64,000 nucleotides of DNA from assembly GCF_036884655.1 (NCBI RefSeq), contig NC_088335.1:47001001-47065000 (forward strand). Reading direction: 5' to 3'. Position numbers and translations under genes: made by a program. Every line of letters begins with the position of its first letter. The stretch's first letter is position 1. The notes beneath the pieces were generated by a model. The model did not search any database. It was given only the letters and a program-made list of their open reading frames with translations, and was not told the origin of the DNA. Shown piece after piece: positions 1 to 64,000 of the stretch. The stretch is from Musa acuminata AAA Group. Taxonomy: Eukaryota > Streptophyta > Magnoliopsida > Zingiberales > Musaceae.

Positions 1-1993
1 ATGAGGCAGTTGGCGGTTGACAGGCCATGGACGTGCAGCAGCACAGGGAGGAAGAACGCATGGCGGCTATTGCGTGACAGTGTGAAGAGGGAGAAAGGGC
101 TCATGACTGCTTGCAAGCCCTAAAACATCTGGTTTGAGTCGGAAAAACCTAGCCCTAAGCATCCATTGTTTGGTTCAGGTCCTTTAAAAAGGAAAAACCC
201 AGACCTAACATCTTAAAAAAAAAAAGAAAAGAAAAAAATGGGTCGAACCGCCTGAGATGGACAGGTAAATTGAATTCTTTGCTTTTGACCATGTTTGGCA
301 GATTGGTTGATCTCGACTGGATCCTGCCAGTTGATGGATACTTGCTATTCCAAAATCCTTTTAGGCTATTTCCTCATTCCTGGTGGAGTTGTGCATTCGT
401 TAAATGCATTGATTCAGTGACTGATCGGAGAGATAAAAAGAAGAGAAAAAGCATAAAAAAAAGAGAGAGAAGTTACAGGCGGTACCTGAATTTGGCTGGC
501 TTTAATTAGAAAAAGAAGTTGCATGTTTACCTGCTTGAACTTTCTATCGAGTTCTTTTTATTTGAAGCAAGTGGCAAGTTGAAGCAATGTGTATAACTTT
601 GAAAGACAGCTAATTGTTGATTGGTATCATCTGTAGATCCAAAGCATTAGTCAAACCTTCTAAAAGTCTGGCAGGTACATCAACATGGAAATTTCATACA
701 GGATAACGAAGAACAATGTTATTTTCCCTTCAACTACATTATTACATACTTATAAAGCATCCATGAGTGAATCTATCTTTTTCACTATATACTTGTATAG
801 CATCTCATTAGACTTGTTGTTTGAGGTGATTTTCCTCTTAACAAATATGAAATATCTTGGTTGCTTGATGTTTGGATTTTTAATTTTTTCATATGAATGG
901 ATTTATCATGAGTTATTAATCATTTGTCTGCTCTCATGAACAAAACATAACTCACAAATTAAGTCGAATGGCCATCCATTAAGGTCCTATAATATTATTG
1001 TTACTGGCATCTAATCATTCTTTCTTTGATTCCAGAATGGTCAATCTTTTCTCATTTGATCTTTTACCCACTCTACTAGCTTCTCTTAAATTGCAAATAT
1101 ATTCAAAGTTACTTTCATTTCAGTTTGTGAATTGCAAGACAAAAAAGAAATATCAAAATTATGAGCCAGATGGAGATAGTATTAAATCATAAAACTGTGC
1201 ATATTTTCCATATAATGCAGCCTATATGAACTCAAATTTCTTATATTCTTATCATACATTAATATTTGTTCTTGTCAAGATCTGTGAATTACAAAATAAA
1301 AAAAAACTATTATGCAGGAGAATGGTTGACTTTTCTTTCTTGTTTTGATTCTGAATATGTTAAATGTTTTTGGCAACACTATCATTCACTGTTGTGGCGA
1401 TATTATTGATAGAAACTCTTCTTCATTTGGTCGGATCAGAACTGGTCCCAAATGGTTTCTTGTCCCTGATTGAATCCAACAGAAATTTTCATGTATGCTT
1501 TATGTATTATGTCTATATAGATTCAATTATATCATTTCGTTAGTTTCATTAGTCACCGTTCTTGATTATCTGCTAACTTGTAGTGACAAGAAAAATTATA
1601 TTTTACGTTTGATAGTCTGTCCGAGATTGTGCTGGAGATATTGAATTGATTCATCTTATCTTTGTTAAGTAAGTTATATGGCGTTTTATTCTATGGTGTC
1701 TTATCCTGGCAAAATGAAGCTTGTTTTACTAGATTATTGCCAGACGATATTATTATTTAGTTTCTTGTTGATCCACGTTTGAAACTTTTAAGCTTGAAAA
1801 GGAAAAGAATTCAATTTTATGATTTACAATTTGAATCTAGTTTAAGCTTTTATTTGATCCATATTATGGCCACAATCATGATTTCGATTGTGAATCTGCA
1901 AAATCATGTTGAAAGGGGGGTAGGAGTAGTGGATATTGCAAAGCAGGCCAACTTTTATAGGACGTAAGTAAAGAATGGGAGAAGTTTGTTTAT
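1..1993. other. Non-coding stretch, no gene recognised
   Basis: AT-rich sequence with only short open frames on both strands, none with recognisable domains or codon bias. The first 200 bases are more GC-rich and could be the edge of an old repeat, but I see no terminal structure. It lies downstream of the minus-strand pantothenate kinase gene and of the decayed retroelement at 2.9-6.0 kb. Confidence 0.5.
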
Positions 1994-2142
1994 TTTTACT
2001 CTTAGGATAATTCTGATTGGAGTATTGGAGGAGTCGAGTATGTTTTTAATGCCTGCCAAGAACGGACTTTTACTCTTAGGATAATTCTGATTGGAGTATT
2101 GGAGGAGTCAGAGTATGTTTTTAATGCCTGCCAAGAACGGAC
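1994..2142. repeat. Two-copy tandem duplication, about 74 bp
   Basis: The segment starting TTTTACTCTTAGG and ending AACGGAC occurs twice head to tail (1994-2067 and 2068-2142). The copies differ by about a one-base insertion, so the duplication looks recent. No coding content seen. Confidence 0.85.
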
Positions 2143-2226
2143 GAGAGAGAATTCATGGCCGGATAAAGGATGAATAGGGACAACAACACGTACTACTGCT
2201 TTATAGAAACAAAAGAACTTCGCATT

Positions 2227-2449
2227 GTTTTAAGTTAGGTTCATTGTACCGTATCGTACCAAACGTATCGAGCGATATGTTCTGGTATATCAAATATTTT
2301 TTTATTTTTTTCATATTGTAGTAGTGCTACAGTATAGTACTGTAGCACTGTAGTGGTATCGGACGGTCCGCGTACCGGTAACCTGTCGGATCGGTACGTA
2401 TCGTCCGGTACGAACGGTATGCTTTGGTACGACAGACTTTGGTTTTAAG
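2227..2449 (+). mobile_element. hAT-like MITE, copy a, with 8-bp TSD
   Basis: A 207-bp element (2235-2441) flanked by perfect 8-bp direct repeats GTTTTAAG at 2227-2234 and 2442-2449. Ends resemble TTAGGTTCATTGTACC and, reversed, CAAAGTCTGTCGTACC. The interior is rich in CGGTAC-type motifs around an AT-rich centre with a GTGCTACAGTA / TACTGTAGCAC inverted pair. It matches the copy at 17032-17293 (opposite orientation) along most of its length. An 8-bp TSD plus short imperfect TIRs beginning CA(A/G) fits the hAT superfamily; no transposase is present. Confidence 0.8.
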
Positions 2450-3899
2450 TAACCTCGAAAAACAAAACGGTGTTCTCGAGGACGCTTGCAAGATGGACGG
2501 CGGACTACACTTGGTATGATTCCTGACTACTCTTCGCATTATTTGTGCAGAACTAAATAGTGGCACCAAATCGTCTACCAAACGAGGAAACGCTTCCCAG
2601 GGAGCGGTACTTTTGCCTTGTGTCATGTAAGCCTTGTATTCTATTGTAGAGTTCATTTTCCATGTGGGTCGAGTAAACGGTGTTGGTTGCTTGTTAAATT
2701 GGTATTCCTTTGATCTTTAAAGAAAGCCATATCCAAGTAATGACAAATAAAAGAGATGCAGATTGGTATTCTCTTGATCTGTAAAGAAAGTTGATTGGGA
2801 ATATATTGTATGTCAATCATCGATCGTCTTTAGGTCATTTTTCATCTGTTTGTCATTTTTCATCTGTTTGCTCATGTCGGTAGGAGTTTAAAGTAGATAA
2901 TTTGGGACAGTTGAGAACGATTAGAGATTGTTTCTCATATAATATTTCACGAAATATTTTATCCCTTTGAGATCCGGTATAAAAACTAGTATTCAATACA
3001 AGGTGAAGAGGTTGACTTTTTTTTTACTACTCTTGTACTCTAGGATTTCGAGTTACTAACTGGGGTATTAGCGGGATCGGGTCGGGAAACTCTTTTTAAC
3101 CTCGATCTTAATATAGGTGATACCTCGGGAGTGCTACGTTTCTGCCTCGAAGCTACCTTGGGCAACCTTGTGCATATGAGTTTGGATTACGTTGGGTTGA
3201 CAAAGATGTCTGATATTTTCTCTCATTATATTGACACTAGAAGGAGGGCCCGATGTTGCAAGAACGCTCACTAACCAACCCTCTTAATGAACGCTTGAGC
3301 GATGAGGCTTTGCCAAATCCATAATACTTTTGCTCAAAGGGGGGCAATAGTCACTCTTTCCGCATGTTGACGCATCCACCTTAGCTTAAATGTCGACGCG
3401 ATAGTGGTGTTTATTCAACGACTCAGGCCTTTCACTCCTGGGGTTGACCTCGAGCCACTTGCTTGACCTTTTTGAGGTGTTCTTGAATCTCACCTAGCAG
3501 GTTTAGACACTAACAAGCATGATACAAGTTGTCGCTCCACTTTTGTGGTGGCTAGCCCAACAAACGACGCCACTAGCTTAGTTATGGTCAAAAGGTCAAT
3601 CGCCAGTAGCACCAATGCTCGTAGGGGTCCTTCCACTTGATGTGATGCCAACATCCCAAGAGCGCCCGAGGCCCATGGAATCACTGGCCCCGAAGGCACA
3701 TCGCTCCTCAACTATGGAGTTCAGTGGACTATATCTCTATTGTACCCCACTTGAATCCGAGACTTAGTCGGTAGATTTGATAGAGGATTCCCTACGAATT
3801 TAGCTACGACAAATGGATTGACGTTTGGAGGAGATACGATGAGAATTTCAACAATTTACAAGGGAACGACAAGTTGAACCCACCTTGGGTCGATCGCTA

Positions 3900-4200
3900 T
3901 TCACCTAGGAAATCTAGGAGGAATCAATCTCAGCAAACTTCTGCCTCCCATCATTGGAGGCATTTGATGGTAGTGTTGACCCGATGGAGCACATTGTCGC
4001 TTTCCACGCTCAAATGTCATTGTATAGCACTTCAAACGCCTTGATGTGTCGTGCATTCCCGACCACATTAAGAGGCTTAGCACGAGAATGGCACGTCTGT
4101 CTGAAGTCACTCTTTATTAGTTCTTTTGCTTAGCTCACAAGGGAATTCAAGCTTCACTTTCCTCAAGAATGTGCTCCCGAGGCTATCGACAACAACGTAA
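3900..4200 (+). pseudogene. Ty3/gypsy gag remnant
   Basis: The plus strand carries broken coding sequence. Translated fragments include a stretch like 'ALMCRAFPTTLRGLAREWH' followed by LTREFKLHFPQE, a pattern typical of the Retrotrans_gag domain of plant Ty3/gypsy elements. Stops and frame changes interrupt it, so it cannot make a full gag. Open frames on the minus strand here are shadows. Confidence 0.55.
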
Positions 4201-4210
4201 CTCAAACTTA

Positions 4211-5552
4211 GGGTAAAATATGCTTGTGGTGTGTGGCTAGGGAAAACTCGACTCATGTGAGGAGAAATCTACCATGATAGAGGCACAGGACAAAATGTGC
4301 TCGAGGCGCGTGAGTCGAAAAAAATTAACTCGCGTGAGGAGAAACTTGCCATGATGGGGGGCATAGGGCAAAATGTGCTTGAGGTGCATGAGTAGGGAAA
4401 ATCCGACCCGCATGAAAAGAAACCCACCACGGCCTGAGCATACGATAAAATATGGGCAAGACACGTGAGTCAAAAAAACTCGACCTACATAAGGAGAAAT
4501 ATGTCATAGTAATGATATAGGGCAAAATGTGCTTGAGGCATATGAGTTGGGAAAACCTGATTCACATTAGGAGAAATCTACCACGATAAAGGTACAGGGC
4601 GAAATGTGCTTGAGGAATGTGTCGCGAAAATCTAACTCGTGTGAGGAGAAATCTACTATGCCAAAGGCGTAGGACAAAATGTGCCCGAGGCATATGAGTT
4701 GGGAAAACCTGACGTGTATTCAGAGAAATCCGTTATAATGGAGGCACATGTCAAAATATGCTCGAGGCGCGTGAGTTGAGAAAACTCGACCCTTGTGAGG
4801 AGAAATCCACCACGACGGAGCCACAAGGTAAAATGTACCCAAGACACGTGAGTTGGGAAAATCTAATCCACATGAGTAGAAACCCATTATAGTTGGGGCG
4901 TAAGGCAAAATATGCCTGAGGTGCGTGAGTCGGAAAAACTCGACCTACATGAGGAGAAATCTGCAACGTCAAAAGCATAAGGCAAAATGTGCTCGAGGTA
5001 CGAGTGTCAAAAAATACAACCCACATGAGAAGAAACTCGTCATGACGAAGACAGAAGGCAAAATGTGCTTGACGCATATGAGTCGTGAAAACCTGACCCG
5101 CATGAGTAGAAATCCACAACGACGAAGGCACAAGGCAAAATATACATGAGGTGCATGTCAAAAAAATTCGACTTTCGTGAGAAGAAATCCTTCATGGCAA
5201 AGGTGTCCCGAGATATATGAGTCAGGAAAACCCGACTCGCATGAGGAGAAATCTATCACGACAAAGGCACAAAACAAAATATACCCGAGGTGTATGATTC
5301 GAAAAAATCCAACCCACGTGAGGAGAATTCCATTACAATGGAGATGCAAGTCAAAATATGCTTGAGGCATGTAGTTGAAAAAAACTCAACCCATGTAAAG
5401 AGAAATCCGTCACAACGGATGCATAGTGCAAAACATACCTGAGGCGTGAGCAAGGAAAACTTGACTCTGTGAAGAAAAATCTGTCATGACGGAGACACAT
5501 GACAAAATATGCCCAAAGCGTGAGTCGAGAAAACCCGACTCATGTGAGGAGA
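4211..5552. repeat. Degenerate 77-bp tandem array, about 17 copies
   Basis: A recurring unit built around GGCAAAATGTGCTYGAGG, then a GTGAGT..GAAAA..CGACYC..GTGAGGAGAAA segment, repeats every 76-77 bases (for example near 4292, 4369, 4446, 4522, 4674, 4752, 4829, 4906, 4983, 5060 and 5136, and on to about 5505). One unit near 5200 is shortened. Copies differ by substitutions. As 77 is not a multiple of three, each unit shifts frame, and the several open frames on both strands here are by-products. It sits inside the decayed gypsy element. Confidence 0.85.
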
Positions 5553-6064
5553 TCCCATACGTCCTCATGTCACATGAACTAAACGTGGCACTTCGAACCC
5601 CTTTCATAAGAGCCCTGAAGCACATGCCTTGGGAGGGGGTGATATATGATAAAAAATATATTATCAACTAATCATCATCTAATACGTAATCATCATGTGA
5701 AATCTAGGTGACTTTCCATCCGTCTACTTATGGGAACAAGAATCTAAAACATGTCTAAGGCAAGCAATTTGGGGTTGTCCCCCCTTCGTCGCCCACATAG
5801 ACAAAAGACTAAGAGAAATTCGTTGGGAGCAATTAGAGACTACCTCCCTATAGGATATTTTACGAAATATTCTGCTCATTTTTAACCAAGTATAAAAGCT
5901 CATCTTCAATATGAAACGAGGAGACTGAATTCTTTTGACAACTCAATCAAGACATCAAACATCAAAAATATTTTCCGTCGTCAAAAGTCATATCCAAATA
6001 ACAACAAATGAAAGAGATGCAACGTATCGAACCACTACAGCGACTCGTTTTGGACACATATCAA

Positions 6065-6300
6065 TGTGAAGAGGTTACCCAAATAGATAACCAAATAATA
6101 GTCTTCAACATTGTCCATTATTCACTATAGAATGAGATATACAATAATAAAAAGGAGAACAAAATAGCTACGGATTAATGTGAAGAGGTTCCCAGACTGA
6201 TAACTGAACCAAATAATAGTCTTCAACATTGTCCATTATTCTCTAAAGAATGAGATATACAAATCATATGTTTTTAATAAAAAGGAGAACAAAATAGCTT
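6065..6300. repeat. Two-copy tandem duplication, about 115 bp
   Basis: The segment beginning TGTGAAGAGGTT and containing AATAGTCTTCAACATTGTCC and AAAAGGAGAACAAAATAGCT occurs at 6065-6178 and again at 6179-6300. The second copy has small insertions. It lies just beyond the 3' end of the pantothenate kinase coding sequence and could fall in its 3' UTR or flank. Confidence 0.8.
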
Positions 6301-6481
6301 GAGTACGCACATGAGACAAATCATATGTTTTGCATGAAAATTGATAGAATATCGCCAGAGACCACAACTCTAATGTTTTTAACCATAAGAGTACAAATAA
6401 AAGCTTAAAGACGAGATATGACACCGAACCTCTGTTTTTAATGAACGCAAGCTTGTTTACTATAAATTTCATGGTAATGGT

Positions 6482-6631
6482 CTAAGAGCTTTGCGATTTG
6501 TCCTGTTGCAACTTCTCTAAGTTGGCTCTCAGCTCGGCATTTTCATTTCGCAATCTTTGCACTTCAGCATTTAGTTCTGTGTTCTCGTTCTGTAACCTCT
6601 CCGCTTCTTTCTTCAAGTTCATACTACCACC
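6482..6631 (-). CDS. PANK: PANK exon 17, coiled-coil tail
   Basis: 150 nt giving 49 residues and TAG. After [20 protein letters not shown] it continues with a regular Leu/Asn heptad pattern ([21 protein letters not shown]), a strong coiled coil like a leucine zipper, ending KSQSS. The acceptor TTGTTCAG|GG is good and the phase fits exon 16. This exon takes the place where DUF89 would follow. It could instead be a terminal exon of another transcript; RNA evidence would decide. Confidence 0.65.
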   Translation of the reverse strand, partial: GGSMNLKKEAERLQNENTELNAEVQRLRNENAELRANLEKLQQDKSQSS

Positions 6632-9600
6632 CTGAACAAGCAAAGAATAAGTTGAAATTTTACTCATATTTTCCCAACTTAAATATACAGTAAAAAAGAA
6701 GGTGCCTAGTTCTTACTTTCAAATATAACCCTACTAATTGTCAAAGCTAAGAAAATAAACAAATGGATAATTTATCATCTTACAGATAACTTTACTAGTT
6801 ACAAAAGCTTGCTATAAGCATGGATTAGAAAATGAACATGAAATTAGGGGGAACAAAAATACAGAACAAAAGATCTATTAAGATAGATTACCCTTGGAAT
6901 CTAATAGCAGAAACTTGTGTGACCAACATTTGCTATTTTGTTGTCACGAATATTACACAAAGGAAATAAATCAGAGCAACAAGAACAAGCCGGTCTTAAA
7001 GAGGCTTGCCTATATGATATTAAAAAAACATTGACACCATACAATCTAGAGTCTAGTGCATTAGTTTCATCCTTTTTATGCTGGTCCACTCTTGTTCAGG
7101 TATGTGTTTGTACAAGCAAAAATATTCAGCCAGCAATACCAAAGAACTCTACGACAGCCTAGAATTCTTTGCACAGAGAATGTAGAAGAGGAAGAGGTTG
7201 TTAGCGAGAATAATAAAAAGATGAATGGTGAACTCAAGAGAACCATCGATACATTGCAAATTTTAATAGCATTACATGAATTGTTTGGGGAAGTAATGGG
7301 AATCAATATATAATTGAGATATTAAATATACATAACAAACATATGCTACTTCCGTAACTAATTGTACAAAGATTCTTAAATATTTTGCTCTTTTTACTTC
7401 CTCACTTTCAGTTTCTCACTAACTTCTGTAACTTCAGATTTATGTGCCTCTCTCTCCCTCCCTCTCTCTCTCTCTCTCTCTCAATTGCTTCTTTAGCTTG
7501 TTATCTTTTTGTTATCAGAACAGGCATAATTTTACTTCAACATATAAAGTTCAGAGAAGTTATTTGGGAAGGCCCCAAATCTTGACCTTGCACAAACTTG
7601 TAATTAGTTCAGCTACACTATGATATTAGAATTCCGAGACCATGCAATCATTACGGCACTGTATTGGTTAGTATGCAGTCTTTTGTATTAGAAGATACAA
7701 ATAACAAATTGAACCCACACTCATCCTGAAGATTAGCAAGTTCTTTCAAATTAATTGAACCACAGTTTTCTAGGCACCCACTTCCTAAAGCCTCAATTAA
7801 GAGAAACAGAGTAATAAAACTATATCTAGAAGGTATTCCAGTTATTCATTCATATTCTGTGAAACTCATTTGTTTCATGGTTTACACCACGAGAAAAAGG
7901 GAGTTCTAATGCATGAGCCTTATTCCATGTCTATTCTATAATATAGAAGCTTTCAAATAAGATTTTAAATACCAGTCGTACCAATACATACAAACCAATA
8001 TTTAACAGTTTGAACAAATACCAGGTATCAAAAGGTATCCATCAAAAGTCATGGGAAGTCCAGAAATGATTTTGACCTCATACCAAAACTCAATTTTCAA
8101 CATCTTTTCCAAAAAGCCATACTGAAAGTGTGTTACTAAACAACAGATAGTTGCAAAAGGATCTTTCTTTGCTTCAAAAGCTAGATAAGGCCTTTCCAAA
8201 AGTTAAGCCAAACATGCCCTTACAACTTATTTTTGTAAAACATAGAAAACTTTATAAATAGACATGACTGAGGACCCCTGGTTATAATTATGTAAGCCAG
8301 TAAATTAAGGGCTTCTTATAATTTCATCAAGAATTATCTAGGCACCATAAAATCCTTTCAAACATAGATAACTTCATATCTGATATAGCATGTTGTAGCC
8401 TTCCAGTTGAAAGAGAAACATATTTCGCACCCATATATATTATATAGTAAATCTTTTTTCTAGAATTTGGATTTTTTCAAACTTCAAAACGAGACTTAAA
8501 ACAACTTGACATTCATGAGAGAGGTACTGGGATACAACTTATACGACTAAAGAGACGATGAAGGCAAAAACATGGACAAACCACTTAAGCTCGTCATTCC
8601 GACTTTTGACATTTATTTACATTACTTACCCAGTGTGAATCTTCATTTGATCGACAATCATGGTACGAGGAAAAACAAATTATCTAAACAATATTTGAAT
8701 ATATCAAGGAACAAAGATCATCTTATAAACTTAGACAAGATATAGCATACCTAAGATTTGCTAATTTTAACACAATCTCAGAAATACGAACTCATTGATA
8801 AAAGTATCATGTCCTCCACTATGCCTAGCTAACAATTTGGTCATCAAGTTACTTCTCTGCACTTTTTGAATATCAATAATTGCATATGCACTAGTTGAAA
8901 GCTTGGAGTATATGATGCACATAATACAAGAAATGATAAAAACCATCTAAATATGATTCCAGTTATGAAGAAACAAAATGGAGCTATTTGGCAAGACAAT
9001 GTCACAAATTATAAAACGAGTTCTGTTTCATCACTTACATTGTTAAATATCTGTCTTGGTGAATAAGAAGATGGAGAGTTTCCTCCAATATAAGGAGCAC
9101 CTAGCAAAACTTGTTTCATGACTTCCTTTGTTGCGAAGTCATCAATACCCATGTTCTCATAACTCCAAAATGCACCTACAGCTCCTAAAAACCCTTCGTG
9201 ACATAAAAAGGTTGTTTGTAGCTGACCTTTTGACCTGAAGGATATTAGAAAAATTATATATATGATGAATAAACATTAAAAAATTTGCTTAAAAAATATA
9301 ATCTAATAAATGATTGAGAAACTGTTATATTAACACTAGTAGTCAATATTTGAAATTTAACAGAATGAGTGGAAGAGATATTTAAAGAACAAAAAAGGAC
9401 TTTAATCAATTCTCTAAGGATAATGGTGAATTACCAATATTTCATTGAACAAGAAATCTTGTCCATAATCTTTTCATGACCACATATGTAAGTTCCTCGG
9501 AAGAAAATTTTCTTGAGCCCTGAGAGCTTTGCCACAAAACAGGATATCTGGAACAGATTCATAGCTTAGAAGTGAGAGAACACACTTAAAATTGCCAGAG

Positions 9601-12600
9601 AGCTGAAGAAATGCACCTTGACCAGTTAGGTATGATGAAAAATAAAGAAGATAATAATCTAAAGTCAGGTCTTAAGTTGCATTAAAGTAACATAATCATG
9701 TCAACTTGCATGAAGCAACACTAGAATAAAAAATGTCAAATGAAGTCTCTTGTTTCTTTTAGTAATAAGAGAAAATTCACCAATCTAAATCATTTTGACA
9801 AGGAGAATGTGCGACAGAAAAAAAAAAGAAAAAATATTGATGACCACTATAATTTTAACAAATTTAAGCAGACTCTGATAATATCTTTTACAGGAATTCC
9901 TGAAATAATTTTCTCCAGTCAGTTATGGTTTCCTGGAAAACATCCACTATTTTGTATGAGGTTTGTTTCTTTCAGATTACAGATTGACCCCTTGCACGAA
10001 TTTTATGATTTGCAAGGTAAATAGCTTGAAGAGGAGCTAGCTTCTCGGAAAATAGGTGCCTTGGGTTTCAGAAGGACATAGTAGCTTTCTCCACGTGCAT
10101 ATTGTTGAACCTGGCATAGCTACAGCCTGTAGTAGCAATTATTTTAAAAATTTTGTTTCAGGAGTCTACGCAGCATAGTTCTTGCTGCAAATGAGAATAT
10201 GTGATGGGCACCAGACTAGACATAAAAGGTTGGGATGTTACAGTATATAAGTTGCTGAAATCTAATATCTTCAAAGAAAAATTGATAAATAAAATTTCAA
10301 GAGCTATTGGTACCACATAGTGCTTAACAATTTAAATCCATTAGACTAAAAAGAAACACATGCCATAAATCATAACTCAGAAAGATGTATTTATATTTCA
10401 GATCCTCATTCTTCAACCTGAATGCAATTTACCTAGAGTGAATTGTTAAAAATGGCCTTTTGCAACTGCTTTTCAGATTCAATTTGGATAAGAATCCTCC
10501 CAATAATTATCAACTCTAAGATCACTACTAAACTAATATGAATTTAACTAAACTAGAAGACGAGAAACATGCCTATTTTTATATGGCTACTAATGCCCCC
10601 GATACTCTTATCCTGCTTCGAAAACCAAACTGGTCTAGCATAATTCCTCAAATATAGATATATACACTAAAAAGTAAAAGACCCTCATTGTATCATCTAT
10701 TGTTAACTGTTTCTGCCATCCGCTGCTCCCCAAAGCTGGTTGAATGAAGAAGCCCTCACAAAGATACTAGGGTGACGACAGTGGTTGACACTGGCATGGT
10801 GGATATGGTTTTGGCAACACTCATTGGATGTTGAGAAAGATAAGAACATTCAAAAAGCTGGGTAGAACATCTTGCTTTAATACCAAGATGTCAAAATTAA
10901 GACTCCAGCAAGTCTTTCTCCAATTCGAGGAGAAAAGGCCTCCTGAATTACAAGCTAAAGAATTTACCTACAAAAATAAATTAACTTACTGTGTAGAAGA
11001 CAAAGAAAATATCAATTTATCTACAAAAATAAAATTTTACTGCATAGAAAATAAAGAGAACATCTAAGTTTGAGCCCTCAGGTTCACATCAATATATATA
11101 GTTAATGAAGAGAACTTGCAGGAGAAATATACAATTTGCTGGTAATCTCATTACTGTCCAAATTAAAACAAAACTAACATCTAAGAAACTTCAAATATTA
11201 TCACTGCTAATAGCTAAGCAACTAACTCTCATGTCCTATACCCATATCAGGACTCTTACACATTAAATAAACCCAAAAAATACTATACACAACAACTAAA
11301 AGCCATAACACCGCGTCTGGAATCAGTTACATGGATCATTTCCTGCTATTAAGCATTGTGTCTAAAAAGACTTCAATCTCTGAAAGAGTTACTATAATTA
11401 ACAATGAAAATGCATCAAAAAATCATAGAACAAAAAAGGTACACCCTAAGCTGTTGTCTTATTGCCATAATGAACCCAAAGAGTTCTTGAGCTGATCTGG
11501 CTCAAAAAGATTCCAAAGAATGAACCCAAAGGGTGCTGCAGCATTGTATCATTTGTCGACCATATTTTTCAATGATTAAAAAAAAAAAAACATATTTATT
11601 ACATTGTTTTAGGAAGAAATCAAAGTTTTCTGCAATATCTCAAAAACTGATCAGACCATCATGTATTTACAAGTCCGACCAACGAATGGGACATGAACCA
11701 AGCAACTTCTCCTGGTCCCATCTGAAACTTAGGTTGCTAGATGGGACATGAACCAAGCAACTTCTCCTGGTCCCATCTGAAACTTAGGTTGCTAGGTGGT
11801 AACGTTAGCAACCTGGCTTACCACCAGGTTTAGACTATTGAAGCGTCTACCTGGCCTACCTCTGGTTACTGTATCCAACAGGTACCTATTAAGGGCCTGT
11901 TTGACCTCCCTATAAAATTCCTTTTTCACCCTCTTTCAGTCTTTCCACCCTAGTTTCGTATCTTTTCACTCCCTTTCTCCCAACCTACTTCCCCTCAAAG
12001 TCTCTCCTAGACCCTCTCAAGTTAGCCAAGTTACTTGTAGTGTTCTAGTATCAAATCTTAAAAGCTTGGTTTTATGTACATAAACATGCTTGTTTGTAAA
12101 TGCAAGACATTTTATCAGATTCAATCACTTGTATGCCAGTTGACTTGCGCTATTATGTTAAGCTCATTGAACCAAATCTCAAGATTTACATTTTTCCGAA
12201 GATAATTTTTCAAGGAACTGGTAAATTACACAAGCTCGAAGATCTATAAGTCGAGGATGATTGTACCATTACATGAAAGCATACCAATATCTTTCAGGCA
12301 TTGTAAAAGTGCATGCCATGCTAGCTAGCATGTCCACGCACCAATCAGTACACTACAGATAAAAATTTTGTTTAGTCATGTGTTTGCACCTCTATCACAG
12401 GTTTGCATGGCATGTACTGTTATCTTTCTAGCATGGGACTTGACAATACAGCTGCTTGGTATGACAATCTTTGCAACAAATTACTGGGCGCTGAATTTTT
12501 TCAATTTGAAAACTTCCATATTGATGCAAGAGTAAACAGAAGTTACATATGATGAAAGATGCATATGGGATTATTTCCTCTGGGCATCACTTTTTTACTT

Positions 12601-15600
12601 TCTAGCTAAATTTTACAGCTTATTTCCAATAAGAATTTCCCTATGGGCTTGTAAAATCAACCTACTGGTATTTTCAAAGTTCAGCTGTGACTAGCATCTT
12701 ATACTTACTTGTCCAATATTGTATGTGAAAGCATTCAAGAGAGCTGCAGCAAGATCCTCTGCTTTGTAATCCGAAAGCTTGTTTGAAGTTACCTTCCCGA
12801 AGCTAGATGCAGTTGTTGATGCTGGAAGACCATGCTATGATTTTATAAGAAAAAGTGAGTTACAATGGATAAACGTGATAAGAGAAAAGAACAAATGATT
12901 GATGCACCACATAAACTTGCTAGGTTTGGTTCATAACATATACATCTGTAAAATTAAAAAGAACCTGCAAAAGTGCTGTAAAACAGAAGTTTCTTTGTGA
13001 TTGATTCCAATGCGTCATTGTTGTCATGTAGTCTAGAACAACCACTTTTGCTTACTTATGAACTTAAAAACAAGGACTAATGTTAGCCTCTAAGGTGAAT
13101 TGGATACCAACAATAAGGACCATCATAAGCTAATAATGATCAATATAGGTTGTAGAAGAGCACAATCCCATAAGCCTTTAGCTTTTCCATAATCTCACAC
13201 TATTTGGGTAGGATTCTTGAAAATCATTTGACAAAATGAAGGCTGTCACAGTTGAAGAGTTTAGTGTTTCAAGGAAGGATCCTCTTTTCAGTTGTTCAAT
13301 GGAAAATAGTGAAAAATAGGGATATAGGCATGAATTCTGTTATTAATATTTTAGAGATTTATGTGGAGCGGACATCACTAATTGGGTTTGGCTAAAAGAT
13401 CAGATGGAATTTACGTTAGTGGACATCACTAACAGTTTGGCCTTTGAACCTAGTCTTCTCCCTGTTCCACCCTTTAATGTAATATGTTTTTGGAGCATTG
13501 AAGAAAGAATTTAATTAAGGAAAAGAACATTGAGATTAACTTTTGATATATTTCCTTTGAAGTACTCGGAATGCCATTGCTCCTAGGTTTTCATCCTATG
13601 CATTTTAAGTATAACATATTATTTAACAAGAGAATCTCCCAGGGAGAAAGAAAAAAACAAACAGAACAAAAAAAAACAAAAAGTTTGGACATAGAAAGAA
13701 GGGGCAAATGAGATTCAATTAGTAAAAGAAGAAGAAGAAACAAATTCCTACCAAGAAGATATGGCAGTCATAATTCCCAACAAAACATGATATCAGGGTC
13801 AACAATTAAAATCGAGGATGGACAAAGTACAACATGATTAAATTGAAAAGCTAATGATATCTTATACTACTGTAGGATGAGCGTTAGTTAGGTGTCTAAA
13901 AAATTCACAAAGTAGGTTGGGCAATTGAAACTCAACATCAGTCTCAAAAAAGAAAAAAAAATCAAAATTTTCATAATCACATTTTATTTAATGAGAGAGC
14001 CTCTCAGTGAAAGGAAAAGAAATATCAAAAGTTTAGAGACAGAATGAACAGGCAAAAGAAACTCAATATCACAGTGTTGCAAAAGATATAAAACAAATTC
14101 CCATCAAAACAAAATGACATTCAGGTTAAACTATGTTTTTGGGACCATTAATTTAAGTTGGGGGTGGCTAAAACAAAATATGATTTGATTGAAAAGCTGC
14201 TAGGTTTCTATCCCATTCTGGGGTGAGGTTATCCTAGGTGCCAAAAAAAGTTAATAGAATAGTAATATGAAGGCACTATCTGTCACGATCCAAGCCTGAT
14301 GGGCTAACTAGCCTATCAATTTCGTTTGGTCTAAACCACTGACTAAAATGCTTCAGCTGAAATTTATAGTAGTACACTCATCAGACCCTTATAAGTCAAT
14401 TTTAATCTTACCTACTTTCGATGTGGGACTAATCAGAGGTGTTACAATCACCCCCACTCAAAGGCTTGACGCCCTCGTCAAGGCCCAACATAATCTAGAT
14501 CAGGTCCTAGCATAGTGCATGTGAGGCGTAGCCCAGTGGTGGCTCCACGCCGTGACGAGTCCTCTGACTCCGTCTATGGGTAGCCCTTTCCTACTCGGAC
14601 CCCTCACCGACCAAATGCTAGGTCGGCTCTGATACCACTCAAAGGCTTGACGTCCGCGTCAAGGCCCAACATAATCTAGATCAGGTCCTAGCATAGTGCA
14701 TGTGAGGCGTAGCCCAGTGGTGGCTCCACGCCGTGACGAGTCCTCTGACTCCGTCTACGGGTAGCACTTTCCTACTCGGACCCCTCACCGACCAAATGCT
14801 AGGTCGGCTCTGATACCAAATGTCACGACTCGAGCCTGATAGGCTAACTAGCCTATCAACTTCGTTTGGTCTAAACCACTGACCAAAATGCTTAAGCTGA
14901 AATTTATAGTAGTACACTCATCAGACCTTTATAAGCTAATCTTAATCTTGTCCACTTTCGATGTGGGACTAATCAGGGGTGTTACACTATCATCTCTTAA
15001 ATTTAAACAAGCATCTCTAAAATTTCATCAAAACCAAGATGAAATGGGAACTAAATGAGAAGAGATATAATTGACCAAGTTCAGAGAAAGAGCGCTATTC
15101 TCCATTCAAAATATGAGATAAAAATTACATCATGTTGAAGGAGCTAAAATCAAAATATTAAAATTAGTATGGCAGGCCATGTACCCCATGTAGTAGAAAA
15201 ATTGGTGATATGGATTAAATAGAGAAAAGAAACATATCATCATCCATTTTTAATCAGATATGAATTTGGTTACTCATAGCAAAGCATAGTAAATGATGCA
15301 ACCTTATCTGTCTTAAATGGCCTCGAATATGAACTGGATATATAATGGATACAAATTGGAATGGGATTAAAATATGTCTCAAATGAGTCCGCGATAACAT
15401 TATATAGATAATTAAGAAACTATTCAAAACTATCAATCATTGTTCTCAGATGGGAAAAAAATTAAAGCAAACACAAAAAGCAAAAGAAGCATGCAAAAAT
15501 AGTACATATAGTGTACATAGACAAACCTATCAAATAACAGCTTTTCTACAATTAATTTGGCTAAATTCAACATTGCAAGGTATATTCATATATTTGGAAA

Positions 15601-18600
15601 CTTGAAGAGGTTGGAACCTGAAGCATATTTGTGCTCATCTCCAAAAAATTTCAGATAGCTATATTCAAATATAGAACAAATGTGACAAAACATGAACTTA
15701 TGCAACCATTTCCATCTCTAACTGGATATGGAAACAAATCTGGATGAGTATTATCCGACCGAATTTCACCCCTATCTCATATGGTGAAGGTTTACAATAT
15801 AATTTGAAATACTTGGTATGCGAAAAAAACTGCAGAAAGTCTCAAGAGCTTTTTATTTTCAATTTTTATAGAGCAATTAATTAAGCCACCTGTATTGTTA
15901 ATATAAGTGATAAAATAATTGATGATGGTCATTATTAGTGATTAATACTGAATCACCTATTTTTCTAGTAGATCATAACTGCTTTATAATGAAGATACTG
16001 AGGGAAATATACCTTTGGATAACCCTCCTTTCCATATATGTCCCCAACAGTCAAATCTACTGCTAGATTATTACCTCTCTGGCTAAGCTCCAAGAACTCT
16101 TCATAACTGCAGAAAGGAGATAAGGAATACATAAAGGCAAAATAATATAAAGAATGGAACTTTTCAATCAAACGCTACCTTGTACACCCTGTCAACAGTC
16201 TTGCAAGGCCAAGTATAGTACCACCTCCCAGATGTGTCCCAATAATACGTTCAAATTTCCATTTCCCGATCACCTGCTTCATGCCTTCGCATTAATTTCT
16301 ATGTTATAAAGAAAACTTAGTCATCAATAGAAGTTTAAACTATTACTTCATTCATATTAAAGAAGTACCTCAATCATGCTAACACCTGAGCCAACATTGA
16401 CAAGAAGATATGGAAATATGTTGTGTTCATTGGGGTCAGTTGTCACACTTTCATCAGAATTTGAGGAAGGTTCATGTAAATCTTGGTCTTCCTGTCAAAA
16501 TAGGGACAAAACTAAAATGTAAGAGCATATCTAAGGCTTTCTTTATTTTCTTAAAGTGGAAATGATCAATTATATTTTTTAAGTTTTAACTAATAATATT
16601 AGTACCAAACGATTAAGACAACTTAGAAGAGAAATAACATGCAGAACATAACCATTCATTGCTTCAGTTCCGTACGTAAAACATGCTCTATACAAAAAGG
16701 GGATAAAAGGACAACATGACCAGACATAATATTATACTCCCAAATCGTAAATCAAAGAGCACCTAGAAGTTATTATGGTCAATGCTCCATGTTTCACATG
16801 GAAAGGAATATCTTAAGCAAGGACTATGAGTCAGAAGGCATCATTCACTTGATAACCACATTCAGCTTGATTAATCTAAAGAATCAAGCCCATTGACACA
16901 AGCTGTAATTAAGCGAGAATCTTGCTTTGTTTAGCATAATTACCAATAACTAAAGAAATCAGAAAACCAAAAACAAATGAGTCCAGTTTGTTGGAATCAA
17001 ACAGATTGGTACTGTTAATTGTTCTTGGAAGCAAGATCTGTCGTACCGAAGCGTACCGCCCATATCTGGCGGTACGTATCAGTCCAACAGGTTACCGGTA
17101 CGCATACCGCCCGGTACCGCTACAGTACTATAATATTATACTGTAGCACTGCTATAGTATGAAAAAATAAAAAAATATTCGGTACACCAGGGCGTACCGC
17201 TCAATACGCCCTGATGTACCGTCCGATATACCGGTACCGTACCATACCGAGCCCGGGTCAAAACGCCGGTACGGTACGATACAACGAACCTTGTTTGGAA
17301 GAATCATAAAATGCACTTGGACTATCTATAACTGAGATAGAAGGGAAAATCAAGAGAACTGAAGTAGAAGCAATTATTGCCTAAAAGTACTATAAAGAGA
17401 GCAAAAAAGAAAATAATACAAACAATCTTGATAGTACAACCACATTTCAATCCCTACTTTGTTTATATCTTCAAGGATATTGAAACTTAAACTTTTACAG
17501 AAATATTATTCTGCCAAACTACAGAGAGAGGGGCTCTATCTTCCAAGACATTTTCCAGAACAAACCAGTGCAGTCAAAATAAAGATGTCAACAAATGAAC
17601 TAACTTAAAGAAACGAGTATAAACTTAAGCATAAGCCAGTTTTCATCAGCCAATGCTAATCTATGACAAACATAATCTAGAGAATATCCACACAAAATGG
17701 ATATATTTTTAATTTGTAATGAGACTTACTTTATCGTTCAAATGTACATCTACCATTTCAATATCTTCGATACCAAGTTCCTTATAACTCATTAAAGCAC
17801 CAAGAGCTCCTAGAAATCCCTCATGGCGCAAGAAAGTTGCTTGCATTTGACCCTTTGACCTGAACACAAAAATAAAATCTAAGCCCGGCGAAAAACATAA
17901 TCCCTCCAAGGCTCCAACTCAGAATTTTATAAGTTGCTCTCAAAAAAAATTCATGTGTAAAAATACGTAAAATTAAAAAGAAATGATACGTCAAGTATCA
18001 TTGCTGGATGATCAAAGAACAGCGTTAATTAATGTCCTGAGAGACACAATAGAATACTCACCAATAACTAATAGCATAAGATATGTTGTCCATTGTGCTG
18101 GGATGTCCACGAATGTAAGATCCTCCAAAGAAAACTCTATTAAAACCTAAGAGCGCTGCTACAAGAAAAGCAACCTGAAATGTACACATCATAAAGAAAA
18201 ACACAAGTTAGTCTTTGATCAATTCTCTAACATAATATTTTTGTCTTTTTATCACATTCTTCATCCTTTCTTTCTTTTTCTCTGACTTGTATTCTTTTTT
18301 ACTACACTTTTTTTCTAATTCATTCTGCTTTAGCCTTGATATGTTCAAAAACTAGGGATTATTGTTTCTTATATTGGTGGAAGTTGGAAATTACACTGTA
18401 GGTCTCCTAGGAATAGATTAAGACAATCTCATAGCCTAGAGAGATCATTTCTCAAACATGGATAGATTAAGAATGCTGCTACAAGAAAAGCAATCTGATA
18501 TCTACAGATATAAAGATGAACAAAAGATATCATCCTCAGACATAATAGGTTTTGCTTTGTATCACATTCTCCATGCCGGACATATACAAGTTGTTTTTCA

Positions 18601-21392
18601 TTTTTCTGCTTTTCTTGTTTTTTCTGATTGTATCTTTTTTTACTTCATTATTTTTTTTCTAATTTATTCTGTTGAGCCTCCAAATGTGCACAAAACAAGG
18701 ATTACCATTTCCTTTATTGCTCGAAGTTGGAAATTACACTTTGTAGGTTTCCTATGAATGGATTAGGACAATCACATAATAGTTACGGCTTGTATCACAC
18801 TTCAGACTTATAAAAAGAGTTATTTTCTTTGTTTATCTTTCCGATTGGATGTATTTCTGTTACCTCATTTTTTTTCTAATTTATTTTGTTTTAGCCTTCA
18901 AATGTGCACAAAATAGAGATTTTAGCCTCCATTTCTTGTATCACATTTTGAAGTTGGAAATTACAGTATGTAGGTCTCCTAGGGATAGATTGGGATACTC
19001 CCATAGCCAAGAAAGATAATTTTCTCAAACATAAATTTACCTATGATGCACTACCAGTTTCAATGACCTACTAGACTGGTAGGTCAATATATGCTACTAT
19101 ATATATTGACCTGAACCACCAGGCATTAATAAATAAATAAATAAGGATGTATAATAGAAAAGTACAAGATTATACGTACACTTGGTATTTATTAGGGGTC
19201 AGCACATACCTGTACAACCAATATTTTAATCCTTCTAGGCCAAGCAAAAAGAAGTGTATCATCAACAAATTACAAAAAGAGTATATTTTATCAAGTATTA
19301 TGCTTCCCCAAATCTCTAATAATGTTTTATTGTCTCACAGAAAGAACTCCTTTAATCTTTGGGAAATAGGAAAATGGAAATGGGAAATAGGGACACCTTG
19401 TTTTAATCTTCTTCATGTAGGAGACTATTTTGCAGCTGACTCACTGATTGAAACATGTTTTGGGAGCAAAATTCATAGTTCAATTCATTTTTCTACTTAT
19501 TTCTTAAAATATAGCTTTTGGGGAGTTCCAATAAGACATTGGATGCTAATTTAACAAAAGACTTCTGAATATTTAGCTAGATAATCATTCCTTTAATATA
19601 GTTATTGCAGCTGTAGGGTTTGTCATTTCGGGTACCAGACCCATCTTGGAGATTTGTTGGCACCATACATACCAATCTATATTAGTGTACCGACACAATG
19701 ATATGCCGAGGTGTGCCGATGGGGACTCGAGCGAGCTGCATCTTAGTGGAGAGTCGAACAGGTATGTACCGCCCAAGTTGGTACATGCTTCGTCATGAAA
19801 CAATTACTAGCTCCTAGACACTTAAAAGAAGAATGTTGGAAAATGACGTATTAGATCTGGCAGGATCTTTTTCTTAGTATCACCAAACTATGAAGCTTGA
19901 AAAAAAGCTATTAGGTGCTTTTAAAACATACATAGTAAAATATCTTCAAAGATTCACTTTTTAATTAACCATTCTTAATAAAGGAGATGATGGAATTAAA
20001 TAAAGTTCTTGTCTTTGCCTTGATATCTAATCAAGTCAATTTAGTTTATGAAGGAAAGATGATTCTCTGGACATGAAAAATTTTTACCAGCCATGAAGTT
20101 TAACAAAGAGAATAGAAAAAAGAGGAAGAATATCAGCGATTGATAAAGTTAACATACTTGCAAAATAACTTCAATATCTAGTACTCAACAATATCTAACA
20201 GAACTACTGCCAGAAAACAAAAAGAAAAAATTTGGTCTCATTTCATCTCTCCAGATTGTGATGGGCATATACGGTGCACGACGCTCCCACAATGTGAGGT
20301 GTGGGGAGGGTCTCTGTTTTCCAGTTTGTAAAGGAACAACTTTATTGTATCAAAGCCCACCCTCTACATATACTTAATTTCCGAATTCCTTTTATCTTTA
20401 TCTTCCGCCAAGTCCTTGTGGAATATTTTAGTTGGCCAACCACTAGTTAAAATGAACTACTATATGCCATCAGAATTGATAGATGTATTAGTTCATCTTT
20501 TTCATGGAAAGCATATTTATTTAGATTCACAAATTCAAGTGGATAAATCTAAGAGAATACCTGTCAAAAAATCAAGAGTAGCTAGTAAACAGAAGATATA
20601 GATGTATAATTTGTAAAAGTGGCCAAGAAAAGAATAATTATGTTCTAACACAAAAACAAGGTGTGTGATAGAAAACATTAAATCTAATATATTTGTTGTC
20701 TGAAAGTGTCCAAGTCTTCAAGGTATTATGTTGGTTTCTATTTTTGGCAAATGCATTTCTGTTGCATTCTGGAATTGTTGTGGCATGCAAGGATTATACC
20801 ATAAAAAAATAAAGAGACTCATACACTTGACTAAAAGCCAAAGAAAATTCTAGGCTGATTGTTTGACTGAGGTTTTACCAAAGCAAGGGCCTTCGTTCAA
20901 AATAGATAAACTATATAATCAAGTGCAAGAAACTGGATAAGCTTTTATGACAAAGTGTTAAACTAAAATTGTGTGTACCAAAATTCTTGGAGCATGAATT
21001 ACATGCAATAAACCTAAAATACTATCTACTAATCAAAACTTAATTTCAATGTTTAGAAAAGAAGTAGGTGAGAATAATAATCTCAAATCAAGATTTGACT
21101 GGCTTGATCAACCTTTCCTCAAAAAGAAAATATTTACTCAAGCATACAATAAACTGAGAAAGCCATACATACTTGTGCAATATTATAAGTAAAAGCACTC
21201 AACAATGTAGTAGCAAGATCTTCAGGTTTGTAATCTGAAAGTGTCCTTTTTGATGTTATCACCTTCCCAAAGCTTGAAGCAAGGGTTGATGCAGAAAGAC
21301 CTTGCTGGGGCAATTTGGTTAGACATAACCCAGTTAGATAAGTACAAAAAAGACGATGTTGGACTACCATAAGTATTATAAATTGCCACTTG

Positions 21393-21430
<38 letters not shown>

Positions 21431-24400
21431 TTGAGCCAGTGATTCACCAGATAATTTATGAAACTAAGCATCTATTCATGACATCCAATACGTTACTAGA
21501 TAGCATAACTATCTTGAGCATCCATGACATAATAAATAACATGTCTTCCTCCTTTATAGAATTAGGTTCTATCTTTTATCTGCAACTTTATATCTGTTCA
21601 GAGCTGTCCCAGCAGCAAAACAGTAGTTAGTTGGGAACTAGCATAAAAGTTTGTCAAAACAAACATAAATAATAGACCATTATCAAATACAATGGAGCAA
21701 GATCATCATTATGAAGTAACATGTTGCATCAATAATACATTTCAAAACACACTAAATGTGACCCACAACATTAGTGAACAAATTCAGTGACAACTAAGAT
21801 TTTAGCATGAGGATTGCCATTAGAGAGGTTAGTCCAAGATCATAAATTTAAAATAGAAACATAAAATATAAAATCAGTAAAAAATTCAAGATATGACTGA
21901 ACTGAATCATAATAAATGTCAAAATAAATCACATGTTTCAAAAAGAAGCTGAATGCCCATTTATTAGATTTCTCGGGCTCTTAAGCCAACTTAACTCTTT
22001 CAGAAGGAAACAAAATCAAACAAAGTTTGCATAGTCTACACCTACCTAAGACAGACTCCTATTTCTATGGTGAAAAGTTCTACATTCTTTAATATCACTG
22101 TCAAAACTTAACAAGAGTATCATCAAAATCAACCCCTAAAATCATTAGAAATAAAAAAAAAATTCAAAGTCAGATCTAGCTCAAATGAACTCAACTTAGA
22201 TCCAACTAGACAGTAAACGAACCTAATATAGATGTAATCGATTTGCATAATTCACTATCTTGTCCTTAAGTTATTCACATGTCTAAGTCCATGATCAACA
22301 CAAGGAGCTCCAGCAATCAATAATGCATTGTGGTGCATGCACTATGATCTGTTGAATTGAACAACTAATTTTCATCTGCAACCAACACAACAAACCTTAT
22401 AAAATTTGATCTCTGTGACCTTGAGATATGCATTCATCTATGATAGATAAATTCGGTTTAGAAAGGCAAACTATAAGAATTTGGTCCCTTAACCAGAAGC
22501 AGCTTACATTGTAACATCTTGACTAGTAATTGAACAATTTGATTCCGAATCTTAGAATTCAATTCATCAATTTAATCATGTGGTAGACCTCTTGTTTCCC
22601 TCTTGCTGTCGGATGACTTCTAGCACTTCATATCATCCTCATTGGGATGACCTACATGACGAACACAATATATTGATCAGTATTAAAATGTGAATATTCT
22701 ATGTTCATAGAATGAAATGGAGAGTCTCTAGATATTTGAGTGTCCTATCTTCAATTAATGATACAGAGATATGGTTCAAGTCTCTCCACATCAGGGATTG
22801 TCTTAATATTAAGAATCTCTAGAATGTTGTCTCATGACCACTTCATACATGTATCGATGCTTTCAAGATTCCACAAATTCTTCTTACAAGCTCGAAATCA
22901 ATGTTGGCATCATCCCCGAGACCCTCATGGTCACCATCCATGGCCATCACATATGTCCACCTATCCATGGCCGCCACAAAGGACTAATATTTGGTAATTG
23001 TCCAGCATTGAAATTTTGAACCATGACTAAAAAAAGTTCTATTACATAAAAGTGAGTCAGTTCAGGCAAACTGAAATAAGAATCTTCATAGGAAACAATT
23101 ATCTCCATGTGCCATATGTTGATAGAATATTTGAAGCTTTAGAAGCAGAATGAAAGCTAATGGACAAAAATTTGTTTGTCTTTCGGAGCTACAATCCACC
23201 TGCTTGCTTTCCTATCTTCTCTGAACCATACTACACTAGCATTTCTACTTCTGGTAAAGTTTTTCTTTTCCATTCTGGGCTAAAAAGAAGAGAATGGTGA
23301 GACCATATGTTTGATCAATCACTGGAGCATGTATTTCTGATGCAGTTTCTTTGGATCAACAATGGAGAAATGAGGAAAGAGCCTATGAATTAGAGGAAGA
23401 GAAGAGAAAAAAAAAACAAGAAAGATAGGGATGGACAAGAGAGAGATGCCCAATCAAAAGAAGGGCTCAATGATGAAGAAAACTTAAACATCATATATGG
23501 TCTCAGTGCCATTCACTCAACACAAGAGAAGTTAAATGACATTTATAACAAATGATTCCTTCAGCTTTAAGTTAAATAAAATTCTTCAAAATGCAAGTAT
23601 ATAATTAGATAGAGTTTTTACTTAATTTAACTTGTCTAAGACAGACTCACTTACAATAAAGACCCACTAGATCTTATACTTTAGAAGGATAAAATATCAA
23701 AAAAATCACACCAAATATTACCAATAATAAGGTTTCAAATATTGGTTGATATGTATTGTAGCAACCAGTGTTTACTAGTCTGAGCAAGGATCATGTACCG
23801 ACTGGTATTTACTGGTCCAAGCAAGGATCAACATCAGACCATATGGTCTGGTACTGATCAGTATTTAAATTTTTAATATTTTCTTCAGCTAATAATAGGT
23901 GGTATGAACTATGAAGTACACGAGTATTATGTCAGTCTAGTAGATCACCAAATCCAGTATCGAACTAAGATTTAAAACCTTCTGAACTTATAAAGATTAC
24001 AATCAAACTCTGATCTAACTCAAACAAACCTAACATAAGACTATAATATAGCCCAACTTCCTAGCATAGATGAAACTTGGAAGAAGCTGACATTAGTATA
24101 GTGTGAAGATTGATGACTAAAGACTTTAAAAATTGGCTAAAGTTCTTGGGGAAAATAAGTGTAATGAAGCATCTTGAAAGTGTAAAAGTTAACGAGTGAT
24201 AAAATCCAAATGTAATTGAAGATAAAGAAAATGTTAAACATTAACTTATTAAGTGCTAAAACTAAGATCAAGGAGGTGCAATAATTATGAGATAAGATGC
24301 AACTAGCAAGGACCTAGCTTTTGATGTTATCCATACAAAAGTTTACAAGATTGAAAATCAATTTGCTTAAGTAGTTACAATCAAAATTTAAACAACTACA

Positions 24401-25704
24401 AAGGATGCCACCTTACAATTGAAGGTGTAGCATTTGGGTATACTGTAAGAACAAAGGATACATAGAACTTCACAACTCATCAAGCAATTAAGTTGGGCAA
24501 TCATATATAACTTTGGTTGAGAGTGAATGAACCAAGATTAAACGATAATTATTCCAAAATTAATTTTGTGTTGTTAATTTAGATAGAAGAGAAGTAAAAA
24601 ATCTTAAACTATTTTAACAAACATGGAAAATTTTAATATAGTTATTAAAGAAATAATGAGAGAAATTTTAATCTAGAGAGGAATAAAACATCCTTGTAAT
24701 CGTAACATGAATTAACAAGTTTTTGCTATTGTAAAAACAAGAAAAGGTGATAATGAGTAAAATTTCTATTATTACAGGGTTGTATCAAGAGCAAACCTCA
24801 AGTCCCTTACCTTCTTATCCATGGTGAATAAAACTTATTAGAATTGTTTATGATGAAGTCCCATAGTGCACAGTTTCATTAAAGAAAATTTTATAATCAC
24901 CAATACTAGAAGAACCTCTAAATTACTCTGGTAGACAACGGATTTAATTAATGACCAAGATGGATCTAAGTTTAACTTATATCACAGAAAGAGAGCACAT
25001 CTAAAATATGCAGTCAAGTAAATTCAGAAAAAAAAAAAAAAGCTTGATACTAGGAACTATAGTTTGAGATTGAGGAACTAATTTTCATATGCAAAGATTG
25101 AAGAAAAAAATACTTCTCTAAATTAAGATATTTAAAATGTTAAAGTACAATGTAGAATACACCTTAGATTAAAATGAAAGTTTCACTAATCAGTTATATA
25201 ACAATCTATTCTTTTTGGTAAGAGTTGATAGTGGAAGGGATAATTTATGATAGATGAGGATGATGAGATAACTCTCTGGAACAAGAAACATTGACCAAAA
25301 CATCTATTAAGGGTCCACAAATGCACTGATAGGACAAGGACAGTGATATCAGAGATAATAGGAGGGGTAGAAGAAGATCAAATGGATAATTAGTAAAGAA
25401 TACGATGACAATTGGATTGTCCAGTTTCATGGACCTCAATAGATATTAAAAGAAAGAAAGAGTCCATATAATCAATCCAAGATATTAGGGAACAGCAAAT
25501 TGTGTATAACTGATCCAAGATGTTTGGGAACAGTTAAGCAACTATATATGAAGGTCATGGTCCATTTGTTGGACTTAACAAGATTATAAACTATTTCTCA
25601 TGTTACTAGATTGTTCTAAGCAAGGTATGCAATTTCGTATCGTACCGGAGTTTCGACGTTCACTCGGTACGGTACGAAACTGTATACCGAGCGATATACC
25701 GCTC

Positions 25705-25787
<83 letters not shown>

Positions 25788-28700
25788 TTCATTCCGTCTG
25801 GTAACGGGCGGTCCGTGTACCGATAAGCTGACGGACCGGTACATACCGCCCGTACCAGACGGTATTATTCGAAATTGCATACCTTGGTTCTAAGTTCACA
25901 ACAAACAATGACATGCTAAACGAGAATAAAACACAAGGTCTAAAATCATGATCTAAACCCCATCTCCCAACACTACTGTGAGTTGGTATCACCCAGACCA
26001 AGAGAAAAAGGGAGAGAGGAGGGGAGGAGGAGAGAAAAGGAGGAAGGAAGAGGATTGATAAAAGGCGAGGATGAGCCGAGGAGGAGGAGGAGGTGGAAGG
26101 GGAGGAGAAGCAGAGAATGAAGGAGAGGCAAAGTTGAAAGAGGAAAAGGTAGAGGAGGAGAAGCGGAGAGATAGGAAGAAATCACAGAGGAGGTATTGAG
26201 GAGACAGGAGGTAAGGAGGAGGAAACCGAGGAGCACTAGAAGCGGGAGAGGAAGCAACAATGCAGTGGGGTATTGGCAATGACATGGTGGGGTGGGTACT
26301 GTAGATCCATGAAAGAGACTGAGAAAGAATGAAAGAGAGAGAGAGGAGCATAAGAAGATAGAAAATAAAAATAAAAAGAATAAATTTCAAGGAAAAATTA
26401 AAAATGATAGGGGTATCAAACAGTGGACCTACTGTTTGGTGCCTCCAGTTTCAACCATTAAAATTGATGATATGCCTGGTACAGCAAGCATACTGGCCAT
26501 CATACTTTAACTAGCAAACTTTATTATATAATCTCATACCTGTTCACTAACTAAATCTCCACAGATATCCTTCACAATTAAGTCAAGTACTAGATTATCC
26601 CCTTGCTGACTCAGCTTCAAGAATTCATCATAACTGTACACATTCAGGTTACATGATTCAAAACCAAATCAAAACCTTTGAATAAAAGCATATGCTGGAA
26701 GCAAAATTACCTCAAGCAACCTGTTAAAAGTTTTGCTAAACCAAACATTGTGCCACCACCAATATGTGTTCCGGTTACCCGTTCAAACTTCCTGTTTCCT
26801 GTAACCTGCATACCATTATATGCAAACACCTTATTGGATTTATGCAATTAGCAAATGGTTGGTTGAAGTATCACAAAATAGTACCATATGCAAGTTACCT
26901 TTATGAGACCGACACCTGAACCAATATTGACAAGGAGGTAGGGAAATAAGTTGTTTCTGTCAATTTCTACAGGTTGCCTTTTCCCATCCATGTGTGTAAA
27001 AGATTCTCCAGGGATTTCCTGCCCATAAATAACAGTTAATGATTTAATCTAAAGAAGCTATCAAAACTCCTGAAGAATTGTTCCAATATCATACATGTAG
27101 AAACATTTATGCTTATTTGACTGATACAGTACCAGCAAAGTAGTAGAAAAACATTACTTTAGCAAAAAAAATTCTGATCTATAAAGTTATGATTAGAGCA
27201 GTATAACAAATACATTAGTTGTTTAAGCAGAGTTATTCAGCTTTAAATTTGCTTACCTGAGTTCTGACATTCCACTCACCATGTTTAACAGTACAACATG
27301 ATATGCAATGAGAAGACCTGCAGTCTCTAAGTGTTATCATCAATGCTAAAAGTATAACACTAATACAAAAACACATCAATTTCACAAAGAAAGAAGACGC
27401 AACTCATTTAATGGGATAATCAACCTGATCAATCATTAGTAAAAGAATTGACTACTATATTGTAATGCAAATCAGTAACACAAGAATCATATGAGAGTTT
27501 CAGCAGTAGACCTTCAACAAAAAGTTGGCTCCGGCTACAACACTATCAATTTCATCCAGCTTATCAAGACTGACACCTAGCATCTCCTTGAATCTGCCAG
27601 TAAATTTAAATGCTCCACCACCTGTAGCCTAATCAAGCATTGAGAACACATTAATAGAAAACCAGGTCCAATCACTCAGCTACAATTTTTTTAAAAGGAG
27701 AACAGTATGCAATATTCTAGTATAAGAGAGGCATTTAAGCATTTAAAATCTATGTCGAACAATTACCATTATTAACATGTCTAGGTGTCCCAATTTTAAA
27801 GTTGAGATGAGAGCTTTTTACTAGATTGCTTGATAAGAGACTCGATAATGGTGGCAAATAAAAAAGCATAGATCATGTCAACTTTTATTCTCTCTACTTT
27901 CTTTATTCAAGAGCATGTCAATTGAGAACACCAGTGTATCTTATCAAAATTTATATGAAAATTAATTGAGTGCCATTGTTGTGAGTCCGACTTATACAGA
28001 TTATTCCTACATGCATAAGGTCCTAAAGAAACAAAGGAAAAGGGCTAGTTAGTCAGTGGCAATTGTGATAATTGAAAGTTTAGCATTGTCAATATGGGCA
28101 GCGGTGAAACATTATAAATGTTATTTTATGTGTTCGTAAAGTTTCTCTTATACAAATGAAAGTTTAGTTCTGTTCAATCTGGCATATGTCTGTTTCTGAA
28201 CAAAATGTCATAATTTTCATTCTTTGTTATGGTCTACGTTTGCTGTATCACCCAAAACGGTACGTACCAATCCGGGCATAGGCTGATATGTGGACCTCCT
28301 GTTTCGGGCAATCTAGTTAAAATAATAAAAAAATTCAAAAAATTGGTGGGGCCCTATCCAAAGCAGCCTTAAAAAATAAAAAGAAAAGGATTAGGGCTTG
28401 CATTCGCGAACCCTCTTCTTGCATAAGATGTTGCCACCTTGCCATCACCGCTTCACCACTACTACTTCGACGCTTCCTCGCCGCTGCTGCTGCCACTTTG
28501 ACACTACCGTTGTCTTGCCGCTGCCACTTCACTCTGCTCTTTTCCTTCTCTTCTTTCTTCTACTTCCTTCCTCCCTCCTTCCTCCTCTATTCCTCCACCG
28601 CCCCTTCCCCTTCTCCCCCTTTTTCTTCTTCACCAAGCCACCGATACACACCAGCATACCATGTGTCAATATACCGGTATAGACTGATACTCACCGGTCC

Positions 28701-29239
28701 CAAAAATAGCCGAAACGGGTTTGGTACCCAAAAAGGCAATCCTTGGTTATGGTTGTCTTTCTAAGTAGATTCTCTATGTAAACTATTTTTATGCATTCTC
28801 TTTGCTACTATGTGTTGCCTTAATTGTCAAAGTTTTGAGCGTAACTTGATGATGGATAATGTACACTTAAAATACATTGATCTAATGGTAGTGGAGCTAG
28901 ATCCACTTAACAAAACTTGAAGGTTTGGAACCTTACCTGAAAATTTGAAGATGTCAGTTAGACTTTTATTGTTTCATAACAAGGTCTATTGAGTCTTATC
29001 ATATTCTCACCACTTATCATTTGTGAAAAAAATGATGGATAATGTGTCCAGAAAACAAGACACTAAGTAAGGAAAATAAACAAAACCATGTAAGGATATA
29101 AACAACTACCTGTTTTTTTAAAGTTGAATTTAAGCAACAATTTCAGCAATATATGGCTTTGGAGTGAACATATCATACTACACTTAGCATATGGTGCATG
29201 AATCATAATAATCTACATCTATTTATCGTTGAATACATG

Positions 29240-29279
<40 letters not shown>

Positions 29280-32200
29280 CATGATACTTCTCTTTGTTGA
29301 ATCTCGGATTTTGATGATGAAGTCAATTGTCATTTGTTGTCTAATCTATGTGTTGAGATAAGTGTGCAGGATTAACTACGATGAAAGATAGACAAGCAGC
29401 AAGAGTTGCGCCGGAGTCAAGTTCATGATCACGTTGGGAGTTCGAGAGTTCGACGGAAGTTCGGACGGTCGTCGGAGGTTCTGCGAGAACAGATCCGAGA
29501 AGTCCAGAAGCTTGCCAAGCGAAGCTCGTCGGAACTTGCCAAGTGGATCGTCGCAAAGTCTAGGAGTTTGCCGGAAGTCCGCAGGAGCATCACCGAGGGT
29601 TCATCGGATGATCGACGGAAGTTCGCCGGAAACTCGCCGGAAGGAGCGATTGACGCACCGAAGTAAAGCTGCAGAAGTTGTCTTAGATTTAATCGTAGTT
29701 AGCACGTTGATTAAGTTGGAAAATGGGAGGTGATCCCATTGGCTTAATCTTGGGGCAATTGGGCCCCTGAAAGACTGAAATTGGGCCGAATGGAATGAAC
29801 CATTCGGACCCTGATTGCACCAGGAGGTGCAACCGCCCAGGCCAGGAGGTGGCACCGCCTGGGCTAGGCCTTCCAGCGAGACTGGGCGGTGCAACCTCCC
29901 CAGCCGGGAGGTGGCACCGCCTGAGCTCAGTCTTCGAGCTAGACTGGGCGGTGCAACCTCCCTGACAGAGAGGTGGCACCGCCTGAGCTCAGTCTTCGAG
30001 CAAGACTGGGCGGTGCAACCTCCCTGGCAGAGAGGTGGCACCGCCTGAGCTCGGTCTTCGAGCTCTGCCAGGCGGTGCAACCTCTCCAGTCAAGAGGTGC
30101 AACCGCCTGATCCCAGAATTCCGGGATTTGATTGTTTTGAGCTCCAAATTTGAATTGGGTTGGGGCCTATAAATTCCCCACCCATTCAGCACTGAAAAGA
30201 TACAGACCTACACCGAAATCTTGATCTTTTCTGTGATTCTAAGAGCTCAAAAGTGTTGTAAAGCCTTTAAGTCTCCTCCTTCTGTTCTTCAAGTTTTCAG
30301 TTGAAAAGTGAGGAGAGAAAGGTCTGTAAAGGTTGTCTCCTGAGCCTGTCAAAAGGAGAGAAACTGTAAAAGGGCAGTTTGGCCTTCGCCTATTGAAGGA
30401 AGGCCCCTAGTTGACGTCGGCGACCTCGTCGGTGGAGGAAGCCAAAAGTGGAGTAGGTCAAGACTGACCGAACCACTCTAAATCTCTGGTTTGCGTTTAT
30501 TTTTTAGCACTTTATCATTACTGCAAACCTCCTTCATTACTACTGCTCTCTGCGCTTTCATGAACAAGTTCTAAGTGCTGTTCTTCCAAATCTGCATTCA
30601 GACGTAAATTCGTATTTTCGTACATTACAGTTTACGTTTACGTTTGATTCTGCAGAACTGTCTTCCGTGCTTTTACGAACGAGTTTCTTTGCAGTTTACA
30701 CTTACATTTTGATCCTATTGATAACTGCAAACTGTCCTCTACAATTTTACGAACGAGTTTCAACATTTAGACGTAAAACTGCATTTAGACGTAAATCGGC
30801 TTTCCTCGCACAATCATCAGATCTCAGTTCACGTTTACGTCTTGATTTCAACTGCATACTGCCTTCTGCGAGTATACAAACGAGTTTCAAAGTTCAGACG
30901 TAAATCTGCGTTTAAGACGTAAATCTGCGTTTAGACGTAAATCTGCGTCTAGACGTAAATCTGTTTGTTGCAGATTACTTTTTGAGCTGTACAACAGCAG
31001 CACATTATCTTTATACTTCTGTTTAAACTGCTCCTAGACGCAAACTGTGTTTAGACGCAATCTGCGCTTAGACGCAATCTGCGTTTAGACGCAATCTGCG
31101 CTTAGACGCAATCTGCGCTAAGACGCAAACTGCGCTTAGACGCAATCTGAGTTTAGACGCAATCTGCATTTAGACGCAAACTGCGTTTAGACGCTAACTG
31201 TGTTTAAACGTAAACTGCACTTAATCATAAGTAATCTTAGAATCGGCTTTTGCATCAAAATAGTCTTTATCGAACGAACGCAGCTTTCGTTTTTTTTTAT
31301 CGCTGAAAAATATCCGCTGCACTAATTCACCCCCCCCCCTCTTAGTGCTCTCGATCCTAACAATTGGTATCAGAGCCTGGTTAACTCTCAAAAGGATTAA
31401 AACCCAAGAGAGATGGCTTACGCCGGAAACCAAGAGGGTCATTCCATTACACGTCCACCCATGTTTAATGGGACGGACTACACCTATTGGAAGACCCGAA
31501 TGAGAATCTTTCTTATTTCTATGGACATTGATCTTTGGAATCTTGTCGAGAATGGTTTTTCAAAGTCTTCTCTTCCAATGATCGATTGGAATGATTTGGA
31601 GAAGAAGGCTTTCGCTCTTAATGCAAAGGCTATGAATGCCTTATTTTGTGCACTTGATAAAAACGAGTTTAACCGTGTTTCAACTTGTGAAACTGCGTTT
31701 GATATTTGGCACACGCTCGAAGTGACCCATGAGGGCACAAGTAGAGTAAAAGAGTCAAAAATCAATTTGCTGTTACATTCTTTCGAACTTTTTCGGATGA
31801 AACCGAGTGAAACCATTGGCGACATGTTTACCCGTTTCACGGATGTCGTCAACGGTCTAAAAGGACTCGGAAAGAGCTTTTCGGATTTTGAGCTTGTTAA
31901 TAAGATACTAAGATCCCTTCCTAAGAGTTGGGATCCTAAAGTCACCGCTATTCAAGAGGCAAAAGATCTGCGAAATTTCCCTCTTGAAGAACTAATCGGG
32001 TCATTAATGACCTACGAAATGACTTGTAAAGCTCATGAAGAGCAAGAAGACATCCTTCCAAAGAACAGGAAGGATATGGCACTCAAAACTTCAGAATGCC
32101 ACTTGAGAGAAAACTCAAGTGATGAGGACTGTGATGATGACTTGGCACTTCTAACAAGAAAGTTTAAAAAGTTCTTTAAAAGAAACAAGTTTAAGAATGA

Positions 32201-35200
32201 TGCAAAAAATAAACTTGAACCCAAAAAGGACCAAGTAATCTGCTATGAATGCAAAAAGCCGGGACACTACAAGAGTGATTGTCCCCAAGTCAAGAAAAGA
32301 ACAACAAAGAAGAAGGCGCTCCAAGCAACATGGGATGATTCGAGCGCATCTGAGGAAGAGGAGTCCAACACCGAGCAAGTTGCTCATTACGCCTTAATGG
32401 CCATCGAAGATGAGGTAACAAATTCAATAGATGCTGATTTATCCTTCGATGAATTATTAAATGCTTTCAATGACTTATTTGACGAATGCAAGAGTATAAG
32501 TAGAAAATATAAATTGCTGAAAAAGATGGATGATAGTCTTACTTGTGAGTTTGATAAGTTAAAAGTCGAACATCATGATAGTTTAAATTCATGTATCAAA
32601 TGTCATGATTTAGAAACTTTGCAAAAAGAAAACCTGCTACTCAAGGACACCTTGAAGAAATTCGAGGTTGGTAGCAAGTCATTAAACATGATCCTTGCAA
32701 ACAAGGGTCACATTCCAAAAAGGAGCGGAATTGGATTTGTGAGAAGTCCTCACCAAAATCCAACCACCTCCATAAAAGGCTCCATCTTACATGTTCAACA
32801 CCAAACCAAGTGCAACTTTTGTTGCAAATCTGGACACAAGACACATTGTTGTCCATTCAAGAAAATAAGTCCAAACAAACTAATCTGGGTTCCTAAAGGA
32901 ACCATGACAAATTCTATGCAACATGATAAGAAATGTAGATATATTTATGAGGCACCCAAAAGCAAATGGGTTCCTAAAGATCATCCCTTCCTATAAAAAC
33001 ATTAAAATTTTAGGCCGGAGTAAGAAATAATATTCTGCTCCTTGACTCTCGATGGTCAGAAACCAAGAATCAAAAAGGAACTCGCAACAGTAACAAGTGG
33101 AAGTTATGAAATCACAAATACGATTTGGATACAACCTTATTAGAAACATATGATATCCAAATTCACATACCCCCTTGATCTTCAAAACCCGTTAACACTA
33201 TCATCTACGAATTAATTCTTGTATCATGAAGAAACTAAATATGTCATGATCTTAAAAGGGATACCAAACAAACTATCAACATACGTATGCACGTTAAAAG
33301 ATCTATCTTGATCGTACAAGAGCTTCTTCCTTAAATAAAAACTCATACGAAATCATGTAACAAACATTAATTGCTCTGAAACTCTCCTCAAGGCAAAGGC
33401 TCCCTGATCAAATCATATTAGGTGCTCACTGGCTGCAGGCGGTGGCACCTCTCCAGCTGGCGGTGGCACCTCCAGCTATCACGGGTTGCCAGAGGTTGCA
33501 CCGCTCCAGCCAGAGGTGCAACCGCCCGCAACTCTGCCTTTTTAAACCCACACTAGGGCCGGCTATGGAACCGACCCCAACTCACTCCCATTTCCTCCTC
33601 TACTCTTCCAAGTCTCCTCCATTCCCATTTCACTCCTCTAAGCCTTCCAAATACCTCCCTTTTCGGAGCAAAACATCAAGAATCCTTCCTTCTCTTGAAG
33701 ATTTCACAAAGGTACTCTCTAAGAAGCTCTTAAATTCTGTTTTGTTCTTCATTTACTCTAGCTCATCATCATCCCTCTAAACAGCAGTAGTTATGGGATC
33801 TAGAAGATCCTCAAGGGACAAGGGAAAGAGGAGATTAGTAGAAGAGTTTGATTTCACTCTTTTCGATTCGAAATACCATGCTGAAAAATTTCCCTCTTTC
33901 GAACTTAGATGTATCAGTAAGGGAAAATACGTAGATCTAAATGAACTAAGAGACTTAGAGACCATCCAATGGTTTGCAAACCTAGGTCTACTTCCAATCT
34001 TGCAGATTAACAAACCCATCTATCCTAGGCTTGTTAGATTATTTTACAATAACATACAAATAGATGATGAAGGAAGGATGTCCACCTATCTTTTGGGACA
34101 ACACATCTCAATCACTGATAGGTTCATTTGTGATATGATAGGCATTCCCATAAAAAGCATAGGACTCTACTTTAGAGGATCATGGGATGATGAAAGTATT
34201 GGAACATCCTATGTTGAAGACTTAGAAACAATCTTTGCCAATCCTAACATAGCATTGGTTCCTAAAAGTTGTGAACATCTATTGCCTTTGAACACTAAGA
34301 TACTTCATTATATCATGACTAGTATAATTCTTCCTAAACAATACCATCATGATGAAATAAGTCAACTAGAATTAGGAACTATGTACTCAATCATGAAGGG
34401 ACATGACATCTGTCTTGGCTATCTTATTCAACAAAATATGTTAGAATTATCTAAGAAAGATATGATGCTCCCATATGGTGGTATAATCACTAGAATAATA
34501 AAAGCTTACGACATTCTAATATCACCAGAAGAAGAAGTAATGAAAGTAGATCGATTCAGCATAATAAACAAAAATCTACTTCACCGACTAAGATGTTACT
34601 ATAGAAACGGTAACTGGGTTAGACTCCCTAGAAGGACTGATCACCCTCAATCTGAACCAGAACCGGAAACACCAGTATTTAGGGGTACTCAATCTCCTCC
34701 GACCCTTCCCTTTGAGGAAACACATCCAGTTGAGCAAACTCATACATCCATCGAAGAAATTGGGATTCGTCTGGATCGATTCGAACAGAGACAAGAACGG
34801 ATTGAACAAAGACAAGATCAAATCCTATCTGAGCTGCAGCAAATTCATAGTCAATTTGACTCCTTGTTTAGGCACTTTAATTTTCCACCTCATCAATGAA
34901 CTTATTGAACACCTGTTGTTGTTGTAAACTTCTTATGATACTCACTTCTGATGTACTGGCTGTAAACATCTATTATGATAAAAGTTATCTCAGATTTTTA
35001 TGGTATCATTACTGTTTGGTATGTGATGTGTCCAAATTAAGAATGTTGTGCTTTGAAACTAAAAGTTTTGAAAATCTTGTGCTTTGATTTCATTTGAAGA
35101 GAACTAGGAATGTTGATGTGTCCGAACAGATAAATTTGTTAAGATCATTTTTTTTCGGACTATATTGTATGATCAAATCACTTGATTTCCACGATTATAT

Positions 35201-38200
35201 GTGAAAATCTGCAACAAAATCTTGTCCGAATGCATCTTATTTATGAAACAGATTTTCTCGTACACCTTCATGAAAATTGAGTTTCTGAAATAGATTTGAT
35301 GAAGTAATTCATGTGTATGTATTCCATCCTGCAAAATCTTTACAATGGATTATAACACAAAGGGGAAGAAGTATTTAAAGAAATCTATGTAAAATTCCTC
35401 TATAAGCTTGCTATTATTATTTTCTGGTATCATACTTACTATGCTTTTTGTTGATGACAAAGGGGGAGATATATATGAATTGATAAACACTGCCATCATT
35501 AGAAATACTATGAATGATGCTATAAACACTGCTATGATTATGCCATCCTTGCATCACCAAGAGATATATGAACATGTGCTAAAGTTTGCATTATGCCCTG
35601 AGTTGATATCTTATCATGTGAAGAAAATGCAAAACTTGCTAGAATATTTCAAATGTGTGCATCATGTAATAAGTTTCACAGCTTTATATGATAATGTTCA
35701 AACTACATGATGAATAGTTACAAACACAATCATACAAACTTGATGATGTATGTCAAGCCCTGACATCATCTTTGAAGAGATACATCATGATGAGTATCAT
35801 GATGGGAGTATTGATAAGTTTAACTGATCTAACTTATCAATACGTCACTTGAATTCTTAAGTCTTGAATTCAAGGTTGACTTATCTCAACGATGGCATAT
35901 AGACAGGGGGAGTTAAGGATTACTCCATTATCAATTGATTGTCATCATCAAAAAGGGGGAGATTGTTGAATCTCGGATTTTGATGATGAAGTCAATTGTC
36001 ATTTGTTGTCTAATCTATGTGTTGAGATAAGTGTGCAGGATTAACTACGATGAAAGATAGACAAGCAGCAGGAGTTGCGCCGGAGTCAAGTTCATGATCA
36101 CGTTGGGAGTTCGAGAGTTCGACGGAAGTTCGGACGGTCGTCGGAGGTTCTGCGAGAACAGATCCGAGAAGTCCAGAAGCTTGCCAAGCGAAGCTCGTCG
36201 GAACTTGCCAAGTGGATCGTCGCAAAGTCCAGGAGTTTGCCGGAAGTCCGCAGGAGCATCACCGAGGGTTCATCGGATGATCGACGGAAGTTCGCCGGAA
36301 ACTCGCCGGAAGGAGCGATTGACGCACCGAAGCAAAGCTGCAGAAGTTGTCTTAGATTTAATCGTAGTTAGCACGTTGATTAAGTTGGAAAATGGGAGGT
36401 GATCCCATTGGCTTAATCTTGGGGCAATTGGGCCCCTGAAAGACTGAAATTGGGCCGAATGGAATGAACCATTCGGACCCTGATTGCACCTGGAGGTGCA
36501 ACCGCCCAGGCCAGGAGGTGGCACCGCCTGGGCTAGGCCTTCCAGCGAGACTGGGCGATGCAACCTCCCCAGCCGGGAGGTGGCACCGCCTGAGCTCAGT
36601 CTTCGAGCTAGACTGGGCGGTGCAACCTCCCTGACAGAGAGGTGGCACCGCCTGAGCTCAGTCTTCGAGCTAGACTGGGCGGTGCAACCTCCCTGACAGA
36701 GAGGTGGCACCGCCTGAGCTCAGTCTTCGAGCAAGACTGGGCGGTGCAACCTCCCTGGCAGAGAGGTGGCACCGCCTGAGCTCGGTCTTCGAGCTCTGCC
36801 AGGCGGTGCAACCTCTCCAGTCAAGAGGTGCAACCGCCTGATCCCAGAATTCCGGGATTTGATTGTTTTGAGCTCCAAATTTGAATTGGGTTGGGGCCTA
36901 TAAATTCCCCACCCATTCAGCACTGAAAAGATACAGACCTACACCGAAATCTTGATCTTTTCTGTGATTCTAAGAGCTCAAAAGTGTTGTAAAGCCTTTA
37001 AGTCTCCTCCTTCTGTTCTTCAAGTTTTCAGTTGAAAAGTGAGGAGAGAAAGGTTTGTAAAGGTTGTCTCCTGAGCCTGTCAAAAGGAGAGAAACTGTAA
37101 AAGGGCAGTTTGGCCTTCGCCTATTGAAGGAAGGCCCCTAGTTGACGTCGGCGACCTCGTCGGTGGAGGAAGCCAAAAGTGGAGTAGGTCAAGACTGACC
37201 GAACCACTCTAAATCTCTGGTTTGCGTTTATTTTTTAGCACTTTATCATTACTGCAAACCTCCTTCATTACTACTGCTCTCTGCGCTTTCATGAACAAGT
37301 TCTAAGTGCTGTTCTTCCAAATCTGCATTCAGACGTAAATTCGTATTTTCGTACATTACAGTTTTCGTTTACGTTTGATTCTGCAGAACTGTCTTCCGTG
37401 CTTTTACGAACGAGTTTCTTTGCAGTTTACACTTACATTTTGATCCTATTGATAACTGCAAACTGTCCTCTACAATTTTACGAACGAGTTTCAACATTTA
37501 GACGTAAAACTGCATTTAGACGTAAATCGGCTTTCCTCGCACAATCATCAGATCTCAGTTCACGTTTACGTCTTGATTTCAACTGCATACTGCCTTCTGC
37601 GAGTATACAAACGAGTTTCAAAGTTCAGACGTAAATCTGCGTTTAAGACGTAAATCTGCGTTTAGACGTAAATCTGCGTCTAGACGTAAATCTGTTTGTT
37701 GCAGATTACTTTTTGAGTTGTACAACAACAGCACATTGTCTTTATACTTCTGCTTAAACTGCTCCTAGACGCAAACTGTGTTTAGACGCAATCTGCGCTT
37801 AGACGCAATCTGCGCTTAGACGCAATCTGCGCTAAGACGCAAACTGCGCTTAGACGCAATCTGAGTTTAGACGCAATCTGCATTTAGACGCAAACTGCGT
37901 TTAGACGCTAACTGTGTTTAAACGTAAACTGCACTTAATCATAAGTAATCTTAGAATCGGCTTTTGCATCAAAATAGTCTTTATCGAACGAACGCAGCTT
38001 TCGTTTTTTTTTATCGCTGAAAAATATCCGCTGCACTAATTCACCCCCCCCCCTCTTAATGCTCTCGATCCTAACACTCTTTACTTGTTTCTTCATACAT
38101 ATCACATAATTTGTGTCATGTGAACACTAAAGGTTAACGAACTTTCTCCAAACTATTTAGAAGAACAGTCACTACCAGGTATGTTTTTACCGCCCAATAC

Positions 38201-41200
38201 ATACTCGTTACTGGGCTTGTACCAGGTGATAAGCGTTGTTTATAGGATTTACCTGGAGGTGAACCATGTACCAGACCTGAACCGCCCATCTGGTTAGGAT
38301 TGGTCCATGTCCTAGCAACTGAACGAACTGATAAATCAACAGCAGTCCATGTGGTTTTGCAATCTATAGTCATGCATCTCAATTACAAGGATCAAAGTAT
38401 GCTAGACTTTCTTTTGAAAAAAATTTATCATTGAGACATTTGCTGCTTTTGAAAATATTTTCTTATTTCCTTAGTCTTCATTATCTAAAAGCCAACAACT
38501 AAGAAATAACTTGCTTTATGTGTTAGGTTTGTTTCCTTACACCAGGGTTTGCTGTACCGACACATATCGCCTAGTACGGGTGGTATATAATGGTCCAACA
38601 TAGAACCGGTACGCGAACCGCCGTATACTAGGCGATACCATTACATAACCCCATATCATCCGATACACAGTCTGTACTAGTCAATAACGGTCAAAATCTG
38701 ACCATTACCGACCAAGGGCTGAGATTGCCCTATTTCAAATAGTCAAATTGACCGTTTGAATCATTGAAAAAGGTTTTTAAACCCTTTCCTCCCCCCTCTT
38801 TCAACCCATTTCACTCTCTCAATCTCTTCAACTCTCTCAATCTCTTAAACTCTCTCAAACTCTTTCTCACTTATATCTCTTTCTCATTCTCATATTTTCA
38901 CTCTCCTAAACTCAACAAAACTATGATTTATGGATTAGATCAAATTTGGGAGGCTAATTTGGGAGGATTGAAAGGAAGAATACTCTAATCAAGAGATATG
39001 TATTCTCTTTTTAGATTTTTATTGATTTATGAGATGATTAAGCCTATTCTATGTTGTTAAAGACTTAATGTCTAATATGTTGTTTGATATGATTTTAGTG
39101 ATAGAATAGTATTAATTAAAGAGTAATTAAGGACTTAATGTTGTGATTAGTGTGTTTAATGCTTATTTTTTCGAAATTAGACACTTAATGAGTCAAATCT
39201 TTGTATTTCATGCATATTAAGGTGATTTATATGTTTGTGATGATATAATAGGTGTAATTAGATTTTAATTAAGATTTTAATACTGTGATTAGTGGTTTTA
39301 ATGATGATTTAATCAAATTTTGATCAATATTGGGTCAATTCAATATTTTTAATACCTATTAAGATGTTTGACATGTTTATAGTGATGAAAGAGGGCTAAT
39401 TATGTTAATGCTGCGATTAGTGTCTTTAATTATGATGATATCGAAATTTGACCCATATTGGGTCAATTAAATGTTGGTACACCTCGATACATACCGTACC
39501 GACACATGGTCGATACATTGGTACAGACCAATTCCGCAATCCTTACCTTACACTACAAATAACAACATTATCTAGACATGTGGTTGATAATATAATCCTT
39601 ACATTACCTTTAAATATATTAAGCTTATCTAAGACTAGTAAGAGAATAAGTAAAAAATATTTAACATTCATATGCAGGAGTTTTTGAATAATTTCTGAGA
39701 CAAAAGTAAGTTTAACTAGAAGAGGATAACATAGTACATGAGTTATCCACCAATGTGATGTTGGGGAAAGTCAGTGTAGGCCCCTACAAGAAGCAATGTT
39801 TCTGTGAATCCAAACCTTGGCCAACCAGATTGTAAAAGAACAACCTTACAGTTACAGAAATGCTCACCCTCACAAAAGTAAGTTTGACTACTAATTTCTT
39901 GTACAATCTTGGTATCAACATCCTAACAGTATCTATCCTGCATAAAAGTACTCAGCACTAAAATAGACTAACATCCTATGATAGATTATAATTAACAATT
40001 ACTCTTGTTAAAGGAATTGTCAAATCTAGATCACATTTCTCGAGATAAAATTCCTTACCAATTTTTTCAAATCCCACCAAACACTAGTTCGATCACACAA
40101 CCGGTTCTACAAGAAAATTTATGTTCCAAAAAGCAAAATAAATTTTTACAAGGAATTGAAATAATTTAGTAATTGGGTTTTCATGTAACATAACAAATTT
40201 CTATATGGAAATTTTGAAAGGGAAAATTTATTTGCTTTCTGTAACACATAAAACAATAACCTCATGTGAAACATCCTGCTCCATCATGATTCATGCAAGG
40301 AGATTGTAAATCATGTATGGAGAATAACAATCACAGAAATACAAAAAGGAGACAAAAAAGTGTGTAACCTTTATTGTTGCATGTCCATTTGATGGTTCCG
40401 CAGAAAAGCCTGCCAAAATGAGTTAAGACTTAATAGTATTCAGCAAACTGTATCACAAACTAATGAGTGATGACATATGAAAATTTCAATATAAACACTA
40501 AGCAGAACAAACATATTCTGGTTCCGTTAACTGTAAAAATTATTATATAAACCGAAAAAAAGAAGCTTGTGATACTTGGAGAAGAACATGGGAATACATG
40601 TCTCACACAACTTGCTTGGGTCCTTACCAAGTTTATATGGCTTCATCAAAGCATCCCTGAAAGGGGATATCTGACAATATGTGCTGGTGAGCTAAGGTGA
40701 AGATGTACATAAAAAAAAAAGACTTATGAGCATGACCTTTTGTCTGCTGAACTATCAGGACAGGATATGTTTGACTGCATGAAAATAACAGGTTAAGAAG
40801 TACAAACACTGAGGATTTCCAACTCAAGACTACCAAATATACTAGCATTTAATTCTTTAATTCTCTCTAGAGCTAGGTTACATTTAAATTATTTAATAGA
40901 AAATCAATGAATTAACAAAGAATCCTCCCTCTAGTTCGATGATTCCTCCAGATCCTGCATTTTAATGATACCATTTATAATTCAGTATCTTATTCCATTA
41001 TGAAGTTGATATGCCCATTGGTCATTACTACACCTCCAGCAATTTGTTGATTTCCTCAATGATGTAGCATGGATCATGCGTTTTCCAGTCCTTCATTATA
41101 TCTATGTTGCAGCTTTGCAAGTCTCTTCATTTTTACTAGAATCCACTTGGTTCACTATCATCATGCATATAAGTGAATCAGTGATGCCAATCTTCCACAT

Positions 41201-42126
41201 GCATCTCTCGTGTAAGGCGAGGAAAAGAGTGCCAAAATACAGTTATACAGTCCTCCAGAATTCTTCAAGAACTGTGATAAATCATTTCGTAGAAGCAGGT
41301 AGAGATTTCTGGAATTTGTCATAAGAGACAACTAGAATTTGACTGACTCAGGGCAACCACTTGTGTAAATATGCTGAGGTTTAGTAGTTCTCTTCTTGTT
41401 ATATGCTGATTTTTGTGAAAGAATCCATTTTACACATTTTTGTTGGATATTTGGCTACTTGCATTAGTTCATTCATATTATCTTCAACTGCAGAATTAGT
41501 GGATCTTTCTATACTAGCTAACCAAGCTTTGAATTGTATAGATCAGCCAGGAAAATTGTACACTCCTGGCACATCTTAATTGAATTTTCACTAAAGTTTT
41601 AAACTAAAATGTATTAACAAAACATGACGTGATCGTGCACATCACATGCTGTCATATTATATACCCTTTACGCATTTACGTAAAATTGTAATATGGAAAA
41701 AAAAAAGGTTAAAATTGTAAAAAGGAAAAGAATAAAATCACACCATTGGGGGATATAAGCTTTTTGGACCGGATGAAATCCAAGCAATCATGAAGGCGCC
41801 TCCGTTCGAACTTCACAAAATGTAGAAGCCCTTCCGAGAAATACACCAACTTAATCAGAGTCCCTACGGTCACCAAGAAATCATGTCAAAAAAATTCAGA
41901 TAGGGGGATTCCTATTTGAGGCTGATTACTATGCGAATCCACGCTAGGATCGAAAATTCAAATACCAAAGCATGCCAAGAAATCAATTGCAGCTACCTCC
42001 AATGTCGAGCGCAAGGAGGGATGAATCCGGAGGCTGATTGGGGAGGAAGATAGGAGGATTCCTCTCGTCGAGATCGCCACGAATCTCCGCGCCGCCGAGG
42101 TTGAGATTCGCGGGACATCCTGCCAT
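6482..42126 (-). CDS. PANK: Pantothenate kinase (type II) with duplicated C-terminal kinase lobe; 17-exon gene
   Basis: Pantothenate kinase phosphorylates pantothenate with ATP, the first step of coenzyme A synthesis. Seventeen minus-strand exons with GT-AG borders join into one 1989-nt frame (662 residues). Residues 1-136 form the N-terminal lobe, with the phosphate-binding segment [24 protein letters not shown] and a conserved DEID segment. Residues 137-364 and 365-613 are two diverged copies of the C-terminal lobe. Each has FPYLLVN(I/V)GSGV, (R)xxGTHxGGGTxxGLA, LSxSTxASSFGKV-like and SKGQ(M/L)Q..HEGFLGA motifs. Residues 614-662 are a coiled coil. The closest architecture I know is the plant PANK2 type: exon 16 keeps its GAPYxGGN linker, but the DUF89 domain that normally follows is absent. 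Start ATG at 42126 is chosen because the downstream frame opens on the family N terminus; an upstream in-frame ATG at 42213 is possible. Introns 3, 7, 10 and 13 contain transposable elements. A split into two transcripts cannot be excluded without RNA data. Confidence 0.85.
7441..7482. repeat. CT microsatellite in PANK intron 16
   Basis: A run of CT/CCCT repeats on the plus strand (CTCTCTCTCTCTCTCTC). The rest of the intron, 6632-9038, shows no gene. Confidence 0.9.
9039..9234 (-). CDS. PANK: PANK exon 16 (module B, exon 6, extended)
   Basis: 196 nt encoding (W)[33 protein letters not shown], then [12 protein letters not shown] and a Ser-rich end. The GAPYxGGN segment is the start of the linker leading to DUF89 in plant PANK2-type proteins. 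Donor AAT|GTAAGT. Reading through the donor would end after nine more codons. Confidence 0.8.
9435..9547 (-). CDS. PANK: PANK exon 15 (module B, exon 5)
   Basis: 113 nt encoding [37 protein letters not shown]. The IFFGG-type motif of the family reads IFFRG here, a Gly to Arg change that could affect activity of this copy. Acceptor TTCCAG|AT, donor TTG|GTAATT. Confidence 0.8.
9548..12708. other. PANK intron 14, no further gene seen
   Basis: AT-rich intronic sequence. Short open frames at 9740-10024 and 10828-11067 are low-complexity and unsupported. The latter contains a diverged ~51-bp duplication around TACAAAAATAAA (10966-11067). A 55-bp tandem duplication is listed separately. Confidence 0.6.
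11686..11795. repeat. 55-bp tandem duplication in PANK intron 14
   Basis: The segment starting ATGGGACATGAACCAAGCAA and ending TAGGTTGCTAG occurs twice in tandem (11686-11740 and 11741-11795), essentially identical. The sequence just after it (11800-11910) contains short inverted pairs such as AGCAACCTGG / CCACCAGG. Confidence 0.85.
12709..12834 (-). CDS. PANK: PANK exon 14 (module B, exon 4)
   Basis: 126 nt, 42 residues: [42 protein letters not shown]. Two codons shorter than exon 8. Acceptor TCATAG|CAT, donor CAA|GTAAGT. The intron before it (intron 13) contains the TRIM element. Confidence 0.85.
14281..14446 (-). repeat. TRIM LTR (3' LTR by orientation)
   Basis: 166 bp, TG...CA ends, and near-identical to the LTR at 14821-14986 apart from several substitutions. 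The adjacent CACCCCCAC is the complement of the polypurine tract. Confidence 0.9.
14457..14818 (-). repeat. TRIM internal domain, two 181-bp tandem copies
   Basis: Copies 14457-14637 and 14638-14818 both run from CTCAAAGGCTTGACG to GGCTCTGATACCA and differ at only a few positions. Each copy ends in the complement of the primer-binding site, so the element carries two potential primer sites, only one of them next to an LTR. Confidence 0.9.
14807..14818 (-). other. TRIM primer-binding site (tRNA-iMet)
   Basis: The minus strand reads TGGTATCAGAGC two bases inside the 5' LTR, the canonical initiator-Met tRNA complement used by plant LTR elements. A second copy lies at 14626-14637 within the duplicated interior. 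Confidence 0.9.
14821..14986 (-). repeat. TRIM LTR (5' LTR by orientation)
   Basis: 166 bp, TG...CA ends, flanked on the right by TSD CTATC. On the element strand it starts TGTAACACCCCTGATTAGTC. Confidence 0.9.
16013..16106 (-). CDS. PANK: PANK exon 13 (module B, exon 3)
   Basis: 94 nt encoding [31 protein letters not shown]. The GDIYG motif is intact here. Equivalent to exon 7. Confidence 0.85.
16179..16273 (-). CDS. PANK: PANK exon 12 (module B, exon 2)
   Basis: 95 nt encoding [31 protein letters not shown]. Equivalent to exon 6 in length, phase and sequence. Confidence 0.85.
16369..16491 (-). CDS. PANK: PANK exon 11 (module B, exon 1)
   Basis: 41 residues beginning [18 protein letters not shown] and ending [18 protein letters not shown]. 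Acceptor GACAG|GAAG, phase 0, so it joins exon 10 in frame. The first half is diverged and acidic compared with exon 5, while the GSGV loop is kept. Confidence 0.8.
17024..17301 (-). mobile_element. hAT-like MITE, copy b, in PANK intron 10
   Basis: A 262-bp element (17032-17293) with ends CAAGATCTGTCGTACCG and, reversed, CAAGGTTCGTTGTATCG. Flanking 8-mers CTTGGAAG and TTTGGAAG match at 7 of 8 positions. The interior is dense in CGGTAC/GTACCG motifs with an AT-rich centre like copy a. It sits in the intron joining the two duplicated kinase modules. Confidence 0.8.
17730..17859 (-). CDS. PANK: PANK exon 10 (module A, exon 6)
   Basis: 130 nt encoding (W)[33 protein letters not shown] and VHLNDK. 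Donor AAA|GTAAGT, phase 0. Reading through into the intron gives VSLITN then a stop, so an isoform ending here is possible. The exon is shorter than its counterpart, exon 16. Confidence 0.85.
18062..18174 (-). CDS. PANK: PANK exon 9 (module A, exon 5)
   Basis: 113 nt encoding [37 protein letters not shown] and the first two bases of a Trp codon. Same length as exon 15. A partial copy of its first ~27 bases lies in the preceding intron near 18470-18497. Confidence 0.85.
18150..19010. repeat. Three diverged intronic tandem repeats including an exon 9 fragment
   Basis: The motif GAAGTTGGAAATTACA followed by GTAGGTYTCCTA recurs at about 18380, 18722 and 18948. Each is preceded by TATCACA and T-rich sequence, showing three diverged copies (spacing about 342 and 226 bp). 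The second copy contains CTGCTACAAGAAAAGCAATC at 18475-18494, a copy of the start of exon 9 with its AG acceptor. The duplication therefore began inside the exon. Confidence 0.75.
21173..21304 (-). CDS. PANK: PANK exon 8 (module A, exon 4)
   Basis: 132 nt, 44 residues: [19 protein letters not shown], then [20 protein letters not shown] and IAQ. Counterpart of exon 14. Donor CAA|GTATGT. Confidence 0.85.
21395..21425. repeat. AT microsatellite in PANK intron 7
   Basis: An uninterrupted run of AT dinucleotides about 75 bases from exon 8. Confidence 0.9.
21426..25612. other. PANK intron 7, left part
   Basis: AT-rich, no gene recognised. A possible old hAT-like relic lies around 23730-23980: GGTTTCAAAT on the left, ATTTAAAACC on the right, and CGGTAC-like motifs inside. 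No clear 8-bp duplication was found, so it is not called. Confidence 0.5.
25613..25894. mobile_element. hAT-like MITE, copy c, 17-bp perfect TIRs, TSD GTTCTAAG
   Basis: The element spans 25621-25886. Perfect inverted ends CAAGGTATGCAATTTCG / CGAAATTGCATACCTTG are flanked by identical 8-bp GTTCTAAG (25613-25620 and 25887-25894). Next to the TIRs are CGGTAC-type motifs, and the centre is a long interrupted (TA)n run (about 25708-25787). Open frames translated as IYIYIY repeats are artefacts of this run. It is the best-preserved ends-and-TSD example of the family and lies in PANK intron 7. Confidence 0.9.
25998..26345. repeat. Purine-rich (GAGGAG) tract
   Basis: About 350 bases of almost pure A/G on the plus strand, ending in GA repeats. 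The minus strand therefore shows long Pro/Ser/Leu low-complexity open frames that are not genes. At 26483-26497 the minus strand reads GCTTGCTGTACC, like the end of the elements at 28234 and 38543, so the tract may belong to a related element whose other end I cannot place. Confidence 0.7.
26540..26633 (-). CDS. PANK: PANK exon 7 (module A, exon 3)
   Basis: 94 nt encoding [13 protein letters not shown], then [14 protein letters not shown]. Counterpart of exon 13 (also 94 nt). The segment corresponding to the family GDIYG motif is diverged here (KDICG). Acceptor TACAG|TTA, donor ACAG|GTATGA. Confidence 0.85.
26711..26805 (-). CDS. PANK: PANK exon 6 (module A, exon 2)
   Basis: 95 nt encoding [20 protein letters not shown] and [11 protein letters not shown]. 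Counterpart of exon 12, which has exactly the same length. Acceptor ATGCAG|GT, donor TGAG|GTAATT. Confidence 0.85.
26899..27018 (-). CDS. PANK: PANK exon 5 (module A, exon 1)
   Basis: 40 residues: [12 protein letters not shown], then [19 protein letters not shown]. The GSGV loop is intact. First exon of the duplicated module; its counterpart is exon 11. Phase 0 at both ends. Confidence 0.85.
27257..27317 (-). other. Possible cryptic 61-nt exon in PANK intron 4
   Basis: Bounded by good splice sites (ACTGCAG|GT acceptor, CAG|GTAAGC donor) but 61 nt long, and it reads into a stop after ten codons in the exon 4 frame. Exon 4 joins exon 5 perfectly without it. Inclusion would truncate the protein. 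Confidence 0.3.
27512..27628 (-). CDS. PANK: PANK exon 4
   Basis: 117 nt, 39 residues: [22 protein letters not shown], then [15 protein letters not shown]. This closes the N-terminal lobe. Acceptor GATTAG|GC, donor GAAG|GTCTAC, both in phase 0. Confidence 0.85.
28226..28753 (+). mobile_element. hAT-like element, 512 bp, TSD GTTATGGT
   Basis: The element spans 28234-28745, flanked by perfect 8-bp GTTATGGT. Its left end has GTTTGCTGTATC; the right end, reversed, starts CAAGGATTGCC. Both ends carry CGGTAC/GGTACC motifs. The middle has a CT-rich stretch (about 28430-28640) with Ser/Pro/Leu open frames that are low complexity. It lies in PANK intron 3, upstream of the Sirevirus in plus coordinates. 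Confidence 0.8.
29242..29275. repeat. AT microsatellite beside the Sirevirus
   Basis: A run of AT/TA repeats 20 bases from the left LTR. Confidence 0.9.
29818..30108. repeat. 62-bp hairpin repeat array in the 5' LTR
   Basis: About three full 62-bp units plus partial ones. Each unit has GGCGGTGCAACCTC followed about ten bases later by GAGGTGGCACCGCC, a near-perfect inverted pair that can fold into a hairpin. Units are separated by GAGCTCAGTCTTCGAG. The array ends about 60 bases before the TATA-like box. Confidence 0.9.
30168..30174 (+). promoter_or_regulatory. Putative TATA box of the Sirevirus 5' LTR
   Basis: TATAAAT in a GC-flanked context (GGGGCCTATAAATTCCCC), downstream of the hairpin array, as expected for a U3 core promoter. 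The same site is at 36899-36905 in the 3' LTR. Confidence 0.6.
31034..31210. repeat. 17-bp array TTTAGACGCAATCTGCG in the 5' LTR
   Basis: About ten copies of a 16-17 bp unit. It follows related GACGTAAATCTGCG copies at about 30896-30965. The 3' LTR has one unit fewer. Confidence 0.85.
31365..31376 (+). other. Sirevirus primer-binding site (tRNA-iMet)
   Basis: TGGTATCAGAGC two bases after the 5' LTR, followed by CTGGTTAA; standard for copia elements. Confidence 0.95.
31413..32996 (+). CDS. Sirevirus Gag polyprotein, truncated before Pol
   Basis: 527 residues from an ATG 37 bases after the primer site. The N-terminal part has [13 protein letters not shown], the start of the copia-type gag fold (DUF4219/UBN2 region), followed by the helical capsid part. 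Two CCHC zinc knuckles are present: C277-x2-C280-x4-H285-x4-C290 and C467-x2-C470-x4-H475-x4-C480. The C terminus has LIWVPKG and KSKWVPKDH motifs, which in full Sireviruses lie close to the protease. Here a stop follows and no protease, integrase or RT can be found downstream, so the pol block has been lost. The gag frame itself is intact. Confidence 0.9.
   Translation: MAYAGNQEGHSITRPPMFNGTDYTYWKTRMRIFLISMDIDLWNLVENGFSKSSLPMIDWNDLEKKAFALNAKAMNALFCALDKNEFNRVSTCETAFDIWHTLEVTHEGTSRVKESKINLLLHSFELFRMKPSETIGDMFTRFTDVVNGLKGLGKSFSDFELVNKILRSLPKSWDPKVTAIQEAKDLRNFPLEELIGSLMTYEMTCKAHEEQEDILPKNRKDMALKTSECHLRENSSDEDCDDDLALLTRKFKKFFKRNKFKNDAKNKLEPKKDQVICYECKKPGHYKSDCPQVKKRTTKKKALQATWDDSSASEEEESNTEQVAHYALMAIEDEVTNSIDADLSFDELLNAFNDLFDECKSISRKYKLLKKMDDSLTCEFDKLKVEHHDSLNSCIKCHDLETLQKENLLLKDTLKKFEVGSKSLNMILANKGHIPKRSGIGFVRSPHQNPTTSIKGSILHVQHQTKCNFCCKSGHKTHCCPFKKISPNKLIWVPKGTMTNSMQHDKKCRYIYEAPKSKWVPKDHPFL
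32997..33437. other. Non-coding gap where pol is missing
   Basis: About 440 bases of AT-rich sequence with stops in all frames between the gag stop and the GC-rich module before the second ORF. I see no fragments of protease, integrase or RT. Confidence 0.6.
33438..33550 (+). promoter_or_regulatory. LTR-like hairpin/TATA module before the env-like ORF
   Basis: It contains GGCGGTGGCACCTC twice, AGAGGTTGCACCGC and AGAGGTGCAACCGCCC, the same motif family as the LTR hairpin array. TTTTTAAACCC follows. Order and spacing resemble the LTR U3 core. An internal promoter for the downstream ORF is my inference. Confidence 0.45.
33793..34899 (+). CDS. Env-like / putative plant transposon protein ORF of Sirevirus
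   Basis: 368 residues, ATG at 33793 after a long non-coding leader. The first ~240 residues resemble the 'putative plant transposon protein' domain found in the extra ORF of Sireviruses and related elements, with the pattern [38 protein letters not shown]. The end (about 300-368) is Pro-rich and then a coiled coil with [17 protein letters not shown]. No signal peptide or membrane segment is evident, so 'env-like' is a positional label, not a shown function. The frame is fully open, notable in an element that has lost pol. Confidence 0.75.
   Translation: MGSRRSSRDKGKRRLVEEFDFTLFDSKYHAEKFPSFELRCISKGKYVDLNELRDLETIQWFANLGLLPILQINKPIYPRLVRLFYNNIQIDDEGRMSTYLLGQHISITDRFICDMIGIPIKSIGLYFRGSWDDESIGTSYVEDLETIFANPNIALVPKSCEHLLPLNTKILHYIMTSIILPKQYHHDEISQLELGTMYSIMKGHDICLGYLIQQNMLELSKKDMMLPYGGIITRIIKAYDILISPEEEVMKVDRFSIINKNLLHRLRCYYRNGNWVRLPRRTDHPQSEPEPETPVFRGTQSPPTLPFEETHPVEQTHTSIEEIGIRLDRFEQRQERIEQRQDQILSELQQIHSQFDSLFRHFNFPPHQ
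34900..35949. other. Non-coding 3' region of the Sirevirus
   Basis: AT-rich; a short open frame at 35408-35710 is unsupported. It contains extra polypurine-tract copies: ACAAAGGGGGAGAT at 35457-35470 and ACAGGGGGAG at 35903-35912. Confidence 0.7.
35950..35963 (+). other. Sirevirus polypurine tract
   Basis: AAAAAGGGGGAGAT lies directly against the 3' LTR and serves as the plus-strand primer. Two further copies lie upstream, a known Sirevirus trait. Confidence 0.9.
35964..38076 (+). repeat. Sirevirus 3' LTR
   Basis: 2113 bp, TGTTGAATCTCGG...GATCCTAACA, followed by TSD CTCTT (38077-38081). It is 45 bases longer than the 5' LTR: one extra 62-bp hairpin unit (array 36485-36839) and one fewer 17-bp unit. 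Confidence 0.95.
36485..36839. repeat. 62-bp hairpin repeat array in the 3' LTR
   Basis: Same units as in the 5' LTR but with four full copies instead of three. The additional copy is identical to its neighbour, so it probably arose by slippage or unequal exchange. Confidence 0.9.
38082..38534. other. PANK intron 3 between Sirevirus and next element
   Basis: No gene. Around 38150-38330 there are GGTAC-like and ACCGCCC motifs suggestive of a worn hAT-like element, but I found neither inverted ends nor an 8-bp duplication. Confidence 0.4.
38535..39553 (+). mobile_element. hAT-like element, 1003 bp, TSD CCTTACAC
   Basis: The element spans 38543-39545 with flanking perfect 8-bp CCTTACAC (38535-38542, 39546-39553). 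The left end is CAGGGTTTGCTGTACCGAC; the right end, reversed, is TAAGGATTGCGG. CGGTAC-type motifs lie near both ends. The middle has a CT-rich stretch (38790-38890) and AT-rich subrepeats built on GACTTAATG / GATTAGTG. No transposase. It shares the GTTTGCTGTAYC end with the element at 28234. Confidence 0.8.
39554..40368. other. PANK intron 3, part next to exon 3
   Basis: Non-coding, AT-rich, nothing further recognised. Confidence 0.5.
40369..40409 (-). CDS. PANK: PANK exon 3 (41 nt)
   Basis: Small exon encoding [14 protein letters not shown]. It leads directly into ATGGGAFKF of exon 4, matching the usual TIIKxTGGGA order. Acceptor TTGGCAG|GC, donor AAG|GTTACA. Intron 3, which follows, is about 12.7 kb and holds the Sirevirus and two hAT-like elements. 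Confidence 0.7.
41744..41863 (-). CDS. PANK: PANK exon 2
   Basis: Acceptor CCGTAG|GGACTC completes the Gly codon, giving [10 protein letters not shown], the conserved ATP phosphate-binding segment. It continues with [18 protein letters not shown]. Donor AATG|GTGTGA. Confidence 0.8.
41997..42126 (-). CDS. PANK: PANK exon 1
   Basis: Encodes the N terminus from ATG 42126 ([12 protein letters not shown]...) through LLALDIGG. The donor is G|GTAGCT, splitting a Gly codon after its first base. The reading frame extends 29 codons further upstream to another ATG, but that extension is not family-like. Confidence 0.8.
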
Positions 42127-43649
42127 GATCTCAGAGCTGGAAACAGAACAATTTTTAGTTTGGTGGCATTGGCGATCAGCGGATCGGATCCGAAATGGAG
42201 AGGAGCGGGCCAAACAACTACGGTGGAGGTAGGGTTTCTGTAATCATCATCATCATCATATTAATAGGAAGCAGATAAGAACCGAGAAGGTGCACCTACC
42301 AACATCGTTGAATTCAACATGCACAGAAAAATACCGTCGATCGCTGCAAGCATTGACCGACGGACACAACCCTTCTGAATAAGGCAACCGTACGGTAGAA
42401 GACAGTTGTCAAAGAGTACATCCCCTTGCAGCAAATCGGATAGCAGAAGTCTTGTTTTGGATCCGAATGAAACATTTCTGGAAGCCAATTAACGCATGTG
42501 CGATCAGACGCGCTTTGACGGCAAGTAAATGCGGGGAAGAAAGAAGAATCAGACTGCATCTATCGCACATCCCATCATGCGTTTGCCAATGCATTTAAAA
42601 TCAAATATGGTTCAATGCATATATATATATATATATAAAACCTGGATATTACATTACAAATGCTACCTCACTTAATATTATCTAAAATTACAAAATAACC
42701 AAGATGAACATGATTTATATATTCTATAATATAAAATTTTATTTATTTATTTTTTAAAACTTTTCTTTATATTTATCTATAAGGTTGAAATTTTATTTAT
42801 TGTATATCTAGGTCATATGAATTTTTTTAAAGATTACATATTTTTATTTACCTATTAATTTAAAATAAAATATATGTATTCACTCTTGAATAAATATTTA
42901 AAATATTAGAAGGATAAATTTATCATATAATATTTCATATATTTTTAAAATATAATTTTGTCAAACAACATTTACGTGAGTACATACTTCAAATATAGTT
43001 TTCATCTATTATTTACCAATCACTCAAAGCACTTCACAAAAACACATTCACTCAAGTCTTCTTATCCAAATGCATATTAAAAATATAAGCATATTTCTAA
43101 ACATACATGTCTGTATATACATATATACATATATATACATATACATATATGTATATATATACTAAACACATTTAATGGTGGTTAACTAGGCTTTTCAGAG
43201 GGATATTAAGGGGAAAATATATTAGGAGAACGTTATACTTGCAAGGGTATATATGTCAGTGAATTCAGGGAAATACCATACATTTTGAGTTTTTCTTGGA
43301 TGGAACCTTTTTTTCTTCTTTTTTTTCTTCTCCTCAAACTCCTCTTTCTGTCTCTTCAGTTAAAATTCCCCTCTTCTAAAAGCTCCGATTCATTAGATCA
43401 CTGGCTATCCTTAAAGATATTATATTAATTTTTTTAAGAAAATAGTTATTAAATTTTGAGAAACTTTCTTATCCATATCAAATAGTTATAGTTGGTAAGT
43501 AAATTTTAGATTTTTTTAATTGAAAACTAAGTTGCATGGGAGGCATTTTCTATTAGTTGGAATGAATACACTGAATCCAATACCAATAACTCTAACATTC
43601 CAACATTAATCACTAAATCGATTTTATATTTATTTTATATTTTATTTTA
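42127..43649. other. PANK 5' flank / intergenic
   Basis: Probable 5' UTR and promoter of PANK. A GC-richer section (42140-42590) carries short open frames on the minus strand (42261-42594) with no recognisable family. It is followed by AT-rich sequence, an AT run (42619-42639) and TACATA-type repeats (43100-43165). No confident TATA box. Confidence 0.4.

Positions 43650-43716
<67 letters not shown>
43650..43716. repeat. AAT trinucleotide microsatellite
   Basis: About 22 uninterrupted ATA/AAT units between the two host genes; likely polymorphic in length. Confidence 0.95.
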
Positions 43717-43717
<1 letters not shown>

Positions 43718-43819
43718 AAGCATGAAAGAAACTAAATCGAAGATATTAAATAGTAAAATTATAGGATCTTCTCACTTACCTTTATAAAAAAGAAAAAACA
43801 ACCATCATTGAATGTCAAT

Positions 43820-43905
43820 GATAGAAACTATATTTGTTAAGGAAGTATATAAACAAAACTGTGATAGAAACTATATTTGTTAAGGCAGGAAGAATCTAAA
43901 TGAAA
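43820..43905. repeat. Short tandem duplication
   Basis: GATAGAAACTATATTTGTTA occurs twice, about 43 bases apart, with similar flanks (AAACTGTGA). Confidence 0.7.
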
Positions 43906-44114
43906 CTGTGACAGAGTATTGCATGTATATTGAATGATATAAACTGCAATTATGTTGGCGTCTATGAGAAGCTCAAGATATGTTCAGCTTATCTTGTTTG
44001 CCACAGCCATGCTCATCACACATTATGATGAGTGAACTCCAATCCATCATGCAGGAGTTGTCATGTTTTGAGAAACAAAAACAGGGTTGAAAGCTCCATC
44101 TCAATCTGCCCATA

Positions 44115-44510
44115 CTCTTGACTTCAATTCTTAGAAAGTGAACAACATTGTTTCTAGGGTCAACTTAAATGTTGGGACCATTGAAATAAATGGGCATGTT
44201 AGCTCTCTCTGGGCAGAAACTTGGTTGTCCTAAACACCTGTGTTAGAGTGCTGCTCTTTCCATATTCTTGACTTGACTTAGTTTCTGAGAGAAGTGACCA
44301 ACATTGTCTCAGCAATTAATTCAAGGTTAGCTTACATGTTGGGAACATTGACATAAATGAATATGGTAGCTATTTGGGAAGAAACTTTATAGTTTTAAAC
44401 ACTTCTCATATGATTGATTTGATAGTTTCTGAGAGAAGTAAACAACATTGTCTCTAACTATCTATTCAAGGTCAACTTACATGTTGGGAACATTGATGTA
44501 AATGGAAATG
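44115..44510. repeat. Three diverged intergenic repeats of about 150 bp
   Basis: CAACATTGTYTC...CAAGGT(C/T)A(A/G)CTTA...ATGTTGGGAACATTGA...AAATG recurs at about 44141, 44298 and 44441, each followed by GAAGAAACTT and a TTAAACACTT-like stretch. No coding content. Confidence 0.75.
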
Positions 44511-45887
44511 CTAGTTAATTAGGGAAGAAACTTGGGAGTCTTAAAAGACTTCTGCTGGCAGTCCCCAACATGAGAGCCAATTCCATCATTCATATCATCA
44601 CCAAGATAGTGAGAGGCAACCCAATCCCTTAGCAAACAACAAATGAAATAGTATAATATAATATTCAGCAGAGTGATCTGAGGAACACATAGCAGCTTCA
44701 TGTGTACATTTATACTCTATGGTTGGTGGTGAGAACTTGTAATTTATATAGATCATTTGCTGTGGTTGAGCAAATTAACAAGCCATTATCCGAGCTAATT
44801 TAATCCCATGCCTTAACATGGTTGAAAGAGACTTCATTTATCATGATGGTAACTTTTATAGATCACAATGACAATTTTACGAAATCATTTATGATGATGG
44901 AAATTGATTGTCATACTAAACATGCTCATGCCTTGCTCGTCTGTCTTAACGCTACAATGTAAGAGCTTTCTTCTCCATGGCACTTATTTTATATGCTATA
45001 TAAGATAATAATTAAAAATATATGAACATATTTCTGCCAACTCAGTTATGGACACTGACAGGGTTTGAATCTTTATTCCACGTATTCAAAAAGCATAGCT
45101 AATTTTGACCGGTAAGACTCTGCTGGATCATAAAGTTTTGGAATCAAAACTTCATCATTTATCTTAAAAAAATAAAAAGCATCTGTATGAATCTTATCTT
45201 TAAAAATGACTTATTGTAAGCTCCAAAATCTCTAAAATTTCAAGTAATGCTGATTAAACCTAACAAAATATTAATTATGTCATGGGAGGGTGCCATTTCC
45301 ACTTGGTACATGAGAACACATTACATGAGTCATTGGTAAGAGGGTGGAGTATCAAAATACAAGTAGAAAAAATGATAGGAAATGCTATAATCGAATCCAC
45401 AACTCCCAAGTTTTATTGTAGTAGTTTCGGAAATAATAAGAAACAAATGAATATTCATAGCAAAAAGCAAGTTGGTTCATAGTATATATATATGCTCACA
45501 TGTCTCTCAAGCATGAATCACCATTGACCCAGAAATAGGAACACATTAGACATTTTTACCAGTTGAGCTCAAAATATGCTTCTGCACAAACATTTGTGAT
45601 CTGGTATATACATTAAGGAAATATTCTTTTCTAAATCAGCACTGAAGCATTTGTGAAAAATCCAGACTATACTAACTTCTTGTTGTGTGCATCCTTTTTC
45701 CATCAACAGGTTGATTGAAGTTAACAATCAACCTTGTAGGTATGCTCATAAGCTCCACAAAAGAATCCATATAACCATTGACTGCTTTGGTTGGAATGCT
45801 AGATCATGTAATCAAACATGTAGTTCTGCTACAAATAAGAAATATGGGCAATAAACTGCAAGCTGTCGAACATGCCTGGAACAGTAG

Positions 45888-46018
45888 TCAAGATGTGGGC
45901 AACAGCCTGCCATTATACATCTTCTCTAGCAACTTTCGTGCCTCTGGCCGCCGAAGAAGCCCCTTGTTGTTGGGCAAGCCCGTGCCAAGACAAACTGGGC
46001 AGACCAGCTTTCCACGAC
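45888..46018 (-). CDS. Zinc-finger protein last exon
   Basis: 131 nt; acceptor TTCAG|GTCGTGG. It encodes [43 protein letters not shown], stop TGA at 45890-45888. The plus-strand open frame 45778-46167 is a shadow of this exon. Confidence 0.9.
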
Positions 46019-49000
46019 CTGAACCATCATGTATAACATTCTACTCAATGAGTCTAAATTTAAAATTTAATAAAGTGGTAAATCCTTTTAACAATAAAAA
46101 TGAAGGACATGTTCCAAAGTTCATGCATGAGGTCGATTTTCCAGAACAAAATGAAGCTGACAAATAAATAAATAAATAAAAGGGCATCTTGTAGGTGAAC
46201 GAGAACCATTGAGTCCATCAGAGACTTCAATTTTCAATGATGGCTAAAGGAGCAAATGTTTAATAATAACAAATGCACATAACAATTTATGACTTAAACT
46301 ATAAACATTTAGAATTTAGATAAATGAGGAATTCTAGCAGAAGTTCATCGCAAGTTTATAGTTGCATGCTGAATCACAAGCTTCTTTTATCGGTACCTCA
46401 TCAAAATTCAAAATATAAGTATAGAATTCGTGCAGATACAGTTAAGTGTGACAGGATGAGCAAAACTACCATATAAAGCTTCAAAACCGATTGAGAATGG
46501 GTAAAGTCAACAATATATAGAAACTTAAATAGAAATCTGAAGCAATACCATAGAAGAATTTAACTTGTATATTTCTGTGTCAGTAGAACATGATACAAGT
46601 GAACATTTTATCTATTATGCATAAGTGTTAAACAATTAACAAATCCAGACAAGTAACAAGCCACACATGTGGTCAGATTTAATAGTGAGAAACATAAAAA
46701 ATTACAACACAGGATTACTTTGTCAATCTAAATTATAAATGGTGCACCATGCTTTACACTGTGGATATGTATTGATTGTGTCCTGGTAAAACTCTATATG
46801 TGGACTATGTGAAAATCCTTTTGCTGGACTAAACCTACTCCTCGATTCCAAACACTCTACCTCTGCATGCCAAAGAGGTTTGCAAGTGTGGATTCTGTAC
46901 ATACTGAATAGTTTGCATAAGCTATGACTGGACTTTTCCTTTTGTGTAACCATATTTGTATAGTTCCATTCATTGGCACCCAGCACAGTGATCATGGGAA
47001 GAGAGATGATTAAACTGACAGAGGAATTTGACAGATCAAAGAAAACTAAGTACTATACATCTTAATGTAGCCAAAAACGAAGACACAAATTGCCCAAAAA
47101 CTTAATGAAGCACACTTAAAAAGACATGCAGAATATATGACAAAGGCTCATAAAACTACATACAAAATTTATTATACAAAATACCAAAGACACACCATAA
47201 CAATTTGGGCACTCAGTAAACTCATATACATCCTTTGCTCGCTTTCGGTTGAGTGCTTTCCATTTTCCTGTGCCGCCACACATGTCACCTAAGTCAAAGC
47301 AAGAGAAGATATTTATCAGAAAAAGTCCTATGGTATCAGTCCTTGAATATTTCCAAATGTTGTCATTTACATGTTGCATTTTGAATGGAATGCACCAATT
47401 TAATATCTCATGTGTATGGGTTCATTCAATGCGGAAATAACTTGTGAGCATGTGTTATCATAAACTGTAACCTCTTTGGCTCAAATTGAAGATTCAATGC
47501 TAGAGTGGCTTATCTCTTGCGAGACCACAAATCAACAAGGGAATATGAAATTTGTGATCCATCATCTAGCTTCTTGTGAGCTTGTGATTGCGACAGTTTG
47601 CTATCCATTTCACTGTGAGGAAGTCATTTAAACTCTTCACAGACAATCTGATCAACTTGAATTCAAATTGAAGGTAAGGATACCTGTCACATCCTGGATT
47701 TTTTTTTTTTTTTTTCATATATTTTCACACAGGCCAAATAAATAAACATCACTTTATTCATCATCTATAACCATTTATTACAATTCATTTATTCATCAAA
47801 TTACAAATAGAAAAGTTAACTTCAAGAGTCATCCAAGTGGCTCTACCTAGCGGTAGAGGAAGGTTCACTCTCCACTGGAATCCGATTTAGTACTAGAGGG
47901 AGGCTGCTCTGAAAATCAAAAACAAAGAAAATTCAGCAACGCTGAGTAGGAACCCCAAAAGTCAAATCAAGATAAATACATGACCAAAATTCAATCAATC
48001 ATCCCATTGGCGTATATCAAGTACCCGAAGGAGCACTCCCCCAACAGCGGATGGAGAGGCTTTATCCTACGGGATGAGTTTGTGTTCTCCCAACAGCGGA
48101 TGGAGGCAAACTCATATCACACTCCCAACAGCGGATGGAGTGGTGTCCCACACCCGCCAAAGTGGGGACACGTTCCTCCCAACAGCGGATGGAGGAACCG
48201 TCCAGCCGCCACGTCTGACGGCCCGCTAATCCCCGAAGGGAATCGCCCTACCTGCTCTTGGCAGGAATATAATCTCACACTGGTCATATCCATTTCGGGA
48301 TGAAATAACATATTTCAAACATCTCTTTCAAAAATCATCAATATCAAATAATATAAATTAACCCTCAATTGACTTGAACTCTAGTTTAATCGATTCAATT
48401 GAACTCGATTTACTAGAGCCTAACTGAACTGAACTGATCTCTAATCCTTATTTAACTGGTCTGGAACCACCCTAGACTAGTATAATTTAGACTAGATTAA
48501 GTTCAATTTAGGTTAAACTAACTTGAATAAGTCAATCAATTCGGAATCACCCTGAATTGATCTAGACTAATCAAGTATAGTTTAATTCAATCAATATTTG
48601 GGCTCAAGTTCAACAATAATATTGGGCTAGATTGAGCCAGTCCATCTATTGGTCATGTGCATTATACATGATTGAGCATGCATTACATAAAACTGGCCCA
48701 GTCTTGGCCCATGGACTAGTCATAGCATATACCCATTAACAACATATATGAAAACATAATAATACATTAAAAGATAGATGAGGAGAAAAGTTTTAATACA
48801 AAGAAATAACATTCTCAATTTGACTAGAAATCATAAGACATTAAAAGAGGGACTAGGAGATAAGTTTTAACACAAGGAAATAGCTTTCTAAATTCAAATA
48901 AAAATCATAATTTCAACACATAAAATTTCAACATATTCTAGTCATATTTTAAATCATTCAGAATAATATATTTTAAATTTCAGATCAAAGGATATCAAAA

Positions 49001-52000
49001 AGGGATTTTAGAGAACATATTCTAGTCTAATAAGATTTTAATCCAGATAAGATTAAAGATAAACTGTAATACAGAAAATATATCATATAAAACATATACC
49101 TTTTTAACATATTTAATTCGACAATAAAAACCTTAATCATGGGTCAAAGAATATTTTGAAAACTTTAACCGATTACTTTAATACAAAAAAAATTGACATT
49201 TAAAGAATTGATACACATTTTTCAAACTATAAAACTTTCAACATTTAAAGAATCAAAATAAAAGCTAAAACTTTTAAGAAAGGTAGGGAAACCTACCTCT
49301 TGTCAATAGGGTGTAACTCCTCGTTCTCTTGTCAATAGGGTGTAACTCCTCGTTCCTCCCGCTGCCAGGCTCGACTAGGTAAGGAACGAAGGAGAGAAAT
49401 CCCTCCCCTTTAAATAGGAGGAGATGAGCCTCTATTAAGGGAAATAAATTTTAATTTTCATATTTATTTAATATAAATTATTTCCATTTAATATACTACC
49501 AAATATGATATCATCATATTTGGAATACTTACTAGTTATTTCCTTAATTCATATCAACAAACAAGGAAGTAGATTAGGATTTCCCAAGGAAGTAGATTAG
49601 GATTTCCTTAAATTATAATAACAAGTAAGGAAAGAAAATCAATTCTTAACTTAAATATTTGATGTGATTACATTTCTCCCCTCCTATAGGAAATTTGGTC
49701 CCCAAATTTAGCTTACCTTAATAGAATAGATGAGGATACTGCTCTCGCATATCTTCTTCTCTTTCCCATGTTGCCTCTTGGTCTGAATGGTGTTGCCAAC
49801 AAATCTTTACCAAAGGTATAATTTTGTTCCTTAGAACATGTTCTTTTCTTTCCAAGATCTGGGTTGGTTGTTCTCTAAAAGTGGCATCATCTCGTAATTG
49901 TAGAGGTTGGTAAGATATGACATGTGATGGATCCCTGATATATCTTCGAAGCATTGACACGTGGAATACATCATGGATGCTAGCCAAAGTCGGGGGCAAT
50001 GCCAATCTGTATGCTACAGGCCCAACCTTTTGTAAGATCTCAAATGGGCCAATAAATCTTGGGGCTAACTTTCCCCTTTGACCAAACCTCATAACTCCCT
50101 TGGTTGGCGACACCTTTAAGAAGACGTGCTCACCAATTTCGAACTCTAGATCTCTTCGCCTTCGATCTGCATAACTTTTCTGACGACTTTGAGCTGTTAA
50201 TAATCTTTGGCGTATAATTCGAATATTATCAGCATCTTTTTGAATTAACTGAGGCCCCAAAAGCTTCCGTTCTCCCACCTCATCCCAATATACAGGTGAT
50301 CTGCACTTTCTTCCATAAAGAGCTTCAAATGGAGCCATCTGTATGCTAGAGTGGTAACTATTATTATAAGAAAACTCAATTAGATGCAAGTGCATATCCC
50401 AACTCCCACCAAAGTCTAAAGCACATGCTCTTAAGAGATCTTCAAGAGTTTGTATTGTCCTTTCAGATTGGCCATCAGTTTGAGGGTGAAAAGCTGTACT
50501 AAATTTTAACTGCGTGCCCAAAGATTTTTGTAGACTTCCCCAAAATTTAGAGGTGAATCTTGGATCTCTATCTGAGATAATGCTAACTAGCACTCCATGA
50601 TATCGAATGATTTCCTTAATATATAAGCTTGCTAGTTTATCCAATGAATACTTCTTGTTAATAGGAAGGAAGTGAGCAGATTTAGTAAGTCTGTCTACTA
50701 TTACCCAAATTTCGTCATATCCTTTCACAGTCTTGGGTAATCCTGTCACAAAATCCATAGTGACTTGCTCCCACTTCCATTCAGGAATCAAAATCATTTG
50801 CAACTTTCCCGCAGGTACTCGATGTTCTATCTTCACCTGTTGACATATCAGACATTTAGAAACAAACTCTGCTATATCTCTCTTCATACCACGCCACCGA
50901 TAGTTTTGGCATAAATCTCGATACATCTTAGTAGTCCCGGGATGGATATAAAATTTTGATCTATGTGCCTCCTCTAATAATTGCATCTTTACTGGATGGC
51001 TTTCGGGAACACAAAGTCGATTGTGGAATGTAATAGAACCATCTTCGACTTGGAGGAATTCAGGTCTAGAACCTTGAGCTATTTCCTTAACTATCATTTG
51101 AAGATATGTATCTTCCTTTTGACCTTCTTTAACCTTTTCCACCAAAAATGATTGTGCCATCAAACACACAAGAAAACCTTTATTTGTCTCTGATAAAAGT
51201 TTAAGTTTTAAGTCTGCTAACTCCGTTATCATAGAATTCCTTTGAATATTCATATAGGCTACAAGACTGTAGGTATTTCTGCTTAAGGCATCAGCAACTA
51301 CATTAGCTTTCCCAGGATGGTAGTTGATATTAAAATCATAATCCTTTAGAAAGTCCAACCACCTTCTTTGTCTCATATTTAAATCTTTCTGTGTGAAAAT
51401 ATATTTGAGACTCTTATGATCTGTGAAGATTTTGAAAGTCTGTCCATATAGATAATGCCTCCAAATTTTCAGTGCAAAAATGATAGCTGCTAGTTCTAAG
51501 TCATGAGTAGGATAGTTCTTTTCATGAGGCTTTAATTGCCTCGATGCATAAGCAACTACCCTCTCGTTTTGCATTAGAACGCAACCAAGCCCTTGTAGTG
51601 AGGCATCACTATACACTACAAAACCTTCTCCTCCTGAAGGAATCACCAAGATAGGAGCACTGGTTAATTTCTTCTTCAATTCTTGAAAATTTTGTTGACA
51701 TTTATCATCCCACATGAACTTTATATTCTTTTGTGTCAATCTGGTCAATGGTGCTACTATTTTTGAAAAGTCTTCTACGAATCTTCTATAGTATCCAACC
51801 AAACCTAAAAAGCTTCTAATCTCTGAAACATTAGAAGGTTGCTTCCATTTTATCACGGCTTCAATCCTATGAGGGTCAACAGATATACCAGCACTTGAAA
51901 TTACATGACCGAGAAACATAATTTCATTGAGCCAGAAGTTACACTTAACTTGGCATATAGTTTCTCTCGCCTTAGGACTTCCATAACTATCTTAAGATGG

Positions 52001-55000
52001 TGTTCATGCTCTGCTATGCTTTTGGAGTAAATCAAGATATCATCAATAAACACAATTACAAATTTATCGAGATAAGGGTGGAACACTCTATTCATGAGAT
52101 CCATGAAGGCAGCTGGTGCATTTGTGAGTCCAAAAGGCATTACTAAGAATTCATAATGACCATATCTTGTTCTAAAGGCAGTTTTCTGTATGTCTCCTTC
52201 CCTTATCTTTAGTTGATGATACCCGGATCTCAAATCAATCTTTGAGTATACCTGAGTACCTTGAAGTTGATCAAACAGGTCATCTATTCGAGGAAGAGGA
52301 TATTTATTCTTTATGGTCACTTGGTTGAGTTGTTTATAATCGATGCATAGTCGCATAGATCCATCTTTCTTCTTCACAAATAGGACAGGGGCACCCCAAG
52401 GTGACACACTAGGTCGAATAAAACCCTTGTCCAAAAGCTCTTGGATCTGTTTCTTTAACTCCTCCAACTCAATTGGTGCCATTCTATATGGAGGTTTAGA
52501 AATAGGTGCAGTACCAGGTAGAAGATCAATTGTAAATTCAATCTGTCTATTTGGTGGCAATGCAAGTAGATCTTCAGGAAAAACATCTGAAAAATCCCGT
52601 ACAATGGGGATGTCCTTTAATACTGGCTTCTTAGATTCTTCTCCAGAAATAAAGGCCAAGTATCCCTGACATCCCTTCAGTAATAGTTGGGTAGCACTCA
52701 AGGCTGAAATAATAGAAGGGAACTTTTCTTGAATCCCGATGAACTTGAAAGGTGGTTGATCTAGAGGTGAGAAAGTAACAGTCTTCCGAAAACAATCGAC
52801 ACTTGCATGGTATGTTGAAAGTCAGTCCATACCCAAGATAGCATCGAAATCTTAAAATTCTAGTATAATAAGATCTACTAGCAAATCATGATCTTTTAAT
52901 AGTAATAACACAGTTTATATATATCTGATCAACTGTCAAAGAGTTTCCAACTTATTATTTGTATGAATACCTCTCCGAGTGCGTATACTAGTAGCATTGC
53001 GACCATGAGCACCCCGAGTGATAAAACCACTAATCTTTGGAATTGGCTCTATTACTCTTATAATAGGTTAAAGACAATCATTGGTTAAAGTCAATCAAGG
53101 GACCTAATACACCTACAGGCCCTAGACCATGCTCTGATACCATAAAAATTGTCACATCCTGGATTTTTTTTTTTTTTTTTCATATATTTTCACACAGGCC
53201 AAATAAATAAACATCACTTTATTCATCATCTATAACCATTTATTACAATTCATTTATTCATCAAATTACAAATAGAAAAGTTAACTTCAAGAGTCATCCA
53301 AGTGGCTCTACCTAGCGGTAGAGGAAGGTTCACTCTCCACTGGAATCCGATTTAGTACTAGAGGGAGGCTGCTCTGAAAATCAAAAACAAAGAAAATTCA
53401 GCAACGCTGAGTAGGAACCCCAAAAGTCAAATCAAGATAAATACATGACCAAAATTCAATCAATCATCCCATTGGCGTATATCAAGTACCCGAAGGAGCA
53501 CTCCCCCAACAGCGGATGGAGAGGCTTTATCCTACGGGATGAGTTTGTGTTCTCCCAACAGCGGATGGAGGCAAACTCATATCACACTCCCAACAGCGGA
53601 TGGAGTGGTGTCCCACACCCGCCAAAGTGGGGACACGTTCCTCCCAACAGCGGATGGAGGAACCGTCCAGCCGCCACGTCTGACGGCCCGCTAATCCCCG
53701 AAGGGAATCGCCCTACCTGCTCTTGGCAGGAATATAATCTCACACTGGTCATATCCATTTCGGGATGAAATAACATATTTCAAACATCTCTTTCAAAAAT
53801 CATCAATATCAAATAATATAAATTAACCCTCAATTGACTTGAACTCTAGTTTAATCGATTCAATTGAACTCGATTTACTAGAGCCTAACTGAACTGAACT
53901 GATCTCTAATCCTTATTTAACTGGTCTGGAACCACCCTAGACTAGTATAATTTAGACTAGATTAAGTTCAATTTAGGTTAAACTAACTTGAATAAGTCAA
54001 TCAATTCGGAATCACCCTGAATTGATCTAGACTAATCAAGTATAGTTTAATTCAATCAATATTTGGGCTCAAGTTCAACAATAATATTGGGCTAGATTGA
54101 GCCAGTCCATCTATTGGTCATGTGCATTATACATGATTGAGCATGCATTACATAAAACTGGCCCAGTCTTGGCCCATGGACTAGTCATAGCATATACCCA
54201 TTAACAACATATATGAAAACATAATAATACATTAAAAGATAGATGAGGAGAAAAGTTTTAATACAAAGAAATAACATTCTCAATTTGACTAGAAATCATA
54301 AGACATTAAAAGAGGGACTAGGAGATAAGTTTTAACACAAGGAAATAGCTTTCTAAATTCAAATAAAAATCATAATTTCAACACATAAAATTTCAACATA
54401 TTCTAGTCATATTTTAAATCATTCAGAATAATATATTTTAAATTTCAGATCAAAGGATATCAAAAAGGGATTTTAGAGAACATATTCTAGTCTAATAAGA
54501 TTTTAATCCAGATAAGATTAAAGATAAACTGTAATACAGAAAATATATCATATAAAACATATACCTTTTTAACATATTTAATTCGACAATAAAAACCTTA
54601 ATCATGGGTCAAAGAATATTTTGAAAACTTTAACCGATTACTTTAATACAAAAAAAATTGACATTTAAAGAATTGATACACATTTTTCAAACTATAAAAC
54701 TTTCAACATTTAAAGAATCAAAATAAAAGCTAAAACTTTTAAGAAAGGTAGGGAAACCTACCTCTTGTCAATAGGGTGTAACTCCTCGTTCTCTTGTCAA
54801 TAGGGTGTAACTCCTCGTTCCTCCCGCTGCCAGGCTCGACTAGGTAAGGAACGAAGGAGAGAAATCCCTCCCCTTTAAATAGGAGGAGATGAGCCTCTAT
54901 TAAGGGAAATAAATTTTAATTTTCATATTTATTTAATATAAATTATTTCCATTTAATATACTACCAAATATGATATCATCATATTTGGAATACTTACTAG

Positions 55001-58000
55001 TTATTTCCTTAATTCATATCAACAAACAAGGAAGTAGATTAGGATTTCCCAAGGAAGTAGATTAGGATTTCCTTAAATTATAATAACAAGTAAGGAAAGA
55101 AAATCAATTCTTAACTTAAATATTTGATGTGATTACATTTCTCCCCTCCTATAGGAAATTTGGTCCCCAAATTTAGCTTACCTTAATAGAATAGATGAGG
55201 ATACTGCTCTCGCATATCTTCTTCTCTTTCCCATGTTGCCTCTTGGTCTGAATGGTGTTGCCAACAAATCTTTACCAAAGGTATAATTTTGTTCCTTAGA
55301 ACATGTTCTTTTCTTTCCAAGATCTGGGTTGGTTGTTCTCTAAAAGTGGCATCATCTCGTAATTGTAGAGGTTGGTAAGATATGACATGTGATGGATCCC
55401 TGATATATCTTCGAAGCATTGACACGTGGAATACATCATGGATGCTAGCCAAAGTCGGGGGCAATGCCAATCTGTATGCTACAGGCCCAACCTTTTGTAA
55501 GATCTCAAATGGGCCAATAAATCTTGGGGCTAACTTTCCCCTTTGACCAAACCTCATAACTCCCTTGGTTGGCGACACCTTTAAGAAGACGTGCTCACCA
55601 ATTTCGAACTCTAGATCTCTTCGCCTTCGATCTGCATAACTTTTCTGACGACTTTGAGCTGTTAATAATCTTTGGCGTATAATTCGAATATTATCAGCAT
55701 CTTTTTGAATTAACTGAGGCCCCAAAAGCTTCCGTTCTCCCACCTCATCCCAATATACAGGTGATCTGCACTTTCTTCCATAAAGAGCTTCAAATGGAGC
55801 CATCTGTATGCTAGAGTGGTAACTATTATTATAAGAAAACTCAATTAGATGCAAGTGCATATCCCAACTCCCACCAAAGTCTAAAGCACATGCTCTTAAG
55901 AGATCTTCAAGAGTTTGTATTGTCCTTTCAGATTGGCCATCAGTTTGAGGGTGAAAAGCTGTACTAAATTTTAACTGCGTGCCCAAAGATTTTTGTAGAC
56001 TTCCCCAAAATTTAGAGGTGAATCTTGGATCTCTATCTGAGATAATGCTAACTAGCACTCCATGATATCGAATGATTTCCTTAATATATAAGCTTGCTAG
56101 TTTATCCAATGAATACTTCTTGTTAATAGGAAGGAAGTGAGCAGATTTAGTAAGTCTGTCTACTATTACCCAAATTTCGTCATATCCTTTCACAGTCTTG
56201 GGTAATCCTGTCACAAAATCCATAGTGACTTGCTCCCACTTCCATTCAGGAATCAAAATCATTTGCAACTTTCCCGCAGGTACTCGATGTTCTATCTTCA
56301 CCTGTTGACATATCAGACATTTAGAAACAAACTCTGCTATATCTCTCTTCATACCACGCCACCGATAGTTTTGGCATAAATCTCGATACATCTTAGTAGT
56401 CCCGGGATGGATATAAAATTTTGATCTATGTGCCTCCTCTAATAATTGCATCTTTACTGGATGGCTTTCGGGAACACAAAGTCGATTGTGGAATGTAATA
56501 GAACCATCTTCGACTTGGAGGAATTCAGGTCTAGAACCTTGAGCTATTTCCTTAACTATCATTTGAAGATATGTATCTTCCTTTTGACCTTCTTTAACCT
56601 TTTCCACCAAAAATGATTGTGCCATCAAACACACAAGAAAACCTTTATTTGTCTCTGATAAAAGTTTAAGTTTTAAGTCTGCTAACTCCGTTATCATAGA
56701 ATTCCTTTGAATATTCATATAGGCTACAAGACTGTAGGTATTTCTGCTTAAGGCATCAGCAACTACATTAGCTTTCCCAGGATGGTAGTTGATATTAAAA
56801 TCATAATCCTTTAGAAAGTCCAACCACCTTCTTTGTCTCATATTTAAATCTTTCTGTGTGAAAATATATTTGAGACTCTTATGATCTGTGAAGATTTTGA
56901 AAGTCTGTCCATATAGATAATGCCTCCAAATTTTCAGTGCAAAAATGATAGCTGCTAGTTCTAAGTCATGAGTAGGATAGTTCTTTTCATGAGGCTTTAA
57001 TTGCCTCGATGCATAAGCAACTACCCTCTCGTTTTGCATTAGAACGCAACCAAGCCCTTGTAGTGAGGCATCACTATACACTACAAAACCTTCTCCTCCT
57101 GAAGGAATCACCAAGATAGGAGCACTGGTTAATTTCTTCTTCAATTCTTGAAAATTTTGTTGACATTTATCATCCCACATGAACTTTATATTCTTTTGTG
57201 TCAATCTGGTCAATGGTGCTACTATTTTTGAAAAGTCTTCTACGAATCTTCTATAGTATCCAACCAAACCTAAAAAGCTTCTAATCTCTGAAACATTAGA
57301 AGGTTGCTTCCATTTTATCACGGCTTCAATCCTATGAGGGTCAACAGATATACCAGCACTTGAAATTACATGACCGAGAAACATAATTTCATTGAGCCAG
57401 AAGTTACACTTAACTTGGCATATAGTTTCTCTCGCCTTAGGACTTCCATAACTATCTTAAGATGGTGTTCATGCTCTGCTATGCTTTTGGAGTAAATCAA
57501 GATATCATCAATAAACACAATTACAAATTTATCGAGATAAGGGTGGAACACTCTATTCATGAGATCCATGAAGGCAGCTGGTGCATTTGTGAGTCCAAAA
57601 GGCATTACTAAGAATTCATAATGACCATATCTTGTTCTAAAGGCAGTTTTCTGTATGTCTCCTTCCCTTATCTTTAGTTGATGATACCCGGATCTCAAAT
57701 CAATCTTTGAGTATACCTGAGTACCTTGAAGTTGATCAAACAGGTCATCTATTCGAGGAAGAGGATATTTATTCTTTATGGTCACTTGGTTGAGTTGTTT
57801 ATAATCGATGCATAGTCGCATAGATCCATCTTTCTTCTTCACAAATAGGACAGGGGCACCCCAAGGTGACACACTAGGTCGAATAAAACCCTTGTCCAAA
57901 AGCTCTTGGATCTGTTTCTTTAACTCCTCCAACTCAATTGGTGCCATTCTATATGGAGGTTTAGAAATAGGTGCAGTACCAGGTAGAAGATCAATTGTAA

Positions 58001-61000
58001 ATTCAATCTGTCTATTTGGTGGCAATGCAAGTAGATCTTCAGGAAAAACATCTGAAAAATCCCGTACAATGGGGATGTCCTTTAATACTGGCTTCTTAGA
58101 TTCTTCTCCAGAAATAAAGGCCAAGTATCCCTGACATCCCTTCAGTAATAGTTGGGTAGCACTCAAGGCTGAAATAATAGAAGGGAACTTTTCTTGAATC
58201 CCGATGAACTTGAAAGGTGGTTGATCTAGAGGTGAGAAAGTAACAGTCTTCCGAAAACAATCGACACTTGCATGGTATGTTGAAAGTCAGTCCATACCCA
58301 AGATAGCATCGAAATCTTAAAATTCTAGTATAATAAGATCTACTAGCAAATCATGATCTTTTAATAGTAATAACACAGTTTATATATATCTGATCAACTG
58401 TCAAAGAGTTTCCAACTTATTATTTGTATGAATACCTCTCCGAGTGCGTATACTAGTAGCATTGCGACCATGAGCACCCCGAGTGATAAAACCACTAATC
58501 TTTGGAATTGGCTCTATTACTCTTATAATAGGTTAAAGACAATCATTGGTTAAAGTCAATCAAGGGACCTAATACACCTACAGGCCCTAGACCATGCTCT
58601 GATACCATAAAAATTGTCACATCCTGGATTTTTTTTTTTTTTTTTCATATATTTTCACACAGGCCAAATAAATAAACATCACTTTATTCATCATCTATAA
58701 CCATTTATTACAATTCATTTATTCATCAAATTACAAATAGAAAAGTTAACTTCAAGAGTCATCCAAGTGGCTCTACCTAGCGGTAGAGGAAGGTTCACTC
58801 TCCACTGGAATCCGATTTAGTACTAGAGGGAGGCTGCTCTGAAAATCAAAAACAAAGAAAATTCAGCAACGCTGAGTAGGAACCCCAAAAGTCAAATCAA
58901 GATAAATACATGACCAAAATTCAATCAATCATCCCATTGGCGTATATCAAGTACCCGAAGGAGCACTCCCCCAACAGCGGATGGAGAGGCTTTATCCTAC
59001 GGGATGAGTTTGTGTTCTCCCAACAGCGGATGGAGGCAAACTCATATCACACTCCCAACAGCGGATGGAGTGGTGTCCCACACCCGCCAAAGTGGGGACA
59101 CGTTCCTCCCAACAGCGGATGGAGGAACCGTCCAGCCGCCACGTCTGACGGCCCGCTAATCCCCGAAGGGAATCGCCCTACCTGCTCTTGGCAGGAATAT
59201 AATCTCACACTGGTCATATCCATTTCGGGATGAAATAACATATTTCAAACATCTCTTTCAAAAATCATCAATATCAAATAATATAAATTAACCCTCAATT
59301 GACTTGAACTCTAGTTTAATCGATTCAATTGAACTCGATTTACTAGAGCCTAACTGAACTGAACTGATCTCTAATCCTTATTTAACTGGTCTGGAACCAC
59401 CCTAGACTAGTATAATTTAGACTAGATTAAGTTCAATTTAGGTTAAACTAACTTGAATAAGTCAATCAATTCGGAATCACCCTGAATTGATCTAGACTAA
59501 TCAAGTATAGTTTAATTCAATCAATATTTGGGCTCAAGTTCAACAATAATATTGGGCTAGATTGAGCCAGTCCATCTATTGGTCATGTGCATTATACATG
59601 ATTGAGCATGCATTACATAAAACTGGCCCAGTCTTGGCCCATGGACTAGTCATAGCATATACCCATTAACAACATATATGAAAACATAATAATACATTAA
59701 AAGATAGATGAGGAGAAAAGTTTTAATACAAAGAAATAACATTCTCAATTTGACTAGAAATCATAAGACATTAAAAGAGGGACTAGGAGATAAGTTTTAA
59801 CACAAGGAAATAGCTTTCTAAATTCAAATAAAAATCATAATTTCAACACATAAAATTTCAACATATTCTAGTCATATTTTAAATCATTCAGAATAATATA
59901 TTTTAAATTTCAGATCAAAGGATATCAAAAAGGGATTTTAGAGAACATATTCTAGTCTAATAAGATTTTAATCCAGATAAGATTAAAGATAAACTGTAAT
60001 ACAGAAAATATATCATATAAAACATATACCTTTTTAACATATTTAATTCGACAATAAAAACCTTAATCATGGGTCAAAGAATATTTTGAAAACTTTAACC
60101 GATTACTTTAATACAAAAAAAATTGACATTTAAAGAATTGATACACATTTTTCAAACTATAAAACTTTCAACATTTAAAGAATCAAAATAAAAGCTAAAA
60201 CTTTTAAGAAAGGTAGGGAAACCTACCTCTTGTCAATAGGGTGTAACTCCTCGTTCTCTTGTCAATAGGGTGTAACTCCTCGTTCCTCCCGCTGCCAGGC
60301 TCGACTAGGTAAGGAACGAAGGAGAGAAATCCCTCCCCTTTAAATAGGAGGAGATGAGCCTCTATTAAGGGAAATAAATTTTAATTTTCATATTTATTTA
60401 ATATAAATTATTTCCATTTAATATACTACCAAATATGATATCATCATATTTGGAATACTTACTAGTTATTTCCTTAATTCATATCAACAAACAAGGAAGT
60501 AGATTAGGATTTCCCAAGGAAGTAGATTAGGATTTCCTTAAATTATAATAACAAGTAAGGAAAGAAAATCAATTCTTAACTTAAATATTTGATGTGATTA
60601 CAATACCTATCCTTGGAACAGAAGATTCTGAACCAGTGCCTGTATTCAGAAGTGGGAGAGATTAAGATTATGTACATATGCTGTGGAAGCCCTTGCTCCT
60701 TATACCATCCAAGCATGCCACAGTTATCTTATAAATCACAATTACCAGTTCCTGATGCCATGTTTAGATTTTTCCTGCTTCATACTACAATTGAATTCCT
60801 ATCATTTGAAATGACCTGTTTACACTAATATCACATTTAAAATGTAACTAGAATATCAACCAATAGATAGTCCAACAGGCTACCAATAAATTTGGTTGAA
60901 ACTGAAATAATAAGATAAAAGGTTCAAACAACATATTTTAGAAAAGGTTGTTCCACAATTAGGAGAAACAAAAGACAAAGCATTAAGAGGACATTACAAA

Positions 61001-63177
61001 AAAACGCTAGAGATATGCAGCCCAAAGAAGTAAATCCACTCGAACATCATCGGCTGTTGACATGCATAATTTGTTATCTGGATGGATCCCCCCTACAATA
61101 TAAACTATTAAGTTGCTACATTGATGAGTACTCTTAAGAATGTGAGGAACCCTCTCTCTCCTTCAAAGTACATATTTGGCAATAACCGATCTCCACACAG
61201 GAAACAAAATTAACTTCATTAAGAAAACTACATTAGCTGAATAATAGTGTGTGACAAGGTTGTATGACCAAACTATAGCTAATCTGAGTTCTTATGTGAC
61301 TTCGACAATCATCAGGTATTGAAAATCCAACTAAATTTCAAAAAGGAAGTAACATGATTTATATCCAGACTTAATCCAAGTTTGTTTAATCCTAAACCTC
61401 ACATGGCTCAACTTGAAATACCAGTGGACTAATTCTGGCACTAAGTCAACTCAAGCTAAATCTTATGTTGCATAAACTCATATCTAAGACAGCATTGTAA
61501 GTGTCTTGCACTTAAAAAGAATAAAAACAATAACTTATAAAAGCAGACATTGTTTGTGCAACAATTTACGAAGTCTATGGAAAAAGTAACACGACTTTTT
61601 AACTGAAGATTTATGTATTCAAGTTTTCATAGAAAATATTAGGTTCCATTTTTGTCTCGGGTATGGAATCCGACATACAGGAGAGAAATCCAGCGTTTGA
61701 CATTTTCCCTTGGAGAGGGAAAAGGTACAGAAGGAGGAGCATATTGAAGGCAGAGGAAGTGCGTGGGAGGGAAGCAAAAAGAAAAAAAAGAAAAATACAA
61801 CTATCGAAAGCTCTTAAACAAGAAGAACAATAAGATTATAGGGATACTATGTGGTTAAGCCCTGATAACCCTGGATTTAACCATTTAAACCGAGCAGCAT
61901 GACAATATGGTAATTGTAGCCAATAGTAAGGGACCAGGCAAAATTGCATGGTGCATGTACAGGAACCTGATTGGAAATGTAAATACAAGTTGATACATAC
62001 TGGTCTACTGATTTTTTTAATCCTTACTTTAACATGAGGTTTGATTAGCTACATCAACTGACATTAAAGTTGCATCTTATTGTCAGTTTTATTATGGGCC
62101 AATTTGTCTACTTGAGTTCAGTTATAGGGCTGGTCAGATTTGGTTGGAGTCTTTAGCGGATCATGTTTTGTTTACTAAAGTTGAGTCAGGGTCTATGTTC
62201 TAAATGCTTCTATTAAGAAATTCATAACCGTCTGGACGTCTGTCTCCATTTTCAGTACCTAAACAGTCCTATTAGTATAAAACTCCAGTTAAATTACATG
62301 ATGGGGTATTTTAGGGAGATCTTAACTGTAAGATGACTTTAGTTTAGTCAAGTGTAAAAATTGTAAGCTGTATTACTATTACAACAGAAGGGGTTCTTTT
62401 ACTGACACATCACAGACCGTCCTTTCATGCTAGTTATGTTTTCTATGCTTCAATCTCTCCATCACAATATGCAACACCTCATTCTGCTAAAAGTTATCCT
62501 ACAGGAGATCTTTTATAATTAAACAGAAGAAATGATGTTTCTATAAAGACCTGACCTTATACAGCTTTCTCGATATATCAAAAGAAAACATAATGTGTAT
62601 CAATACAATTCTTACTGGACAGCTTTCTGCTGTTCAGACCTAACCACAAAACCAATCTTAGTGTCATTGGATCGACCAGAGAGTAGGAAGTGAGTTTATT
62701 TCATCAAAACTCACCATTCGTGTAATAAACTGCCAAGGCTTCTTGCATGTTTTCATTTGAATCTCAAGACCTGGTGAAATACCTAATTACTAATTTCAAT
62801 TATCGAAACCTGAAAATATCAGTGTGAAAAACCTAAGGATTCCACATTTACCTCTTACATCTAATAATATAAAACTTTGATTTCATAAAGCTGATAGGTA
62901 GTATTGAAACAGAAATATATATAAGGTAGTAGAACCACTTGAACAACTTAATTAGAACACAGAAAAAAAATATAAGAAAGGAAGCTGTCTCACATAATAC
63001 TACGCCACTTCCAGCACAATTTCGACATACAGATTTTAATTTACTAGAGGAGCCCTCCATCTTCTCTGAGGCAAGTCCAGTGGGCGCATAGAATGAAGGA
63101 CCAGAGATATTTATTACTGCTAGAGATGCACATAAACAAGTAAGGCATTTACGTCTTGAAGGCAGTGACTTACTTTC
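45888..63177 (-). CDS. DnaJ-type CxxCxGxG zinc-finger protein, chloroplast type (3' exons)
   Basis: Three exons (63177-62994, 47288-47196, 46018-45888) join in frame to give 135 residues and a stop. Four CxxCxGxG motifs follow one another: [32 protein letters not shown], exactly the cysteine-rich zinc-binding pattern of DnaJ proteins, without a J domain. After them comes [20 protein letters not shown], a C terminus I associate with small plant chloroplast/thylakoid DnaJ-like proteins (such as the SPA type). Such proteins are thought to act as redox or folding helpers for photosynthetic complexes; that role is family knowledge, not shown here. The N-terminal part, including any transit peptide, lies upstream and was not found. 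Intron 62993-47289 is about 15.7 kb and contains the tandem gypsy array. Confidence 0.85.
46019..47195. other. Intron of the zinc-finger gene
   Basis: 1177-bp AT-rich intron between the last two visible exons; no other feature seen. Confidence 0.7.
47196..47288 (-). CDS. Zinc-finger protein middle exon
   Basis: 93 nt; acceptor CTTAG|GTGACATG restores the split Cys codon. It encodes [32 protein letters not shown]. Donor TATG|GTGTGT. Confidence 0.9.
47685..49672 (-). repeat. Gypsy LTR 1 (outer 3' LTR)
   Basis: 1988 bp, TGTCACATCC...GATGTGATTACA on the plus strand. It contains four CCCAACAGCGGATGGAG motifs (48040, 48089, 48124, 48178), a T-run near the left end, a 28-bp direct repeat CTTGTCAATAGGGTGTAACT.. 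(about 49297-49352) and a duplicated AAGGAAGTAGATTAGGATTT (about 49563-49606). The 107-codon plus-strand frame at 47980-48303 is not a gene. Confidence 0.95.
49409..49416 (-). promoter_or_regulatory. Putative TATA box in gypsy LTR 1
   Basis: The minus strand reads TATTTAAA just before a GGGGAGGG stretch, at a reasonable place for a U3/R border. The same site recurs at 54874-54881 and 60339-60346 in the other LTRs. Confidence 0.45.
49673..49685 (-). other. Gypsy polypurine tract, unit 1
   Basis: The minus strand reads AGGAGGGGAGAAA directly upstream of the 3' LTR. The identical tract is at 55138-55150 for unit 2. Confidence 0.9.
49718..51919 (-). pseudogene. Gypsy Pol 3' part, unit 1: RT end, RNase H, integrase, chromodomain
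   Basis: 733 open codons. They begin within the RT connection (FLGHVIS) and continue with RNase H (VVYSDAS near residue 104, [10 protein letters not shown]), the integrase HHCC zinc finger ([10 protein letters not shown]...CLICQQ, about 320-362), the integrase core with its Asp/Asp/Glu set ([30 protein letters not shown]) and a C-terminal chromodomain-like segment ending [18 protein letters not shown]. The frame is separated from the RT frame upstream by a frameshift near 51940, so it is not continuous with the RT start codon region. Confidence 0.9.
51901..52701 (-). pseudogene. Gypsy reverse transcriptase, unit 1, frameshifted
   Basis: 266 codons of RT with [30 protein letters not shown] and the catalytic FIDD at about residue 218. 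The nominal first codon is TTG and the frame runs further upstream into the protease end, so this is not a true start. A small deletion near 51940, apparently within a short AAGT repeat, shifts the frame and ends the ORF early at a TAA. Confidence 0.85.
52702..53130 (-). pseudogene. Protease remnant and leader, unit 1; gag missing
   Basis: On the minus strand the end of a gypsy aspartic protease can be read (FDAILGMD, then YHASVDCF and QPPFKFIG), with a TGA after LGMD and a TAA shortly before. Only about 400 bases separate it from the primer site, so gag and most of the protease are deleted. Identical lesions occur at 58167-58595. Confidence 0.75.
53131..53142 (-). other. Gypsy primer-binding site, unit 1
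   Basis: The minus strand reads TGGTATCAGAGC (tRNA-iMet) seven bases inside the middle LTR. Confidence 0.95.
53150..55137 (-). repeat. Gypsy LTR 2 (shared middle LTR)
   Basis: 1988 bp, apparently identical to LTR 1. It is bordered by a primer site on one side (53131-53142) and a polypurine tract on the other (55138-55150). It thus acts as the 5' LTR of unit 1 and the 3' LTR of unit 2, with no target duplication at its edges. Confidence 0.95.
55138..55150 (-). other. Gypsy polypurine tract, unit 2
   Basis: The minus strand reads AGGAGGGGAGAAA next to the middle LTR. Confidence 0.9.
55183..57384 (-). pseudogene. Gypsy Pol 3' part, unit 2
   Basis: 733 codons identical in sequence to the unit 1 frame at 49718-51919, same domains and the same upstream frame break (near 57405). 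Confidence 0.9.
57366..58166 (-). pseudogene. Gypsy reverse transcriptase, unit 2, frameshifted
   Basis: 266 codons identical to 51901-52701, ending at the same premature stop. Confidence 0.85.
58167..58595 (-). pseudogene. Protease remnant and leader, unit 2
   Basis: Same truncated protease end with the same two stops as unit 1; gag is absent. Confidence 0.75.
58596..58607 (-). other. Gypsy primer-binding site, unit 2
   Basis: TGGTATCAGAGC on the minus strand beside LTR 3. Confidence 0.95.
58615..60602 (-). repeat. Gypsy LTR 3 (outer 5' LTR)
   Basis: 1988 bp, same ends and internal motifs as the other two LTRs, followed by TSD ATACC at 60603-60607. Confidence 0.95.
60608..62993. other. 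Remaining part of the zinc-finger gene intron
   Basis: AT-rich sequence with no gene, repeat or element that I can support. The pre-insertion intron would have been about 2.8 kb (47289-47679 plus this part). Confidence 0.6.
62994..63177 (-). CDS. Zinc-finger protein exon (first visible)
   Basis: 184 nt starting in phase 0 after CATGCAG|GAA. It encodes [20 protein letters not shown], a neutral stretch, then [14 protein letters not shown] and one base of the next Cys codon. The donor is TTAT|GTGAGA. The hydrophobic [16 protein letters not shown] part could be the end of a targeting sequence. Confidence 0.85.
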
Positions 63178-64000
63178 CTGCATGAGAAAGTAAGACATTA
63201 ACATGGTCATATTCCAAAACAAGAAGATTTAGAAGGTTATCAAAATTTTAAACATCTTTTAAACAAACAAGGCATAATCATAAGAGTATCTATTATAGTA
63301 ATGTATATTTCTGTACATCTAATGAGACAAAATAATAGTACATAGATGATCCTGAAGCTATTTCAGCAATTGGCCCATGATAGCTCACAATAACAATAAG
63401 GGTCCTATCACAAACTATATCGTCCAGCAGTTGTCAGCATAATTGGTTGAAATTCACCTTGACGCATACAAAAGTTCATAACCAGCTTTCTTATAAACTA
63501 TTAGAAAAACATGTCTTGTTAACTATAACATGCATTTCAGATAGAGTTGCCATAAATTGGACAAAGAAACTGAGGAAACTGACATAGATCTATTTGATCT
63601 AGGCTTCTGTAATGATGACTCAAATCCAATGATTGATTCGGTATGTGCACTGAAGAGCCTAACAGGAGAACCACAGGTCCATCTTGTTTCATTCTTGAGG
63701 GAGTCAAAGAAGAGGTACAGTAGAGATCCCAGGAGATTGATCAGGACACAATCAATAAATATCATTGACTATCTAGCTTGCAGGAGTCAAAACTGATGAA
63801 GGACAGATATGGGTCTCAAATGATACTTAAAACCTTGATAGAGAGACTCTTGAGCATCATCTGCCATATTATTTAAGTGGTCTTTCTACCTCCTTAAACA
63901 AGTTAGTTATAAGCTTGTACATCTAGCTTGTGTAGAATATTGAGTGAGTTGTATTGAGTTGAGCACACAGAGCTCCCTTTTGCCCGGACGTACTGGTCCA
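63178..64000. other. Unresolved upstream region of the zinc-finger gene
   Basis: Overlapping open frames of about 80 codons occur on both strands at 63523-63796. Neither resembles a transit peptide exon or a known domain. The missing 5' exons may be here or beyond the window. Confidence 0.35.

Follow-up and report, generated by a model that had tools for sequence, protein, structure and literature searches.

Pantothenate kinase (PanK) starts coenzyme A synthesis, and the locus described here raises the question of what a second C-lobe does in a PanK that has only one N-lobe. The window, i.e., the whole 64,000-nucleotide stretch of Musa acuminata DNA that was analysed, contains the banana copy of the monocot PANK1-type type II pantothenate kinase, in which the six-exon block encoding the C-lobe is duplicated in tandem. 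We propose, with a probability of roughly 0.6, that the encoded two-lobe protein is a covalent pseudo-dimer with one active site, formed by the N-lobe with the first C-lobe (lobe A) and completed by the second (lobe B).

Gene Model and Duplicated Exon Block

The gene is located on the minus strand, running from the ATG at 42126 to the stop at 6482 in 17 exons (Table 1), with GT-AG introns throughout. The first-pass annotation, made from the sequence alone, had placed it at 9039–27018; this span covers the duplicated block, and the whole gene extends from 42126 down to 6482. The exon lengths it listed proved exact (120/95/94/132/113/130 nt for exons 5–10 versus 123/95/94/126/113/196 nt for exons 11–16), and each block does start and end in phase 0, leaving the 17-exon join open for 662 residues plus the stop. 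The product matches the public M. acuminata protein P0002 at 658 of 662 positions, with 4 differences. In the other two haplotypes all 17 exons were found in frame, with 2 and 3 residues differing from the window copy.

Table 1. Exons of the two-lobe pantothenate kinase gene, in window positions.
Exon	Position	Strand	Encoded part	Remark
1	41997..42126	-	Start codon, beginning of N-lobe, DIGG nucleotide loop	
2	41744..41863	-	N-lobe	
3	40369..40409	-	N-lobe	Short
4	27512..27628	-	End of N-lobe, ATGGGAF and Asp-Glu pair (PANK3 D137/E138)	
5	26899..27018	-	Lobe A	Opens block A, phase 0 start
6	26711..26805	-	Lobe A	
7	26540..26633	-	Lobe A flap	Cys at PANK3 Tyr254 site
8	21173..21304	-	Lobe A	
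9	18062..18174	-	Lobe A	Nucleotide-side motif FFGGSYIR
10	17730..17859	-	End of lobe A, start of linker	
11	16369..16491	-	Linker, start of lobe B	Phase 0
12	16179..16273	-	Lobe B	
13	16013..16106	-	Lobe B flap	Tyr at PANK3 Tyr254 and Tyr258 sites
14	12709..12834	-	Lobe B	
15	9435..9547	-	Lobe B	Altered motif FFRGTYIC
16	9039..9234	-	End of lobe B	
17	6482..6631	-	C-terminal coiled coil, stop codon	Helix 615–661 in model

A Pfam scan of joined exons 4–16 returned, at E 0.001, a single family, PF03630, which matched in two stretches at 579.7 bits against a curated cut-off of 28.5. In the 1.53-Gb assembly, which we take to be that of a triploid banana, PF03630 profile matches located the two-lobe gene on contigs C9, C20 and C31, and another PanK gene, of the PANK2 type, on contigs C6, C17 and C28; both counts are lower bounds, with only the best candidates scored. 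Two other gene models were rejected: an extra exon at 27257–27317 breaks the frame, exon 4 joining exon 5 directly, and a PANK2 gene with a DUF89 domain beyond the window is incompatible with a reading frame that ends in exon 17.

Several repeats were recorded in and around the gene. Intron 3 carries an 8.8-kb LTR retrotransposon (~29294–38076; terminal repeats ~97.5% alike), present in the window haplotype and absent from the other two. By reading the sequence, a near-identical direct repeat of ~180 bases was noticed in intron 13 (14448–14810). Upstream of the gene, at 47685–59233, two identical minus-strand retroelement coding regions lie between three identical stretches spaced at 5,465 bases, which we read as a head-to-tail retrotransposon array.

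Lobes A and B share 60% identity (122/204; pairwise BLASTP E = 1e-88), which excludes likeness by chance. The first-pass annotation had asked whether a separate set of N-lobe exons makes two independent genes, and whether exon 10 is spliced to exon 11. The first point is answered in part: N-lobe tblastn matches with E < 0.01 occurred only at 42.1–27.5 kb, a further match near 90–380 was at chance level (E 0.28–0.53), and an intron of 1,238 bp separates exons 10 and 11. Two adjacent genes were rejected, as no second N-lobe was found. The second point is partly settled by twelve two-lobe homologs of 553–664 aa, whose source contigs are at longest 2.0–2.8 kb; these look like spliced transcripts with both lobes in one frame, and come from homologs rather than from banana cDNA.

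The same contigs bear on the idea that the C-lobe blocks are alternatives, some mRNAs carrying the N-lobe with A and others the N-lobe with B. Either block could be skipped without loss of the frame, since the ends of exons 4, 10 and 16 are in phase 0. However, the twelve proteins have both lobes together, and an N-lobe plus B product would combine the N-lobe with an altered nucleotide-side motif. We consider alternative blocks very improbable.

The tblastn matches of the banana PANK2-type paralog are interrupted at the residues where those of the two-lobe gene are, which suggests that the two genes have intron positions in common and that the six-exon block is therefore probably ancestral. 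With phase 0 at both ends, such a block can be copied without a break in the frame.

Distribution and Phylogeny

Among the protein matches listed, the two-lobe architecture, mostly of 618–681 residues, was found in Musa, Canna, Zingiber, Elaeis, Asparagus and orchids, as well as in Dioscorea, Typha, Juncus, Rhynchospora and many grasses, including rice and wheat. We aligned 47 two-lobe homologs, 35 of them named monocots. Going by every third row of the alignment, the N-lobe is truncated or the tail is missing in a few of the 47. They span five monocot orders. One N-lobe with two C-lobes is common to all 47, which bears out the earlier view that the duplication is old and has been kept open. 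With the three haplotypes also in agreement, an assembly artefact was rejected. No Acorales or Alismatales were noticed among the names in the matches listed, which comprised the first 120 rows of each of three protein lists, with many nameless entries. In a search with lobe B only, two-lobe proteins came out on top and single-lobe PANK1 and PANK2 well below, among the matches listed.

In a tree of 16 two-lobe proteins, 14 single-lobe proteins and PANK3, lobe A formed one clade (100/100) and lobe B another (100/99). Both grouped with four single-lobe eudicot PANK1 rows (98/98), apart from PANK2. The simplest reading, given that A and B are separate clades grouping with eudicot PANK1, is a single duplication that preceded the divergence of the sampled monocots; it is not proven, because the branching order of A, B and eudicot PANK1 inside the group is poorly supported (80/36). 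Across 946 species pairs, lobe B was the more conserved lobe in 714 and lobe A in 230.

Three further matches had additional or doubled C-lobes. The 916-aa Ananas model P0001 has three C-lobes, the last two identical where compared, and is likely a gene-model or assembly artefact. In Deinandra P0076 and Acipenser P0088 (source-marked contamination), the flap strings are identical between the doubled C-lobes, which are probably recent or artefactual.

Active-Site Residues of the Two Lobes

According to PMC8366970, each active site of human PANK3 combines Asp137, Glu138, Ser195 and Arg207 of one protomer with Tyr254′, Tyr258′, Val268′ and Ala269′ of its partner, Glu138 being bonded to Tyr254′ and Asp137 to Tyr258′. 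Arg306′ and Trp341′ of the other protomer are placed at the interface in PMC6199309. To map these residues, we aligned 44 A lobes, 44 B lobes and 38 single lobes; the split pattern had removed 3 of the 47 two-lobe rows and 1 of the 39 single-lobe rows.

The equivalents of Asp137, Glu138 and Arg207 were invariant in the 47 aligned rows (E123 for Glu138 and lobe-A R185 for Arg207). The single N-lobe thus retains its Asp-Glu pair, and the arginine is kept in every lobe aligned (44/44 in A, 44/44 in B, and the single lobes). The flap differs between the lobes: the Tyr254 site is Cys in A and Tyr in B, in 44/44 each, and the Tyr258 site has Tyr in 0/44 A lobes and 44/44 B lobes. The 3 dropped two-lobe rows agree, so that both tyrosines are absent from A and present in B in 47/47. 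The C-lobe joined to the N-lobe hence lacks the Tyr254 and Tyr258 that a symmetric homodimer requires there, a lack that bears on the symmetric homodimer and not on membership of the family fold. Both tyrosines were found in 37/38 single lobes, the exception being Phoenix P0072, which is lobe A alone.

Lobe B is altered elsewhere, having Cys at the Arg325 site and Arg at position 320 of the nucleotide-side motif in 44/44 rows. This motif corresponds to the adenosine motif of this kinase superfamily. At the same time, B retains the S195 and Trp341 equivalents along with R207 in 44/44. The S195 site, a pantothenate contact, is Gly in 10/44 A lobes, banana included, and in 2/38 single-lobe rows. 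Yeast S158V was considered as a variant of this site and rejected, as S158 aligns to S192.

Of 185 columns conserved at ≥90% in single lobes, 75 are kept in both A and B and 44 are lost in both, with the loss confined to A in 11 and to B in 7; the remaining 48 fall between the cut-offs. Trans residues were overrepresented among the A-only losses (3/8, p = 0.005), a weak and post hoc enrichment that becomes 2/8 (p = 0.06) if position 306, at which plants do not have the human Arg in any case, is left out. Species counts of this kind are not independent events, because the A/B differences were fixed on one stem branch.

The 44 columns changed in both lobes could also be read as the mark of a pseudo-kinase or scaffold, with catalysis left to the PANK2-type gene that banana also has; six grass paralogs are degraded further still. 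Against this stand the invariant Asp137, Glu138 and Arg207 equivalents of the 47 rows, and a structure search in which the N-lobe and lobe A matched active PanKs over their length, with the full PanK fold from nucleotide loop to C-lobe. We regard a catalytically dead protein as unlikely.

Structure Predictions and Proposed Arrangement

A first AlphaFold2 run with 47 sequences was weak (pTM 0.61, pLDDT 62.1). With 83 sequences, the model of P0002 reached pLDDT 79.8 and pTM 0.77, with a loose linker at 348–386, a loose stretch at 573–617 and one helix at 615–661, the exon 17 tail being coiled-coil-like. Under assumed errors elsewhere in the chain, a free lobe B would be expected to give a pTM of ~0.5–0.65, and 0.77 fits a mean error of B relative to the N-lobe and A of ~3–8 angstroms. 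Such a value would be hard to reach unless B were held against the N-lobe and A, a reading of one number from which the mode of packing does not follow. The structure searches align single chains, and their best rows cover residues ~24–350, which takes in neither the A–B packing nor B alone.

The first-pass annotation had left three roles for the extra lobe, namely a pseudo-dimer, a regulatory copy or a dead copy, and the residue pattern favours the pseudo-dimer, with a trans role that B would play. The N-lobe and lobe A, which hold the catalytic Glu and the substrate Arg, would together make up an ordinary kinase core. B would pack on A like the second protomer of other PanKs, and its flap, with both tyrosines, would close the single active site. 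B itself would make no site, for want of an N-lobe and because of the change in its nucleotide-side motif. Pairing of A with A would leave each site without either tyrosine, whereas pairing of A with B gives one complete site. In an A–B pair, there would be no N-lobe opposite the flap of A and no ATP on the nucleotide side of B, which would account for the decay of the former and the motif change of the latter. Activity with one site and a loss of two-site cooperativity would be expected. The A and B that pair may belong to the same chain, or to different chains that the coiled coil holds together.

Some observations count against the covalent pseudo-dimer. B keeps its R207 and S195 equivalents throughout, more than a void site should need. 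A has Gly at S195, a pantothenate contact, in nearly a quarter of its rows. Tyr254 is missing from B in the six diverged grass paralogs described below. Fixation on one stem branch amounts to few events, whatever the number of species.

The retention of R207, S195 and Trp341 equivalents in what is the more conserved lobe would also suit another arrangement, in which the A lobes of two chains pair, as in other PanKs, and B serves as an extra regulatory lobe for acyl-CoA or another ligand. Yeast W331, which aligns to PANK3 W341, contacts acetyl-CoA (PMC8494682). However, an A–A pair would be without both flap tyrosines at both sites, and B, with its altered nucleotide-side motif, has no N-lobe that could close over a ligand. 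A regulatory B therefore appears doubtful, slightly less so than the pseudo-kinase.

Extending the covalent pseudo-dimer to the group as a whole, we suggest tentatively, at a little short of even odds, that monocots, cereals included, have one PanK that is a natural single-chain asymmetric dimer with one site, its C-lobe B being a dedicated activator lobe. If so, acyl-CoA feedback on this enzyme would show no cooperativity, and the setting of CoA supply would differ from that in eudicots and animals.

Diverged Grass Paralogs and a Second Duplication in Poppies

In 14 further two-lobe grass models, Tyr254 in lobe B was kept in 8 and missing in 6. The latter (P0061, P0063, P0064, P0066, P0071 and P0075, from Eragrostis and Eleusine) are extra, strongly diverged paralogs, and the interface Trp is missing from lobe B of all six; four of them also lack the Asp137 equivalent. 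We take all six as probably decaying copies.

A PANK2-type protein of Papaver nudicaule and P. armeniacum (P0070, P0074) also has two C-lobes, the second starting from the exon-5 equivalent. In the tree, the poppy copies cluster together (100/100) and, as a group, join Papaver PANK2 (83/87), which indicates an independent tandem duplication of the same block in poppies, within a PANK2-type protein. In both species, the Tyr254 site is Asp in the first copy and still Tyr in the second, so that here too Tyr254 is lost from the first copy; neither copy has lost Tyr258. The poppy proteins may be degenerate, because both copies lack Trp341.

Comparison with Known Pantothenate Kinases

Listings from searches of open-licence papers showed no earlier description of a two-lobe plant PanK, which does not imply its absence in print. 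Human PANK1/2/3 and yeast Cab1 (PF03630, Fumble) are homodimers of chains with one N-lobe and one C-lobe and have two identical sites. The banana chain, in contrast, has two unlike C-lobes, with flap tyrosines only on the second.

Within plants, PANK2 (PanK plus DUF89 phosphatase) is alike in its homologous N-lobe and C-lobe. It has one C-lobe, however, and PF01937 in most full-length rows among the matches listed, whereas the banana gene has no C-terminal DUF89 (PF01937) and ends in a coiled coil followed by the stop; the listed domains of P0002 are PF03630 only. The single-lobe eudicot PANK1 of Tetracentron, Quercus and Malania, the proteins that share a clade with A and B, have a similar coiled-coil-like tail, but one C-lobe with both flap tyrosines kept.

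If true, a covalent half-dimer across many monocots would be a third PanK arrangement. It would provide a natural test of the second protomer's part, with catalysis, cooperativity and feedback separable in one chain, and would bear on CoA metabolism in cereals, where most annotations say just pantothenate kinase.

The closest functional parallel is with the apicomplexan PanK1/PanK2 pair. In PMC8366970, PanKs characterised earlier are all given as homodimers and the apicomplexan heteromers as the first known; one partner keeps Asp137 and the other Tyr254′ and Tyr258′, and the authors propose one complete site per pair. The likeness lies in complementary residues split between partners, so the two systems may work alike, which does not make the banana protein a member of that class. 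The apicomplexan enzyme consists of two separate chains, whereas the banana protein is encoded in a single frame, and its second lobe comes without an N-lobe.
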